From the NCBI RefSeq assembly GCF_028737255.1, contig NZ_JAQZAN010000020.1:1-64000 (forward strand): DNA of 64,000 bases. Direction: 5' to 3'. The DNA is from Actinomycetospora straminea (GTDB lineage Bacteria > Actinomycetota > Actinomycetes > Mycobacteriales > Pseudonocardiaceae). A program made the translations under genes and the position numbers. The notes beneath the pieces were generated by a model. That model worked only from the letters and a program-made list of their open reading frames with translations. It made no database searches and was not told where the DNA came from. Positions 1 through 64,000 of this stretch are shown here, piece by piece (within the stretch, counting starts at the first letter, position 1; each line of letters begins with the position of its first letter).

Positions 1-2
1 CG

Positions 3-230
3 ACCACGCAGGTCGAGGCCCGCCCCGACGGCCCGGCGGGCGGTCCCGCGCCGCCGCGCCGCACCGACGACCGCCCGGGCCCGCGCCCGCGCACCGGGGT
101 CCCGACGGCCCGGCGCGCCGACGACTCCGGGCCCCGCCTGGCCGATCTGCTCGCCGACGCCATGGACGCCTACCACTCCGCGGACCCGGGTCAGGCCGCT
201 CCCGCCGACGACCGCCGAGCGCGCCGGTGA
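3..230 (+). CDS. C-terminal fragment of an unrecognised Pro/Arg-rich protein
   Basis: An open frame enters from the left edge and stops with TGA at 228-230, giving about 75 residues with no start in the window. The first 45 residues are rich in Pro, Arg, Gly and Asp and look disordered; a short amphipathic patch follows (RLADLLADAMDAYHS), then a basic tail. Codon usage fits a real high-GC gene. I do not recognise the family. It is followed by about 150 bases of spacer before the glutamate dehydrogenase, with a promoter at 288, so the two genes are probably separately transcribed. Confidence 0.45.
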   Translation, partial: TTQVEARPDGPAGGPAPPRRTDDRPGPRPRTGVPTARRADDSGPRLADLLADAMDAYHSADPGQAAPADDRRARR

Positions 231-287
231 CCGTCGCCGCGGCCGCCGGGCCGTCCTCCGGGCCGCGGCGCACCCGCCGGGCAGCGT

Positions 288-293
288 TAGGGT
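288..293 (+). promoter_or_regulatory. -10 box (TAGGGT) of the glutamate dehydrogenase gene
   Basis: TAGGGT matches the actinobacterial TANNNT -10 hexamer. It overlaps the GTG at 292, which would be the most upstream start of the next frame, so that GTG cannot be in the transcript. This supports the ATG at 382 and implies a leader of about 80 bases. The same hexamer occurs at 52467 and 53057. Confidence 0.45.
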
Positions 294-381
294 GGGCCGC
301 CGTGGACGCCCGGACGCACAGCGACGCACCCCGGGCCGGGCGGGCGGCAGCCCGCCGGTCCCCGGCACCGGCGGACGCGGC

Positions 382-3300
382 ATGACGTCGACCACGAGCA
401 CGACGGCCGCGGCCGGCACCCGCACCGGCTGGCCGGCGGATCGCGGGGCCCTCCGCGCGGTCGCCGCGTCGCAGGACCCGCCCGACTCGGCGCTCGGCGA
501 GCTCGCCGTCACGTACTTCGATCGCGTCCCCGAGGGCGAGCTCGTCGCCGAGCCCGAGGACGCACTCGCGACGGTGCGCGCGCACCGCAGCCTCGCGCGG
601 CTGCGGGTGCCGGGCAAGCCGGTGACCGCGGTGCTCGACACCCCGGGCTCCGAGGGGCGCATCTCGGTGCTCGTCGTCACCGACGACATGCCGTTCCTCA
701 TCGACTCGGTGCTCGCCGAGCTCGACCGCACGGGCGCGAGCGTGCACCGCGTGGTGCACCCGGTGATCGTCGTCCGTCGTGACGTGCGCGGGGAGCTGCT
801 CGACATCCTCCCGCTCGCCGACGCCGCCGCGCCCCCGCCCGGGACGGTCGCCGAGTCGTGGATGAACATCGAGCTGGGCGACCTGCCCGGCTCCGACCCC
901 GCGCGCGACCTGGCCGCCGACCTGCACGCGCGGCTCTCGGGGGTGCTCACCGACGTCCGGGAGGTCGTCGAGGACGGCGACCGGATGGTGTCGACGGCCC
1001 GGGCGCTCGCCGACGAGCTCGACGGTCACGGCGGCGGCACGGAGGTCGCGGACACGGTCGCGCTGCTGCGCTGGTTCGCGCAGGGCAACCTGATCATGCT
1101 CGGCTACCGGCGCCAGGAGCTCGTCGACACCCCGGACGGGCCCGCGCTGCGCGGCGTCCTCGCCACCGGCCTGGGTGTCCTGCGCCGCGACAGCCTCGTC
1201 GCGCGCACCCTCACGGCGAGCCCGGACAGCGTGAGCCCCGCCGGCACCGCGGGGACCGCCGCACCGCGCCGGCTGCTCGTGCTGACGCGCGCCAGTGCCC
1301 GCTCGACGGTCCACCGCCCCGAGCACCCGCTCTACGTCGGCGTGAGCATCTTCGACGCCGAGGGCCGGCTGGTCGGCGAGCACCGCTTCCTCGGCATCCT
1401 CACCGTCGCCGCCCGGCACGCCGACGTGCTGGGCATCCCCGTGGTGTCGCGGCGCGTGCAGGAGGTCGTCGCCGAGACCGGCCTGCCCGTCGACTCGTGG
1501 TCGGGCCAGCGGCTGCTCGAGGTGCTCCAGACCTACCCGCGCGCCGAGCTGCTCTGCACCGACCGCGCCTCGCTCGAGGCCACGGCCACCGGCGTGCTCG
1601 ACCTCGCCGAGCGGCGCCGGGTGCGGCTGTTCCTGCGCCGCGACCCGTACGGCCGCTACTTCTCCTGCATGATCTACCTCCCGCGCGACCGCTACACGAC
1701 GGCGGCGCGGCTGCGGATGCAGGAGGTCCTCACCCGCGACCTGCGCGGCACCGACATCGAGCACACCGCGCGCGTGACCGAGGACCAGCTGGCGCTGCTG
1801 CACGTCACGGTGCACACCGGGCGCGAGGAGCCGGTGACGCCTGACCTCGAGGCGCTCACCGACGACCTCGCCGAGGCCGCGCGCACCTGGGCCGACCGCC
1901 TGCGCGAGCTGGCCACCGGCGAGGAGCGCGCGGCCATCGCCGCCATCGGTGAGCCGTTCGCGGAGGCGTACAAGGAGGACTTCGGCCCGGACCGCGGCCT
2001 GCTGGACCTGCGGGTCCTCGAGGCGCTCACGCCGCGCACGGACGAGGACGACCCCGCGGACGGCCGCGACACCGCCGTGCGGCTCTACCGGCCGGACTCG
2101 CCCGACGCCGGCGACCGGCGCCTCAAGCTCTACCTCGCGGGCCGCCGGGCGACGCTGTCGTCGGTGCTGCCGGCGCTGCAGTCGCTGGGCGTGGTCGTCG
2201 TCGACGAGCGGCCCTACGGCGTCACGCGCAGCGACGGCGTCGCGTGCTGGATCAACGACTTCGGCCTGCGTCTCGGGGACGCCGAGACGGTGCCGCCGGG
2301 CACCGAGCACGACCTCACCGAGCGGTTCGCCGAGGCCTTCGACGCGGTGTGGACCGGGCTCGCCGGCGCCGACGGCTTCAACGCGCTGGTCCTGCGTGCC
2401 GGGCTGACGTGGCGGCAGGCCGCGACGCTGCGGGCCTTCTCGCGCTACCTGCGACAGGTCGGCAGCGCCTACGGGCAGAGCTACATCACCGACGTCGTCG
2501 GCGCGCACCGCGACGTCGCCGTCGCCCTGGTCGAGCTGTTCGAGGCCCGCTTCGACCCCGCGCTGGGCGACGAGGAGCGGGACCGGCGGGTGGCCGAGGT
2601 CGACGCGCGGGTCACCGCCGCGATCGCCGAGGTCACCAGCCTCGACGCGGACCGGATCCTGCGCTCCCTGCTCGGCGTGGTCCGCGCGACGCTGCGCACC
2701 AACTTCTTCCGCCGCGACGCGGACGGCGCGCCGCGCCCGTTCCTCGCGCTCAAGCTCGACCCCGCGCAGGTGCCGGGCGTGCCGGAGCCGGTGCCCGCGG
2801 TCGAGACGTTCGTGCACTCCAACCGCGTCGAGGGCGTGCACCTGCGCTTCGGCGCGATCGCCCGCGGCGGATTGCGCTGGTCGGACCGCCTGCAGGACTA
2901 CCGCACCGAGATCCTCGGCCTGGTCAAGGCGCAGGCGGTGAAGAACGCGGTCATCGTGCCCGTGGGCGCCAAGGGCGGGTTCGTCGTGAAGCGCCCGCCG
3001 GCCCCCACCGGCGACGCCGCCACCGACCGCGACGCCGCCCGGGCCGAGGGCGTCGCCTGCTACCGCATGTTCGTCTCCGGCCTGCTCGACCTCGTCGACG
3101 ACCGGGCGGGGCACGCGGCGCAGTCGGCGATCCGCACGCCCGCCGACGTCGTGCGCTACGACGGCGACGACCCGTACCTCGTGGTGGCCGCGGACAAGGG
3201 GACGGCGACGTTCTCCGACCTCGCGAACGCGGTCGCCACCGAGTACGGGTTCTGGCTGGGCGACGCGTTCGCGTCCGGCGGGTCGGTGGGCTACGACCAC

Positions 3301-5328
3301 AAGGCCATGGGCATCACGGCCCGCGGCGCGTGGGAGAGCGTCCGGCGCCACTTCCGCGAGCTCGGCCGCGACCTCGCCCACGACGAGATCACCGTGGTCG
3401 GCGTCGGCGACATGTCCGGCGACGTGTTCGGCAACGGCATGCTGCTCTCCGAGCACCTGCGGATCGTCGCGGCGTTCGACCACCGCCACGTCTTCCTCGA
3501 CCCCGACCCGGACCCGGCCGTCTCGTACGCCGAGCGGCGCCGGCTGTTCGAGCTGGCGCGCTCGTCGTGGGCGGACTACGACGAGTCCCTCGTCAGCGCG
3601 GGCGGCGGCGTCTACCCGCGCACGATGAAGGCGATCCCGGTGTCCCCGCGCGCCGCGGAGGTGCTGGGCATCGACCCCGGCGAGGTCGAGCCGCCGACGT
3701 TGGTGCGCGCGATCCTGCGCGCGCCCGCGGACCTGCTGTGGAACGGCGGGATCGGGACCTACGTGAAGGCGTCCACCGAGACCCACGCCGACGTCGGCGA
3801 CAAGGGCAACGACGCCGTGCGGGTCGACGGTGACGAGCTGCGGGTGGCCGTGGTCGGCGAGGGCGGCAACCTCGGTCTGACGCAGCGCGGGCGCATCGAG
3901 TACGCCCGCCGCGGCGGCAAGGTCAACACCGACGCGATCGACAACAGCGCCGGCGTCGACTGCTCCGACCACGAGGTCAACATCAAGATCTTGCTGGACT
4001 CGCTGGTCGAGCGCGGCGAGCTCGCGCCCGCCGAGCGCGACGAGCAGATCGCGGCGACCACCGACGACGTCGCCGAGCTGGTGCTCGCCGACAACGTCAG
4101 CCAGAACGAGGTGCTGGGCGTCTCCCGGTCGCACGCGGCGGGGATGGCGCACGTGCACGAGGCGCTGGTCGACGACCTCGAGGAGCGCGGCCGGCTCGAC
4201 CGCGAGCTCGACGTGCTGCCCGACGCCGAGGAGTTCGCGGCCCGGCGTGCGGCGGGGGAGGGCCTGTCGAGCCCCGAGCTGTCGACGCTCATGGCCCACG
4301 TCAAGCTCGACCTCACCGACGCCCTCGCGGCGTCCGAGGTGCCCGACCTCGAGGTGTTCACCCGCCGCCTGCCGTCCTACTTCCCGTCGGTGCTCGCCGA
4401 GCGCTTCCCCGACGCCGTCGCCGCGCACCCGCTGCGCCGCCAGATCGTGACGACGATGCTGTCGAACGCCGTGGTCGACGGCGGCGGGCTGACGTTCGTG
4501 CACCGGCTCGCGCAGGAGGCGGCCGCCACCGCGGGCGACGCGGCGCGCGCCTACCACGTCGCGACCACCGTGTTCGGGCTCGACGTGCTCGCCGACGACA
4601 TCGCGGCGGGGGAGCAGACGCTCTCGACGCTGATCGCCGACCGGCTCACCCTCGCCGCACGTCGCCAGCTCGACCGGGTCGCGCGCTGGTTCCTCACCCA
4701 CCGCCCGCAGCCGCTGGCGGTGGGCGCGGAGGTCGCCCGGTTCTCGCCGTGGGTCGGCCCGCTGGCGCCCCGGGTGCCCGAGCTCCTGCGCGGCCGCGAG
4801 GCCGAGGGGCTCGCGCACCGCACGCAGGCCTTCGTCGACGCGGGCGCGCCGGTCGACCTCGCCCGCCGGGCCGTGGGCGGGCTCTACGCGTTCGGGCTGC
4901 TCGACGTCGTGGAGATCGCCGAGTACGCCGAGCGCGAGCGGGGCGGGCTGATCGCCGACGACGGCGAGGTCACCGACGACGAGCTGCTCGCCGTCGCCGA
5001 GCTCTACTACGCGCTCTCCGAGCACCTCGGGCTCGACGCCCTGCTCACGGCCGTCGCCGGCCTCGAGCGCTCCGACCGGTGGCACGCGCTCGCGCGGCTG
5101 TCCCTGCGCGACGAGCTGTACTCGTCGCTGCGCGCGATCACGCTGGACGTGCTCGCCGACACGGGGCCGGAGGAGTCGGCGGACGAGAAGATCGAGCACT
5201 GGGAGCAGGCGAACGCGTCGCGCCTGATGCGGGCCCGCTCGGCGCTCGCCGAGATCGCGAAGGTCGGGCACGCGGACCTCGCGACGGTGTCGGTCGCCGC
5301 GCGCCAGATCCGCAGCATGGTCCGCTGA
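382..5328 (+). CDS. gdhB: NAD-dependent glutamate dehydrogenase, large 180-kDa class
   Basis: Predicted to oxidise L-glutamate to 2-oxoglutarate and ammonium with NAD+, a cytosolic catabolic and anaplerotic step. From ATG 382 the product is 1648 residues, the size of the Streptomyces clavuligerus-type large enzymes rather than the common 450-residue ones. The long N-terminal half (ACT-like regulatory regions in this family) precedes a catalytic core recognisable by IARGGLRWSDRLQDYRTE, by KAQAVKNAVIVPVGAKGG with its conserved lysines, and by GVGDMSGDVFGNGMLLS in the dinucleotide-binding part. The frame is open upstream to GTG 292, but that codon lies in the -10 box. The downstream thioesterase follows 30 bases later. 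The family is certain; the gene symbol is conventional. Confidence 0.95.
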   Translation: MTSTTSTTAAAGTRTGWPADRGALRAVAASQDPPDSALGELAVTYFDRVPEGELVAEPEDALATVRAHRSLARLRVPGKPVTAVLDTPGSEGRISVLVVTDDMPFLIDSVLAELDRTGASVHRVVHPVIVVRRDVRGELLDILPLADAAAPPPGTVAESWMNIELGDLPGSDPARDLAADLHARLSGVLTDVREVVEDGDRMVSTARALADELDGHGGGTEVADTVALLRWFAQGNLIMLGYRRQELVDTPDGPALRGVLATGLGVLRRDSLVARTLTASPDSVSPAGTAGTAAPRRLLVLTRASARSTVHRPEHPLYVGVSIFDAEGRLVGEHRFLGILTVAARHADVLGIPVVSRRVQEVVAETGLPVDSWSGQRLLEVLQTYPRAELLCTDRASLEATATGVLDLAERRRVRLFLRRDPYGRYFSCMIYLPRDRYTTAARLRMQEVLTRDLRGTDIEHTARVTEDQLALLHVTVHTGREEPVTPDLEALTDDLAEAARTWADRLRELATGEERAAIAAIGEPFAEAYKEDFGPDRGLLDLRVLEALTPRTDEDDPADGRDTAVRLYRPDSPDAGDRRLKLYLAGRRATLSSVLPALQSLGVVVVDERPYGVTRSDGVACWINDFGLRLGDAETVPPGTEHDLTERFAEAFDAVWTGLAGADGFNALVLRAGLTWRQAATLRAFSRYLRQVGSAYGQSYITDVVGAHRDVAVALVELFEARFDPALGDEERDRRVAEVDARVTAAIAEVTSLDADRILRSLLGVVRATLRTNFFRRDADGAPRPFLALKLDPAQVPGVPEPVPAVETFVHSNRVEGVHLRFGAIARGGLRWSDRLQDYRTEILGLVKAQAVKNAVIVPVGAKGGFVVKRPPAPTGDAATDRDAARAEGVACYRMFVSGLLDLVDDRAGHAAQSAIRTPADVVRYDGDDPYLVVAADKGTATFSDLANAVATEYGFWLGDAFASGGSVGYDHKAMGITARGAWESVRRHFRELGRDLAHDEITVVGVGDMSGDVFGNGMLLSEHLRIVAAFDHRHVFLDPDPDPAVSYAERRRLFELARSSWADYDESLVSAGGGVYPRTMKAIPVSPRAAEVLGIDPGEVEPPTLVRAILRAPADLLWNGGIGTYVKASTETHADVGDKGNDAVRVDGDELRVAVVGEGGNLGLTQRGRIEYARRGGKVNTDAIDNSAGVDCSDHEVNIKILLDSLVERGELAPAERDEQIAATTDDVAELVLADNVSQNEVLGVSRSHAAGMAHVHEALVDDLEERGRLDRELDVLPDAEEFAARRAAGEGLSSPELSTLMAHVKLDLTDALAASEVPDLEVFTRRLPSYFPSVLAERFPDAVAAHPLRRQIVTTMLSNAVVDGGGLTFVHRLAQEAAATAGDAARAYHVATTVFGLDVLADDIAAGEQTLSTLIADRLTLAARRQLDRVARWFLTHRPQPLAVGAEVARFSPWVGPLAPRVPELLRGREAEGLAHRTQAFVDAGAPVDLARRAVGGLYAFGLLDVVEIAEYAERERGGLIADDGEVTDDELLAVAELYYALSEHLGLDALLTAVAGLERSDRWHALARLSLRDELYSSLRAITLDVLADTGPEESADEKIEHWEQANASRLMRARSALAEIAKVGHADLATVSVAARQIRSMVR

Positions 5329-5358
5329 GCACACACCGAATCGGGAGAGAACAGCCGC

Positions 5359-5802
5359 GTGGCCCCCTACGTCGCCGACGTCGCCGTCCGCTGGTCCGAC
5401 CAGGACGCCTACGGGCACGTCAACCACGCCCGCGTGGTGACGCTGCTCGAGGACGCCCGCACCGGGCTGCTCTTCGACGCCGCGACCCGCGCCGGGGTCG
5501 CGGCGTTCGAGGCCGGGCTGCTGGTCGCCGCGCTCGACGTCGCCTACCGCCGACCGATCCCGTGGACGCCCGCGGGCGTGCGCGTGGCGATGACCGCGCA
5601 GGACGTGCGGGCGGCGTCGTTCCGCGTCGCGTACCGGCTGCTGCTGCCCGACGGCGAGGGTGCGTGGGACGAGGCCAAGCCGGCCGTCACCGCCACCACG
5701 CAGCTCGTGCCCTACGAGCTCGCCACCGCGCGCCCGCGGCGCCTGACGGCGGAGGAGCGCGAGTTCCTGGCCGGCTACACCGAGGACGGCCGGGCCGCGT
5801 GA
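5359..5802 (+). CDS. Hot-dog acyl-CoA thioesterase (4HBT family)
   Basis: 147-residue single hot-dog domain. The N-terminal motif WSDQDAYGHVNHARV is the active-site signature of 4-hydroxybenzoyl-CoA-type thioesterases: the Asp in DQDAYGHVNH lies at the start of the motif and H-V-N-H begins the long helix. It should hydrolyse an acyl-CoA thioester, but the acyl group cannot be read from the sequence. The GTG start at 5359 has a GGGAGAG ribosome site about ten bases upstream. Its stop overlaps the start of the next gene (GTGA), so the two are translationally coupled and probably form an operon, possibly with the dehydrogenase 30 bases upstream. Confidence 0.85.
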   Translation: MAPYVADVAVRWSDQDAYGHVNHARVVTLLEDARTGLLFDAATRAGVAAFEAGLLVAALDVAYRRPIPWTPAGVRVAMTAQDVRAASFRVAYRLLLPDGEGAWDEAKPAVTATTQLVPYELATARPRRLTAEEREFLAGYTEDGRAA

Positions 5803-6371
5803 CCCTGGCGATCCCGGCCGCGGCGGACCGGGCTGCGCTCGCCGACGTCGCCGGCCGCGTCGTGCGGCTCGACCCCGCGGCGGTGGTGCGGCTGCGCGAC
5901 ACCGACGGTGCGGTGGCGCTGTGGGCGGGCACGCCGTTCGGGGTGCTCGTGACCACCGGCGCGCCCGGCTCGGTCACCCCGGCCGACGTGACGGTGGTGG
6001 CGTCGGACCTGCTCGCGGCGCTCTCGGTGGTCGACGCCCCCGAGCTCGACCCCGGAGCGGCGGTGGACGACCGCTGGCGCGGTGACCTGCCCGGCGACGT
6101 CGCGTGGGAGGTGATCGGGCACCTCGCGCCCGAGGAGGTCGACGCCGTGGTGGCCCGCGCCGACCCGTCGCGGCTGGACCAGCCGGTGTGGGAGGGCGGC
6201 GGGGTGCGGGTGCCGGCGCGCTGCGTCGTCGCCGTCGCGGGGATGGGGTGGCCGGAGGACGGCGGGCCGGTGCCGGTGGCGCTGTCCGGGGACGGGGCGT
6301 GGCTGCGCCTCGAGGTGGGCGCGGCGGCGATCGTCCGCCACCGCCGCCCGGCCCTCACCGTCCTGGTCTGA
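5799..6371 (+). CDS. Conserved actinobacterial protein of unknown function
   Basis: 190 residues from the GTG at 5799, which overlaps the thioesterase stop by four bases (GTGA). The sequence is compact, with alternating hydrophobic and charged stretches and no signal peptide or membrane segment, so it is probably a soluble cytoplasmic protein. I see no catalytic motif. Coupling to a thioesterase suggests a role with an acyl substrate or simply co-expression. The frame is open far upstream on this strand because of GC bias; the overlap start is chosen for coupling and because the residues before it look like shadow sequence (Arg/Gly/Ala repeats). Confidence 0.7.
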   Translation: MTLAIPAAADRAALADVAGRVVRLDPAAVVRLRDTDGAVALWAGTPFGVLVTTGAPGSVTPADVTVVASDLLAALSVVDAPELDPGAAVDDRWRGDLPGDVAWEVIGHLAPEEVDAVVARADPSRLDQPVWEGGGVRVPARCVVAVAGMGWPEDGGPVPVALSGDGAWLRLEVGAAAIVRHRRPALTVLV

Positions 6372-6378
6372 CGCCGGC

Positions 6379-7074
6379 TCAGCGCAGGTTGGCCCGCAGG
6401 AAGTCCAGCGTCGCGTGCCAGGCGATACGGGCCTGGTCGGGGTCGTAGGTGCCGAGGGGGTCCTCGTCGTTGAAGAACGCGTGACCGGCGGGGTAGAGGC
6501 GGAAGTCGGGGCGTCGGCCGGCCTCGGACTCGATCCGGTCGGCGAGCCGCTTCACGGCCTCGGGGCCGGCCATCTCGTCCTGCTCGCCGAAGTGCCCGAG
6601 CAGCGGCGCGGAGAGGTTCGCGAAGCTCGGGTAGTCCTCGCCCAGCACCCCGTAGAACGGCACGGCGGCACCGATCCTGTCGCCCTGTTGCGCGGCCAGG
6701 ACCAGCACGAACCCGCCGCCCATGCAGAACCCGACGGCGCCGACCCTGCGCCCGACGACGGCCTCGTGGTCGAGCAGGAAGTCGACGGCGCCGGCGAGGT
6801 CGGTGGCGGCCCGGTCGACGGGCAGCTGCTGCATGAGCCGGCCCGCCTCCTCGGTGTCGTGCGTGGTGGCCCCGCCGTAGAGGTCGGGGGCCAGCGCGAC
6901 GAAGCCCTCGGCGGCGAGCCGGTTGGTGACGTCGGCGATGTGGCTGGTCAGTCCCCACCACTCCTGGATCACGATCACCCCGGGGCCCGCGCCCGACTCG
7001 GGCAGCGCGAGGTAGCCGTGCGCCGTCCGTCCGCCCGAGGGGAAGCTGACGTTCTGCAGCGGGTTGTCGGTCAT
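6379..7074 (-). CDS. Dienelactone hydrolase family alpha/beta-hydrolase
   Basis: 231 residues, the normal size for dienelactone hydrolases. It has an alpha/beta-hydrolase fold with the cysteine nucleophile in GFCMGGG, the catalytic Asp in a GEQDEMAGP context and the His in YPAGHAFFND: the Cys-Asp-His triad of carboxymethylenebutenolidase-type enzymes. The upstream motif VIVIQEWWGLTSH is also typical. ATG 7074 (MTDNPLQN) is chosen; the frame continues upstream but only into the globin gene. It sits 11 bases downstream of the truncated globin on the same strand, so the two are co-transcribed. The substrate is unknown; most such actinobacterial homologues are not in chlorocatechol pathways. Confidence 0.88.
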   Translation of the reverse strand: MTDNPLQNVSFPSGGRTAHGYLALPESGAGPGVIVIQEWWGLTSHIADVTNRLAAEGFVALAPDLYGGATTHDTEEAGRLMQQLPVDRAATDLAGAVDFLLDHEAVVGRRVGAVGFCMGGGFVLVLAAQQGDRIGAAVPFYGVLGEDYPSFANLSAPLLGHFGEQDEMAGPEAVKRLADRIESEAGRRPDFRLYPAGHAFFNDEDPLGTYDPDQARIAWHATLDFLRANLR

Positions 7075-7085
7075 GATCGCGGTGT

Positions 7086-7484
7086 CTACCAGGCCTTGTT
7101 CATCATGCTCGTCGCCGCCATCTCGAAGTACTCCCACATCTGGCGGCGCCGCTCCTCGGGCAGGTCGGCCTCGTCGACGGCGACGCGCATGCAGCGCAGC
7201 CACGCGTCGCGCTCGAGCGGCCCGATCGGGAACGGCCCGTGCCGCATGCGCAGGCGCGGGTGTCCGCGCTGGTGCGAGTAGGTCTGCGGGCCGCCCCAGT
7301 ACTGCTCGAGGAACATCAGCAATCGCTGCTCGGCGGGCCCCAGGTCCTCCTCGGGGTAGAGGGGACGCAGGACGGGGTCGTCGGCGACCTGCTCGTAGAA
7401 GCGGTGCACGATCGCCACGAACGTCTCGTGCCCGCCCACGGCCTCGTAGAACGTGTCCGGTCGACCCGGCTGTGGTGCGCTCAC
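7086..7484 (-). CDS. glbO: Group II truncated haemoglobin
   Basis: 132 residues with the two-on-two globin pattern: a phenylalanine/tyrosine pair in [18 protein letters not shown], the group II W-containing segment ([23 protein letters not shown]) with the proximal histidine in the RHGPFPIG region, and the Trp-rich C-terminal helix [11 protein letters not shown]. In mycobacteria GlbO binds oxygen and has been linked to peroxide and NO chemistry at the membrane; here that is by family only. The start at 7484 ([18 protein letters not shown]) places the conserved FYEAVGG helix close to the N terminus. First gene of a two-gene operon with the dienelactone-hydrolase-like gene. Confidence 0.93.
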
Positions 7485-7521
7485 CCCGCCACGATCCCAG
7501 ATCCGGTCGACACGGGTGGCG

Positions 7522-8586
7522 TCACACCGCCGGGGTGCCCGGACCCGCGACGCCGGGGCGCCCGGCGAAGGGGAACGGCGCCGGGACGCCCGCGACGTCG
7601 AGCTGCGTCTTGACCTCGGCGGCGACCGCGCGCTGCACGGCCCACTGCTCGCCGGGCCGGGTCTTGATCGTCAGACGCAGGAGCACGCCCTCGGCGGTCA
7701 CGGACTGGACGCCGAGCATCTCCGGCGGCGCGATCACCTTGCTCGCGATCTTCGGCTCCGCGCACTCGGCGTTGGCGGCGCGCTCGGCGATCTCGAGGGC
7801 GTCGTCGACGTCGGTGGTGTGCCCGACGGGGATGTCGACGACGGCCACCGAGTAGCCCTGGCTGGAGTTGCCGACGCGCAGCACCTCGCCGTTGCGCACG
7901 TACCAGACGGTGCCGGCAATGTCGCGCAGCGTGGTCACCCGCAGGCCCACGGCCTCGACGGTGCCGGTCGCCTCGCCGAGGTCGACGACGTCGCCGACGC
8001 CGTACTGGTCCTCGAGCATCATGAAGATGCCGGACAGGAAGTCGCGGACGAGGTTCTGCGCGCCGAACCCGATCGCGACACCGACGATGCCGGCCGAGGC
8101 GATGATCGGGGCGAGGTTGACCCCGAACTCGCCCAGGATCAGCACGAACGCGACGCCGTAGATCAGCATCGTCGAGAACGACCGCAGCACCGACCCGATC
8201 GCCTGGGCGCGCTGGGTGCGCCGCTCGACCATGAGCGGGGCGGCGTCCTTGAGCGTGCGCACGGCCCGGTCGCGCAGGGGGCGCAGCAGCGTGGGCACGC
8301 GTCCCTGACCGGCGCCGCTGGTCAGGCGCCTGATCGCGCGGTGCACCATGTGCCGCAGCACCACGGCCACGACGATGATGAGCAGCACGACGACGAGGTG
8401 GGAGAACAGCTCGTCGGCGGAGCGCGAGAGCCAGTCGGTCTGCGTCAACCGGTAGACCCGCTCGCACAGCGAGCCCTGGTCGGAGGCGCAGGCGGGCGGC
8501 GTCGACGGGATCGCGGACAGCGGCGACGAGAAGTCGGGCTCCGGCGCGGGGGTGGCCGGTGGCGGGGTCGGCGGCGGCACGGTCAC
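7522..8586 (-). CDS. MscS-type mechanosensitive ion channel
   Basis: 354 residues from GTG 8586. After a Pro-rich N terminus there are three hydrophobic segments: about residues 64-82 ([15 protein letters not shown]), about 130-150, and the pore helix around residues 160-185 ([26 protein letters not shown]), which carries the Gly/Ala packing pattern and the conserved LVRDFLSG exit. The MscS beta domain ([28 protein letters not shown]) follows and then the alpha/beta vestibule. It would release osmolytes under membrane tension. GTG 8580 is an alternative start. The frame is open up to 8808, but that stretch overlaps the promoter of the divergent HNH gene. Confidence 0.9.
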
Positions 8587-8749
8587 GTCACCCGACGGTA
8601 GAGCACGAGGTCGTCGCGTCCCGACGCCTCCCGGCCCCGGCGACCCACCGGTGACGCGGGGATGACGCGCCGATGCGGACGGTGAGAACACGCGTGCGAT
8701 CGGGCCGGTTGTGTGGTCGACTAGGCCAACTTCTCCGGGAGGTGGTCGT

Positions 8750-9433
8750 GTGCACGAACGACAACCCGGCAGCGTGACTCCGCTGGTCAGCGAGGTCTCG
8801 CCCACCACCGCGCCCTACCGCGCGTCCGACCCTCCCGATCCCGTCCCCGAGCTCACCGTCGCTCCCCCTCTTCCCGTCTCCCCGGACGATCCCCCCGCCC
8901 CGCCGCCGTCGCCGCCGTGGGGCCGCCGCCGGGTCCTGCTCCTCAACGCCACCTTCGAGCCCCTCACCGCGCTGCCCCTGCGACGCGCGATCGTGCTGCT
9001 GGTCTGCGGCAAGGCCGAGGTGGTCCACGGCGACGCCGCCGGGCTCGTCCTGCACTCGGCCACCGACGCCGTCGAGGTCCCGTCCGTCATCCGGCTCGTC
9101 GCGTACGTCCGCGTGCCCTACCGGGCGCGGGTGCCGCTGACGCGGGCCGCCCTCATGCACCGCGACCGCTTCCGCTGCGCGTACTGCGGCGGCCGCGCCG
9201 AGACCATCGACCACGTCGTGCCCCGCAGCCGTGGCGGCACGCACACGTGGGAGAACTGCGTGGCCTGCTGCGCGCGGTGCAACCACCGCAAGGCCGACAA
9301 ACTGCTCGCCGAGCTCGGCTGGCCGCTGCGCACCATGCCCACCGCGCCCCGCGGGCGGCACTGGCGCCTGCTCGCCGGGCTCGTCGACGCCGATCCCCTG
9401 TGGCTGCCGTACCTGGGGGAGACGGCCGCCTGA
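8750..9433 (+). CDS. HNH endonuclease family protein
   Basis: 227 residues. The first 55 residues are Pro/Ser-rich; the core begins with RRVLLLNATFEPLTALPLRR, a segment typical of a widespread actinobacterial HNH family. The zinc/HNH module is complete: CAYCGG, then DHVVPRSRGG (general-base His), then NCVACCARCNHRKAD. No restriction partner or phage gene is nearby, and this family is usually a chromosomal single gene of unknown role. GTG 8750 has GGGAGGTGG five bases upstream, a strong ribosome site; the in-frame GTG at 8711 has none. Divergent from mscS. Confidence 0.88.
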   Translation: MHERQPGSVTPLVSEVSPTTAPYRASDPPDPVPELTVAPPLPVSPDDPPAPPPSPPWGRRRVLLLNATFEPLTALPLRRAIVLLVCGKAEVVHGDAAGLVLHSATDAVEVPSVIRLVAYVRVPYRARVPLTRAALMHRDRFRCAYCGGRAETIDHVVPRSRGGTHTWENCVACCARCNHRKADKLLAELGWPLRTMPTAPRGRHWRLLAGLVDADPLWLPYLGETAA

Positions 9434-9526
9434 CGTCGTCCGCTCGATGATCGAGATATGTGGTGTCGACGACGGTGCGTCGGTGACACGACGCGTGCGC
9501 CGTGCGTGCGGCAGCATGGGGCAACC

Positions 9527-10939
9527 GTGAGCGATCTCCACGAGCTGACCGCCCTCGAGGCGGCCGCGGCGATCCGGCGCGGCGACATCACGGCCCTCGA
9601 CGCCGTCGACGCCGCCCTCGCGCGCGCCGAACGGCTGGGCCCGGAGCTCGGGGCGTTCGCGCTGCTCACGCCCGAGCGCGCCCGCGACGCGGCGCGCGCG
9701 CTGGACCGGGCGGGCGTGGCCGGCGCCGGTCCGCTCGCCGGCGTCCCGACCGCCGTCAAGGACCTCACGGCGACCGCCGGCGTGCCGACCCGCCGCGGCT
9801 CGGTGATCTACGACGGCTGGGTCCCCGACCGCGACGACGAGGTCGTCGGGCTGCTCCGCGAGGCCGGCACGATCAGCATCGGCAAGACGGCCGTGCCCGA
9901 GTTCGGGCTGCCCTGCTACACCGAGCCCGCCGGGGCGCCGCCGGCCGTCACGCCGTGGGACCGGACGCGGTCGGCGGGCGGATCGTCGGGCGGGGCGGCG
10001 GCCGCGGTCGCCGCGGGCGTGCTGCCCGTCGCGCACGGCACGGACGGCGGCGGCTCGATCCGCATCCCGGCCGCGGTGTGCGGGCTCGTCGGGCTGAAGA
10101 CCACACGCGGGCGCGTGCCGGCGGGCCCGGCGGGCGGCGACCCGGCGGGGCTGTCGGTGCACGGCCCGCTCGCACGCACCGTCGCCGACGCCGCCGCCCT
10201 GCTCGACGCCGTGGCGCGCCCGTCGGCGGGGGAGCCGTTCGTGCCCGCGGCCCCGCCCGCCGGCGGCTACCTCGGCGCCCTGGCGCGGCCGGTGGGACGC
10301 CGCCGGATCGCGCTCGCCGTCGACCCGCCGATCGACGGCCACGACGTCGTCGTCGACCCCGCCTGCCGGGCGGCCGCCGAGGAGGTCGGCGCCCTGCTCG
10401 AGGACCTCGGGCACGACGTCGAACCCGTGCGGGTCCGCCTGCCCGACGAGGGCGTGGCGGCGTTCCTCACGCTCTGGCAGGTGCTCTCGCTCGGCGACCC
10501 CGTCGACCCCGTCGACGAGCCCCGCCTGCTGCCGCTGACCCGGTACCTGCGTGCCCGTGGCCGCGAGTACGGCGGCGCGGCGGCGATGGGGGCGCTGCAC
10601 ACGGTGCAGGTGGTGACCCGCCGCCTCGTCGCCGAGCGGGCGGGCTACGACGCCGTGCTCACCCCGACCGTCGCGCTGCCCCCGCGCCCCGTCGGCTGGT
10701 TCACCGCCGGGGGCGACCCCGCCGACGACTTCGCCCGCCAGATCGCCTTCACGCCGTGGACCGCGATCGCGAACCTCACCGGCGAGCCCGCGATCTCCCT
10801 GCCGGTCTGCTGGTCCGACGGGCTGCCGATCGGGACCGCGCTGCGCGGGCGCCGCGGGGAGGAGGACGTGCTGCTCGGGCTCGCCGCGGAGCTCGAGGCC
10901 GCGCGGCCGTGGAGGGACCGCCGTCCGCCCGAGGGGTGA
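9527..10939 (+). CDS. Amidase signature family hydrolase
   Basis: 470 residues, normal for the family. The Ser-cisSer-Lys triad is visible: lysine in PTAVKDLTATAGVPTRRGS, the cis-serine in RSAGGSSGGAAAAVAAG and the nucleophile in DGGGSIRIPAAVCGLVGLK. The C-terminal half (VLTPTVALPPRP, NLTGEPAISLP) is typical of general amidases rather than GatA, and no gatB/gatC genes are nearby, so it is unlikely to be the tRNA amidotransferase subunit. The substrate is unknown. GTG 9527 is the last plausible start before the conserved LTALEAAAAIRRGD helix. Fifty-three bases separate it from the CtaJ-like gene. Confidence 0.9.
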   Translation: MSDLHELTALEAAAAIRRGDITALDAVDAALARAERLGPELGAFALLTPERARDAARALDRAGVAGAGPLAGVPTAVKDLTATAGVPTRRGSVIYDGWVPDRDDEVVGLLREAGTISIGKTAVPEFGLPCYTEPAGAPPAVTPWDRTRSAGGSSGGAAAAVAAGVLPVAHGTDGGGSIRIPAAVCGLVGLKTTRGRVPAGPAGGDPAGLSVHGPLARTVADAAALLDAVARPSAGEPFVPAAPPAGGYLGALARPVGRRRIALAVDPPIDGHDVVVDPACRAAAEEVGALLEDLGHDVEPVRVRLPDEGVAAFLTLWQVLSLGDPVDPVDEPRLLPLTRYLRARGREYGGAAAMGALHTVQVVTRRLVAERAGYDAVLTPTVALPPRPVGWFTAGGDPADDFARQIAFTPWTAIANLTGEPAISLPVCWSDGLPIGTALRGRRGEEDVLLGLAAELEAARPWRDRRPPEG

Positions 10940-10992
10940 GCGAATCCTCCTACGACGGGACGTCGTCGACGGCATCCACTACGGTGCTGCGC

Positions 10993-11247
10993 GTGAGCCC
11001 GATGACCACGTTCCTGCTCTACGGGGTGACCTCGCTCGGGGGCATCGGCCTGATCGCGGCCATGACCCTCATCCGCCCGTCGTCGCGCGGCACCCGCTAC
11101 CGCTCGGGTGACGCGTGGGACCACGAGCCGCTGTGGTGGATGGGCAACCCCCGAGGCTCGGGCGTCACCGGGCCGACCGTCGAGGCCGTGCCCGCGAGCC
11201 CGGCCGCCGAGCACACCGCCCGAGGAGGCGCTCGTGGCACGTGGTGA
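10993..11247 (+). CDS. ctaJ: Small membrane protein, CtaJ-like (aa3 oxidase accessory subunit)
   Basis: 84 residues from GTG 10993. One membrane segment at about residues 6-28 (FLLYGVTSLGGIGLIAAMTLI) is followed by a short conserved-looking motif, GTRYRSGDAWDHEPLWWMGNP, and a low-complexity tail. The layout resembles CtaJ, a small subunit found with mycobacterial aa3-type cytochrome oxidase; I assign it by memory of that pattern and by its pairing with a DUF5130 protein, so the call is tentative. The 3' end overlaps the start of the DUF5130 gene by 14 bases, indicating one operon. Confidence 0.55.
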   Translation: MSPMTTFLLYGVTSLGGIGLIAAMTLIRPSSRGTRYRSGDAWDHEPLWWMGNPRGSGVTGPTVEAVPASPAAEHTARGGARGTW

Positions 11248-11764
11248 GGTCGTCCCGGCCGGCCAGGACGCGCCCGGCCAGACCACCCGGCTGAACCGCG
11301 GGCCCGGCGTCCTCGAGGACCCGGTCGTCGGTCAGGCGCGCGTCTCCACCGCCTCCGGGCGCATCTCCGAGGCGAGCGACGTGCTCGCCGAGGACTCGCG
11401 CACCCCGTTCTCGTCCTCGCAGCTCTCGCGTCTGGACGAGGCGCTCACGCTCGCCAGCCGCGAGACCGGGCTGCTGTTCACGCTCTACGTCGGTGCGCTC
11501 GGCACCCGGTCGCGGGAGCGCGCCGAGGAGCTGCACGCGTCGCTGGCCGACCACGCCGCCGAGGCCGTCGTCGTGGCCGTGTCGCCGGGCGAGCGGGTCG
11601 TCGAGGTCGTCACCGGCGCCGAGTCGGGCCGGCGCATCGACGACCGCGGCGCCAAGCTCGCGGTGATGAGCATGGTCGCGTCGTTCAAGGAGTCCGACCT
11701 CGTCGGCGGCATGGTCGAGGGCATCACGATGCTCGCCGACCAGGCGGGACACGCGCACCACTAG
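11234..11764 (+). CDS. DUF5130 family protein (TPM-like domain)
   Basis: 176 residues. GTG 11234 has CGAGGAGGCG just upstream and lies inside the 3' end of the CtaJ-like gene (different frame). The region from about residue 50 (FSSSQLSRLDEALTLASRETGLLFTLYVGAL ... RAEELHASL ... VVVAVSPGERVVEVVTG) has the alternating pattern of the TPM/TLP18.3 fold described for DUF5130. There is no signal peptide. In mycobacteria a member of this family is encoded beside ctaJ, which is the basis for linking it to respiratory-complex assembly; that function is inference. A strong bidirectional terminator follows. Confidence 0.75.
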   Translation: MARGEVVPAGQDAPGQTTRLNRGPGVLEDPVVGQARVSTASGRISEASDVLAEDSRTPFSSSQLSRLDEALTLASRETGLLFTLYVGALGTRSRERAEELHASLADHAAEAVVVAVSPGERVVEVVTGAESGRRIDDRGAKLAVMSMVASFKESDLVGGMVEGITMLADQAGHAHH

Positions 11765-11789
11765 GCCGTCCGGCCCACCCTCCTTTGGG

Positions 11790-11836
11790 ACGAACGCGCC
11801 GTTCGCTGCTTCTAGCGCAGCGAACGGCGCGTTCGT
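11790..11836. terminator. Bidirectional hairpin terminator between DUF5130 and pepN
   Basis: Perfect 19-bp inverted repeat (11791-11809 and 11817-11835, extended by one A-T pair) with a 7-base loop. It lies between the stops of two convergent genes (11764 and 11854). There is no T-tract, as is usual for intrinsic terminators in actinobacteria. Confidence 0.8.
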
Positions 11837-11853
11837 TCGTCCTGGGTCGGGCC

Positions 11854-14415
<2,562 letters not shown>

Positions 14416-14515
14416 GGCGCCACCCTACGGCGCCGGACGGGAGCGCCCGGGAATCCCACGTCCCTGCGCGGGGGTTGGCCCGAGTGAGGACATCCGAGAA
14501 GGGAACCCGACCGTC

Positions 14516-15124
14516 ATGGCTGAGAAGACCCGCGTCGACTTCTGGTTCGACCCGCTGTGCCCGTTCGCCTGGATCACCTCGCGCTGGATGCTCGAGGTCG
14601 AGAAGGTGCGCGACGTCGAGACGCACTGGCACGTCATGAGTCTCGCCGTCCTCAACGAGGGCCGGGACCTGCCCGAGGAGTACGCCGAGATGATGAAGAA
14701 GGCGTGGGGCCCGGTCCGCGTGTGCATCGCCGCGGCGCAGCAGAAGGGCGACGACATCCTCGCCCCGCTCTACACCGCGATGGGCACCGAGATCCACAAC
14801 AACGGCAACAAGGACTTCGACGACGTCATCGCCAAGGCGCTCGACGACGTCGGCCTCGACAGCTCCCTCGCGCAGGCCGCGCACACCGACGAGTACGACG
14901 ACGCCCTGAAGACGAGCCACCACGAGGGCATGGACCCGGTCGGCATGGACGTCGGCACCCCGGTGATCCACGTCGAGGGCTCGGCGTACTTCGGCCCCGT
15001 CATGACCCGCATCCCCAAGGGCGAGCAGGCCGGCACGATCTTCGACGGCGCCAAGCTCCTCGCGGGCTACGAGTACTTCTACGAGCTCAAGCGCACGCGC
15101 GACACCGAGCTGTCGTTCGACTGA
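14516..15124 (+). CDS. Mycothiol-dependent nitroreductase/oxidoreductase, Rv2466c-like
   Basis: 202 residues with a DsbA/thioredoxin-like fold. The active site [13 protein letters not shown] carries the first cysteine of the CPxxW-type centre, and the cis-Pro segment [15 protein letters not shown] follows at about residue 140. Mycobacterial Rv2466c is a mycothiol-dependent reductase that activates nitro compounds and handles oxidative stress; the role here is by homology. ATG 14516 follows a GAGAAGGGAAC stretch. Encoded divergently from pepN, as in mycobacteria, which implies that the host makes mycothiol. Confidence 0.88.
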
Positions 15125-15246
15125 CCGGCCGCGCTCCGGCGCCGTGACCGACCGTGATCGGCACGGCGCCGAGCTCGCCGAACGACCGGAAATTCTGCCC
15201 CCGATGTAGTCCGTTCGAGTGATAACTCTGGGCGACGACGACGTCG

Positions 15247-15299
15247 GTGCGTGACGATGCCGTGGTCCCGCGCGCAACCGCGCGCGGTGGGTCACGCAC
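15247..15299 (+). promoter_or_regulatory. Structured leader before the membrane NRPS gene
   Basis: A 9-bp inverted repeat (GTGCGTGAC at 15247-15255 and GTCACGCAC at 15291-15299) encloses an inner CGCGCG/CGCGCG dyad, so a transcript through it would fold into a two-tier stem ending about 18 bases before the ATG at 15318. It could be an operator or an RNA leader. A possible -10-like GATAACTCT lies just upstream at about 15222. No known riboswitch class is recognised. Confidence 0.3.
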
Positions 15300-15317
15300 G
15301 GACGTGGGGGAGCCGCC

Positions 15318-18300
15318 ATGGTCGCCGGTGCACCGCACGGCGTCGCGGCGGTGCGCCCCGACGCGCCCGCGGCACGGCGCCGGTGGACCGGCTCCCGACG
15401 CCGCCCGAGCGCCGGCCCGGGGCCGGCCGCCGGGCCGGCGCCCGCCCCGGCCGACGCGCGGATCGACCGCCTCGCCGAGCGGACCTGTGACGAGCTGCGG
15501 CGCCACGGCCGGGCCCAGCAGACCGCGCTCGAGACCGCCGACGGCCCGATGTCGTACGTCGCGCTCGAGACCGCGGCCGTGCGGCTGGCGCGCTACCTGC
15601 GGCGACGCCGGATCGCCGCCGGCGACCGGGTGGCGCTGCTGCTCGACCGGCCCGCCGACGTCCTCGTCGCCCAGCTCGCGACGGCCCGGATCGGTGCGGT
15701 CTGGGTCCCGCTCGACGCCCGCCTCCCGGACGCCGCGCTCGTGGCCGTGCTCGAGGCCGCGGGTGCGGGTGTGGTGCTCACGACGACCGGGGCGGCGGCG
15801 CGGCTCGACGAGTCCGACGTCGACGCGGTCTACCTCGACCGGGTCCGCTCCCGGGTCGACGACGAGGACGCCCAGCGGCTGACCGAGGCCGAGCGCGGCT
15901 CGGTCGTCGGGATGCCGGCCTACGTGGTGGTGCACGCCGCCGACCACGCCGCCGGGGCCCGAGGCGGCCTGCGCGCCACGGCCGTGGGACACGACGCGGC
16001 CGCCGCGTTCCTCCGCGCCGCGGTCGGGCTCCTGCGCCTCGGGGCCGACGACCGGGTCCACCACGACACCCGCGCGGGCTCCGACCTCGCGCTCCTCGAG
16101 ACGTGGCTCGCGTGGTCGTCCGGGGCCGCCGTCGTCACCGCGCCGCCGGGACCGCGGCTGCGGGGCGCCGACCTCGGACGTCACCTCCGCGAGCACCGCG
16201 TCACCGTGCTCCGCGCGAACGCCGAGGACCTCGACGGGCTCGACGAGCCGCTGCCCGACCTGCGGTTGCTCCTGCTCACCGGGCCCGACCGCCCGCGCGA
16301 CCTCCTCGCCCGCTGGCAGCGTCCCGGCCGGCGCATCGTCGGCCTGCACGGCGGGCCCGAGACCACGGTCGCCGCCCTGTGGGCCGAGGTGTCGCCCCAC
16401 CAGCCGACGGGGTTCTGGCGCCCGCTGCCCGGGTACGACGTCGTGGTCGCCGACCCGGCCGACCCGCGACGGCTCCTGCCGCCGGGCGCGATCGGCGAGA
16501 TCGGCGTCACCGGGGTCGGGGTCGGGCGCGGGTACGTCGGGCGCCGGGACCTCAGCGCCGAGGCGTTCGTGCCGGCGCCGGGCCGCGGCGGGACGATGTT
16601 CCGCACCGGCGACCTCGGCCGGGTCACGCCCGCCGGCGACGTCGAGCGGATCGCGCGGCTCGACGGGTCCGGGGGTCGAGGGGAGCGGATCGCGCCGACG
16701 GCGGTGCGGCCGGCCCCGCGCTCCGGGCCGCGGCAGTCGCGGCGCACGACCGTGATGTCGCTGCCGGACACGCTGCCCGACGAGGCCGGCGAGGTCGCCG
16801 AGGCCGGCGAGGCCGCGCCGGCTGTCGAGGAGACCCCTCGCGAGGGCACGGCCACCGGCGAGGGCACGGCCACCGCGGACCCCGGAGCGACCGAGGCCCC
16901 GCCGAGCGGCGACCGCCCCGCCGAGGGCGGACCGAGCGGCGACCGTCCGGTCGACGGAGGGCCGACCGGCGGCCGGCCGACCGCCGGACCGAGCGCCGGA
17001 CCGACCGCCGCACCGAGTTCCGTCGACGCGCCGACGACCGCGGTCCGGGCCACGCCCGCCGCCACCCCCACCGCCAAGCCCAGCGCCACCCCCACCGCCA
17101 CGCCCAGCGCCGCCCCCACCGCCAAGCCCACCGCCACCCCGCCCGCGGCCACACCCCCTTCCGCCCTGCGCCCGAGCGCGCCCCGCCCGCCGGTCGCGCG
17201 CCCGTCGGCCCCGCCCGCCCCGCCCGGGCGCCGCCCGGGCGCCCCGGGTCCGGCGAGCCCCGGCCCCGCGACGCCCGACCGGCCGGCCCCCGGCCCCCCG
17301 ACGCCCGCCGGCGGCCGACCGGCGCCGCCCGCCCGCCACGGCGCGCCCCCGCGACCCGGCGCGCCCGGCGCCCCGGGCCGACCCGCCCCACCGACCCGCC
17401 CCGGTCCGCCGCCGCACCGCGGTCCCGCCGGGCCGGGCGTGCGTCCGCCGGCGGCCCGTCCCGGGTTCACGGCGGCCGCCCCCGCCCCGCCCGCGAAGCC
17501 CGCCACCCCGCCCGCGAAGCCCGGCACTCCGCCGGCGAAGCCGAGCACGGCCCCGGCCGCGGCGCCCGGCGCGACCGAGGCGCTGCTGCGCGAGATCCTG
17601 GTCGAGATCCTCGGCCGCCAGGACGTGCCGAAGGACGGCAACTTCTTCGACGACCTGGGCGCCGACTCGCTGCTGATGGCCCGCTTCTGCGCGCGCATCC
17701 GCAAGCACCCCGACCTGCCGTCGGCGGCGATGCAGGACATCTACCAGAACCCGACCCTCGCCTCGCTCGCCGTGGCCCTCGCGCCCGCCGCGAAGCCGGC
17801 CGACGCCGGCGGGGCCGCGCGAACGACCACCGGGCTCGCCGGTGTGCTCGCCGAGGTGCTCGAGCGCCCCGACGTGCCGCCCGACGCCCACTTCTTCGAC
17901 GACCTGGGCGCCGACTCGCTGCTCATGGCCCGCTTCTGCGCCCGGACCCGCAAGCGCGACGACCTGCCGTCGGTCGGCATGCCCGACATCTACGCGAACC
18001 CGACCATCGCGAGCCTGACGAAGGCCCTCGGCGGCGCCGCCGATAAGGCGCCGTCCGGGCCCGCCGGCCCCTCGGTGACCGAGACCGAGGAGCCCACCGG
18101 GCCCCGCGCGGGCACCGCGGCGTTCGTCCTGTGCGGCGCGGCCCAGCTCGCGTGCGTGCTGGCCTACAGCTATCTCGCCGCCGTCATCCTCACGTACGGG
18201 TTCCAGGCGGTCACGACGGCGACCGGGATCGTGGCGGGCTACCTCGCGGCCCTGCTCGTCGGCGTCATCGGGTTCGTCGCGCTCAGCGTGCTGCCGGTCG

Positions 18301-20246
18301 TCGCGAAGTGGGTGCTCATCGGGCGCTGGAAGCCCGGGTCGTTCCGCGTGTGGAGCCCCGCGTACCTGCGGTTCTGGGTGGTCAAGACCCTGGTCCGCAC
18401 CAGCCCGATGGTGCTGTTCGCCGGGACGCCCGCGTTCACGCTCTACCTGCGCGCGCTCGGGGCGAAGGTCGGCCGGGACGTCGTGTACCTGTCGGGCCAG
18501 GTGCCGGTGTGCACCGACCTGTTCAGCGTCGGCGACGGCAGCCTCGTGCGGAAGCAGTCCGTCATCGCCTGCTACCGCCCGCACGACGGCCGGATCGAGA
18601 TCGGCGGGGTCAGCATCGGTGCGGGCGCCTTCGTCGGCGAGGCGACGGTGCTCGACGTGCGGACCGCCGTCGGTGACGGCGCCTCGCTCGCCCACAGCTC
18701 GTCGCTGCACGCGGGCCAGGCGATCCCGGTGGGCGAGGTCTGGCACGGCTCGCCCGGCCGTCGCACCGAGGGCCCGCTCCCAGCCGTGCCGCCTGCACCC
18801 GGCAGCCGCGTGCGCCGCGTCGTCTACTCGTCGGTGCTCCTCGCGTTCGTCCTCGCGGTGGCCTCGCCGGCCGCCCTCGCGATCGCGGGCGCGCTCTACT
18901 CCCTGGTGCCGCTGTTCGCGTCGCTCTTCGATCCCGCGCCCGGCGTGCTGCTCAGCGGCGTGTTCCACCTCCAGCTGCTCGCGCTCAGCGGAGCGCTCTA
19001 CTTCGGTGCCATCCTCCTGGGCCTCGTCACGGTCGCGACCGTGCCGCGGCTGCTCGCGCTCGGGGTCCGCCCCGACGTCGTCTACCCCCTCTACGGGGTC
19101 CACTACTGGCTGCACCGCGCGATCGGGACGTTCACCAACGTCAAGTCCTTCGTCGAGCTGTTCGGCGACAGCTCCGCGATCGCCCACTACCTCGTGCTCG
19201 TCGGCTACAAGCTCCGCCCGCTCGTGCAGACCGGCTCCAACTTCGGGATGGCGGTCCAGCACGAGAACCCGTTCCTGACCACGGTCGGGCAGGGCACCGT
19301 CGTCGCCGACGGCCTGTCGGTGATGAACGCCGAGTACTCCGCGACGTCGTTCCGCGTCTCGCTGACGAGGATCGGCGCGAACAACTTCCTCGGCAACAAG
19401 ATCGCCTACCCACCCCAGGGCCGGACCGGCGACGACTGCCTGCTGGCGACGAAGGTGCAGATCCCGATGCAGGGAGAGGTCCGGCAGGGCGTCGGCCTGC
19501 TCGGCTCCCCGAGCTTCGAGATCCCGCGCAAGGTCGCGCGCGACAGCGCCCTCGACGTCGAGGACCCCGCCGAGCTCGCCGCATCGCTGCGCCGCAAGAA
19601 CCTCGACAACGGCGTCTCGATGGCCCTGCGCCTGCTCGTGCGGTGGCTCTTCGGCTACCTGGCCCTCGTGGGCGTCGTGGCGGTCGCGTCACTGCCGTTG
19701 CGTGCGGGGCCGGCCGAGGTCGTGATCGTCGAGCTGGTCGGCATCGTCCTGCTGGTCGGCTGGTTCGTGCTGGTCCAACGGTCTGTGTCGCGGCTCAAGA
19801 CGCACGCACCCGACGGTGTCTCGATCTACGACCCCGCGTTCTGGCGCCACGAGCGCTACTGGAAGGTGCCCTCGCCCGACTGGGTGCAGATGTTCAACGG
19901 CACGCCGTTCAAGCCGTTGGTGTGGCGCCTGCTCGGCGCCCGGGTCGGCGCGCGGGTGTTCGACGACGGCGCCAACCTCACCGAGAAGGAGTTCACGACC
20001 ATCGGCGACGACGCCACGCTCGGCGAGGGCTGCATTATCCAGTGCCACTCGCAGGAGGACGGCGGCTTCAAGTCCGAGCGCGTGGCGATCGGCGCCCGCG
20101 TCACCCTCGGCGTCGCCTCCTTCGTGCACTACGGCACGACCATCGGCGATGACGCCAAGCTCGCCCCCGACACGTTCCTGATGAAGGGCGAGGAGGTGCC
20201 GGCCGGTGAGTCGTGGGGCGGCAACCCCGCCCGAGGCCTCGACTGA
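15318..20246 (+). CDS. Pls/PosA-like membrane NRPS with degenerate A domain and two carrier domains
   Basis: 1642 residues. Region order: an adenylation-like domain (about 45-450) lacking key motifs; a Pro/Ala/Thr-rich linker (about 475-750); two tandem carrier domains with DDLGADSLLMARFCAR and predicted phosphopantetheine serines at S784 and S867; then a C-terminal region (about 935-1642) with several membrane segments and three hexapeptide-like beta-helix modules (around 1035-1160, 1295-1400 and 1535-1640). The C-terminal region is that of the epsilon-poly-L-lysine synthetase (Pls)/PosA family (TIGR02353), where it joins monomers through side-chain amines. The A domain has no TSGSTG loop (VVVHAADHAAG instead), GGPETT for YGPTE, and no A8 or A10 lysine motif, so it probably cannot adenylate. 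ATG 15318 has a GGGGGAG ribosome site. The A-PCP gene starts 22 bases downstream. Confidence 0.85.
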   Translation: MVAGAPHGVAAVRPDAPAARRRWTGSRRRPSAGPGPAAGPAPAPADARIDRLAERTCDELRRHGRAQQTALETADGPMSYVALETAAVRLARYLRRRRIAAGDRVALLLDRPADVLVAQLATARIGAVWVPLDARLPDAALVAVLEAAGAGVVLTTTGAAARLDESDVDAVYLDRVRSRVDDEDAQRLTEAERGSVVGMPAYVVVHAADHAAGARGGLRATAVGHDAAAAFLRAAVGLLRLGADDRVHHDTRAGSDLALLETWLAWSSGAAVVTAPPGPRLRGADLGRHLREHRVTVLRANAEDLDGLDEPLPDLRLLLLTGPDRPRDLLARWQRPGRRIVGLHGGPETTVAALWAEVSPHQPTGFWRPLPGYDVVVADPADPRRLLPPGAIGEIGVTGVGVGRGYVGRRDLSAEAFVPAPGRGGTMFRTGDLGRVTPAGDVERIARLDGSGGRGERIAPTAVRPAPRSGPRQSRRTTVMSLPDTLPDEAGEVAEAGEAAPAVEETPREGTATGEGTATADPGATEAPPSGDRPAEGGPSGDRPVDGGPTGGRPTAGPSAGPTAAPSSVDAPTTAVRATPAATPTAKPSATPTATPSAAPTAKPTATPPAATPPSALRPSAPRPPVARPSAPPAPPGRRPGAPGPASPGPATPDRPAPGPPTPAGGRPAPPARHGAPPRPGAPGAPGRPAPPTRPGPPPHRGPAGPGVRPPAARPGFTAAAPAPPAKPATPPAKPGTPPAKPSTAPAAAPGATEALLREILVEILGRQDVPKDGNFFDDLGADSLLMARFCARIRKHPDLPSAAMQDIYQNPTLASLAVALAPAAKPADAGGAARTTTGLAGVLAEVLERPDVPPDAHFFDDLGADSLLMARFCARTRKRDDLPSVGMPDIYANPTIASLTKALGGAADKAPSGPAGPSVTETEEPTGPRAGTAAFVLCGAAQLACVLAYSYLAAVILTYGFQAVTTATGIVAGYLAALLVGVIGFVALSVLPVVAKWVLIGRWKPGSFRVWSPAYLRFWVVKTLVRTSPMVLFAGTPAFTLYLRALGAKVGRDVVYLSGQVPVCTDLFSVGDGSLVRKQSVIACYRPHDGRIEIGGVSIGAGAFVGEATVLDVRTAVGDGASLAHSSSLHAGQAIPVGEVWHGSPGRRTEGPLPAVPPAPGSRVRRVVYSSVLLAFVLAVASPAALAIAGALYSLVPLFASLFDPAPGVLLSGVFHLQLLALSGALYFGAILLGLVTVATVPRLLALGVRPDVVYPLYGVHYWLHRAIGTFTNVKSFVELFGDSSAIAHYLVLVGYKLRPLVQTGSNFGMAVQHENPFLTTVGQGTVVADGLSVMNAEYSATSFRVSLTRIGANNFLGNKIAYPPQGRTGDDCLLATKVQIPMQGEVRQGVGLLGSPSFEIPRKVARDSALDVEDPAELAASLRRKNLDNGVSMALRLLVRWLFGYLALVGVVAVASLPLRAGPAEVVIVELVGIVLLVGWFVLVQRSVSRLKTHAPDGVSIYDPAFWRHERYWKVPSPDWVQMFNGTPFKPLVWRLLGARVGARVFDDGANLTEKEFTTIGDDATLGEGCIIQCHSQEDGGFKSERVAIGARVTLGVASFVHYGTTIGDDAKLAPDTFLMKGEEVPAGESWGGNPARGLD
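17641..17943 (+). repeat. Near-identical DNA duplication within the two carrier domains
   Basis: The 50-odd bases at 17641-17694 recur at 17890-17943 with only about two differences, offset by 249 bases (83 codons). They encode the core helix around each phosphopantetheine serine. Flanking parts of the two domains differ far more, which suggests recent duplication or gene conversion of the core. Confidence 0.8.
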
Positions 20247-20268
20247 CCGAACCCCGAGGACGGACCCC

Positions 20269-22926
20269 ATGACCGACACCACGACCGCCGCCGCGTGTGC
20301 CGTCACCGACGACGCCCGCTGGCGCGCCGTGCTCGCCAGCGGCGCCACCGCCGTGCCCCGGTGGAGCCTCACGCCCGGGACACCCGGCGAGGGGCCGGTC
20401 GCGACCACCGTGCCCGTCCCGGCGGCGCTGCTCGACGACGTGTCCGCGCAGGCCGGGCGCCTCGGCGTCGTCCCGGAGGCGCTGCTGCTCGCGGCGCACG
20501 CCCGGGTCCTCGCGGCGCTCACCGCGGAGCCCGAGGTCCTCGCCGGGGTCGAGGTCGCCGGCCGGACGCTGCCGGCCCGCCTCGACACCGAGGTCGCGTC
20601 GTGGCGTGTCCTGGCCGCCGCCGCGGCCACCGCGCTGACGGAGCTGGCCGGCGCGGACCAGCCCGGGGACGAGGTGGCCCTGGCCCAGGCGCGCCGCGAC
20701 CTGACGGGCCTGTGGCCCGAGACGGTGCTGGCGCCCGCGGTCGGCGAGGCCGACGGGACCGCCGGGGCCGCGTCGCTCGCCGACGACGCCGTCTTCCGGA
20801 TCGACCGCCCGGCCGCGGACGTGCTGCGGGTCGTGCACCGGTCCGGCGACCTCGACGTCGCGGCCGCCGAGCGGATCGCCGGCTACCACCTGACGGCGCT
20901 CGGGCAGCTGTGCGCCGACCTCGACGCGGCGCCGGGTGCGCAGGGTCTCGTCGGCCCGGAGGAGCTGGCCGCCCAGGTCGACGGCCTCGCGGGCCCGGTC
21001 CGCGAGCGCCCGGCCATGCCCGCGCACGAGATCATCCGGGCGCGTGCCGCCGCCGACCCGGACCGCGTCGCCGTCGTCAACGGCGACCGGTCGTGGACCT
21101 ACCGCGAGCTCGACGAGGTCACCGACCGGGTCGCGCGCGCGATCCTGGCCCGCGGCCTCCCGCACGAGGGCATCGTGGCGGTGGTCGCCGAGCGCACCCT
21201 CGACTGGGCCGCCTCCGTGCTCGGCATCCTCAAGGCGGGTGCCGCGTACCTGCCGCTGGAGCCCCACTTCCCGGCGGACCGCATCGCCACCGTCCTCACC
21301 CGCGCCGACGCGCAGCTGGTGCTGGGGGAGCGGGGCAGCACGACGACCCTCGACGAGGCGCTGAGCAACCTCGGCGCGGCCGCCCCCGAGCGCCTGCTCG
21401 TCGACGACGCGGTCGCCGAGGAGCACGGCTCCGACGTGCCGCGGGTCGAGATCGCCGGCGACCGGCTCGCCTACCTGTACTTCACCTCCGGCTCCACGGG
21501 CGAGCCGAAGGGCGCCATGTGCGAGCACGCGGGCATGGTCAACCACCTGTACGCCAAGATCGAGGACCTCGGGATCACCGAGGGCACGGTGGTCACCGAG
21601 ACCGCCCCGCAGTGCTTCGACATCTCGCTCTGGCAGCTCGTCGCGCCGTGGCTGGTGGGCGGCACGACCGTCATCGTCGAGCAGGAGACGATCCTCGACG
21701 TCCCGCGGTTCGTCGACCTCCTGGCCCGCCGGCGGGTCGAGGTCGCCCAGCTCGTGCCGTCGTACCTCGACGTCGTCGTGTCGTTCCTCGAGCAGCAGGA
21801 CGTGCCGGCCGCCGAGGTGCTGCCCGCGCTGCGGCGGATCGCGGTCACCGGCGAGGCGGTCAAGAAGGAGCTGGTGGCGCGCTGGTTCTCCGTGCGCCCC
21901 GACGTCGCGGTCGTCAACGCCTACGGCCTGACCGAGACCTGCGACGACACCAACCACGAGATCCTCACCGAGGTGCCCACCGGCGAGCGGGTGCCGCTCG
22001 GGCCCGCCGTCCCCAACGTCCGCGTCTACGTCGTCGACGAGCACCTGAACCCGGTGCCGCTCGGCGCCCCGGGCGAGATCGTGTTCTCCGGGGTGTGCGT
22101 CGGCCGCGGCTACGTCAACGACCCCGAGCGCACCGCGAAGGCGTTCGTCCCCGACCCGCTGCGGCCGGGCGAGCGGCTCTACCGCAGTGGCGACCACGGC
22201 CGGTGGCTGCCCGACGGGAAGCTCGACTTCCTCGGCCGCCGCGACCACCAGGTGAAGATCTCCGGGTTCCGCATCGAGATCGGCGAGGTCGAGAACACCC
22301 TGCTGCGCGCGCCCGGGGTGCGCGACGCGGCGGTGGTCGTCGCCGAGCGGCCGGGGCGCGGCAAGCAGCTGGTCGGCTTCTACGGCGCCGCCGAGCCCGT
22401 GGAGACCGCGGTGCTGCGCGGGACCCTCGAGGCCTCGCTGCCCGTGTACATGGTCCCGCCGGTGCTCCACCACCAGGAGACCCTGCCGCTCACCCCGAAC
22501 GGCAAGATCGACCGCAAGGCGCTCACCGCGCTCGCGCTGGCCCTCGACGAGCCCGAGCCCACCGCCGGCGGCGACACCACCCCGCTGACGCCGACCGAGG
22601 AGCGCGTGGCCGCGGTCTGGGCGCCGCTGCTCGGCGTCGACGCCTCGGCGCTCGGGCGCGACACCCACTTCTTCGAGCGCGGCGGGTCGTCGCTGCTCGC
22701 CGTGAAGATGGCGGTCGGGCTGAAGAAGGCCGTCACCCTCCCCGAGATCGTGGCGAACCCCGTGCTCGCCGACCTCGCCGCCCTCATCGACGGCCGCGCG
22801 CCCGCCGAGCCGGCACCCGCCGCAGCACCCGCGCCGGCACCCGCGCCGGCGTCATCGCCGTCCGCGTCCGCCGTGGACGCCCCCACGGTCCGGCTGCGTC
22901 CGTCCGACCTCACGCCCTCGACGTGA
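20269..22926 (+). CDS. Stand-alone NRPS: condensation remnant, adenylation and carrier domains
   Basis: 885 residues. Residues 1 to about 240 resemble the C-terminal half of a condensation domain but lack HHxxxDG, so no condensation activity is expected. The A domain (about 255-760) is complete: YFTSGSTGEPKG (404-414), NAYGLTE (550-556), YRSGDHGRW, GRRDHQVKISGFRIE and the A10 lysine K746. Aligning to GrsA, I read the pocket as D451 I452 W455 Q494 A525 T527 A551 D559 D560 K746. The carrier domain has FFERGGSSLLAVKM (S808). There is no thioesterase. It should activate one amino acid and present it to the membrane synthetase upstream. With sbnA and sbnB beside it, diaminopropionate is the likely substrate (inference). 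ATG 20269 is favoured over 20206, which lies in the previous gene. Confidence 0.88.
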   Translation: MTDTTTAAACAVTDDARWRAVLASGATAVPRWSLTPGTPGEGPVATTVPVPAALLDDVSAQAGRLGVVPEALLLAAHARVLAALTAEPEVLAGVEVAGRTLPARLDTEVASWRVLAAAAATALTELAGADQPGDEVALAQARRDLTGLWPETVLAPAVGEADGTAGAASLADDAVFRIDRPAADVLRVVHRSGDLDVAAAERIAGYHLTALGQLCADLDAAPGAQGLVGPEELAAQVDGLAGPVRERPAMPAHEIIRARAAADPDRVAVVNGDRSWTYRELDEVTDRVARAILARGLPHEGIVAVVAERTLDWAASVLGILKAGAAYLPLEPHFPADRIATVLTRADAQLVLGERGSTTTLDEALSNLGAAAPERLLVDDAVAEEHGSDVPRVEIAGDRLAYLYFTSGSTGEPKGAMCEHAGMVNHLYAKIEDLGITEGTVVTETAPQCFDISLWQLVAPWLVGGTTVIVEQETILDVPRFVDLLARRRVEVAQLVPSYLDVVVSFLEQQDVPAAEVLPALRRIAVTGEAVKKELVARWFSVRPDVAVVNAYGLTETCDDTNHEILTEVPTGERVPLGPAVPNVRVYVVDEHLNPVPLGAPGEIVFSGVCVGRGYVNDPERTAKAFVPDPLRPGERLYRSGDHGRWLPDGKLDFLGRRDHQVKISGFRIEIGEVENTLLRAPGVRDAAVVVAERPGRGKQLVGFYGAAEPVETAVLRGTLEASLPVYMVPPVLHHQETLPLTPNGKIDRKALTALALALDEPEPTAGGDTTPLTPTEERVAAVWAPLLGVDASALGRDTHFFERGGSSLLAVKMAVGLKKAVTLPEIVANPVLADLAALIDGRAPAEPAPAAAPAPAPAPASSPSASAVDAPTVRLRPSDLTPST

Positions 22927-22946
22927 CCACCCCGAAGGAGTCTGCG

Positions 22947-23975
22947 ATGTCAGTGACGGTGCCGCCGTTCGCGGTGATCCCCGGTGCCCAGGTGGGAGAG
23001 GCGTTGCGCGGTCGGGAGCGCGACGTCGTCGCCCTCATGGAGGAGACCTACCGGCTCCACGACGCCGGGCGCACCCACAACCCGCCGTCGTACTTCCTCA
23101 CCTTCGCCGACCGGCCCACGTCGCGGATCATCGCGCTGCCCGCCTCCGTCGGCGGCGACGTGAACGTCGACGGGATCAAGTGGGTCTCGAGCTTCCCCGA
23201 GAACGTGGCGGCCGGGGTGCCCCGCGCGTCGGCGGTGCTGATCCTCAACGACCACGACACCGGCTACCCCTTCGCCTGCCTCGAGGCGTCGATCATCAAC
23301 GCGAGCCGCACGTCCGCCTCCGCGGCGCTGGCCGCCGACCGCCTGACCCGCGGGCGGGAGCGACCCCGTCGCGTCGGCTTCTTCGGGGTGGGCCTCATCG
23401 CCCGCTACCTGCACACCTACCTCGCGGCGACCGGCTGGACCTTCGACGAGACCGGCGTGTTCGACCTCAAGCCGGAGAGCGCCGAGGGCTTCCGCGGCTA
23501 CCTCGAGACGCAGGACGGCACGGGGACGATCACCGTGCACGACGACGCCGAGTCGCTGATCCGGAACAGCGACCTGGTCGTCTTCGCCACGGTCGCCGGG
23601 ACGCCGCACGTGCACGACCCGGCGTGGTTCGACCACCACCCGCTGGTGCTGCACGTGTCGCTGCGCGACCTCGGCACCGAGGTGATCGAGGCGTCGACCA
23701 ACATCGTCGACGACGTCGACCACTGCCTGCGCGCCAACACCTCGGTGCACCTCGTGGAGCAGGAGACGGGCAACCGCGAGCACGTGCACGGGACGCTGGG
23801 CGACGTGCTCGAGGAGCGGATGACGCTGCCGACCGACCGGACCGTCGTGTTCTCGCCGTTCGGCCTCGGCATCCTCGACCTCGCGCTGGGCAAGGACGTC
23901 TACGACCACGTCACGAAGACCGGCGGCCTGCACGTGGTCGAGGACTTCTTCCACGAGCTCAAGCGGTACGGCTGA
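22947..23975 (+). CDS. sbnB: SbnB-type 2,3-diaminopropionate biosynthesis dehydrogenase
   Basis: 342 residues, ornithine cyclodeaminase/mu-crystallin fold. SbnB-like features include DVNVDGIKWVSSFPEN near residue 70, the nucleotide-binding GFFGVGLIARYL around residue 148, and the C-terminal VFSPFGLGILDLALG. In staphylococci SbnB uses NAD+ to split N-(1-amino-1-carboxy-2-ethyl)-glutamate into L-2,3-diaminopropionate and 2-oxoglutarate. The ATG at 22947 has GAAGGAG seven bases upstream and lies 20 bases after the A-PCP gene, so the three genes from 15318 form an operon. Its partner SbnA is encoded 2.8 kb downstream. Confidence 0.88.
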   Translation: MSVTVPPFAVIPGAQVGEALRGRERDVVALMEETYRLHDAGRTHNPPSYFLTFADRPTSRIIALPASVGGDVNVDGIKWVSSFPENVAAGVPRASAVLILNDHDTGYPFACLEASIINASRTSASAALAADRLTRGRERPRRVGFFGVGLIARYLHTYLAATGWTFDETGVFDLKPESAEGFRGYLETQDGTGTITVHDDAESLIRNSDLVVFATVAGTPHVHDPAWFDHHPLVLHVSLRDLGTEVIEASTNIVDDVDHCLRANTSVHLVEQETGNREHVHGTLGDVLEERMTLPTDRTVVFSPFGLGILDLALGKDVYDHVTKTGGLHVVEDFFHELKRYG

Positions 23976-23997
23976 GAGCGGTGGGCCCCGGCGGGCG

Positions 23998-24603
23998 TCA
24001 GGTGAGCTCGCCGGGGGTGACCGCCCCGCGCTCGAGCGCCGCGTTGGCGAGCTCGACGCGGCGCCGGGTGCTCGCCGGGTCGAGCTCGAACTTGTCGTAC
24101 AGGCGCAGCAGGTGCTGCTTGACCGCAGCCTCGGAGACGACGAGCGCGGCGGCGATGTCGCGGGCCGTGGCCGGCTCGGTGAACACCGCCCCGGAGAACA
24201 GCGGGCGGCACAGCGCGACGAGGACGTCGTGCTCGCGGCGCGTGAGCTCCGGGGCCCGGCGCGGGGCCGTCGTGGGGGCCGCCCGCCCCGCGGAGCCGCG
24301 GAACACCATGCGGGTCGCGCCGACGTGGATGACGTCGCCGTGGCGCAGGGCGCGCTCGGCGATGAGCCGCTCGCCGCCGACGATCGTGCCGTTGGTGCTG
24401 CCGAGATCGCGGATCGCCCAGCTCGGCCCGTAGGCCTGCAGCACGGCGTGGAGGGACGACACCTGGCCGTCGTGGTCGAGCACGACGCCGTTGCCCTCGC
24501 CGCGCCCCACCGTCACCGCCGGTGGGGAGAGGAGGACGACCTCGACGCCGCCAGGTCGCCAGACCTCGAGGAAGCTCGTCGCCCGGTCCCCGTCGTCGGC
24601 CAC
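23998..24603 (-). CDS. FHA domain protein with C-terminal winged-helix/HTH
   Basis: 201 residues. The forkhead-associated domain spans about residues 25-100, with VGRGEGNGVVLD, SSLHAVL and DLGSTNGT, the phosphothreonine-binding loops. A DNA-binding-like region follows (about 115-195): LTRREHDVLVALCRP, then ARDIAAALVVSEAAVKQHLLRLYDKF, resembling a LuxR/OmpR-type HTH. This layout suggests a regulator switched by Ser/Thr phosphorylation. It is divergent from a PknB-like kinase, its obvious partner, and convergent with sbnB (22 bases between stops). The start MADDGDRATS is well placed before the FHA strands. Confidence 0.85.
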   Translation of the reverse strand: MADDGDRATSFLEVWRPGGVEVVLLSPPAVTVGRGEGNGVVLDHDGQVSSLHAVLQAYGPSWAIRDLGSTNGTIVGGERLIAERALRHGDVIHVGATRMVFRGSAGRAAPTTAPRRAPELTRREHDVLVALCRPLFSGAVFTEPATARDIAAALVVSEAAVKQHLLRLYDKFELDPASTRRRVELANAALERGAVTPGELT

Positions 24604-24751
24604 GCCTCGCCTCCCTCCCGCGAATCCACCCGAGCGGGGGTGGTGACAGAACGTGACTTTCGGGTGAGACTACTACGCGGCACGTACCACGAACGGGCGT
24701 GCGTGCGACAAAGTGTCACCAGCGTCGACCGGGTGTCAGGGGGTGCCTCGG

Positions 24752-26569
24752 GTGGTCGAGCGGTTCGGGCCCTACGAGCTGCGCCGCCGCGTCGGTCGCG
24801 GCGGTATGGGCGAGGTGTTCGAGGCCTTCGACACCGAGCACGACCGCATCGTCGCGCTCAAGCGCCTCGTGGCCGGGACGGCCAACGACGACGAGTTCCA
24901 GAAGCGGTTCCGGCGCGAGGCCCGCCTGACCGCGCGCCTGCGCAGCCCGCACGTCATCCCCATCCACCGCTACGGCGAGATCGACGGGCGGCTGTTCCTC
25001 GACATGCGGCTCGTCGGGGGCGCCGACCTCGAGAAGACCATCCAGGCCGAGGGCCGGCTGAAGCCCGCCCGGGCGGTGGCGATCATCGAGCAGGTCGCGT
25101 CCGCGCTCGACGCCGCTCACCACGCCGGCCTGGTGCACCGCGACGTCAAGCCGTCGAACGTCCTCATCGACGACGCGATCGGCGCCCACGACTTCGTCTA
25201 CCTCGTCGACTTCGGGATCACCCGCTCCATGACGGGCGACGAGAGCTCGGCGCTCACGGGGACCCGCACGCTGATCGGCAGCCTCGACTACATGGCGCCC
25301 GAGCGGTTCCGGGGCGAGGGCGGGGTGGGCATCGACATCTACGCGCTGGCCTGCCTGCTCTTCGAGTGCCTCACCGGGAGCCGGCCCTTTCCGCTCGACG
25401 GCTTCACCGAGCTCATGACCGCCCACCTGACGTGGACGCCGCCCACCCCGTCGCGGGCGGTCCCCGGCCTGCACGAGGCGTTCGACGCCGTCATCGCCGC
25501 GGGCCTGGCCAAGGACCCCGCCCAGCGGCCCGCGAGCGCGGGCGAGCTCGCCGCTGCGGCCCGGGCGGCGCTCGACGCGGGGACCGGGACCCCGGTGCCG
25601 TCGACGCCGACCACCGCGGCCCCGCGGGCGGAGACGCCCGCGCCCGCCGAGCACGTCGTCGACGGCACGACGCCTCCGGTCGCCGAGTCGGCGGCCACCG
25701 CCGAGGACGCCCACCCGGCCGCGGAGCCGGTGGCCGAGGAGCCGACGGCCCGGCCGGCCGAGCCGGCCGAGCCCCCGGCGGCCCCCCGCCGCCGCGGCAC
25801 CCAGGTCTCGCCCGCCGCGGCGTCGCTCGACGCGCCGACCACGGCCGTGCCCGCCCGCACCGGGGCGGCGCCCGCCGGCGCCGACACCACGACGGCGCTG
25901 CCCCGGCCCGCGGCGCAGGCGGCGGTCGTCCGTGACGCACCCGGCCCGCGCACCCGCATCGGCGGGACGCCGCGCCTCGAGACGCCCCCGACGCGCGAGA
26001 TCGGGACGGCGAGGCGCGAAGGGCCCCGGCCGACGACGGGTCGAGCGGGCGGGACCGTCGGTGCGGGAGGCGGACCGCGACCGAGCCAGCAGGCCCCGCA
26101 GGCCCAGCCCACCCAGCAGGCCCAGCCCACCCAGCAGGCCCAGCCCACCCAGCAGGCCCAGCGCCCGGCCCGACCGGCGCCCCCGCCCGGCGGGGAGGGC
26201 CTCACGTCGGATCTGCGGGTCGGCGACCGGCAGCGCGGCGGGGCCCTGGGTCAGGCCGGCCAGCCGGGCCCGTCCACGGCGCCCTCCACCGGCCGTCCCC
26301 CCGCCCGGCCCTCGGGTCGGCCCGCCGAGGGGGCGTTCGCGTCGTCGCCGTCGCTGCGACCGGTGACGCCGGCCCCGGCGGCCGCGCCCGCGCCGGCCCC
26401 GACCACCACGCCGGAACCGGTCGTCGCGCCGGAGCCGGAGGAGGACCCGCCAGCCGAGCGCCACACCCTGCGGACGGTCCTCTGGGTCGTCCTGGCGGTC
26501 CTCGGGGCCGCGGCGCTGATCGCGGGCGCCGTCTGGGTGGCCATCCTCCTGACCCCCGCCGCGGGCTGA
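24752..26569 (+). CDS. PknB-like Ser/Thr protein kinase, membrane-anchored
   Basis: 605 residues from GTG 24752 (GTG 24743 is an alternative). The kinase domain covers about residues 6-275: GRGGMGEVF (P-loop), VALKRL (ATP lysine), HRDVKPSNVL (catalytic loop), DFGI and GSLDYMAPE. Then comes a 290-residue Pro/Ala-rich linker with three perfect 18-base repeats (26103-26156, encoding AQPTQQ), and one membrane segment near the C terminus (about 573-598). Only about five residues lie outside, so there is no extracellular sensor. The divergent FHA-HTH gene is the likely substrate or effector. The pair sits between sbnB and sbnA and may control the biosynthetic locus, though it could also be unrelated. 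Confidence 0.92.
   Translation: MVERFGPYELRRRVGRGGMGEVFEAFDTEHDRIVALKRLVAGTANDDEFQKRFRREARLTARLRSPHVIPIHRYGEIDGRLFLDMRLVGGADLEKTIQAEGRLKPARAVAIIEQVASALDAAHHAGLVHRDVKPSNVLIDDAIGAHDFVYLVDFGITRSMTGDESSALTGTRTLIGSLDYMAPERFRGEGGVGIDIYALACLLFECLTGSRPFPLDGFTELMTAHLTWTPPTPSRAVPGLHEAFDAVIAAGLAKDPAQRPASAGELAAAARAALDAGTGTPVPSTPTTAAPRAETPAPAEHVVDGTTPPVAESAATAEDAHPAAEPVAEEPTARPAEPAEPPAAPRRRGTQVSPAAASLDAPTTAVPARTGAAPAGADTTTALPRPAAQAAVVRDAPGPRTRIGGTPRLETPPTREIGTARREGPRPTTGRAGGTVGAGGGPRPSQQAPQAQPTQQAQPTQQAQPTQQAQRPARPAPPPGGEGLTSDLRVGDRQRGGALGQAGQPGPSTAPSTGRPPARPSGRPAEGAFASSPSLRPVTPAPAAAPAPAPTTTPEPVVAPEPEEDPPAERHTLRTVLWVVLAVLGAAALIAGAVWVAILLTPAAG
26103..26156 (+). repeat. Three tandem 18-bp repeats in the kinase linker
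   Basis: Three exact copies of an 18-base unit encode a Gln/Pro-rich hexapeptide in the juxtamembrane linker. Such in-frame microsatellites can change copy number by slippage without breaking the frame. Confidence 0.85.
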
Positions 26570-26618
26570 TCGGGGGCCTCGCGATGGATCACGGCACGGG
26601 CACTGCCTTACCCCACGG

Positions 26619-26637
26619 TGAGGAAAGCCTGACCCCG
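26619..26637 (+). promoter_or_regulatory. Possible iron box (IdeR/DmdR-like) upstream of sbnA
   Basis: The 19 bases TGAGGAAAGCCTGACCCCG match the IdeR consensus TWAGGTWAGSCTWACCTWA at 13 positions by my count, with the right-hand end poor. It lies 102 bases before the sbnA start. Weak by itself, but sbnA/sbnB homologues occur in siderophore loci, so iron control would make sense. Confidence 0.25.
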
Positions 26638-26738
26638 GGCCCGGGAAAGGGTGGCTCCGCGGCGATGTCGACGCGGGGCGTCACGGCGGATTCTGGTGAT
26701 CACACCGGGACGACGACAGCGAAACCGAGGAGGTCGCC

Positions 26739-27770
26739 ATGACCATCATCTCCGCCCCTCAGCAGTACAACACCGACGACCTCTTCGTGGACCTGCGGGC
26801 GATCGTCGAGCACAACCTGTTCCTCAAGGTCGAGGGCATGAACTTCGCGGGGTCCGTGAAGCTGAAAGCCGCGGCCTCGATGATCGGCTCGGCGCAGGCC
26901 CAGGGCCTGCTCAACCCGTGGTCGATCGTCGTCGAGTCGTCGTCGGGCAACCTCGGCGTCGCGCTGGCGATGGTCTGCGCCAACCACGGCTACCGGTTCA
27001 TCTGCGTCACCGACGACCGCTGCAACGCGCAGACCCGCAAGCTCATCGAGGCCTTCGGCGGCGAGGTCCACGTCGTCGACGTGCCGCACCCCGAGACCGG
27101 CCTGCTCGGCGCCCGCATCGAGCACCTGGCCTCGATCTGCGCGAAGAACCCCGACGCCGTCTGGCTCAACCAGTACGAGAACCCGGCCAACGCCGGCGCC
27201 CACTACGCCCAGACCGGCCCGGCGATCGCCCACAACTTCCCGCGCCTCGACGTCGTGTTCGTCGGTGCGGGCACCTGCGGGACGCTGATGGGCACCGCGC
27301 GCTGGTTCAAGCAGCACCGCCCGCACGTCAAGGTCGTCGCGATCGACGTCGAGGGCTCGGTGAGCTTCGGCGGCGAGGCCGGCACGCGCCGCATCCCCGG
27401 CCTGGGCATGGGCATGACCCCGCCCGCGCTCGACCGCTCGATGATCGACGACGTCGTGATGGTCCCCGAGACCGAGACCCTGCGGATGTGCCAGCGCCTC
27501 GCGATGCGCGGGTTCCTGTTCGGCGGCTCCACCGGCACCGTCGTCGCCGGCGCCCAGGCCTGGATGAACGAGCACGGGCGGCCGGGCATGACCGCGGTGA
27601 CGCTGGCGCCCGACTCCGGCGAGCGCTACCTCGACACGGTCTACGCCCCGATGTGGCGCGAGGAGCACTACGGCGCCTACGCGCGCCTGACCGGCCGCTA
27701 CACCCTGCCCGACCCCGACCAGCTGCCCACGGTGGGCTCGCCGAGCACGCCCACCCCGCCGCCCGCCTGA
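26739..27770 (+). CDS. sbnA: SbnA-type 2,3-diaminopropionate synthase (PLP enzyme)
   Basis: 343 residues, cysteine synthase fold. The PLP lysine is probably K41 in NFAGSVKLKAA. The cofactor-binding SSSGNLGVALAM and GGSTGTVVAG loops and the substrate loop NQYENPANAGAHY match SbnA rather than ordinary CysK. SbnA condenses O-phospho-L-serine with L-glutamate to the amino-acid adduct that SbnB then cleaves to diaminopropionate. The N terminus lacks the usual VGxTPxVxL strand motif of cysteine synthases, which is a small oddity. ATG 26739 has GAGGAGG seven bases upstream. The dioxygenase gene follows after 64 bases and probably shares the transcript. Confidence 0.88.
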   Translation: MTIISAPQQYNTDDLFVDLRAIVEHNLFLKVEGMNFAGSVKLKAAASMIGSAQAQGLLNPWSIVVESSSGNLGVALAMVCANHGYRFICVTDDRCNAQTRKLIEAFGGEVHVVDVPHPETGLLGARIEHLASICAKNPDAVWLNQYENPANAGAHYAQTGPAIAHNFPRLDVVFVGAGTCGTLMGTARWFKQHRPHVKVVAIDVEGSVSFGGEAGTRRIPGLGMGMTPPALDRSMIDDVVMVPETETLRMCQRLAMRGFLFGGSTGTVVAGAQAWMNEHGRPGMTAVTLAPDSGERYLDTVYAPMWREEHYGAYARLTGRYTLPDPDQLPTVGSPSTPTPPPA

Positions 27771-27834
27771 TCTGCCGCCCGCCTGATCTCCCGCCCGACC
27801 CGCCGACCACCCGCAACGCCCTGGGAGTCCCGCC

Positions 27835-28842
27835 ATGTCGTCCACGATGCAGCCGCCCGCCGCCGGCAACCTCGACCTCCGCCCCGGCCACCCGCCGGTC
27901 CTGTGGGTCAACCCCGGGCCCGACCCGGTCGGCTGGGCGGCGTTCCACCGCAACGACGTCCGGCAGATCGTCGCCCGCCACGGCTCGGTGCTCATCCGGG
28001 GGCTCGGGGTCCGCGACCACGCGCTGACGGCCGCCGTGATGGGCCGTCTCGCGGCGGTGGGCCTGCTGGCCGAGCGCGAGGCGTTCGCGGCCCGCACGGC
28101 GCTCGGGAACGGGCTGTACTCGGCCACCCCGTGGCCGTCGACCCAGCAGATGTGCCTGCACAACGAGCTGAGCTACCTGCCCGACCCGCCGGCGTTCATG
28201 TTCTTCGCCTGCCTCACCCCGCCCGCCGCGGGCGGCGCCACCCCGGTCGGCGACGCCTCCGCCGTCCTCCAGGCGCTGCCCCCGGCGCTGGTCTCGCGGC
28301 TCGACCACGAGGGCTGGATGCTGGTCCGCAACTACAACGACGAGATCGGCGCCTCGTGGGCCGAGGCCTTCGGCACGAACGACCGCGGCGCCGTCGAGCA
28401 CTACTGCCGCAGCCAGGGCATCGAGTTCACCTGGAACGGCGACGGCCTGAGCACCCGCCAGCGCCGGCGCGCCGTGGTGCGGCACCCCGTCGACGGGCGG
28501 CCCTGCTGGTTCAACCAGGTCGCGTTCCTCAACGAGTGGACGCTCGACCCCGACGTGCGCGAGTACCTCGTGGAGTCCTACGGGCCCGACGGCCTGCCGT
28601 TCACCACGCGCTTCGGCAACGGCGAGCCGATCGGGGAGGACGTCGTGAACCTGATCAACAACGCGTACGCCGCGCACACGGTCCGCGAGCCGTGGCAGGC
28701 CGGCGACGTGCTGGTCGTCGACAACATCCGCACCGCCCACGGCCGCGACCCCTACGAGGGCGACCGCGAGGTCGTCGTGGGGATGGCCGACGCGATCCGT
28801 CTCGACGGCGGCGGGCCCCCGCCCCCGGGGCCGCGCGGCTGA
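27835..28842 (+). CDS. TauD/SyrP-like Fe(II)/2-oxoglutarate dioxygenase
   Basis: 335 residues with a double-stranded beta-helix. The iron triad is visible: H and E in CLHNELSYLP (HxE, near residue 106), and the distal His in NIRTAHGRDPY; the 2-oxoglutarate-binding Arg is in GDREVVVGMAD. The segment CLTPPAAGGATPVGDASAVL is characteristic of SyrP-type enzymes, which in syringomycin biosynthesis hydroxylate a carrier-bound amino acid at C-beta. Placed directly after sbnA, it may oxidise Dap or the carrier-bound chain (inference). SbnB releases 2-oxoglutarate, its co-substrate. ATG 27835 has CTGGGAG upstream. Confidence 0.85.
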   Translation: MSSTMQPPAAGNLDLRPGHPPVLWVNPGPDPVGWAAFHRNDVRQIVARHGSVLIRGLGVRDHALTAAVMGRLAAVGLLAEREAFAARTALGNGLYSATPWPSTQQMCLHNELSYLPDPPAFMFFACLTPPAAGGATPVGDASAVLQALPPALVSRLDHEGWMLVRNYNDEIGASWAEAFGTNDRGAVEHYCRSQGIEFTWNGDGLSTRQRRRAVVRHPVDGRPCWFNQVAFLNEWTLDPDVREYLVESYGPDGLPFTTRFGNGEPIGEDVVNLINNAYAAHTVREPWQAGDVLVVDNIRTAHGRDPYEGDREVVVGMADAIRLDGGGPPPPGPRG

Positions 28843-28927
28843 CGAGCCTGCCGCTGACGCGGGTGCGTGTCCGGCGCGGCGGGCACAGTGGGTGGAGGAA
28901 CCCACGAGCACCGGGAGGTCAGCGGGC

Positions 28928-30332
<1,405 letters not shown>

Positions 30333-30352
<20 letters not shown>

Positions 30353-30686
30353 GCACCTCGGCCAGGACACGGGCGTGGCTGTGCTCGGTGTCCCGGGTCG
30401 CGGTCAGCAGGGTGAGCGGGCCCGCCGTGTCACGCAGCGTCGCGAGGGCCGATGCGGCGGGCTCGGCCTCGAGTTCGGCGCGGTAGCGGCGGGCGAACTC
30501 GTCGTACCTCGCCGGGTCGTGCCCGAACCACCGGCGCAGCTCGGGGCTGGGCGCGACGTCGCGCAGCCACGCGTCGTGGTCGGCGTCGGCCTTCGCCAGC
30601 CCGCGCGGCCAGAGCCGGTCGACGAGCACGCGCGTGCCGTCGTCGTCGCGGCGCTCCTCGCGCACCCGCTTCACGCGCACGGTCAT
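30333..30686 (-). CDS. DUF488 family protein
   Basis: 117 residues. DUF488 proteins show the motif set seen here: [56 protein letters not shown] and [15 protein letters not shown]. The function of the family is unsettled; it is a common small cytoplasmic protein. ATG 30686 (MTVRVKRV) is preferred over the ORF's first Met, 15 codons earlier. It is convergent with the aldehyde dehydrogenase and overlaps its end. Confidence 0.88.
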
Positions 30687-30702
30687 CGACGAGGATGGTG
30701 CC

Positions 30703-30855
30703 GTGCGGGGCTCCGGGGACACCACCCTCACCGTCCTCGCCGCCGGGCTGTCGATGCTCGCGTTCGTGGGTCGGCGCGCGGGGTGGTGGACCGCGCTCGC
30801 GTGGCCGGTCTGGCTGGTCGGCCTCGTGGTGGGCGAGGTCGCGTCGCGGCGCTGA
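30703..30855 (+). CDS. Small hydrophobic protein, possible two-segment membrane protein
   Basis: 50 residues from GTG 30703. The middle and end are hydrophobic (LTVLAAGLSMLAFV and TALAWPVWLVGLVVGEVA), consistent with two short membrane spans, and the tail is basic (SRR). It is divergent from DUF488 by 16 bases and 19 bases upstream of the acyltransferase. No family is recognised. It could be a chance frame in GC-rich DNA, but the hydrophobic pattern is unusual for one. Confidence 0.4.
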   Translation: MRGSGDTTLTVLAAGLSMLAFVGRRAGWWTALAWPVWLVGLVVGEVASRR

Positions 30856-30874
30856 GCCGTCCTACCGTCCGGGG

Positions 30875-31975
30875 GTGGCGACCGGTCGGGGCGACGGGCA
30901 CCGCGCGCCGGACGGCGTCGCGGCCCTCGCCGACGCGACCCCGCCCGCGCGGGACCGGCTGGTCGACGCGGTGCGCGCCGCCGCGATCGTGGTGGTGATC
31001 CTCTGGCACTGTGTCGGGTCGCTGACCCACCGCGGCGCCGACGGCGTGGTCGTCATGCCGAACCCGGTCGACGCCGTGCCGATGGGGTGGGCGGCGACGT
31101 GGGTGCTGCAGGTGATGCCGGCGTTCTTCGTCGTCGGCGGGTTCGCCGACCTGGCCGGGTGGGACGCCGCCGGCCACCGCGCCGGGGTGTTCCTGCGACG
31201 GCGGGCGCGGCGCTTGCTCGTGCCGGTGGCGGTGTGGGTGGGCGCGTGGATCGTCGTGGAGGGCGTCGCGACGGCGGCGGGGGCGTCGACGCCGCTGGTG
31301 GCGTGGTTCCCGGGCGTGCTGACGCCGCTGTGGTTCCTCGGGGTGTACGCGCTGGTCACGGCCCTGGTGCCGGTGACGGCGGGGTGGCACCGGCGGGCGC
31401 CGGCACCGACGCTGGGCGCCCTGGTGCTCGCGGTGGCGGTGGCCGAGGCGCTGCGGGTCGCGGCCCTGCCGGTCGCGGGGTGGCTGTCGTCGGCGCTGGT
31501 GTGGGTGCTCGTGCACCAGCTCGGCTACCTCTGGCGCGACCGCGCGCGGGTGGCGTCCGGGGTGGCGCTGGCGGTCGCCGGGGCCGGGCTCGGCCTGCTC
31601 GTGGTGCTGACCGGCGTGCTGGGCTACCCGCGGACGATGGTGGGCGCGAACCTGTGGCCGACGACGCCGGCGGTCGCCGCGCTGGCCGTCCTGCAGCTCG
31701 GTCTGGTGGCGCTCGTCGCGCCCGCCGCGGACCGGCTGCTGCGCCGGCGCCGACCGTGGCGGTGGGTGGTGGCGGTCAACGCGACGGCGATGACGCTGTT
31801 CGTGTGGCACATGACGGCGTTCGCGGCGGTGTTCCTCGTGGTGGAGCGCCTCGGCGCCGCGCCGGGCGGGGTGCCGGACGCGGCGTGGGTGCTCGCCCGC
31901 CCGTTCTGGCTCGTGGCTCCGGCGGTGGTGCTGGCCGTGCTCGTGGCAGCGTTCCGGCGGGCGGAGCGGTGGTGA
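30875..31975 (+). CDS. Acyltransferase-3 family integral membrane protein
   Basis: 366 residues with about ten hydrophobic segments, the layout of acyltransferase-3 (OafA/WecH-like) proteins. The family's N-terminal signature, an Arg-Asp-containing helix followed by a His (RLVDAVRAAAIVVVILWH), is clear, and FVWHMTAF near the C terminus is also typical. These transfer acetyl or other acyl groups to carbohydrates or lipids outside the membrane. GTG 30875 is seven bases after a TACCGT hexamer (30863-30868), so it may be leaderless. The acceptor is unknown. Confidence 0.85.
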   Translation: MATGRGDGHRAPDGVAALADATPPARDRLVDAVRAAAIVVVILWHCVGSLTHRGADGVVVMPNPVDAVPMGWAATWVLQVMPAFFVVGGFADLAGWDAAGHRAGVFLRRRARRLLVPVAVWVGAWIVVEGVATAAGASTPLVAWFPGVLTPLWFLGVYALVTALVPVTAGWHRRAPAPTLGALVLAVAVAEALRVAALPVAGWLSSALVWVLVHQLGYLWRDRARVASGVALAVAGAGLGLLVVLTGVLGYPRTMVGANLWPTTPAVAALAVLQLGLVALVAPAADRLLRRRRPWRWVVAVNATAMTLFVWHMTAFAAVFLVVERLGAAPGGVPDAAWVLARPFWLVAPAVVLAVLVAAFRRAERW

Positions 31976-31982
31976 CGACGCG

Positions 31983-32067
31983 GGAGCTCTCCTCGTCGAT
32001 CTCCGGAGGGTGTCGCGGCTGCTGTCGACGCTCCTGACACCCTCGAGAGATCATCGTGGAGAGCTCG
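31983..32067. terminator. Long imperfect inverted repeat between convergent genes
   Basis: Arms of about 32 bases (31983-32014 and 32036-32067) are largely complementary, separated by 21 bases. It lies between the stop of the acyltransferase (31975) and the stop of the toxin-immunity fusion gene (32094), so a bidirectional terminator is likely. The right arm is also similar to sequence at 34856-34886. Confidence 0.6.
32036..32066 (+). repeat. Left copy of a 31-bp repeat flanking the toxin cassette
   Basis: Starts GACAC, contains GAGAGATC and ends GGAGAGCT. About 24 of 30 bases match 34856-34886 in the same orientation on the other side of the cassette. Confidence 0.5.
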
Positions 32068-32093
32068 GCAGGGGCGTGAGCCCGCCGTCGGCA

Positions 32094-32777
32094 TCAGGGG
32101 GCGGTGCGCCAGAGGATCTGCTGGAGGTCGCCGAGCCAGAGCCGGTAGGACTGGCCCGCCGAGGGCGGGTGGTACTCAAGGCCCAGCGCCTCGGTCGCCG
32201 CCCGTGTGGCGTCCTCGGTGGGGAAGCGGTCGAGCAGCCGCTGCGCCTGGCCCGTCGCCTCCCACACCTCGTCCCGCGGCCACTCCCGCGCGAAGGCCTG
32301 GAGCCCGCCCGCGATCGACCCGTGGTCGTCGCCGACGTCCTGGTGGAGGTAGCCGGTGAAGACGCCGGCGAGCGCCTGCCACTGCGCCGACGTCGGGTCG
32401 ACGCCGTCCACGGGGCGCGACGGGACCGGGTACGCGGTGTGCACGTGGTAGCCCTCGGGCATGGAGGGGTCCCGGCGCAGCACGACGAGCGAGGACGTGA
32501 CCTCGACGATGTCGGCGGCGGTCTCCGCCCACTTCGGCACGTGGCGTCCGGTGGTGGTGCCGTGCTCCCACGTCGTCCCGAGCGTCGGCCGCGCGGTGGC
32601 GAGCCACGCCTGGACGACCTCCCCGTTGCCCGCGAGGTTCGCCGCGACGCAGTGCTCGGCGACCTCGCGGTCGGGGAAGCTCGACGACTCGATCGACCGG
32701 CCGCTCGGGGCGACGTCCCGGGTCCCGGGCTGCCAGTCCCACGCGATGCGGTCGAGGTCGATGCGTGGCTCGGTCAC
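32094..32777 (-). CDS. Fusion of incomplete RNase A-like toxin domain and CdiI-like immunity domain
   Basis: 227 residues from GTG 32777, which overlaps the upstream immunity gene by four bases. Residues 1 to about 125 resemble the C-terminal part of the neighbouring toxin (FPDREVAEHCVAANL, AWLATARPTLG, VLRRDPSMPEGYHVHTAYP) but lack the HEDAGGHT segment that carries the catalytic histidine. Residues about 130-227 resemble the CdiI-like protein encoded just upstream (GVFTGYLHQD, QRLLDRFPTEDA, GLEYHP). It is probably a nuclease-dead decoy or a second immunity factor. The frame is intact and the halves are joined without a stop, so it looks maintained rather than decaying. Confidence 0.75.
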   Translation of the reverse strand: MTEPRIDLDRIAWDWQPGTRDVAPSGRSIESSSFPDREVAEHCVAANLAGNGEVVQAWLATARPTLGTTWEHGTTTGRHVPKWAETAADIVEVTSSLVVLRRDPSMPEGYHVHTAYPVPSRPVDGVDPTSAQWQALAGVFTGYLHQDVGDDHGSIAGGLQAFAREWPRDEVWEATGQAQRLLDRFPTEDATRAATEALGLEYHPPSAGQSYRLWLGDLQQILWRTAP

Positions 32778-33136
32778 GACGTGGTCCCCTCGGCGGACTC
32801 GTGGGGCCAGTTCAGCCGCGTCGGACCGTCCGGGTCGCGCAGCAACCGCTCGAGCTCGGCGAGCCACTCGCGCATCTGCCAGCCCTCCGCCTCCGGGTGG
32901 TAATCGAGCCCGAACTGCTCGACCGCGCGCAGGGCTTCCTCGTCGCTGCCGGTGTCGTCCAGGATCCGTCGCGCTCCATCGGCGGCATTGAGGACCCTCT
33001 CCGAGGGAGCGTCGCGGCAGAACGCGCGGACGGTGTCCGTGGGCGATCCGAAGATGTCCTCGAAGTCCTGGTTGAAATAGGCGCCGAGGAGGGTCCGCAG
33101 GCCGCTCCAGCTCGAAGCCTCGAGGTCGATCTCCAC
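32774..33136 (-). CDS. CdiI-like immunity protein
   Basis: 120 residues. The motif LLGAYFNQDFEDIFG and the later FGLDYHPEAEGWQMREWLAELERLL match contact-dependent-growth-inhibition immunity proteins that guard against RNase A-like toxins. GTG 33136 is chosen because AGGAG (33144-33148) lies about seven bases upstream and overlaps the toxin stop; GTG 33142 is too close to it. It directly follows the toxin gene on the same strand, the usual toxin-then-immunity order. Confidence 0.82.
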   Translation of the reverse strand: MEIDLEASSWSGLRTLLGAYFNQDFEDIFGSPTDTVRAFCRDAPSERVLNAADGARRILDDTGSDEEALRAVEQFGLDYHPEAEGWQMREWLAELERLLRDPDGPTRLNWPHESAEGTTS

Positions 33137-33144
33137 GGTCACTC

Positions 33145-34413
33145 CTAGGGTCGTGGATAGGCGGTCAGGATGTAGTAGCCGCCGGGCGCGGTCGGATCGG
33201 GTTGGAGCACGACCCGAGATCTTGTGGCGTCGACGATGTCCTCGAGCCCCGAGGCGTTCTTCGGAGCGGAGCGACCGATCGGGTGCCCGTGCTCCGAGAC
33301 GAACGGTTCGGCCTCCGTCGGGTTCGTCTGCAACCACCGCTCGATGGCGGCGCGGTTGGCGGTGATGTTGTCGTGGACGACGCGTTCCGCCGTCTGGCGA
33401 TCATCGAAGGTGGAGATGGACGTGGGCCGTCGCATCGCGGCCTGCCGGTCGAGGAGCTCTTGATCGGTTGCCCCGACGTGCGCCTTGTCCGGGTCCAGCG
33501 TGTGCCCACCCGCGTCCTCGTGCCGCTGGAGCCCGCCGTGAGGAGCCAGGGGCGTCCTCGGGCGGGGATCGGGACCGTGCTCGGGCAGGTCGCCGAGGCG
33601 TCCGAGCTTGGTCAGTCCCTTGCCGCCCAGTGCGGCGGCGATCACCCCGGGGCTGCGGCCGATGGCCTCGTCCAGCCCGCCGGTCCGGTACGAGTCGACG
33701 ACGGGCTGCACCGTGCTCTGCAGCACGGTCCCGACGGCCCCGAGCGGGTCGGTGACCGCGGCCTGGGTGGTCTCCCAGGTGCCCGCCCACGTGTCCCCGA
33801 AGCCGGGGTCGAACACGTCGACGTGGTCGAGGACGCCACCCACCGTGTTCGCGACCTCGTCGACGACGTCCCCGCCGGCCTTCACCAGCCCGTCCCATGC
33901 GTTGCCGTCGGGCGGGGCGGCGGTCGGTGCGCCGGGGGACAGGCCGGTCAGGGTCGCGCCGGCGGCGTCGAGGGCCCGCGCCGCGTCCTCGGCGGCGGTC
34001 CGCGCCCGCTCCTCCGCCGAGGTCATCACCGCGGCGCCATCGGTGATCGCGAGCCGGCCGGACTCCCGCGCGGCGTCGGCCGGCGCACCCGAACCCACCC
34101 CGACGAGCAGCGCCTCGCCCTGCACCGCCATCCGCTCGCCCTCGAGCCAGTCCTGCTGCGCGCGGCGGAGCTCGGCCGCGAAGGCGCGCAGCGGCCCGAC
34201 CGCGGCGCGCACCGCGTCGGCGGTGGTGCGGGTGCCGGTGGCGGCCGTGCCGACGGTCGTCGCGGCGAGCACCGCCGCCGAGCCCGACCAGGCGGCCGTC
34301 GCGACCCGCCCGTGCGCCGCCACGCCGTCGCCGACCGCCGCGAGGTCCTGCGCGGCCCGGTCGAGGGCGTCGGCAGCCGCCTCGACCGCCGCCGGGTCGC
34401 CGGGCAGCGGCAT
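33145..34413 (-). CDS. WXG-type secreted toxin with C-terminal RNase A-like domain
   Basis: 422 residues. The helical N-terminal half contains a WSG motif (around residue 42) and Ala-rich helices like ESX/LXG-type substrates, so type VII secretion is the likely route. The C-terminal 130 residues match the bacterial CdiA-CT RNase A-like toxin domain: H298-E-x-x-GGH304-T, then STFDDRQTAERVVHDNI, RAAIERWL, and T417-A-Y419 near the end. In CdiA-CT toxins a His, a Thr and a Tyr form the RNase site, and these are present. Predicted to cut RNA in competitors. The start overlaps the EspC-like gene stop, so the two are coupled. Confidence 0.85.
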   Translation of the reverse strand: MPLPGDPAAVEAAADALDRAAQDLAAVGDGVAAHGRVATAAWSGSAAVLAATTVGTAATGTRTTADAVRAAVGPLRAFAAELRRAQQDWLEGERMAVQGEALLVGVGSGAPADAARESGRLAITDGAAVMTSAEERARTAAEDAARALDAAGATLTGLSPGAPTAAPPDGNAWDGLVKAGGDVVDEVANTVGGVLDHVDVFDPGFGDTWAGTWETTQAAVTDPLGAVGTVLQSTVQPVVDSYRTGGLDEAIGRSPGVIAAALGGKGLTKLGRLGDLPEHGPDPRPRTPLAPHGGLQRHEDAGGHTLDPDKAHVGATDQELLDRQAAMRRPTSISTFDDRQTAERVVHDNITANRAAIERWLQTNPTEAEPFVSEHGHPIGRSAPKNASGLEDIVDATRSRVVLQPDPTAPGGYYILTAYPRP

Positions 34414-34763
34414 CAGGGCCCGCCCAGCCCGGGTAGCACGACCGCGGGCCCACCGTCCGGCGCCCCCAGCCCGCCCGCGGCACCCTGGTCGTCGGCGACG
34501 TACGCGGTGGCCGACGCGTCGAGCGACGCGGCGGCGTCACCGACCCGTGCCGACACCGCGCCGACCGCGCCGTCCAGCGCGTGCCCGAATCGAGCCACCG
34601 CCGTGACCAGCGGCTCCACACCGCACGCCCCGCCCACCGAGGTCACGGCCGCGGACGCCGCCCGACCGGCGGCCACCAGCGCCTCCGCGTCGCCGCGCAG
34701 GGCCACCGCGCCCGCGCGCAGCTCCTCGGGGCGGACCCCGAACCCCTCGCCCGGTGCGGTCAC
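34413..34763 (-). CDS. EspC-like small ESX-type secreted partner protein
   Basis: 116 residues, mostly Ala/Gly/Val-rich helices with two likely helical arms and a Gly/Pro tail. The segment YVADD near residue 89 fits the YxxxD/E type VII secretion signal. Its size and place immediately before the WXG-type toxin match partner proteins (EspC/DUF2580-like) that pair with the toxin's N-terminal domain. The start of the toxin overlaps its stop by one base. No ESX secretion machinery is encoded in the window. Confidence 0.7.
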   Translation of the reverse strand: MTAPGEGFGVRPEELRAGAVALRGDAEALVAAGRAASAAVTSVGGACGVEPLVTAVARFGHALDGAVGAVSARVGDAAASLDASATAYVADDQGAAGGLGAPDGGPAVVLPGLGGP

Positions 34764-34855
34764 GCGGCCTCCCTCCGTTCGCCCCGACGACCGGATGCTG
34801 GCAGAGGCGAGGCCGCGGCACGGTGCGTTCGGTGGAAGTCGCCGAGGACACCGAC

Positions 34856-34886
34856 GACACTCCCGGGAGATCGTTCTGGAGAGCTA
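34856..34886 (+). repeat. Right copy of a 31-bp repeat flanking the toxin cassette
   Basis: Matches 32036-32066 at about 24 of 30 bases in direct orientation. It overlaps the last bases of the S9 peptidase gene by three bases and lies between that stop and the start of the EspC-like gene. Confidence 0.45.
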
Positions 34887-36740
34887 CCCCGCGGCCGCGC
34901 GCTGGTCGAGCCCGAAGTGCGCGCACAGCCAGTCCACGCACTCGTGGATGAAGCGCACGCGGTTCTCGGTGCGCTGGATCTCGTGGCCCTCGTCGTCGAA
35001 GAGCAGGTAGCGGAACGGCACGCCGGCGGCCTTGGCCCCGTGCACCGCGAGCTCGGCCTCGTGCACGGGCACGTTGGTGTCCCACTTGCCGTGCACGACG
35101 AGCAGCGGCGCGCGCAGGTGCTCCATGCGGTGCACGGGAGAGAGCTCGCGCAGCAGGTTGCGGTCGTGGATCGGGTGGCCGTACTCGCCGACCGCGGCGT
35201 CGGCGATCCACGGCTCGGTGCGGGCGAAGAAGGTCTCGAAGTCGGCCATGCCGCACACGTCGATGCCGACGGCGAAGAGCTCGGGATGGTTCACGAGCGC
35301 CGCGAGCGTCAGGTAGCCGCCGTAGGAGCGGCCCATGACGCCGACGCGGTCCGGGTCGGCGACGCCGGAGTCGACGAGGTGCTCGACGCACGTGGCCACG
35401 TCGCGGATCGCCGCGAACCGTCCCGCGCCGTTGTCGGCGTTGACGAACGAGCGCCCGAACCCCGCCGAGCCGCGGACGTTCGCGGCGTACACGGCGATCC
35501 CGCGGGCGAGGATGTGCTGGTAGAGCGGGGTGAACACCGGGCGCTCCTGCGCCTCCGGCCCGCCGTGCAGGAAGATCACCGTCGGCAGCGGGCCGGCGTG
35601 GCCGCGCGGGCGGTAGAGCCAGCCCGGCAGGCGCAGGCCGTCGGGGGTGGTGACGACCTCGAGCGTCGGGTGCACGAGCTGCCCCGGCGACCAGCGGGGC
35701 TCCTCCTGCGGGCAGATCAGCGCCGTCGTGGCCGACGACAGCTCGTGGCACCACACGGCCGCCGGCACCTCGGGCGACTGGATGCCCATGACCAGCGAGT
35801 CGCTGTCGTGGCTGAACACCGCGCTGGTGACGACGTCGCCGGGCGGCGCGTAGGACGAGGACTTGCCGGTCGCGATGTCGAGCAGGTCGACCTCGCTGCG
35901 CCCCTGGACGTTCCACACGAGCGCGGCGAGCGCGGCGTCCTCGGTGAGCGCGAAGCGCTCGAGGTCGGCGTCGGTGCGCTCGGCGAGGACCTCGGGCGTC
36001 ATCGGGCGCGCGTCGGTGGCGACGTCGACGCGGACGAGCGCCGCCCGCTCGCGCCCGCCGTCGGTGAGCAGGTACATCTGCGTGCCGTCGGGGCAGAAGC
36101 GGCCGGCGACGACGCTGGAGTCCCGGGTGATGGCCACCGAGTGCTCGACCGCCCCGGGCGGCCCGCCGGGCCCGCGCGACGCGTCGATCTCGTGCCAGCC
36201 CTCGGTGCCGTCGAGGTCGACGATGCCGACGTGGCGCGAGCCCCGCCGCCCGCGGCGCAGCAGGACGCGGCGCCGGTCGCGGCTGACGTCGAGGATCTGC
36301 AGGGCGTGCCCGGACCCCAGCCGCTGGCGCTGCCCGCTGTCGGCGTCGACGAGCCACGCCGTCGTCGTCTCGGCGTCGGACTCGGTGATCGCGAGGACCG
36401 AGCCGGTGTGCGTGAAGCGGTCGAGCGTCACTGCGCCGCGGTCGCCGTCACCGACCCCGCGCACCTCGCGCAGGTCGCTGCCGTCGGGGCGGACGATCGC
36501 GACGTTAGTGCGCTCGCCGCCGTCCGGGGCCGTCTCGATCGCCAGCCAGGCGCCGTCGGGGGACCAGCGCACGGTGGAGACGAGGTCGGGGCCCGTGTCG
36601 AGGGACCACTCCTCACCGGTCGCGCGGCGGTGCAGGCGGACCTGCGGGCGTCCCTCTCCGTCCCAGACGAAGGCGATCGCGGTGCCGTCGGGGGAGGGGC
36701 TGGGTGACCAGCAACGCGTGGCGCTGATCCACTCGTCCAC
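34884..36740 (-). CDS. S9 family (prolyl oligopeptidase/acylaminoacyl-peptidase) serine peptidase
   Basis: 618 residues. An N-terminal beta-propeller (repeats such as VRWSPDGAWLAIE and VFSHDSDSLVMG) precedes a C-terminal alpha/beta-hydrolase domain with the nucleophile S472 in GRSYGGY, the Asp in HGKWDTNVP and the His in DDEGHEIQ. It hydrolyses short peptides in the cytosol. GTG 36740 is chosen; the frame extends upstream only into the amidotransferase region. It is the third gene of a minus-strand operon behind the ATP-grasp fusion and the amidotransferase, so it may turn over that pathway's product, as an M42 peptidase does in the known NAGGN operon. Confidence 0.88.
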   Translation of the reverse strand: MDEWISATRCWSPSPSPDGTAIAFVWDGEGRPQVRLHRRATGEEWSLDTGPDLVSTVRWSPDGAWLAIETAPDGGERTNVAIVRPDGSDLREVRGVGDGDRGAVTLDRFTHTGSVLAITESDAETTTAWLVDADSGQRQRLGSGHALQILDVSRDRRRVLLRRGRRGSRHVGIVDLDGTEGWHEIDASRGPGGPPGAVEHSVAITRDSSVVAGRFCPDGTQMYLLTDGGRERAALVRVDVATDARPMTPEVLAERTDADLERFALTEDAALAALVWNVQGRSEVDLLDIATGKSSSYAPPGDVVTSAVFSHDSDSLVMGIQSPEVPAAVWCHELSSATTALICPQEEPRWSPGQLVHPTLEVVTTPDGLRLPGWLYRPRGHAGPLPTVIFLHGGPEAQERPVFTPLYQHILARGIAVYAANVRGSAGFGRSFVNADNGAGRFAAIRDVATCVEHLVDSGVADPDRVGVMGRSYGGYLTLAALVNHPELFAVGIDVCGMADFETFFARTEPWIADAAVGEYGHPIHDRNLLRELSPVHRMEHLRAPLLVVHGKWDTNVPVHEAELAVHGAKAAGVPFRYLLFDDEGHEIQRTENRVRFIHECVDWLCAHFGLDQRAAAG

Positions 36741-36805
36741 CGCCCCGGGCCCTCCTCCTCGTCGCGCACGATCCGCCGTCGTCCGGCACGGTACCCAGCG
36801 CGCGA

Positions 36806-38581
36806 CTAGGTGATGCCGTGGGTCTGCAGCCACATCTCCAGCAGTGCGACCTGCCACAGGGCGTTGGCCCCGAGGTTGGTCCGACCGGAGTTCGGGTCGT
36901 CGAGCATCTGCGTGACGGCCTCGGGGCGGAAGAGCCCGCGCGACGTCGCCGCCGGGTCGGTCAGCGCGGCCCGCACGCGCTCGAGGACCGGCCCCGAGAG
37001 CTGGCGGATCGCCGGCACCGGGAAGTAGCCCTTCTTCCGGTCGATGATCTCGTAGGGCAGCACGCCGCGGGCCGCGGCCTTGAGCACGCCCTTGCCGCCG
37101 TCGGCGAGCTTGTACTCGGGCGGGCAGGCCCCCATCGTCTCGACGAACTCGTGGTCGAGGAACGGCACGCGCGCCTCGAGGCCCCACGCCATGGTCATGT
37201 TGTCGACGCGCTTCACCGGGTCATCGACGAGCATGATCGTGGTGTCGAGGCGCAGGGCGGCGTCGACGGCGGAGTCCGCGCCGGGCCGGCCGAAGTGCTC
37301 GGCGACGAACGCGCGGCTCACGTCGTCGTCGACCAGCGCCTCGGCGGTCAGCAGCTGGGCGACCTCGCTGTGCGGGCGGTCGAAGAACGCCTTCTGGTAG
37401 GCGTCGAGGGCCCCGTCGCGCGCGACGCCGGCGAGCGGCGGGTACCAGTCGTAACCGCCGAGGATCTCGTCCGCGCCCTGGCCCGACTGCACCACCTTGA
37501 TCGACTTCGAGACCTCGCGCGAGAGCAGGTAGAAGGCGACGACGTCGTGGCTGACCATCGGCTCGGCCATCGCCGCGACGGCGCCGGAGAGCGCGTCGTC
37601 GGTCTCGTGCTTGGGGACCGTGAACTTCACGTGGTCGGTGCCGTAGGTCTTCGCGACGAGGTCGGAGTAGTCGAACTCGTCGCCGCGCTCGCCGGCCTCG
37701 GACTCGAAGCCGATCGAGAAGGTCTTGAGGTCCTTCTGCCCCATCTCGGCGAGCAGCGCCACGACGATCGACGAGTCGATGCCGCCGGAGAGCAGCACGC
37801 CGACCGGGACGTCGGCGACCATGCGGCGCTCGACGGCGGTGCGCAGCGAGCTCAGCGCGGTGTCCGCCCACTCCTCGGCGCTCTTCTCGCCGTCGCGGAC
37901 GAACTCCGGGGTCCAGTAGAGCCAGTCGTCGGTGCCGCCGTCGGGGGAGATCGTCCGGACGGTGGCCGGCGGGAGCTTGCGAACGCCCTGCAGGATCGTG
38001 CGCGGCGCCGGCACCACCGAGTGGAAGCTCATGTAATGGTGCAGGGCGACGCGGTCGACGTCGGTGTTGAGCCCGCCGCCCGCGAGCAGCGCCGGCAGCG
38101 ACGACGCGAAGCGCAGCGCCCCGGGCACCTGCGCGACGTAGAGCGGCTTGATCCCCAGCCGGTCGCGGCCGAGCACGAGCTCGCCGGTGCGCCGGTCGGC
38201 GACGGCGAAGGCGAACATGCCCTTGAAGTGCTCGACGCAGGCCTTCCCCCAGCGGTGGAAGGCCTTGAGCAGCACCTCGGTGTCCGAGGTGGAGAAGAAG
38301 CGGTAGCCCTGCGCGTGCAGCTCGTCGCGCAGCTGCTTGTAGTTGTAGATGATCCCGTTGAACACGGCGGTCAGGCCGAGCTCGGAGTCCACCATCGGCT
38401 GCGCGCCGGTCTCCGACAGATCGATGATCTTCAGCCGCTGGTGGGCGAGGGCCAGGGGCCCGTGGCCGACCACCCCCCAGCCGTCGGGGCCGCGGGGCTC
38501 GAGGACCTGGGCCATGTCGAGGACCGTCCGGGCCTCGGCCGCCCGGCCGTCGAAGCGGAACTCACCGGCGATGCCGCACAA
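36806..38581 (-). CDS. AsnB-type glutamine amidotransferase of the N-acetylglutaminylglutamine family
   Basis: 591 residues. The N-terminal nucleophile Cys2 (MCGIAGEFRFDG) starts a class II glutaminase domain (about 1-210), and the ATP-pyrophosphatase domain has the SGGIDSS loop near residue 258. The pattern of motifs (EPRGPDGWG, IIDLSETGAQPMVDSELGL, YMSFHSVVPAPRTILQGVRKLPPATV) is that of the amidotransferase of the osmolyte N-acetylglutaminylglutamine amide (TIGR03104) rather than house-keeping AsnB. It would amidate a carboxyl group with glutamine-derived ammonia. It lies 29 bases downstream of the ATP-grasp fusion. Confidence 0.88.
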   Translation of the reverse strand: MCGIAGEFRFDGRAAEARTVLDMAQVLEPRGPDGWGVVGHGPLALAHQRLKIIDLSETGAQPMVDSELGLTAVFNGIIYNYKQLRDELHAQGYRFFSTSDTEVLLKAFHRWGKACVEHFKGMFAFAVADRRTGELVLGRDRLGIKPLYVAQVPGALRFASSLPALLAGGGLNTDVDRVALHHYMSFHSVVPAPRTILQGVRKLPPATVRTISPDGGTDDWLYWTPEFVRDGEKSAEEWADTALSSLRTAVERRMVADVPVGVLLSGGIDSSIVVALLAEMGQKDLKTFSIGFESEAGERGDEFDYSDLVAKTYGTDHVKFTVPKHETDDALSGAVAAMAEPMVSHDVVAFYLLSREVSKSIKVVQSGQGADEILGGYDWYPPLAGVARDGALDAYQKAFFDRPHSEVAQLLTAEALVDDDVSRAFVAEHFGRPGADSAVDAALRLDTTIMLVDDPVKRVDNMTMAWGLEARVPFLDHEFVETMGACPPEYKLADGGKGVLKAAARGVLPYEIIDRKKGYFPVPAIRQLSGPVLERVRAALTDPAATSRGLFRPEAVTQMLDDPNSGRTNLGANALWQVALLEMWLQTHGIT

Positions 38582-38610
38582 ACTTCTGCCTCCTCCGGGT
38601 CACGCGCGCG

Positions 38611-41193
38611 TCAGCGCAGGATCCAGGTGTCCTTGGACCCGCCACCGCGCGAGGAGTTGACCACGAGCGAGTCGGCGGGCGCGACCCGTGTGAGCGGGGT
38701 CGGGAGCACGGTGGGGGTGGGGGCGAGGACGACGAACGCCCGCAGGTCGACGACCCGCGGCTCCAGCGCCGCGCCCGTGAACGTGGGGTGCGTGGAGATC
38801 CGGATGGTCTCCTGGGCCACGAACCCGTCCGGGTCCGCGCGCACCGCCGCCGCGGCCTCCTCGAGCTCCCGCTCCTGGGCGTGGGGCCCGATGACGATGC
38901 CCTGCCCGCCGTAGCCGTCGACGGGCTTGAGCACGAGCTCGGCGAGGTGGTCGAGGACGTACTCGCGCTGGTCGGGCTCGGCGCACGACCAGGTCGGGAC
39001 CGCGGCGAGCGTCGCCTTCTCGCCGAAGTAGTACTCCGTGAGCGCGGAGATGAAGGGGTAGACGCCCTTGTCGTCGACCAGCCCGTTGCCCGGCGCGTTC
39101 GCGAGGGCCAGGCGGCCGGTGCGCACGGCGTCCTGGATCGGCCCGCCGAGCCGGACGCCGCCCGCGTCGGTGGCCTCGAACAGGACCTCCTCGTCGATGC
39201 GCCGGTAGACGACGTCGACGGGGCGCCCGCTCGTGGCGATGGTGATCATCCCGGCGGCCGCGCGCAGCTCGCCGGGCGTGAGCAACGGCACGCCCATCTC
39301 CTCGGCGAGCATGCGGTGCTCGAAGTAGGCGTTGTCGCTCGGGCCCTCGGTGACGACGGCGAGCACGGGGTCGCTGCCCGCGGCCGGCGGCGCGCACGCC
39401 AGCAGCGCGTCGCGCAGGATCGCCGGGCCCTCGTCGGCGTCGAGCACGCCGTTCGGGGCCTGCAGCTCGGGCAGGACGCTGCGCACCACGCGGCGGTCGG
39501 CCATCGCGAACCCGATGCCCGACGGGATGCGCAGGTTGTCCTCGAGGACCTTCCACTCGCCCTCGCCGTCGCAGACGAGGTCCAGGCCGCTGATCAGGGC
39601 CCGCGTCGCGCCGGGGTGCAGGTTCATCGCGGCCTCGTGCGGGCGGGGCAGCCAGCGCAGGGCGCCCTCGGGCAGCACCCCGTCGCGCAGGCACGCGCGC
39701 TCCCCGTGCAGGTCCTGCAGCAACGCCTCGCACGTCCGGGCGCGCTGGACCAGGCCCTCGGTGAGGGTCGTCCACTCGCCGGCCGTGATGAGGCGGGGGA
39801 CGAGGTCGAGCGGGAAGAGCCGCTCGGCGTCGTCGGACTGCGGGAAGAACATGCCGCGGGCGCGCTGCTCGGCGTCGCGGCTCTTCTCGTGCACGAGCAG
39901 CCCGGACGGCCCGATCCGCTCGAGGGTGGAGACGAGCCACGAGTACGCCGGGCGCACGGTGCCGTCCTCGGCGACGGCCTCGTCGTAGCCGGGGGAGGCG
40001 TAGTCGGCGAGCATCACCGGGGCGACGGTCGCCGACACCGGCGCGTCGACCGGCGAGTCCGGGGCCCCGCGGGTCTCGGCGACGAGCATGTCGACGACGG
40101 CCTCGAGGTTGCCGTTGCGGTTGGCGCGCTGGCGCTGCCGCGCCGCCGAGCTGCCGCGGGCGAGCGCCTCGAGCGCCAGCTCCTCGACCACGGCGCGGTC
40201 GCCGGCCTCGTCGAGGTCGTCGGCGAGGTGGGTGAGCATCAGGCGCACCGCCCGCGACGGCGGGACGAGGTCCCGACCGGGCACGTCGACGAGGTCGCCC
40301 TCGAGCCCCGAGCGCGCCGCCCGCCAGCTCGCGGCGCGCAGCAGCTCCGCGCGGTGCTGCGGCGTCGGACGGCCCTCGAGGTGGGCCCGCACCCCGTGGC
40401 GCACCAGCGCCCGCGAGAGCCCGGCGATGAGCACGACGCCGTCGACGCTCGGGCTCGCGTCGCAGATGCGGACCTCGACCGTGTCCTGGTGCGCCGAGGG
40501 CCGCATGTCGAAATAGACCATGCCGGGGTCGGACATCGTCCCGGAGGCGAGCAGGTCGGCGATGAGCGCGTCGTAGTCGGCGGCGTCGCGCAGGGGCGCG
40601 GGCGGGCCGGCGGTCGGCCAGCGGTGCCACGCCAGCGTGCGCGAGCTCGCGTAGCCGGTGTCCTCGCTCTTCCAGAACGGCGAGCTCGCGGAGAGCGCCA
40701 GCAGGATCGGCAGCCACGGCGCGCTGTGCTGCATCACCGTGATCGCCGCGTCGCGGTCCGGGACGTCGATGTGCACCTGGGTGCCGCAGATCTGCTGCTC
40801 GAACGCGAGCATCTGGTACTCGTCGCGCATCCGCTCGTAGCGCGGCGAGGGCGTGATGCCCTCGGCCGAGCCGTCGATGAGGGGGACGCTGCCGGCACCG
40901 ACGACGCCGAGGCCGTGCTGGTCGGCGATGTTCGCGAGCATGCTGCGCAGCCGCACGAGGTCGGTGCGCAGATCGGCGAGGTCGCTCGTCGGCGCCGAGT
41001 TGGTCTCGATGATCGAGGGCTTCAGCTCCGCGGCGAACGCCTCACCGTCGAGGGCCTGCAGCTCGTCGAGCAGCTCGGGGACGCGCGGCACCGCCGAGCG
41101 CGTCTCGAGGTCGACGAGGTGGAACTCCTCCTCGACACCCATGACGACCTCGTGCGCGGGGGCCAGCCGACGGTTCGACGAACGCCTTGCCAT
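38611..41193 (-). CDS. Fusion of a YbdK/GCS2 carboxylate-amine ligase and a circularly permuted ATP-grasp ligase
   Basis: 860 residues. Residues about 15-375 form a glutamate-cysteine ligase-2 domain: MGVEEEFHLVD, ELKPSIIETNSAP, GTQVHIDV, and RPSAHQDTVEVRICD. Residues about 395-855 match the circularly permuted type 2 ATP-grasp family (PQSDDAERLFPLDLVPR, EGEWKVLEDNLRIPSGIGFAMADRR, LANAPGNGLVDDKGVYPFI, LVLKPVDGYGGQGIVIGP). Two ATP-dependent peptide-bond-forming activities in one chain suggest a dipeptide or tripeptide synthetase. Met18 (41142) is a possible alternative start, because YbdK proteins usually begin at MGVEEE. First gene of the operon. Confidence 0.85.
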   Translation of the reverse strand: MARRSSNRRLAPAHEVVMGVEEEFHLVDLETRSAVPRVPELLDELQALDGEAFAAELKPSIIETNSAPTSDLADLRTDLVRLRSMLANIADQHGLGVVGAGSVPLIDGSAEGITPSPRYERMRDEYQMLAFEQQICGTQVHIDVPDRDAAITVMQHSAPWLPILLALSASSPFWKSEDTGYASSRTLAWHRWPTAGPPAPLRDAADYDALIADLLASGTMSDPGMVYFDMRPSAHQDTVEVRICDASPSVDGVVLIAGLSRALVRHGVRAHLEGRPTPQHRAELLRAASWRAARSGLEGDLVDVPGRDLVPPSRAVRLMLTHLADDLDEAGDRAVVEELALEALARGSSAARQRQRANRNGNLEAVVDMLVAETRGAPDSPVDAPVSATVAPVMLADYASPGYDEAVAEDGTVRPAYSWLVSTLERIGPSGLLVHEKSRDAEQRARGMFFPQSDDAERLFPLDLVPRLITAGEWTTLTEGLVQRARTCEALLQDLHGERACLRDGVLPEGALRWLPRPHEAAMNLHPGATRALISGLDLVCDGEGEWKVLEDNLRIPSGIGFAMADRRVVRSVLPELQAPNGVLDADEGPAILRDALLACAPPAAGSDPVLAVVTEGPSDNAYFEHRMLAEEMGVPLLTPGELRAAAGMITIATSGRPVDVVYRRIDEEVLFEATDAGGVRLGGPIQDAVRTGRLALANAPGNGLVDDKGVYPFISALTEYYFGEKATLAAVPTWSCAEPDQREYVLDHLAELVLKPVDGYGGQGIVIGPHAQERELEEAAAAVRADPDGFVAQETIRISTHPTFTGAALEPRVVDLRAFVVLAPTPTVLPTPLTRVAPADSLVVNSSRGGGSKDTWILR

Positions 41194-41290
41194 AGCGGGC
41201 CAACCTACGATCGGTGTGTCACGGGGATGTTTCCGAGCGGCTGACCACTACCCCCACGGCGGTCCGCATCACACCTGACAGACTGCGCGG

Positions 41291-41761
41291 GTGCGCGTCT
41301 TCCTCGGATCGGACCACGCGGGTTTCGAACTCAAGGCCCACCTGCTGCGCGAGCTGGCGCAGGCGGGACACGACGTCGTCGACGTCGGGCCGGCCGAGTT
41401 CGATCCGAACGACGACTACCCGCCCTTCTGCGTCGAGACCGGTCGCCGGACCGTCGCCGAGCAGGGCGCCCTCGGCGTCGTCATCGGCGGGTCGGGCAAC
41501 GGCGAGCAGATCGCGGCGAACAAGGTGCCCGGCTGCCGCGCTGCACTGGCCTGGAGCGTCGAGACCGCGCAGCTCGGCCGCAAGCACAACGACGCGCAGG
41601 TCGTCGCCGTCGGCGCGCGGATGCACAGCCTCGAGCAGGCCACCGAGATCGTGACCGCGTTCCTCGCCACCGCCTTCGAGGGCGGGCGCCACCAGCGGCG
41701 CATCGACATGCTCACCGCCTACGAGCGGACGGGCGAGCCCCCGGCCCTGCCGCAGGACTGA
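41291..41761 (+). CDS. rpiB: Ribose-5-phosphate isomerase B
   Basis: 156 residues, GTG start. LacAB/RpiB family: SDHAGFELK, the phosphate loop GGSGNGEQIAANKVPG, and HNDAQVVAVGAR. The catalytic Cys of enterobacterial RpiB is replaced and the Glu in GNGEQ is kept, as in the Mycobacterium tuberculosis enzyme that uses a glutamate base. It interconverts ribose-5-phosphate and ribulose-5-phosphate. Divergent from the ATP-grasp fusion gene, with a 97-base shared control region, and 29 bases before the glycosylase gene. Confidence 0.94.
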   Translation: MRVFLGSDHAGFELKAHLLRELAQAGHDVVDVGPAEFDPNDDYPPFCVETGRRTVAEQGALGVVIGGSGNGEQIAANKVPGCRAALAWSVETAQLGRKHNDAQVVAVGARMHSLEQATEIVTAFLATAFEGGRHQRRIDMLTAYERTGEPPALPQD

Positions 41762-41790
41762 CCGCCCCGGGCGCGGGGTACGCACGCCGG

Positions 41791-42606
41791 GTGCCCGAAG
41801 GTCACACGATCCGCCGGCTCGCGAGCACCCACACGCGGCGGTTCGTCGGGCACGAGGTCGCGGTGTCGTCGCCGCAGGGCCGCTTCGCCCGCGACGCCGA
41901 GCTCGTCGACGGGCGGGTGCTGCGCGCGGCCGACGCCCACGGCAAGCACCTCTTCCACGTCTACGCCGACGACCTCGTCGTGCACGTGCACCTCGGGCTC
42001 TACGGCAAGTTCTCCACCCACCGCGGCGACGTCACGCCGCCGCGCGGGCAGGTGCGGATGCGCATGGTCGGTCCCACGCACTGGGCCGACCTGCGCGGAC
42101 CGATCACCTGCGAGGTGCTCACCGAGGGCGAGGTCGACGGCCTGCGCGCCCGCCTCGGCGCCGACCCGCTGCGCGACGACACCGACCCCGAGGCCGCCTG
42201 GGCCCGCATCTCCCGCTCGCGCGCGCCGCTGGCCACGCTGCTCATGGACCAGTCGGTGATCGCCGGGGTCGGCAACGTCTACCGCGCCGAGGTCCTCTTC
42301 CGGCACGGCCTGGACCCGCTGCTGCCCGGCCGCGAGCTGGGGCGCGAGCGGTGGGAGGCGGTGTGGGACGATCTCGTGGCGCTCCTCGCCGACGGCGTGC
42401 GCCGCGGGGCGATCGACACCGTGCGGCCCGAGCACCGGTCCTGTGATCACGGGCACGACCAGCCGCACGGTCGCAGCTGCGGCCGGGAGGTGTACGTGTA
42501 CCGCCGCACGGGTCAGCCGTGCCGGGTCTGCGGCACCGAGGTCTCGAAGCGCACGCACGCGAGCCGGAACCTGTTCTGGTGCGAGCGATGCCAGGCCGCG
42601 ACCTGA
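41791..42606 (+). CDS. nei: Fpg/Nei family DNA glycosylase (endonuclease VIII-like)
   Basis: 271 residues. Begins PEGHTIRRLA: the N-terminal Pro is the Schiff-base nucleophile and the next Glu is catalytic. The H2TH region (LATLLMDQSVIAGVGNVYRAEVLF) and a C-terminal zinc finger (CRVCGTEVSKRTHASRNLFWCERC) are present. The PEGHTI start is typical of actinobacterial Nei2-type enzymes. It excises oxidised bases from DNA and nicks the strand. GTG start at 41791; probably co-transcribed with rpiB. Confidence 0.93.
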   Translation: MPEGHTIRRLASTHTRRFVGHEVAVSSPQGRFARDAELVDGRVLRAADAHGKHLFHVYADDLVVHVHLGLYGKFSTHRGDVTPPRGQVRMRMVGPTHWADLRGPITCEVLTEGEVDGLRARLGADPLRDDTDPEAAWARISRSRAPLATLLMDQSVIAGVGNVYRAEVLFRHGLDPLLPGRELGRERWEAVWDDLVALLADGVRRGAIDTVRPEHRSCDHGHDQPHGRSCGREVYVYRRTGQPCRVCGTEVSKRTHASRNLFWCERCQAAT

Positions 42607-42641
42607 CCGTTACGTTTCGCGCCCCGCGACCGATGCGTCAC

Positions 42642-42669
42642 TCAGGAGGGTGACGCGTGCCCCGTCCGG
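42642..42669 (+). terminator. Short hairpin after the glycosylase gene
   Basis: GCGTCAC and GTGACGC form a 7-bp stem with a 7-base loop about 30 bases after the nei stop (42606). It is short and has no T-tract, so termination is only possible. Confidence 0.35.
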
Positions 42670-42746
42670 GGTGGGGGGACGAGACGCGCATCGCCCGATC
42701 GAGTTCACTGTGTCCGGATCGTGAGGTCCGGACGAGGGAGGTGTGC

Positions 42747-44378
42747 GTGGGTCGGGAGAGGCAGCGGACCGCGGCTCGACCCGCGGAGAGCGCCCCGCGT
42801 CGCCCGCGGTGGCAGCTGACGACGCGCTCGCGGTTCTCGGTCCTGCTCGGGGTCGCGGGCCTCGCGGTGGCCGGCGTGCAGCTGGTGATGCTCAGCGACC
42901 CGCCGACCGCCGTGCAGCTCGTCGTCGTCGCGTTCTGGAGCCTCGTGGGCTTCGGGTACCTCTGCTCCGCGGCCGCCCAGCACCTCTTCACGCGCCGGAA
43001 GCCCGCCCCGGCGCCGGCCGCCGCCGCGCCGGTCGAGGAGATCGTGCCCGTGCCGGTGCGCCCTGCCCGGCCCCGGCCGCGGCGGAAGGAGACGGCGTCC
43101 CCCGGTGACGCTGCCAAGGGTCCCGGGGCGCCGACCGCGGCCGTGGGGCGGCCCGCGGGGGCGGCTTCCTCGGCGTCCCCGGCGGCGTCCTCGACCCCGT
43201 CCTCGACCCCGTCCTCGACCCCGTCCTCGACCCCGTCCTCGACCCCGGCCGCTGCCCCTGCTGCGGCCCCGGCCCCGGCGGGCGAGCCCACCCGCGTCGC
43301 CATCCGGTCCAAGCGCCCGGCCGCGACGCCCGCCGCCGCGGCGAGCCCGGCCGCCCCGGCGGCCCCGGCCACCCCGGCGACCTCGGCCACGGCAGTCAGG
43401 CCCACCTCCGGGTCCCCCTCCCCGGCGGCGTCGCCCGCGACCGCGGCCACGACGTCCGTCGCCGCTCCGCGTCCCGCCGGCGGCCGCCCCGGAACCCCGA
43501 CGCCCGCCCGGGCGGGCACCGGCCCGGCGCCCGCGCCGACCGCCGCGGTGCCCGCCGCGCCGACCGCCGCGGTCCGCACGACCGCGACCCCGGTCGCCGG
43601 CCCGGCCGCCCGTCCGGTTGCGGGCCCGGCGGCCACGCCGGCCGTCACTCGGGCTGCCGCGTCGGGTGCTCCGCCGGCGTCCTCCCGGCCCCAGACCCGG
43701 ACCCAGACCACGCCGTCGACCGCGTCCCCGACCCCGCCCCCGAGCGGCCCGGCGCCCCGGCCGGCACGTCCCGCGGTCCCCGCTCACACGCCGGCCGCCC
43801 ACACGCCGGCCGCCCACACGCCGGCCGCCCACACATCCACCGCCCACACGCCCGCCGCCACGTCCTCGCCGATCCTGCTGCCCGAGGACCGCACCGACGC
43901 CTTCCGCGTCCGCTCCGGCCCGACGCGGCCGGCCGGCGGGCGCGACGCCGAGGTGCCGGCCCTGGCCGGGCTGGAGAGCTTCGCCTCGGCGCTGTCGTTC
44001 GGTGCCCCGAGCGCCGGCGGCACGGCGGGGGCGACCGGCCGCTCGCCCCGGTACACGTCGACCGGCGAGCACGCGCGGATCGACCCTCTCGCCGCGCCCC
44101 TCGACCCCGCGCCGGCCCCGCGGAGCTCGTCGCCGCTCTCCGGGCCGCTGCCGACGGCACCGCCCACCCCGTCGTCGACCCCGTCGCCCACCTCGTCCAC
44201 CACCTCGTCGACGGGGGCCAGGTCCCGGAGCCGCCACGCCGCGGACGACACGCCGCCGCCCCGGCGGGCGCGGCACGCGGCCGACGTCGAGGACCCGGTG
44301 GCGGCCCGCCGCGGCCGGCCCGGCCCGAACGCCGGACGCCACGCGACCCCGGCCGGCTCGCCGGGCTCGGGGCGGTAG
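42747..44378 (+). CDS. Low-complexity Pro/Ala/Thr-rich membrane protein
   Basis: 543 residues from GTG 42747, with GAGGGAG seven bases upstream. Two membrane segments near the N terminus (about residues 31-50 and 56-78) are followed by 450 residues of Pro, Ala, Thr and Ser, with in-frame repeats at 43187-43246 and 43785-43859. No enzyme domain is seen. The short patch around residues 390-420 (ILLPEDRTDAFRVRSGPTRP) is less repetitive and may be a binding motif. Probably an envelope-associated scaffold, but the function is unknown. Two upstream in-frame starts (42657, 42741) have worse spacing. Confidence 0.72.
   Translation: MGRERQRTAARPAESAPRRPRWQLTTRSRFSVLLGVAGLAVAGVQLVMLSDPPTAVQLVVVAFWSLVGFGYLCSAAAQHLFTRRKPAPAPAAAAPVEEIVPVPVRPARPRPRRKETASPGDAAKGPGAPTAAVGRPAGAASSASPAASSTPSSTPSSTPSSTPSSTPAAAPAAAPAPAGEPTRVAIRSKRPAATPAAAASPAAPAAPATPATSATAVRPTSGSPSPAASPATAATTSVAAPRPAGGRPGTPTPARAGTGPAPAPTAAVPAAPTAAVRTTATPVAGPAARPVAGPAATPAVTRAAASGAPPASSRPQTRTQTTPSTASPTPPPSGPAPRPARPAVPAHTPAAHTPAAHTPAAHTSTAHTPAATSSPILLPEDRTDAFRVRSGPTRPAGGRDAEVPALAGLESFASALSFGAPSAGGTAGATGRSPRYTSTGEHARIDPLAAPLDPAPAPRSSSPLSGPLPTAPPTPSSTPSPTSSTTSSTGARSRSRHAADDTPPPRRARHAADVEDPVAARRGRPGPNAGRHATPAGSPGSGR
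43187..43246 (+). repeat. Five tandem 12-bp repeats (Ser/Thr/Pro coding)
   Basis: Five exact copies of a 12-base unit, encoding repeated Ser-Ser-Thr-Pro in the low-complexity membrane protein. Copy number could vary between strains. Confidence 0.85.
43785..43859 (+). repeat. Five tandem 15-bp repeats (His/Thr/Pro/Ala coding)
   Basis: Five copies of a 15-base unit, three of them exact, encoding repeated His-Thr-Pro-Ala-Ala in the same protein. The last two have a few substitutions. Confidence 0.85.
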
Positions 44379-44418
44379 GCTCGCGCGTGCCCGATCCGTC
44401 CCCTTCGTGAGGAACGTG

Positions 44419-44556
44419 ATGTCCGAGCGCACCGACCCCACCGAGGGCGCCTCCGAGCCCGGGGTGACGACGCACCGGCCCTGGATCCGCGTGGTCACGG
44501 TCGTCGTGCTCGCGGTGTTCGTGATCGCGACCCTGGTGAGCGCGCTCGCTCTCTAG
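44419..44556 (+). CDS. Small single-pass membrane protein
   Basis: 45 residues. ATG 44419 has GAGGAA six bases upstream. The first 20 residues are acidic and polar, the last 25 form one hydrophobic helix (IRVVTVVVLAVFVIATLVSALAL) that ends at the C terminus, so it is probably tail-anchored or a small spanning protein. No family recognised. The good ribosome site and the clear hydrophobic pattern support it as real. It lies between the low-complexity protein and the YjbR gene, on the same strand. Confidence 0.6.
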   Translation: MSERTDPTEGASEPGVTTHRPWIRVVTVVVLAVFVIATLVSALAL

Positions 44557-44570
44557 GCAGGATCGCGGGC

Positions 44571-44945
44571 GTGGACCCCGACGAGCTGCTCGCGCGGATG
44601 CGGGAGGTCTGCCTCGCCCTGCCCGAGGCCACCGAGAAGATCAGCCACGGCTCGCCGTCGTGGTTCGTGCGCCGGATGTTCGCGAGCTGGGTCCCGTACC
44701 ACCACGGCGACGAACACCTCGCGATCTGGGTGGCCGCGCCCGACGGGGCCCAGCAGGACATGGTCGACGCCGAGCCCGCCCGCTTCTTCGTCCCGCCCTA
44801 CGTCGGGCACCGCGGCTGGCTCGGCATGCGCCTCGACGTCGAGCCGGGCGGGCCGGACTGGGACGAGGTCCGGGGTGTCGTCACCGACGCCTACCGGTGC
44901 GTGGCGCCGAAGCGCCTGGTGGCGCAGCTCGACCCGACGGCGTGA
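44571..44945 (+). CDS. MmcQ/YjbR family protein
   Basis: 124 residues. The family pattern is present: an N-terminal helix (LLARMREVCLALPEATEKISHGSPSWFVRRMFASW), the EHLAIWVAAP strand, and FFVPPYVGHRGWLGMRLD followed by the C-terminal helix AYRCVAPKRLVAQL. These are compact double-wing proteins once called DNA-binding, with no proven function. GTG start at 44571, fourteen bases after the small membrane protein stop. Confidence 0.88.
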   Translation: MDPDELLARMREVCLALPEATEKISHGSPSWFVRRMFASWVPYHHGDEHLAIWVAAPDGAQQDMVDAEPARFFVPPYVGHRGWLGMRLDVEPGGPDWDEVRGVVTDAYRCVAPKRLVAQLDPTA

Positions 44946-44948
44946 CCC

Positions 44949-44979
44949 TTGACCTCGACCTTGCTCGAGGTCCCACCCT
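44949..44979 (+). promoter_or_regulatory. MerR-type promoter/operator for the PIG-L deacetylase
   Basis: TTGACC (-35, 44949-44954) and CACCCT (-10, 44974-44979) are separated by 19 bases, longer than usual and diagnostic of MerR-family promoters. The spacer contains the perfect inverted repeat GACCTCGA/TCGAGGTC (44951-44958 and 44965-44972). The ATG follows seven bases after the -10, so the message is probably leaderless. No MerR gene is in the window. Confidence 0.65.
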
Positions 44980-44986
44980 GTCCGTC

Positions 44987-45697
44987 ATGACCACCGATCT
45001 GCCGCCGCTGCCCGACGACGTCACGCGGGTGCTGGCCGTCGCCGCCCATCCCGACGACCTCGAGTACGGCACCGCCGCCGCGATCGCCCGCTGGACCGCC
45101 GCGGGCACGGAGGTGTCGTACCTGCTGGTCACCCGCGGCGAGGCCGGCATCCACGACCTGCCGCCGGAGAAGGCCGCCGGCGTGCGCGAGGACGAGGAGC
45201 GGCGCAGTGCGGCCGTGGTCGGCGTGCACGAGGTGCGCTTCCTCGACGGCCACCGCGACGGGGTGGTCGTCGAGGGCCCGGCGCTGCGCCGGGACATCGC
45301 GCGGGAGATCCGGCGGCTGCGTCCGGAGATGGTGGTCGTCGGCAGCCACCACGAGACGTTCGGGCCGGGCATGTGGAACAGCGCCGACCACCGCGCGGTC
45401 GGCCGGGCGACGATCGACGCCGCCGGGGACGCCGGCAACCGCTGGATCTTCCCCGAGCTCGTCGAGGAGGGCTTCGAGCCGTGGCCGGGGGTGCGGCGCG
45501 TCGCCGTGTCCGCCTCGACGCAACCGACCCACGTCGTCGACGTCGCGGGGTACCGGGAGGTGGCGATCGCCTCGCTCGCCGAGCACGCGACCTACCTCGC
45601 GGCGCTCGACCCGCGCCCGGTCGCCGAGCAGGCCCGCGAGGTCGTGGAGATGACGACCGCTGGTGAGCGCGTGGCGTTCGAGGTCTTCGGCGGCTGA
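44987..45697 (+). CDS. PIG-L (LmbE-like) zinc deacetylase
   Basis: 236 residues. The zinc-binding motif AHPDDLEYG is near residue 20, the second metal ligand region is in SHHETFGPG, and SADHRAVGRATIDAAG gives the third histidine. Mycothiol deacetylase (MshB) and the conjugate amidase Mca belong to this family, but the present protein is shorter than these (about 290 residues), so it is not confidently either. It removes an N-acetyl group from a small sugar or related compound. ATG 44987 is very close to the -10 of its MerR-type promoter. Confidence 0.86.
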   Translation: MTTDLPPLPDDVTRVLAVAAHPDDLEYGTAAAIARWTAAGTEVSYLLVTRGEAGIHDLPPEKAAGVREDEERRSAAVVGVHEVRFLDGHRDGVVVEGPALRRDIAREIRRLRPEMVVVGSHHETFGPGMWNSADHRAVGRATIDAAGDAGNRWIFPELVEEGFEPWPGVRRVAVSASTQPTHVVDVAGYREVAIASLAEHATYLAALDPRPVAEQAREVVEMTTAGERVAFEVFGG

Positions 45698-45700
45698 CCG

Positions 45701-46621
45701 TCAGCCCGGGAACAGGCCCGCGGCCACGCGCCCGTCGGCGGGGGAGGCGGGCGTCGGGGGCGCCGTCGGCGGGGTCGTCGGGCCGGCCGCGGCGAGGGCC
45801 GTCAGCACGCCGCGGGCGTGGCCGTCGGCGTTCGGGCCGCCGGCGAGGAGCGCCTCGCTGTCGGTCAGGGAGGTCAGCCAGGGTGCGGCCGAGCAGACCC
45901 CGTGGCCGGCGAAGGCCGGGCGGACGTCGACGAAGCGCAGGCCGGCGGCGGTGACCCGCTCGGCGAGGACGGTGTCGAGCCGGTCCACGGCGCCGTCGAT
46001 GCGGGCGGCGCGCGCGGCGTCGGCGGGGCCCTTCGGGCAGGCGCCGCCCTCGGCGAGGTGGGGGTAGCCGGTGACGGTCACCGCGGCGCGGGGCGCGCGG
46101 GCGCGGATGTCGCGCAGCGCCGCGTCGAGGGCGCCCGGCAGGGTCCGCAGGGCGCGGTCGAAGCGGGCGAGGGCGGTGTCGCAGCGTGCCGGGGTGCCCG
46201 CGGCCGAGCAGGCGGCGGCGAGCGCACCGAGGCCGGTGGCGTCGGCGCCGACGGTCGCGGTGACGACCTCGGTCGTGGCGGTCAGCGAGGTGAACTGGCC
46301 GTTGCCGCCCCCGGTCGACGACGAGCACGCCCGCGAGGTCCACGACGTCTCGGCGGCGGCGCGGGCGAGCAGCGGGGGGTAGGCGACGCCGCTGCGCCGG
46401 CAGGTGCCCGAGGCGGCCTCGACCGCCCCGGCCGCGGTCCCGGCGGCCCACGAGTCGCCGAGCGCGACCCGCCGGTTCCCGTCGCCGCCGCTGGCCGGGC
46501 TGCCCGCGGGCAGGGCCGCGAACGCAGCGTTCGCCGCACCCGCGGCTCCCGCACCGAGCGTCAGCGCCGTCGACACCACCGTCGCCACCAGCGCCGCGAC
46601 CACCACGGACCGACAGCCCAT
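45701..46621 (-). CDS. Secreted SGNH-family hydrolase/lipase
   Basis: 306 residues. A signal peptide covers about residues 1-29 (positive N terminus, hydrophobic core, AGAANA cleavage region). The block I motif GDSWAAG gives the catalytic serine, and NADGHARG near residue 265 gives the Asp/His dyad of block V. The block III region reads VGADATGLG where GxND is usual, so an oxyanion-hole residue may differ. Six or more cysteines suggest disulfides outside the cell. Similar to Streptomyces-type secreted GDSL lipases. Pro/Thr-rich near the C terminus. Confidence 0.8.
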   Translation of the reverse strand: MGCRSVVVAALVATVVSTALTLGAGAAGAANAAFAALPAGSPASGGDGNRRVALGDSWAAGTAAGAVEAASGTCRRSGVAYPPLLARAAAETSWTSRACSSSTGGGNGQFTSLTATTEVVTATVGADATGLGALAAACSAAGTPARCDTALARFDRALRTLPGALDAALRDIRARAPRAAVTVTGYPHLAEGGACPKGPADAARAARIDGAVDRLDTVLAERVTAAGLRFVDVRPAFAGHGVCSAAPWLTSLTDSEALLAGGPNADGHARGVLTALAAAGPTTPPTAPPTPASPADGRVAAGLFPG

Positions 46622-46748
46622 CCCCGCCCCCGATCACCGTCACGATCACGCGCCCGACGGCGGTCAGTCTCGGTCTCGACCCCCACAGGAGGCATCGGGC
46701 GTCACGCCATCGAGGTGTCGCGACCACCCACACGGGGTGCGCTGCGCG

Positions 46749-46794
46749 CAGGTGAGCAGAAAGGAGTGCTCCAGCACTCTTTTCTGCTCACCTG
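46749..46794 (-). terminator. Strong hairpin downstream of the Rieske oxygenase operon
   Basis: Arms 46749-46770 and 46773-46794 are 22 bases long with one mismatch, separated by CC. It lies 11 bases beyond the Rieske oxygenase stop (46805) and upstream of the SGNH gene on the same strand. Near-perfect palindrome; no T-tract. Confidence 0.7.
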
Positions 46795-46804
46795 CCGGAG
46801 GCAC

Positions 46805-47992
46805 CTACGCGGCGGCGGGGTGGGGGTGGAGGGTGGCGAGGTACCAGTCGAGGAACGCCTCCACCGACGCCTCGACCACCGGCGAGAGCGGGCCCGGGCG
46901 GTAGCCCCGCGACGCGATGCCGGCGTAGTTCTTCTCGCACAGCACCCAGTCCTGCTCCGAGGTCGCGCGCCACACCGCGGCGAGGGCGTCGGTGTCGACG
47001 TCCGCGTCCCGATCGACGAGGAAGCAGAGCTCGACGTCGGTGGTCGCCGCGTCGACCGGGGTCAGGCGGGTGGTCACCGCGTAGTCGGCGTTGGCGTGCG
47101 CCCACAGGTTGGGCAGCGAGATGACGCGCAGGCTGCCGACGTCGGGGTCGGACAGCATCCCCATCGGCGGCGCGAGCGGGCGGCCGTCGAGGGTCTCGGA
47201 CACGAAGCCGTCGCGCAGGGGCAGCCGCGCGATGCGGTACGGGGCGCCGTCGGGGAAGTTGACGTCCTCGCCGGGCAGGCCCTGCGCGCTCCAGCGGGCG
47301 CGGGCGGCGGCGAGCGCGCGGTCGTAGCGGGGGTTGGTGCGGACGTCGCCGTTGACGCCGACGTCGAAGTTCGACAGCGAGAACTCGGGGTGGCTGCCGG
47401 CGCAGTGGTAGCACTCGCGGTTGTTCTCGACGAGCGTCTTCCAGTTCGCGGCGACGCGGTAGTGCTCGCGCAGGGCGATGCGGGCGTCGGCGAGCCCGTG
47501 CGGGCCGAGGCGGGGCTCGAGCGCGGCGGCGAACGGGCCGAAGTCGGGCGGCTCGTCGGCGAGGCACACGAACACGAGCCCGGCGATCTCGCGGACCGCG
47601 ACGGGCGCGAGCCGGTAGGACGACGTCGCGAAGCAGTCGCCCATCAGCCGCGCCGAGCGCAGCGTCCCGTCCAGCGCGTAGACCCACTGGTGGTACGGGC
47701 AGACGAACGCCTTGACCTGCCCGCGGTCCTCGGGCGCGACGCGCGAGCCGCGGTGGGCGCACACGTCGTGGTGGGCGTGCAGCGCGCCCCCCTCGCCGCG
47801 CACGACGATCACGCGGTCGCGGCCCACGTCGACGGTGAGGTAGCGGCCGGGGGCGTCGAGCTCGGCGGTGTGCCCGGCGAACAGCCACTGCGCGGCGAAG
47901 ACCCGGTCGAGGTCGGCGGCGTAGACGTCGGGGTCGGTGTAGGCCGCCTGGGGCAGCGACCAGCCCGGCGTGCGGGTCACGAGCTCAGACAT
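46805..47992 (-). CDS. Rieske-type aromatic/quaternary-ammonium oxygenase alpha subunit
   Basis: 395 residues from ATG 47992. The Rieske [2Fe-2S] ligands are C78-x-H80 and C98-x-x-H101 (CAHRGS, CPYHQW). The catalytic domain has the mononuclear iron motif ENNRECYHCAGSHPEFS. The whole matches the family that includes glycine betaine and stachydrine monooxygenases (GbcA-like). No reductase component is encoded nearby, so electrons must come from elsewhere. It overlaps the sarcosine-oxidase-like gene by eight bases and follows it in an operon. A GTG at 48001 is an alternative start. Confidence 0.85.
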   Translation of the reverse strand: MSELVTRTPGWSLPQAAYTDPDVYAADLDRVFAAQWLFAGHTAELDAPGRYLTVDVGRDRVIVVRGEGGALHAHHDVCAHRGSRVAPEDRGQVKAFVCPYHQWVYALDGTLRSARLMGDCFATSSYRLAPVAVREIAGLVFVCLADEPPDFGPFAAALEPRLGPHGLADARIALREHYRVAANWKTLVENNRECYHCAGSHPEFSLSNFDVGVNGDVRTNPRYDRALAAARARWSAQGLPGEDVNFPDGAPYRIARLPLRDGFVSETLDGRPLAPPMGMLSDPDVGSLRVISLPNLWAHANADYAVTTRLTPVDAATTDVELCFLVDRDADVDTDALAAVWRATSEQDWVLCEKNYAGIASRGYRPGPLSPVVEASVEAFLDWYLATLHPHPAAA

Positions 47993-49172
47993 GGAAGGCA
48001 CGCCCCCAGCTCGGGTCGGTGAGGGCCGGGCGGTCGAGGGCGAACGTGCCGATGGGGTGCCGGGTCGTGCCCGTCGTCGCGAGGTCGGCGGCGATCCGGC
48101 CGAGCAGCGACGCGAACTTGAACGCGTGCCCGGCCCCGACGAGGACGCTGACGCGCGTCCCGGGCAGCGTGTCGACGACGTAGTGCTGGTCGGGCGGGAT
48201 CGTGTAGAGGCAGGTCTTCGTGTACAGCTCGGGCCCGCCGAAGCCGGGCAGGTGCTCGGCGAGGAAGGCCTCCTGGCGCTTCTGGCGCAGCGGGTCGGGG
48301 TCGTAGGTGCGGGTGTCGGCGGTGACCTCGTGCCCGCCCATGTGCTGCCCGAGCTTCGTCGCGACCTCGCCGTGCACGGGGAAGCCGTAGAAGTTGTCGC
48401 CGCCGTGCCACATGAACACCGGGAAGCGCCCGGGGGAGAAGTCGAGCAGGTTCGGGGTCGCGTAGTAGGTGACCTGCTCCTGGGTGACCGTCAGCGGGAT
48501 CGACGTCAGCCCGTCGAGCACCTCGTTGGTGCGCGCGTCGGCGGCGACCACGACGTGCTCGGCGCGGATCACCTCGTCGTCGAGGACGACCTCGACGTGC
48601 CCGCCCGCGGGGCGCAGGGCCCGCACGGGGCTGTGCTCGCGGATCTCCGCGCCGTGCCCGCGCGCCAGGGCGACGTGGGTGGCGTTGGCGCGCCCGGCGT
48701 CGACGATCCCGGTCCGCCGCTGGTAGAAGGCCTCCTCGGTGCCCGCGAGGTGGAACTGCGGCCAGCGGCGCTCGACGGCGCGCGCGTCGAGCAGCTCGAA
48801 GTCGACCCCGTGCCGGTCGGCCACCGCGGCGTAGCCGCCGATGTCGCGGCCGCCGGTGGCCAGGCCCTGCCGGGCCTCGACGTCCTCGATCACGAGCCCG
48901 CCGGTCTCGGTGACGAGGGTCTGTCCCGAGACCCGCTCGACGTCGCGCCAGGCGGCGTAGGCGGCCGGCGCGAGGGCGGCGTAGGCGTCCTGGTGCTGGG
49001 CGTAGCGGATGATCCGCGAGTGGTCCTGGCTCGCGCCGTGGTGGTGGCCGAGGGCGTGGCGCTCGAGGGCGAGCACGCGGCCGCCGGCGGCGCGGGAGAG
49101 CCAGTAGGTGGCGGCGGCGCCGAGGCCGCCGACGCCGACGACGACGAGGCGTGGTTCGCGAGGGGTGGGCAC
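47985..49172 (-). CDS. Monomeric sarcosine oxidase/N-methyltryptophan oxidase-like FAD enzyme
   Basis: 395 residues from GTG 49172. The dinucleotide-binding VVVGVGGLGAAATYWLSR is at the N terminus, and KTCLYTIPPDQHYVVD near residue 315 contains the cysteine that holds FAD covalently in monomeric sarcosine oxidases. It should remove an N-methyl group oxidatively, making formaldehyde and H2O2. GGAG lies eight bases before GTG 49172; GTG 49181 and the ATG at 49223 are alternatives. It is in an operon with the Rieske oxygenase and divergent from a LysR regulator. Confidence 0.85.
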   Translation of the reverse strand: MPTPREPRLVVVGVGGLGAAATYWLSRAAGGRVLALERHALGHHHGASQDHSRIIRYAQHQDAYAALAPAAYAAWRDVERVSGQTLVTETGGLVIEDVEARQGLATGGRDIGGYAAVADRHGVDFELLDARAVERRWPQFHLAGTEEAFYQRRTGIVDAGRANATHVALARGHGAEIREHSPVRALRPAGGHVEVVLDDEVIRAEHVVVAADARTNEVLDGLTSIPLTVTQEQVTYYATPNLLDFSPGRFPVFMWHGGDNFYGFPVHGEVATKLGQHMGGHEVTADTRTYDPDPLRQKRQEAFLAEHLPGFGGPELYTKTCLYTIPPDQHYVVDTLPGTRVSVLVGAGHAFKFASLLGRIAADLATTGTTRHPIGTFALDRPALTDPSWGRAFHV

Positions 49173-49238
49173 GGTGATCACTCCGGGGCTGGTCTCGGAT
49201 GTGCTCTCACCCTCGCCGCTCACCGGCGCCGGTGGTGC

Positions 49239-49251
49239 TGATCGACGATCA
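49239..49251. promoter_or_regulatory. Candidate LysR-type operator (T-N11-A)
   Basis: TGATCGACGATCA is a perfect 13-base palindrome that also satisfies the T-N11-A LysR box. It lies in the shared region between the LysR gene (49313, +) and the sarcosine-oxidase-like gene (49172, -). Confidence 0.4.
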
Positions 49252-49312
49252 CCGCTGCCTCTGCTGTCATCAGCCCTGCCTTATGGTTCGGACGCCGGGG
49301 CAGGATCGGGGG

Positions 49313-50200
49313 ATGGACGTCGAGCTGCGGCAGCTGCGGGTGTTCCTCACAGTGGCCTCGGAGCTGCACTTCAGCCGCGCGGCCCGGCGCCTGCACGTCA
49401 GCCAGCCCGCGCTCTCGCAGCAGATCCGCTCGCTGGAGAAGGCGCTCGGCGCCGCCCTGTTCGACCGCTCGAGCCGGGCCACCGAGCTGACCCCGGCCGG
49501 GCGGGTGCTGCTCGACGCCGCGCCGCGGGTGCTGTTCGAGGCCGAGCGCGCGCAGTCGCTCGTCGCGCAGGCGGCGAACGGGGCGGTCGGGCTGCTGGTG
49601 GTGGGCTCGGTCGGGACGGCGCTCGCCTCGATCACCCCGCGGATCCTGCGGGCGATGCGCGCCGAGTTCCCCGACCTGCAGCTCGAGGTCTCCCAGCAGG
49701 ACACCGCCGCGCAGCTCGTCGCGCTCGCCGACGGGCGCCTCGACGTCGGCCTCGTGCGCGCCGCCTCGTCGACGGCGACCGTGGCCGTCGAGCACCTCGT
49801 CTCCGAGCCGCTGCTGGCCGCCCTGCCCGGTGACCACCCGCTCGCCGAGCGCGAGGAGATCACGCCGGAGGCGCTCGCCGACGAGCCGTTCGTGCTCTGG
49901 CCCCGCCCGCTCGGCATGGCGTTCTTCGACATCATCACGAGCTACTGCCGCGACCACGGCTTCAGCCCGCGCATCGTGGCCGAGGGCGCGGACATCGAGA
50001 CCCAGCTGGGCCTCGTCGCCGCGGGCCTCGGGGTGTCGCTGCAGCCCGCGTACTACGCGAACCTCCGCCCGCCCGGCGTGGTGTTCCGGCCGCTCTCGGG
50101 CGACGTGCCGATGGTGGCGCTGCAGGTCGCCTGGCGCCGCACCGACCGCTCGCCCGCCGTCGCCCACTTCGTCGACGCGGCCCGCGCCCTGGGTGGCTGA
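49313..50200 (+). CDS. LysR family transcriptional regulator
   Basis: 295 residues. The N-terminal winged-helix has the LTTR pattern MDVELRQLRVFLTVASELHFSRAARRLHVSQPALSQQIRSLEKALGAALFDR, with the recognition helix at about residues 30-45; the periplasmic-binding-like effector domain follows (TALASITPRILRAMRAEFPDLQLEV). ATG 49313 is used. It probably controls the divergent sarcosine-oxidase/Rieske operon in response to its substrate, a methylated amine or betaine (inference). Confidence 0.93.
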   Translation: MDVELRQLRVFLTVASELHFSRAARRLHVSQPALSQQIRSLEKALGAALFDRSSRATELTPAGRVLLDAAPRVLFEAERAQSLVAQAANGAVGLLVVGSVGTALASITPRILRAMRAEFPDLQLEVSQQDTAAQLVALADGRLDVGLVRAASSTATVAVEHLVSEPLLAALPGDHPLAEREEITPEALADEPFVLWPRPLGMAFFDIITSYCRDHGFSPRIVAEGADIETQLGLVAAGLGVSLQPAYYANLRPPGVVFRPLSGDVPMVALQVAWRRTDRSPAVAHFVDAARALGG

Positions 50201-50203
50201 CCC

Positions 50204-50247
50204 ACGTGCGTGATCTTCTGAGCTATAGCTCAGAAGATCACGCACGT
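50204..50247. terminator. Perfect 44-bp palindrome between convergent genes
   Basis: A perfect palindrome with no unpaired centre (22 + 22 bases) lies between the LysR stop (50200) and the short-chain dehydrogenase stop (50253). In RNA it would form a hairpin from either strand, so a bidirectional terminator is the obvious role. Confidence 0.75.
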
Positions 50248-50252
50248 AGAGG

Positions 50253-50948
50253 TCACCACGGCACGTGCTGGCCGTCCTGGAGGAACGAGCCGGAGGGGAA
50301 GGAGCCGGGGGAGCCGACGACGTCGACGATGCCCCGCGCGCCGTCGGCGATCGGCCGCCCGCCGGGGCCGCCCATGTCGGTGGCGGTCCAGCCGGGCGAG
50401 ACCGCGTGCACCGCGATCCCGTCGCGGGTCAGGGCGTCGGCGAACACGCGGGTCAGCGCGTTGATCCCGGCCTTCGACACGCTGTAGGCCGGCGACGACG
50501 CCCCCATCCGTGCGAGCGACCCGAGCCCGCTCGTCACGTTGACGATCACCGGGTCGCGGCCCGCGCGCAGCAGCGGCGCGCACGCCTGGGACAGCCGCCA
50601 CGGCCCGAGCACGTTGGTCCGCCAGGCCCCGTCGGCGACCTCGAGGTCCTCGACGACCGGGTCGGAGCCCGCGTCGAAGTTGATCGCCGCGTTGTTCACC
50701 AGAGCGTCGAGCCGCCCGTGGCGCCGGTCGATCGCCTCGACCGCGGCCTGCACCGACTCCGGCTCGGTGACGTCGAGGGACAGCGGCCACGCCCCGTCGC
50801 CCAGCTCCTTCGCGGTCGACGCGGCGGCCTCGGTGTCGCGCGCCGCGCACACCACCGTGGCCCCCACCGACACCAGCTGCCGCGCGATCTCGACGCCCAG
50901 CCCACGCCCCGCACCGGTCACCAGGACGATCCGTCCGTCTGCACTCAT
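50253..50948 (-). CDS. Short-chain dehydrogenase/reductase
   Basis: 231 residues. NAD(P)-binding TGAGRGLG, the structural NNAA motif, and the active site YSVSK with its upstream Ser (VTSGLG) place it as a classical SDR. It ends in WTATDMGGPGG, typical of these enzymes. The substrate is unknown. ATG 50948 has the Rossmann strand eight residues in. Divergent from the cytochrome P450 gene by 93 bases, so the two might share control. Confidence 0.9.
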   Translation of the reverse strand: MSADGRIVLVTGAGRGLGVEIARQLVSVGATVVCAARDTEAAASTAKELGDGAWPLSLDVTEPESVQAAVEAIDRRHGRLDALVNNAAINFDAGSDPVVEDLEVADGAWRTNVLGPWRLSQACAPLLRAGRDPVIVNVTSGLGSLARMGASSPAYSVSKAGINALTRVFADALTRDGIAVHAVSPGWTATDMGGPGGRPIADGARGIVDVVGSPGSFPSGSFLQDGQHVPW

Positions 50949-51041
50949 GCCCCGGGGATAGCCGCTCGCGACCTCACGGACACGAAACGGCAGTTCGCTC
51001 CCACTTCGCGTACGGTCGGGATCCCGACGACGGGAGCGACG

Positions 51042-52214
51042 ATGACCACCACCATCCCGCGGCACATGCAGCGCGACCGGTTCGCCCCGGTGCCCGAGAC
51101 GCAGGCCGCCCGCGACGACGAGGGCTTCCCGACGATCCGGACGGCGTTCGGCACGACCGCGCGGCTGGTGACGCGGTACGCCGACGTCCGCGAGGTCCTC
51201 GGCGACGCCGAGCGCTTCTCCAACACCGGCATGCCCCGCATCCCCACGCCGGACGGCGAGGACCCGCGCGCCGGCAACCTGCTCGCCAACGACCCGCCCG
51301 AGCACACGCGGCTGCGCCGGCTGCTCACCGGCGAGTTCACGGTCAAGCGCATCCGGCGCCTCGAGCCGCGCATCACCGAGATCGTCGACGAGCACCTCGA
51401 CGCCATGGCCGCGGCCGGCCCGCCGGCGGACCTCGTCAGCGCCTTCGCCCTGCCGGTGCCGAGCCTCGTCATCTGCGAGCTGCTCGGGGTCCCGTACGCC
51501 GACCGCCACGAGTTCCAGGACCGCGCCACCCGGCAGATCGACCTGAACCGCTCGCTGGAGGAGCGCGGGCAGGTCGCCGCCGAGTCCCGCGCCTACATGG
51601 GCGAGCTCGTCGACCGCGCGTTCGCGGCCCCCGGCGACGACATGCTCGGGATGCTCGTGCGCGAGCACGGCGACGACCTCACGCGCGCCGAGCTCGTCGG
51701 GATCGCCTCGCTGCTGCTCATCGCCGGGCACGAGACCACCGCCAACATGCTCGGCCTCGGCACGCTCGCCCTGCTGCGCGCGCCCGACCAGCTCGCCCGC
51801 GTGCGCGACGAGCCCGGCGCCGTCGCCCCGGCGATCGAGGAGCTGCTGCGGTTCCTGTCCGTGGTGCACTCCGGCATCCCGCGCACCGCGCGGGCGGACA
51901 CGACGGTCGGCGGCACACCCGTCGCGGCCGGCGACCTGCTGGTGCTCTCGCTGCCCTCGGCGAACCGCGACCCCGCCGCCGTCGAGCGCCCCGACGACCT
52001 CGACGTCACCCGGGCGATCGCCCCGCACGTGGCGTTCGGGCACGGGGTGCACCATTGCCTCGGCGCGCCGCTGGCGCGGGCCGAGATGGCGGTGGCGTTC
52101 CCGGCGCTGCTGCGACGCTTCCCGGACCTCGCGCTGGGCATCCCGTTCGAGGACGTCGAGTTCCGCTCGGCCACCGTCGTGCACGGGCTCCGCGCGCTGC
52201 CCGTGACCTGGTGA
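51042..52214 (+). CDS. Cytochrome P450
   Basis: 390 residues. The I-helix AGHETTAN, the ExxR motif EELLRF, and the haem-binding FGHGVHHCLGAPLAR with the ligand C339 are complete, so it should be a working P450 of the bacterial class I type. Substrate unknown. ATG 51042 follows CGGGAG. A 3Fe-4S ferredoxin gene comes 39 bases downstream, its likely electron donor; no ferredoxin reductase is nearby. Confidence 0.94.
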   Translation: MTTTIPRHMQRDRFAPVPETQAARDDEGFPTIRTAFGTTARLVTRYADVREVLGDAERFSNTGMPRIPTPDGEDPRAGNLLANDPPEHTRLRRLLTGEFTVKRIRRLEPRITEIVDEHLDAMAAAGPPADLVSAFALPVPSLVICELLGVPYADRHEFQDRATRQIDLNRSLEERGQVAAESRAYMGELVDRAFAAPGDDMLGMLVREHGDDLTRAELVGIASLLLIAGHETTANMLGLGTLALLRAPDQLARVRDEPGAVAPAIEELLRFLSVVHSGIPRTARADTTVGGTPVAAGDLLVLSLPSANRDPAAVERPDDLDVTRAIAPHVAFGHGVHHCLGAPLARAEMAVAFPALLRRFPDLALGIPFEDVEFRSATVVHGLRALPVTW

Positions 52215-52253
52215 CCACCGCCCCTTCGACCACCACACGAGGGAGAACCGAAG

Positions 52254-52448
52254 ATGAGGATCCAGGCCGACCGCGACGTCTGCATCGGCGCGGGCAACTG
52301 CGTGCTCGCCGCCGAGGACGTCTTCGACCAGGACGACGACGCGCTGGTCGAGGTGCTGCAGGAGCACCCGTCGGCCGAGCAGGAGTCCGAGGTCCGCAAC
52401 GCCGTCGCCCAGTGCCCGTCGGGGGCGCTGGCGCTCGTGGAGGAGTGA
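52254..52448 (+). CDS. 3Fe-4S ferredoxin
   Basis: 64 residues. The Cys pattern is C10-x5-C16 and C54-P (AQCPSGAL), with the central Cys of a fourth ligand replaced, which is the 3Fe-4S arrangement that serves actinobacterial P450s. Acidic overall (many Asp/Glu), as usual. ATG 52254 after AGGGAGAACCGA. In an operon with the P450. Confidence 0.92.
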   Translation: MRIQADRDVCIGAGNCVLAAEDVFDQDDDALVEVLQEHPSAEQESEVRNAVAQCPSGALALVEE

Positions 52449-52466
52449 GGCGTCCCACCCCCGGGT

Positions 52467-52472
52467 TAGGGT
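52467..52472 (+). promoter_or_regulatory. -10 box (TAGGGT) of the TetR gene
   Basis: TAGGGT positioned seven bases before ATG 52480, the spacing expected for a leaderless transcript. It excludes the in-frame GTG at 52471. Confidence 0.45.
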
Positions 52473-52479
52473 GACCGGG

Positions 52480-53049
52480 ATGTCCGCCCCGCCCGATCCG
52501 GTGGCACGTCCGCTGCGCGCGGACGCGGCGCGCAACCACGCCGCGATCCTCGCCGCGGCCCGCGCGGCGCTGGAGGCCGGCGGGCCGGACGTGGCGCTCG
52601 AGGAGGTCGCCCGTCGGGCGGGGGTGGCGCCGTCCACGCTCTACCGCCGCTTCGCCGGGCGCGACGAGCTCGTCGCCGCGGTGCTCGAGGACTACGTCGC
52701 CGAGTCGGTCGAGCCGCTGCTGGCGCGCGCCGCGGTCGTCGACGACCCGTGGGCGGCGCTGACCGGGGTCCTCGAGGGCCTCGTCGACGGCGTCACCCGC
52801 CACCGCGGGCTGCTCGCCGCCGCCAAGGCGACCGGGGCGTTCACCCCCGAGCTCGCCGCCCGCACCCTCGCGCCGCTGGGGGAGCTGCTGCGCCGCGGGC
52901 AGGCCGCCGGCGTGGTGCGCGCCGACCTCGTGCCCGAGGACCTGCCCGTGGTCGTGCACATGGCCGTCGTCACCGCCGAGCACGACGCCCGTCGCTGGCG
53001 GCGCTACCTGCACCTGCTGCTCGACGGGATGGCCGCCCGCCCCGCGTGA
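52480..53049 (+). CDS. TetR family transcriptional regulator
   Basis: 189 residues. N-terminal HTH with RNHAAILAAARAALEAGG, VALEEVARRAGVAPSTLYRRFAGRDEL (recognition helix at the end), then a helical ligand-binding domain. ATG 52480 is the expected transcription start itself, seven bases after the TAGGGT at 52467-52472, so the message is probably leaderless; GTG 52471 lies inside that -10 box and is unlikely. It may regulate the P450/ferredoxin genes upstream or the permease downstream. Confidence 0.9.
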   Translation: MSAPPDPVARPLRADAARNHAAILAAARAALEAGGPDVALEEVARRAGVAPSTLYRRFAGRDELVAAVLEDYVAESVEPLLARAAVVDDPWAALTGVLEGLVDGVTRHRGLLAAAKATGAFTPELAARTLAPLGELLRRGQAAGVVRADLVPEDLPVVVHMAVVTAEHDARRWRRYLHLLLDGMAARPA

Positions 53050-53056
53050 TCGGCCC

Positions 53057-53062
53057 TAGGGT
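53057..53062 (+). promoter_or_regulatory. -10 box (TAGGGT) of the permease gene
   Basis: TAGGGT seven bases before GTG 53070, again fitting a leaderless start. It lies just after the TetR stop, so the permease has its own promoter. Confidence 0.4.
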
Positions 53063-53069
53063 GTCGCCC

Positions 53070-54470
53070 GTGATCAGGGGATGGACGCTGCACGGCGACG
53101 GGCGCGCGCCCGCACCGGGCGAGGTGGTGCGGCCCGAGGAACGGCTGTCGTGGGGCCGCACGGTGGGCCTCGGCGCCCAGCACGTGCTGGCGATGTTCGG
53201 GGCGACGTTCGTCTTCCCCGTGCTCATGGGCCTCGACCCGAACCTCGCGATCCTGCTCTCGGGGCTCGCGACGATGCTGTTCCTGCTGATGACCCGCGGG
53301 CGGGTGCCCAGCTACCTCGGCACCAGCGCGTCGTTCGTCGGCGTGGTGGCCGCGGTCCGCGCCGACGGCGGCACCAGCGCCGAGGTCACGGGCGCGATCG
53401 CGGTGTGCGGGGTGGTCGTCGCGCTCGTCGGGCTCGCGGTGCACCTCGGTGGCGCCCGCACCGTGTCCGCCGTGCTGCCGCCGGCCGTGACCGGCGCGGT
53501 CGTGCTGCTCATCGGCTTCAACCTCGCCCCGGTCGTCGCCGGCACCTACTGGCCGCAGGACGAGGTCGTCGCCGTGATCACGATGCTCGTCGTCATGGTC
53601 ACCGCGGTGGCCGGGCGCGGGATGCTGGGCCGGCTCGGGGTGCTCGTCGGGCTCGTCGTCGGGTACGGGCTCTCGCTGCTCCTCGACGCGGTGCTCGGAC
53701 CCATCACGGGTCCCGACGCGTCGGGCGTCGTGTCCACCCACCTGCGCGTCGACCTCTCCGGTCTGGCCGACGCGCCGTGGATCGGCCTCCCGCTGGGGAC
53801 GCCCGCGGCCCCCGGCCTCCACCTGCCGGCCTTCAGCGCCTCGGCGATCCTCCTGGTCGTGCCCGTGGCGATCGCGCTCATCGCCGAGAACACCGGGCAC
53901 GTCAAGGCCGTCGCCAACATGACCCGCGAGGACCTCGACCCCTACCTCGGGCGCGCGCTGGCCGCCGACGGCATCGCGACCGCCGTCGCCGGCGGCGTCG
54001 GCGGCTCGCCGACCACCACGTACGCCGAGAACATCGGCGTCATGGCCGCGACCCGCGTCTACTCCACCGCGGCGTACTGGGTGGCCGCGGTCGTCGCCGT
54101 CGCGATCGGGTTCTGCCCGAAGTTCGGCGCGGTCGTCGCGGCCACGCCGGGCGGCGTGCTCGGCGGCATCACGGTGGTGCTCTACGGGATGATCGGCCTG
54201 CTCGGGGCCCGGATCTGGGTGGAGAACAAGGTCGACTTCTCGCGCCCCGAGGTCCTCGTCCCGCTCGCCGCGGGCATCGTCATCGGCATCGGCGACGTCG
54301 CGCTGACGATCGGCGGCGGCTCGCTGTCGGGGATCGCGCTGGGCACGATCGTCGTCATCGTCGGCTACCACGCGCTGCGGCGGCTCGCGCCGAGGACGGT
54401 GGAGCGCGGCGGGGACCCTGCCGACGCCCCCGTCCAGCCCAGCGCTGACGAGGAGCGGGACCGCCCGTAG
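53070..54470 (+). CDS. Uracil/xanthine permease family transporter (NCS2)
   Basis: 466 residues with about 12-14 hydrophobic segments. NCS2 hallmarks include LGAQHVLAMFGATFVFPVLMG near the N terminus, the conserved AENTGH motif (ALIAENTGHVKA) and GGVGGSPTTTYAENIGVMA. It imports a nucleobase, probably uracil or xanthine, using a proton gradient; which one is not evident. GTG 53070 (MIRGWTLHG) is chosen because of the -10 box seven bases upstream. Behind the TetR gene. Confidence 0.92.
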   Translation: MIRGWTLHGDGRAPAPGEVVRPEERLSWGRTVGLGAQHVLAMFGATFVFPVLMGLDPNLAILLSGLATMLFLLMTRGRVPSYLGTSASFVGVVAAVRADGGTSAEVTGAIAVCGVVVALVGLAVHLGGARTVSAVLPPAVTGAVVLLIGFNLAPVVAGTYWPQDEVVAVITMLVVMVTAVAGRGMLGRLGVLVGLVVGYGLSLLLDAVLGPITGPDASGVVSTHLRVDLSGLADAPWIGLPLGTPAAPGLHLPAFSASAILLVVPVAIALIAENTGHVKAVANMTREDLDPYLGRALAADGIATAVAGGVGGSPTTTYAENIGVMAATRVYSTAAYWVAAVVAVAIGFCPKFGAVVAATPGGVLGGITVVLYGMIGLLGARIWVENKVDFSRPEVLVPLAAGIVIGIGDVALTIGGGSLSGIALGTIVVIVGYHALRRLAPRTVERGGDPADAPVQPSADEERDRP

Positions 54471-54529
54471 GGGTGCCGCCGGCCTGCCCGCTGCGCCACC
54501 ATCGTCTCCTGACCTGCGGGGAGGCACCC

Positions 54530-55039
54530 ATGACCGTCCAGCTGCCGCCCGTCGCCGTCCACGCCGGCGAGGGGCAGGAGCTCCCGTCGCCCACCGGCGA
54601 CCGGATCACCGTCAAGCTCGGTACGGGGGACACCGCCGGGGCGCTGAGCGCGGTCGAGATCGTCAACTCGCCGAGCAGCGGGCCCCCGCTGCACATCCAT
54701 CGCCGCGAGGACGAGGTGTGGTGGATCCTCGAGGGCCACTACCGGTTCCGGGTCGGCGACACCCTCGTGGACCTGGAGCCGGGGGGCATGGCCTTCGGGC
54801 CCCGCGACGTCCCGCACGCCTTCGCCAACGTCGGTGAGTCGCCCGGGCGGCTGCTGGTGATCACGACGCCGGGCGGCCTGGAGCAGTTCTTCGAGCGCTC
54901 GGCGGCGCTGCGGGCGACGACCGCGGACCCGCAGCGGCTGACCGAGCTCGGGCTCGCGCACGGGCTGGAGTTCATCGGGCCGCCGCTCCGGTCCTCGGTG
55001 GCCGGCCCGTCGAGCAGCGCGAGCAGCGCCCGCCCGTAG
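54530..55039 (+). CDS. Cupin-domain protein
   Basis: 169 residues. The metal-binding cupin motif HIHRREDEVWWILEG is followed by the second motif, GPRDVPHAFANVG, giving three His and one Glu as expected. The family includes quercetin dioxygenase-like enzymes and sugar-binding proteins; no substrate can be assigned. ATG 54530 has GGGGAGGCACCC upstream. The last 25 residues are Ser/Ala-rich and probably disordered. Convergent with the oxidoreductase gene four bases away. Confidence 0.85.
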   Translation: MTVQLPPVAVHAGEGQELPSPTGDRITVKLGTGDTAGALSAVEIVNSPSSGPPLHIHRREDEVWWILEGHYRFRVGDTLVDLEPGGMAFGPRDVPHAFANVGESPGRLLVITTPGGLEQFFERSAALRATTADPQRLTELGLAHGLEFIGPPLRSSVAGPSSSASSARP

Positions 55040-55043
55040 CGGC

Positions 55044-55949
55044 TCAGCTGCTCAGGTCGAGCACGACCTTGCCCAGCACGTGCCCGTCCTCCACGGCCGC
55101 GAGCGCGTCGGCGGCCCGCGCGAACGGGACGACCGTGCGCACCCACGGGTCCAGGTCGCCCGCCGCCACCCGCGCGGCGAGGGCGTCGAGCACCGCGGTG
55201 CTGCGGTCGCGGGGCACGTCGCGCCCGCCGAGCTCGGCCACGAGGGGCTTGTCGGCGACGGAGAATAGGCGGGCCGGGTCGACGAGCGGCGCGACGGCGC
55301 GCAGTGCGTCCCCGCCGACGAGGTCGAACACCCCGTCGACGCCGTCCGGCGCGGCCGCGCGGACGTGGTGCGCGACGTCGGGACCCGCGACGACGGCGGT
55401 CGCCCCCAGCTCGCACAGCAGGTCCTGCTTGCCCTCGCCCGCGACGCCGACCACGTGCAGGCCGCGCGCCCGCGCCAGCTGCACGGTCGGGATGCCGACC
55501 CCGCCGCCCGCGCCGTTGACCACGAGCGTCGCGCCGGCCGGCAGCGCCAGCACCTCGAGCGCGTCGTAGGCCGTGCCGGCCGCGACGGGCAGCGCCGCCG
55601 CGTCCCGGGGCGGGACGGCGGTCGGGCGGTGGGCGGCGAACGACGCCGTCACCAGCGCCTGCTCGGCCCAGCCGCCGACCATGCCCGGGCAGCCACCGAA
55701 CACCTCGTCGCCCGGCGCGAAGCCCGTGACGTCCGGTCCGGTCGCGACGACCGTGCCCGCCACCTCCCGGCCCAGCACCGCCGACCCGGTGTGCCCGTAC
55801 TCGCCGTTGCGCAGCCGCCAGTCGCCCGGGTTGACGCCCGCGGCGCGCACCCGCACGAGCAGCTCGCCGGGCCCCGGTTCGGGCACCGGGACGTCGAGGA
55901 AGGCCTGCTGGTCGGGGCCGCCGGGGCGGCGGAAGCCGTACGCGCGCAC
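55044..55949 (-). CDS. Zinc-independent quinone oxidoreductase-like MDR enzyme
   Basis: 301 residues, medium-chain dehydrogenase family. GAGGGVGIPTVQLARARG is the nucleotide-binding loop; there is no structural-zinc Cys cluster, so it is a quinone-oxidoreductase type using NADPH. The N-terminal segment VPVPEPGPGELLVRVRAAGVNPGDW is typical. Substrate unknown. ATG 55949. The downstream membrane protein gene ends at 55959, just before this start. Confidence 0.88.
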   Translation of the reverse strand: MRAYGFRRPGGPDQQAFLDVPVPEPGPGELLVRVRAAGVNPGDWRLRNGEYGHTGSAVLGREVAGTVVATGPDVTGFAPGDEVFGGCPGMVGGWAEQALVTASFAAHRPTAVPPRDAAALPVAAGTAYDALEVLALPAGATLVVNGAGGGVGIPTVQLARARGLHVVGVAGEGKQDLLCELGATAVVAGPDVAHHVRAAAPDGVDGVFDLVGGDALRAVAPLVDPARLFSVADKPLVAELGGRDVPRDRSTAVLDALAARVAAGDLDPWVRTVVPFARAADALAAVEDGHVLGKVVLDLSS

Positions 55950-55958
55950 GGCTCCTTC

Positions 55959-57440
55959 CTACTCCCGGCGGCGCACCACCGCGGTCACGAGAGCGCCGAC
56001 CAGCGCGAGCCCCGACACCGCGAGCAGGTACGCCGCGAGCCAGACGTGCTTGAAGACCTCGAAGTAGCCGTCGCCGGCCACCGCCACGACGACGAGCGCG
56101 AGCGCGGTGCCCGCCGCGAGCCCCGCGGCCAGCGACCACCGCCCCGCCCGGCCCTGCCAGCGCGCGGTCGCCGCGGCCGCGAGGGCGACGACGACCAGCG
56201 CGGACGGCAGCCACGGCGGGCGGCGGGTGTCCTGCAGGACCTGCGCGAGGTCGGGCTGGCGCGCCCCCGACCAGCCGGGGTGCCCGTCGGGCGAGGAGAG
56301 GGCCGTGGCGGGCGCGGGCAGCGCGTCCAGGTAGGGCAGGTCGGCGAGCGTGGTGGCCTGCAGGCCGACGCCGACCGCCCGCGCGGCCGCCGACGGGTGC
56401 TCGGCGAGCACGACGAGCGCCGCCGCGCGCGTCTCGCCGGGCCGGCCGAGGATCGCGCCCTCCCACCACGGGACGCCGTCGGGGCGCGGCGGGCCGTTGA
56501 AGTAGCCGTTGCCGGTGAGCTCGACGGCCTCGGGCGGTAGGCCCACCAGGGGCGTCGCCGACGGCCCGACCTCGAGCAGGACCGTCGTGAACACCAGGTT
56601 GTGCGCGTTGACCGGCGCGTAGAACTGCTGCTGCCGTGCGAGCGCCGCGGTCACCGGGACGACGGCGAGCAGCGCCGTGACCAGCGCGATCGCCGGCCCG
56701 GCACGTCGCGGGCGCACGGTCCCGATCGCCGTCGCCGCGCACACGAGCACCGCGGCGGCGAGCAGCGGCACGTAGGCCACCTTCGCCGTCGTCGCGACCA
56801 GGCCCCCGACCGCGGTCAGGGCGAGGGCGACGATCCGCGCGGCCCGGTGCTCGCGGCGCGTGGCGAGCACGGCCGCCACCCCGACGCCCGCGGTGACGGC
56901 GCCGAGCAGCCCGGCCGGCTCGCTGTAGGTCGAGACGAAGAAGCGCGGGAAGGTCGCCGCGGCCAGCGGGAGCACCGGGATCGCGACGACCAGCGCCCGG
57001 CGGCGGCCCGCGGCCGACGCGGCCCAGGCGCCGATCCCGACGACCAGCCCGACGAGCACCGCGTACGTCCAGCCCAGCACCACCGGCGACCACGTGCCCC
57101 CGGTCAGCGCCGTCGTCGCCCGCGCGATGAGCAGCGCCGACGAGGGGACCGGGTCCTCGCACGTCGGCGGGCCGACCGCGTAGTCGGCGGTCCAGCCGCC
57201 GCGCCAGCTCGCGTAGCCGTCGGCCGTGAGCGGGGTGAGCCCGGCGCCGCAGAAGAGCCGGTAGCCGTCGCCGTTGTCCTCGACGCCGAGCGGGGTCGCC
57301 CCGACCAGCCGGGTCGCGAGGACGACGAGCAGCGCCGCGGCGAGCCCCGCGAGGACGCCGACGAGCCATCGCGGTGGCCGCGCCCGGCGGCGGGGGAGCG
57401 GATCCGTCGTCGCGGTCGCGTCCGCCGTGCCGGTGGCCAT
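55959..57440 (-). CDS. Polytopic membrane protein of unknown function
   Basis: 493 residues with about ten hydrophobic segments and a few extracellular loops. The loop after the first segment contains a DNGDGYRLFCGAG patch, and later there is YFNGPPRPDGVPWWEGAILGRPGETRAAALV, both rich in aromatic and acidic residues. The layout resembles multi-pass glycosyltransferases of the GT-C type, but no signature is clear. ATG 57440 (MATGTADATATT). Located 27 bases from the DinB-like gene stop, on the same strand. Confidence 0.65.
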   Translation of the reverse strand: MATGTADATATTDPLPRRRARPPRWLVGVLAGLAAALLVVLATRLVGATPLGVEDNGDGYRLFCGAGLTPLTADGYASWRGGWTADYAVGPPTCEDPVPSSALLIARATTALTGGTWSPVVLGWTYAVLVGLVVGIGAWAASAAGRRRALVVAIPVLPLAAATFPRFFVSTYSEPAGLLGAVTAGVGVAAVLATRREHRAARIVALALTAVGGLVATTAKVAYVPLLAAAVLVCAATAIGTVRPRRAGPAIALVTALLAVVPVTAALARQQQFYAPVNAHNLVFTTVLLEVGPSATPLVGLPPEAVELTGNGYFNGPPRPDGVPWWEGAILGRPGETRAAALVVLAEHPSAAARAVGVGLQATTLADLPYLDALPAPATALSSPDGHPGWSGARQPDLAQVLQDTRRPPWLPSALVVVALAAAATARWQGRAGRWSLAAGLAAGTALALVVVAVAGDGYFEVFKHVWLAAYLLAVSGLALVGALVTAVVRRRE

Positions 57441-57466
57441 CGGCGCCCATGATGCCCGAGGCCCGG

Positions 57467-58018
57467 TCACCCGATCCGCGCGCGGTGCAGGTCGAGCAGC
57501 AGGGCGATCTCGGCGCCGTGGTGGAGCAGCTCGCGGTTGATGTGCAGCACCAGCAGGGCCATCGGCGCCTCGGCGTACGGCCCCTCGCTCGGACCGCACG
57601 GCTCCTCGAGCCCGGCCTCGCCGAGCCCCCGCACCCCCGCCACCCAGGCCGCGTAGGCCTCGTCGAGCTGGGCGAGGGCCTCGGCGGCGGTGCCGGCGTA
57701 GTGGTGGCTCGCGTAGTCCACCGGCGGCCCACCGAAGTGGCCCGCCACCCGCATCGCGAGCACACCGACGATGACGTGCCCGAGGCGCCAGGCGATGGTC
57801 GTCACCGGCGGCGGGTCGGGCTCGGGGAACGCGAAGTCGATGACCACGTCGCCCGCGCCGGCGGCCATCGGCCAGGGGGACGCGCCGCGCGGGCGCACGC
57901 TCCACGCACCGGGCGCGGGCTCCCAGAGGTACTGCTCGTCGGTCAGCCCGTCGAGGCGGGCCCGGAATCCCCGCCACAGGAAGTCGACCTGCTCGACCAG
58001 CATCGGGTTCCACTCCAT
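57467..58018 (-). CDS. DinB superfamily protein
   Basis: 183 residues. Four-helix DinB fold with the metal-binding histidines in WRLGHVIVGVL and INRELLHHGAEIALL, plus WEPAPGAWSVRP near the N terminus, a common segment in these proteins. They are often thiol-dependent metal enzymes such as mycothiol-dependent maleylpyruvate isomerase. ATG 58018 has GGAGGGG eleven bases upstream. Upstream of the membrane protein in a two-gene unit, and divergent from the beta-lactamase-like gene. Confidence 0.85.
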   Translation of the reverse strand: MEWNPMLVEQVDFLWRGFRARLDGLTDEQYLWEPAPGAWSVRPRGASPWPMAAGAGDVVIDFAFPEPDPPPVTTIAWRLGHVIVGVLAMRVAGHFGGPPVDYASHHYAGTAAEALAQLDEAYAAWVAGVRGLGEAGLEEPCGPSEGPYAEAPMALLVLHINRELLHHGAEIALLLDLHRARIG

Positions 58019-58101
58019 GCGACACCCCTCCGTTCGTCGGGTCCCGACGAGTGTGGCGCCGAGCACACTGGTGCGGACGATCACTCCAGGAGGTCCACCC
58101 C

Positions 58102-59274
58102 ATGAGCAGGACGATCGACGGCTCCGGCATCGACAGCGTGCTGGCGGCCGCCGTCGACGCGGGCGACGTGCCCCACGTCGCGGCGATCGCGGCCGACGCG
58201 GACGGTGTGTTCTACGAGGGCGCGGCCGGGCCGCGCGCGGTCGGGGAGCCCGACCAGGTCTCCACGAGCACGCACTTCCGGATCATGTCGATGACCAAGA
58301 TGGTCGCGACCACCGCCGCGCTGCAGCAGGTGGAGCGCGGCGAGCTGGACCTCGACGCCCCGGTCGAGCAGTACCGGCCGGAGTTCGCCGAGATCCAGGT
58401 GCTCGACGGCTTCGACGGCGACACCCCGCGCCTGCGGGCGCCCGCGAGCCGGGCGACCGTGCGGCACCTCATCACCCACACCTCGGGCCTGAGCTACTGG
58501 TTCTGGAACGCCGACATCCACCGCTACGAGCAGGTCACGGGCCACCCGAACGTCGTGCCCGGCCTGCGCCGCGCCCTCATGGCGCCGATGGTCGCCGACC
58601 CCGGCACGCGCTTCGAGTACGGCATCAACACCGACTGGCTGGGGCTCGTCGTCGAGGCCGTCGCCGGCGCCACGCTCGACGTGGTGATCAAGGACCACAT
58701 CACCGGGCCGCTCGGCATGGACGACACGGTCTTCGCCCTCGACGACACCCAGCAGGGCAACAAGACCCCGGTGCACGTCCGCGGCGAGGACGGCGCGTGG
58801 ACCAACGCCGGCAACCTCCTGCCCGACGACCCGGAGTGGTGGGCCGGCGGCCACGGCCTGCACTCCACCCCGCGCGACTACATCCGCTTCGAGCGCGCGC
58901 TGCTGCGCGGCGGCGAGCTGGACGGCACGCGCATCCTGCGCCAGGAGACCGTCGACGCCGCGTTCTCCGACCAGCTCGGCGGCCTGCCGTTCCCCGAGGA
59001 GATCGCGACGGCCGACCCGGCCACCACCGACGTGCTGCACCTGGGCCCGGGCTGGACCTGGGGCTACGGCCTGCTGCTCAACACCGAGGACGTCCCCGGA
59101 CGGCGCCGGGCGTGGAGCGGGGCGTGGGCGGGCCTGCTCAACACCCACTTCTGGATCGACCGCAGCACGGGCATCTGCGCCTCGATCTACACGAACTCGC
59201 TGCCGTTCATCAGCGAGCACGAGGCGTGGAAGCTCTACGGCGACTTCGAGTCGGCGCTCTACGCCGCGCTGTGA
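58102..59274 (+). CDS. Beta-lactamase-like serine hydrolase (class C/EstB type)
   Basis: 390 residues. The SxxK motif is SMTK (around residue 64), the YxN motif is YGIN (near residue 175), and the third box is a HSTP/GG-type region. No signal peptide, so it is cytosolic and more likely an esterase or peptidase than a drug-resistance enzyme. ATG 58102 follows CCAGGAGGTCC, a strong ribosome site. A run of short repeats begins at its stop codon. Confidence 0.9.
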   Translation: MSRTIDGSGIDSVLAAAVDAGDVPHVAAIAADADGVFYEGAAGPRAVGEPDQVSTSTHFRIMSMTKMVATTAALQQVERGELDLDAPVEQYRPEFAEIQVLDGFDGDTPRLRAPASRATVRHLITHTSGLSYWFWNADIHRYEQVTGHPNVVPGLRRALMAPMVADPGTRFEYGINTDWLGLVVEAVAGATLDVVIKDHITGPLGMDDTVFALDDTQQGNKTPVHVRGEDGAWTNAGNLLPDDPEWWAGGHGLHSTPRDYIRFERALLRGGELDGTRILRQETVDAAFSDQLGGLPFPEEIATADPATTDVLHLGPGWTWGYGLLLNTEDVPGRRRAWSGAWAGLLNTHFWIDRSTGICASIYTNSLPFISEHEAWKLYGDFESALYAAL

Positions 59275-59320
59275 TCACCGCACTGTGACGACCGCCCCTG
59301 TGACCACCGCCCTGTGACCG
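59269..59320 (+). repeat. Short tandem repeats at the end of the beta-lactamase-like gene
   Basis: Three and a half imperfect copies of a 14- to 15-base unit, each starting CTGTGA and continuing with an ACCGCC-like core. The first copy includes the gene's stop codon. No function is evident. Confidence 0.6.
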
Positions 59321-59364
59321 GGGACCGTTTGCGTTGTCGTTAGCGGTGCTATGGACTGGGGGCC

Positions 59365-62267
<2,903 letters not shown>

Positions 62268-62285
62268 GTAGTCGCGACACGACGA

Positions 62286-62315
62286 GGCGCCCGCGGCCGG
62301 CCGGCCGCGGGCGCC
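62286..62315. terminator. Bidirectional hairpin between monooxygenase and SDR genes
   Basis: A perfect 30-base palindrome (15 + 15) of G and C only, between the stops at 62267 and 62324. No T-tract. Confidence 0.75.
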
Positions 62316-62323
62316 CTCGGTCG

Positions 62324-63286
62324 TCAGGCGCGCGGCGCCACCGGCGGGGTCGTCGCGGGGAACGACACCCCCGTCATCTCCTGCGACACCTGCCACACCC
62401 GCTCGGCCTCGTCGATGCTGCGCAGCGTCGGCCACGACTTCTGCTCGCCGGGCGGGCCGCCGAGGCCGCCGATCCCCTGGGGTCCGTAGAAGTGCCCGCT
62501 GCGGGCCTGCGGCGACGTCGCGGCGTAGAGGGCGGGGAGCCCGGCGCTCTCGACGGTGCCGGCGAGGATGCCGTGGCGGGACAGGAAGCCGATGACCTTG
62601 CGGCCGCGGACGGCCTCGGCCCGCCCGAGCTCGGGGCGCGCCATGAGCAGGTTCGACGGCGCGATGCCGGGGTGCGAGGCGTTGCTCGTGATGCCCCACC
62701 CGCCGGCGCGGCTGCGGCGGTCGAGCTCGAGCGCGAAGAGCCCGAACGCGATCTTCGACCGGCGGTAGGCGCGCATCCCGTCGTAGGAGCGCTCGGCGTT
62801 CAGGTCGTCCCAGTCGATCGACCCGGCGCGGGCGGCGATGCTGAGCTGCGAGGTCACCCGGCCACGGCCGGCGCGCAGCAGCGGCAGGAGTTGGGCCACG
62901 AGGGCGACGTGGCCGAGGTGGTTGGTGCCCCACTGCAGCTCGAAGCCGTCGACGGTGGTCTGCCGCCCGGGCGGGGTCATGACGCCGGCGTTGTTGATGA
63001 GCAGGTGGATCGGGCGGTCCTCCGCGCGCATCGCGGCACCGAGCGCGGCAATCGAGGCGAGCGAGGACAGGTCGAGCTCGCGCAGCGACACCGCGGCGCC
63101 GGGGACCTGCTCGCGGATGGCGCTGATCGCCGCCTCGCCCTTGCGCGGGTTGCGGACCGGCAGCACCACCTCGGCGCCGGCGGCGGCCAATCGTCGGGCG
63201 ATCCCGAGGCCGATGCCGTCGCTGGCGCCGGTGACGACGGCGCGGCGGCCGGTGAGGTCGGGGACGGTGAAGGGCGTGCGGGACAT
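62324..63286 (-). CDS. Short-chain dehydrogenase/reductase
   Basis: 320 residues, one of the longer SDRs. Cofactor motif [16 protein letters not shown], and active site YRRSK with a Ser region upstream (VTSQLS). The C-terminal 60 residues, with [20 protein letters not shown] and [22 protein letters not shown], match the WW-domain-oxidoreductase-like/retinol-dehydrogenase-like actinobacterial SDRs. ATG 63286 has CCAGGAGGAG upstream. Convergent with the FAD monooxygenase; in line with the DUF3159 gene. Confidence 0.9.
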
Positions 63287-63328
63287 GGCTCCTCCTGGAG
63301 GGGTGGGTCGGGGCTGGTGACCGGGGCG

Positions 63329-64000
63329 CTACGGGGCGGCCGTGATCGCGCGGCGGGCGGCGACGAGGGTCACGGCGGCGATGAGGGCGAAGACGGGCGC
63401 GGCGGCGACGCCGAGGGCGGCGAGGACGGCCGGTTGGTCGGCGAGGTAGGCGAACCCGCGGGCGACGAGGTTCACGGCGTGGAAGGCGACGGCGGCGAGC
63501 GTGCTGAGGGTGTAGACGCGCATCAGGCGGGGGTGCTCGCGCCAGTCCGCGGGGCCGCCGACGAGGCGGTTGAAGATCATGCCGGTGATCGGCCGGCGCA
63601 CGAGGACCGAGCCGAGGAAGACCACGCCGAGCACCGCCGGGATGAGGGTCGGCAGCAGGAAGAAGGCCCGCGCCTCGCCGGAGAAGGCGGCGATGCCCGC
63701 GCAGACGCCGGCGACGGCGAGGCCGATGAGCGCGCCCCGCAGCGACTCCCGGCGGGCCAGCCGCACGCCGAACGCCACGGGCGCGGCGACGGCGAGGGCG
63801 ATGAACGCCCAGGTCAGCCCGCCCACGGCGTCGGCGGCGACGAACGCGATCGCGGGCAGGCCGGCGACGAGGATGCCCGTCATGCCCCCGGAGCGCGCGA
63901 GGCTCCGGCGCAGCGCCGCGGACAGCGTCGTCGGCTGGTCGTCGTCGGGCTCGTCGGCCTGCCGGTCGGCGGGCTGGTCGTCGAGCTCGTCGCCGGGCTG
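63329..64000 (-). CDS. DUF3159 membrane protein (5' end outside the window)
   Basis: At least 223 residues. About six hydrophobic segments and a loop with RRPITGMIFNRLVGGPADWREHP, the feature of DUF3159. An internal ATG at 63883 gives 184 residues, but the frame is open upstream to the edge and the extra 39 residues (acidic, then PTTLSAALRRSLARSGG) match the usual N terminus of the family, so the gene continues beyond the window. Function unknown. It is in line with the SDR. Confidence 0.82.
   Translation of the reverse strand, partial: QPGDELDDQPADRQADEPDDDQPTTLSAALRRSLARSGGMTGILVAGLPAIAFVAADAVGGLTWAFIALAVAAPVAFGVRLARRESLRGALIGLAVAGVCAGIAAFSGEARAFFLLPTLIPAVLGVVFLGSVLVRRPITGMIFNRLVGGPADWREHPRLMRVYTLSTLAAVAFHAVNLVARGFAYLADQPAVLAALGVAAAPVFALIAAVTLVAARRAITAAP

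Follow-up and report, generated by a model that had tools for sequence, protein, structure and literature searches.

Antimicrobial isopeptides, among them a food preservative, are made by single-chain poly(amino acid) synthetases. The published accounts consulted place activation and polymerisation in one chain, whereas the two are separated here, in many genera. The question raised by the present locus is how a membrane synthetase with a dead A domain (P1) is provided with an activated monomer, and whether the neighbouring A-PCP protein (P2) provides it. The locus lies in a window of 64,000 nt from the soil actinomycete Actinomycetospora straminea, the whole stretch of DNA that was analysed. 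The named genes were all found at the following coordinates, with gene-typical codon-position GC.

15318..20246, + strand: P1, comprising a pseudo-A domain, linker, two PCPs and Pls/PosA terminal domain (TIGR02353, 646 bits against a cut-off of 423)
20269..22926, + strand: P2, comprising a condensation C-lobe-like region, A domain and PCP (TIGR01733, 388 bits against 317)
22947..23975, + strand: SbnB, step 2 of L-Dap synthesis (TIGR03944, 403 against 327)
23998..24603, - strand: FHA/HTH gene, possible regulator (PF00498)
24713..26569, + strand: Ser/Thr protein kinase, possible regulator (PF00069)
26739..27770, + strand: SbnA, step 1 of L-Dap synthesis (TIGR03945, 373 against 350)
27835..28842, + strand: TauD-family Fe/2-oxoglutarate oxygenase (PF02668, 148 bits)

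P2 lies downstream of P1 across a gap of 22 bp. The scores of SbnB and SbnA confirm the Dap pathway reported in the first-pass annotation, and the SyrP-like dioxygenase reported there is supported as a member of the TauD family; the H-x-E pattern of the 2-His-1-carboxylate motif was present in 110 of 115 TauD matches. The FHA/HTH gene and the kinase gene between SbnB and SbnA were absent from that annotation; the former is kept in six other window-type loci within the genus. An aldehyde dehydrogenase gene (28892-30352) was excluded from the locus since only the window and L063 have one among the window-type loci fetched.

P1 is divided as follows.

15438..16730, + strand: pseudo-A domain lacking the A3 loop and C-terminal subdomain (profile, alignment, dN/dS and fold model)
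16728..17552, + strand: Pro/Ala-rich linker of 275 residues (28% Pro, 21% Ala)
17583..18032, + strand: two carrier domains with serines 784 and 867, the outer limits of the second being approximate (two PP-binding stretches)
18132..20231, + strand: Pls/PosA terminal domain with three hydrophobic clusters (TIGR02353 and hydropathy)

These assignments bear out the earlier description of a 1642-residue synthetase with a Pls/PosA C terminus, a dead A domain and two carriers. The terminal domain covers positions 2-695 of the 695 in TIGR02353. The clusters at residues 931-1003, 1165-1250 and 1433-1491 were located by hydropathy only; the Pls/PosA family has three membrane-helix pairs around three soluble domains. 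The A-like region matched PF00501 with 109 bits and TIGR01733 with 204 bits, under the cut-off of 317, and no match to PF13193 was found in the profile search of P1. The A3 lysine was absent from all seven aligned relics, and an A3, A8 or A10 pattern was found in P1 of none of the 92 loci having both P1 and P2 (60 named loci and 32 others, with some organisms present in both sets). All three patterns were present in every one of the 21 ordinary Pls-type synthetases that were sampled. P1 therefore lacks what characterises single-chain Pls/PosA synthetases, a functional A domain of its own.

The pseudo-A domain evolves under purifying selection, with dN/dS values of 0.30 and 0.27; neutral debris is ruled out because these values are similar to those of the terminal domain. 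The closest intact relative, L188, shares 45% identity with the terminal domain of P1 and adjoins genes for a diaminobutyrate aminotransferase and an aspartate kinase, neighbours through which it was likened to the poly-Dab synthetases PldA and PddA. The pseudo-A domain was 35% identical (225 bits) to the A domain of L188, which is of poly-Dab type, versus only 29% (89 bits) to P2, ruling out derivation from P2. The alignments indicate that the pseudo-A domain is a decayed A domain of the poly-Dab-synthetase type. Against the PDB, the best single-A-domain match was PosA with 134 bits, and the epsilon-PL synthetase scored 105 bits. The best of five structure models had a mean pLDDT of 75 (the other four, 55-60), and a fold search with it confirmed the core A-domain fold and nothing beyond.

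The features of P2 that bear on activation are the following.

20269..21018, + strand: N-terminal region resembling a condensation-domain C-lobe (weak PF00668 in relatives, fold search)
21019..22548, + strand: A domain, pocket read as DIWQATADDK

P2 (885 aa) matched PF13193 and PP-binding in addition to TIGR01733, in agreement with the claim that a separate protein carries a complete A domain and PCP. No other close match to this intact A domain was found in the A. straminea genome. The approximately 250 residues ahead of the A domain, absent from the first-pass annotation, resemble a condensation C-lobe; PF00668 matched weakly in three of three relatives and not in P2 of the window. The best PDB match to the pocket region was the Dap-bound structure 9n1u with 76 bits, followed by 8xjz with 69 and PvdL with 55; the closest solved structure is thus the Dap-bound A3 domain of sulfazecin synthetase. 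PvdL A3, which we take to be Dab-specific, is among the next matches and the pocket does not distinguish Dap from Dab, a point against the Dap reading. Literature searches on the pocket code, NAPAA with diaminopropion, and TauD/SyrP/alanosine links gave no usable lead.

P1 was present in 60 of the 80 named loci found via P2. Among these 60, TauD was present in 59, SbnA in 56 and SbnB in 55, with all three in 54. This joint conservation rules out P1 and P2 as two unrelated NRPS genes. The first-pass annotation had staked its interpretation on SbnA and SbnB being conserved with the synthetase, and so they are. Far from being peculiar to this locus, the split form recurs as a lineage in several actinomycete families; searches of open-access papers turned up no description of it. 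Against the Dap-polymer reading, L101 has no SbnB nearby, and SbnA and SbnB are diverged in L086 and L108. A further point against it is that P2 and TauD occur also in loci without P1, some without SbnA or SbnB in view.

The relationship between P1 and P2 was also examined in 394 genomes of the class, in 16 of which P1 was found. Fourteen of the 16 have P2, and all P1 copies detected in them lack an intact A domain; the other two, where P2 is missing, both retain an intact P1 A domain (Fisher p 0.008, kinship between genomes ignored). On the other side, no P1 was detected in 6 of the 20 class genomes having P2; given these and the P1-less loci, P2 is not bound to polymer production. Each of 14 Actinomycetospora genomes has exactly one P2-type A domain. 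Five have second copies of the locus (second-type loci) without an A domain and SbnB, all with P2 and SbnB elsewhere, while the sole genome with only a second-type locus retains both. A. succinea, which keeps the locus with no SbnB above the cut-off, is a point against. Overall, trans-activation of P1 by P2 has good comparative support.

The explanation that we consider probable is a split synthetase making an isopeptide-linked Dap oligomer or polymer with P2 acting in trans, and the split Dap synthetase proposed in the first-pass annotation is supported. The scheme that we infer for substrate, trans-loading of P1, oxidation and product is as follows. L-Dap would be supplied by SbnA and SbnB and adenylated by P2, which would charge its own PCP and, in trans, the carriers of P1. 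The carrier-bound Dap would most likely be oxidised by TauD, and the charged residues polymerised at the membrane by the Pls/PosA terminal domain, giving L-2,3-diaminopropionate oligomers or polymers joined by isopeptide bonds. The non-catalytic, selected remnant of the P1 A domain would probably be a structural or docking part. Two points stand against parts of this scheme: the retained PCP of P2 is left without explanation by trans-charging, and a Dap carbon bearing both the amine and a hydroxyl would be unstable.

The PCP of P2 has a role in a possible but less probable alternative, wherein it is the only carrier that P2 charges; Dap would be oxidised on it by TauD and handed over to the carriers of P1, by way of a thioesterase in loci that have a fused one. 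On this view, on-carrier oxidation is what the split exists to allow, as in SyrB1/SyrB2/SyrC. The near-constant presence of TauD is consistent with this, as is the finding that P2 carries a fused thioesterase in 27 of the 60 named P1 loci; the domain is, however, unfused or absent in the other 33 and in the window, and its motif is of the ordinary serine type (GHSxG), unlike SyrC, which uses cysteine. PCP-TE and TauD are retained together in four of the five A-less second-type loci, and shuttles of this kind are described for syringomycin (PMC8949500) and for the rotihibin type II thioesterase (PMC8552735).

It is unlikely that P1 has lost polymerase function and uses its terminal domain as a transferase, linking a single Dap unit or a small number of them to give a small molecule, for instance a siderophore or antibiotic building block. 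Dap is a precursor of siderophores and antibiotics (PMC11479980), and P2, TauD, SbnB and SbnA are found in P1-less loci too, some having other NRPS genes. The terminal domain nevertheless matches TIGR02353 over its full length, its closest intact relative lies within a poly-Dab-type gene set, and no siderophore genes were recognised at the locus. Less likely still is activation by P2 of another amino acid, e.g. Dab, with SbnA and SbnB belonging to a different pathway. The resemblance to PvdL A3 and the poly-Dab-type ancestry of P1 favour this reading, as do L139, L143 and L144, which have TauD with SbnA and SbnB below threshold and gave no full pocket reading; the frequency of SbnA and SbnB in P1 loci and the Dap-bound top match argue against it. 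A decaying cluster with no product, suggested by the eroded P1 A domain and the missing SbnB of A. succinea, is very improbable given mean dN/dS of 0.12-0.42 across the parts measured and a gene set conserved across families.

With P2 acting in trans, the split synthetase would be a polymerase whose monomer supply can be exchanged and which has a site for on-carrier modification. The loci also present a graded series in which A domains lose catalysis yet stay under selection, and one genus, Actinomycetospora, provides a natural test of in-trans service. We tentatively extend this to a widespread actinomycete family of split polymerases, where a single soluble A-PCP protein would serve one or several membrane polymerases in trans, with oxidation on the carrier ahead of polymerisation, oxidised poly-Dap as product and the dead A domain as a docking part or scaffold. 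The eight homopoly(amino acid)s listed in PMC9606270 do not include oxidised poly-Dap.

Among known systems, the poly-L-Dap synthetase of Streptomyces albulus PD-1 (PMC4668381) is alike, by description, in its Pls-type terminal domain, and L-Dap is made there by homologues of cysteine synthase and ornithine cyclodeaminase, as at the window locus. Unlike P1, it is a single chain, encoded by 4338 bp, that includes an A domain acting on L-Dap. The poly-Dab synthetases PldA and PddA (PMC8117764, PMC8225329) likewise have their own intact A domain, with supply of Dab instead of Dap, and in PosA and the epsilon-poly-lysine synthetase (PMC10522769) the A domain is working and in the same chain, unlike in P1. 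Streptothricin ORF19 resembles P2 as a separate A domain that builds a diamino-acid isopeptide oligomer; it differs in that chain growth there is the work of the A domain, and a Pls-type domain is not described in the accessible part of that account (PMC9606270). Stand-alone A-T proteins serve carriers with a dead or absent A domain in albicidin, ramoplanin, enduracidin and syringomycin (PMC8949500) and in rotihibin (PMC8552735), and those of ramoplanin and enduracidin have an N-terminal extension, as P2 has, a likeness by description only (PMC8949500). The partners of these A-T proteins are linear NRPS assembly lines, whereas the partner of P2 is a Pls-type polymerase.

The locus in the window is arranged as follows:

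15318-28842, whole locus: P1, P2, SbnB, an FHA/HTH gene (opposite strand), a Ser/Thr kinase, SbnA and a TauD-family oxygenase, in that order
15318-20246, P1, membrane synthetase with a Pls/PosA terminal domain
20269-22926, P2, separate A-PCP protein
23998-26569, the FHA/HTH and Ser/Thr kinase genes, flanked by SbnB and SbnA
36806-41193, minus strand, asparagine-synthase-like gene adjoining a glutamate-cysteine-ligase-like gene

The gaps between P1 and P2 and between P2 and SbnB are 22 bp and 20 bp. P1 scored 646 bits against the TIGR02353 cut-off of 423, and SbnA and SbnB both passed their curated cut-offs. P2 passed the A-domain cut-off of 317 bits with a score of 388, whereas P1 failed with 204. 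The closest loci, among the best 80 of at least 588 confirmed in a scan of named genomes with the P2 alignment, were from Actinomycetospora, taken here as the genus of the window. The FHA/HTH gene and kinase occupy the equivalent position in six further window-type loci (L063, L064, L065, L185-L187); in the more distant L059-L062 a kinase alone was seen. The pair at 36806-41193, named by eye from translations, resembles an N-acetylglutaminylglutamine-type osmolyte pair. A second split locus in the same genome (L057, C9:137000-148732) comprises a P1 cut by the contig end, TauD and a PCP-TE that is a free gene, its A domain gone; it has no SbnB.

In the first-pass annotation the A domain of P1 appeared dead. 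Aligned with an intact relative, this pseudo-A domain is without the A3 loop, is altered in A4 and A5 and stops short of the C-terminal subdomain; the A3 lysine was absent from all seven relics (decayed P1 A domains) aligned. No A3, A8 or A10 pattern was found in P1 among the 60 and 32 loci with both P1 and P2, sets that partly share organisms and include one locus too short for motif reading. All three patterns were present in each of the 21 ordinary Pls-type synthetases in the sample. The patterns are strict, since an ordinary Pls copy on C33 of the window's genome matched those of A4, A5, A7 and A10 and missed those of A3 and A8. The top PDB match of the pseudo-A region over two domains was linear gramicidin synthetase, and the best single A domain was that of PosA (134 bits), ahead of fuscachelin FscH at 117 bits, a 5u89 fragment at 107 and epsilon-poly-lysine synthetase at 105. 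Of five structure-model runs a single one gave a good model (pLDDT 75), which has the A-domain core fold. Selection maintains the pseudo-A domain, with a mean dN/dS of 0.30 and 0.27 for two sets (15 pairs and 6 pairs) covering ten Actinomycetospora loci (simple counting without high-GC correction); the respective values were 0.30 and 0.23 for the P1 terminal domain and 0.12 and 0.16 for the P2 A domain.

Against a set of ten A domains, each of six relics matched that of L188 best (identity 63% for L036, which is truncated, 60% for L122, 57% for L098, 53% for L110, 44% for L178 and 35% for the window). L188 is an intact synthetase adjoining diaminobutyrate aminotransferase and aspartate kinase, the same two neighbours as those given for poly-Dab (diaminobutyrate) synthetase in PMC8117764. 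Since the relics are closest to L188 and its neighbours are of the poly-Dab type, P1 probably arose from a synthetase of that type through decay of its A domain. A tree of 122 terminal domains, built by a quick method with SH-aLRT as the sole support measure, separated 98 split-type rows plus three intact-A rows (L188-L190) from 21 other intact-A rows, but did not fix the branching point of L188-L190 relative to the split rows. The relics were scattered, which takes a minimum of six changes along branches with good support; L057 was counted here as A-less, yet its P1 N-terminus lies beyond the contig end. In the simplest scenario, P2 was recruited once, after which the A domain of P1 decayed repeatedly.

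The model of the P2 N-terminal region (pLDDT 83) showed a loose likeness to condensation domains (best TM-score 0.66); a condensation C-lobe matched in Pfam weakly, below cut-off, in this region of three of three relatives, with no match in the window. The pocket of the window's P2, at positions which we take to follow PheA, reads DIWQATADDK. Readings by sequence patterns, with organisms fetched twice counted twice, were full in 94 of 112 related loci and incomplete in 18; the full pockets were DIWQSTADDK (69), DIWQSTTDDK (11), DIWQATADDK (11) and three single variants. The best PDB match of the pocket region, at 76 bits, was 9n1u/9n1v, by entry titles the sulfazecin A3 domain with Dap (diaminopropionate) or a methyl-Dap inhibitor bound, with which P2 shares the two acidic residues. 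Because 8xjz (69 bits) and PvdL A3 (55 bits) follow, the pocket alone does not separate Dap from Dab; the presence of SbnA and SbnB favours Dap.

All of the 80 loci contain P2 by design, and P1 was present (at least 400 bits) in 60, from Actinomycetospora, Pseudonocardia, Amycolatopsis, Kutzneria, Geodermatophilus, Blastococcus, Streptomyces, Actinacidiphila and some metagenome bins. TauD, SbnB and SbnA were all over threshold in 54 of these 60; counted singly, TauD was found in 59, SbnB in 55, SbnA in 56 and a fused thioesterase in 27. Of the remaining six, L107 and L109 stop inside the locus, SbnA and SbnB are diverged in L086 and L108 (40-43% identity), and SbnB was not seen at L101 and L069 (A. 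succinea). Soil metagenome-bin labels place L086 and L108 in Gammaproteobacteria and L100 in Acidobacteria; these loci are either misbinned or transferred. The other 20 loci were without P1 over threshold. Two of them (L073, L100) are cut in P1 by a contig end, and others adjoin modular NRPS or fatty-acid-type genes. L124 (Streptomyces sp. CB03234) and L136 (S. parvus) have P2, TauD, SbnB and SbnA but no P1; alongside, named by eye, are a SerA-like gene (phosphoglycerate dehydrogenase, for phosphoserine supply) and genes resembling those of fatty-acid synthesis, pointing to a different product class. In L118, L134, L137, L138 and L143 the P2-type A domain lies beside modular-NRPS A domains and P1 is missing, as would be the case for a portable P2 unit.

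A test not starting from P2 used the P1 terminal domain and the P2 A domain as queries against 394 genomes of the class. P1 was found in 16, the P2-type A domain in 20 and both in 14; six had P2 without P1. In the two genomes with P1 but no P2 (G229, G597) the A domain of P1 was intact, matching A3, A4, A5, A7 and A8 but not the A10 pattern. The 14 genomes with both yielded 18 P1 copies, a minimum since two candidates were scored per genome: the window's, the contig-cut copy on C9 and 16 others whose open frames (816-1080 aa) leave no room for a complete A domain together with PCP and terminal domain. Five of these 16, read directly, had no A motif; a third copy in G389 (L194) was also without one. 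The association of P1 A-domain state with P2 presence gave a Fisher p of 0.008, ignoring relatedness.

The P2-type A domain was present in 14 of 18 Actinomycetospora genomes, exactly one each (E <= 1e-85), that of G206 with an in-frame stop; P2 of G204 and G206 is of the window type (95% identity), and window-type P1 occurred in 11 genomes. A second locus type consists of SbnA, P1, PCP-TE and TauD. It lacks the A domain of P2 and SbnB in G000 (where the contig ends within P1 and SbnA was not seen), G166, G118 and G204, and is reduced to SbnA and P1 in G189; all five genomes have P2 and SbnB over cut-off elsewhere. In A. cinnamomea (G178), where this is the sole P1 of its kind, the second type is whole and includes the A domain and SbnB. 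P1 copies whose 19 kb of fetched sequence contained no A domain also occurred in G166, G135, G189, G389, G292 and G260, all six with P2 elsewhere. The pattern is that expected from service in trans. A counter-case, however, is A. succinea (G207; L069/L185), which keeps P1, P2, SbnA and TauD without SbnB over cut-off, the sole SbnB-like match in its genome (221 bits) being below cut-off.

In the proposed mechanism, P2 would charge the carriers of P1, directly or via its own carrier, and TauD would oxidise carrier-bound Dap with 2-oxoglutarate of the kind released in the SbnB reaction. Plain poly-Dap is disfavoured because TauD is near-invariant in P1 loci. Since a hydroxyl on the amine-bearing carbon of Dap would be unstable, TauD may instead oxidise Dap once the amide has formed, desaturate it or attack another position. 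None of the eight homopoly(amino acid)s listed in PMC9606270 is described there as oxidised. Synthetases of Dap, Dab, ornithine and lysine polymers are described as one chain with its own A domain (PMC4668381, PMC10522769, PMC8225329, PMC8117764, PMC8949500), mined homologues "with similar structure" are mentioned (PMC4668381), and SbnB of S. scabies lies near an SbnA homologue and an NRPS (PMC11479980). No description of the split form was found in searches of an open-access paper library. Stand-alone A-T proteins have been described that substitute for dead or absent A domains in the synthesis of albicidin, ramoplanin, enduracidin and syringomycin (PMC8949500) and of rotihibin (PMC8552735), the last with a type II thioesterase that is believed to act as the shuttle for the residue. 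In the split form the partner is instead a Pls-type polymerase.
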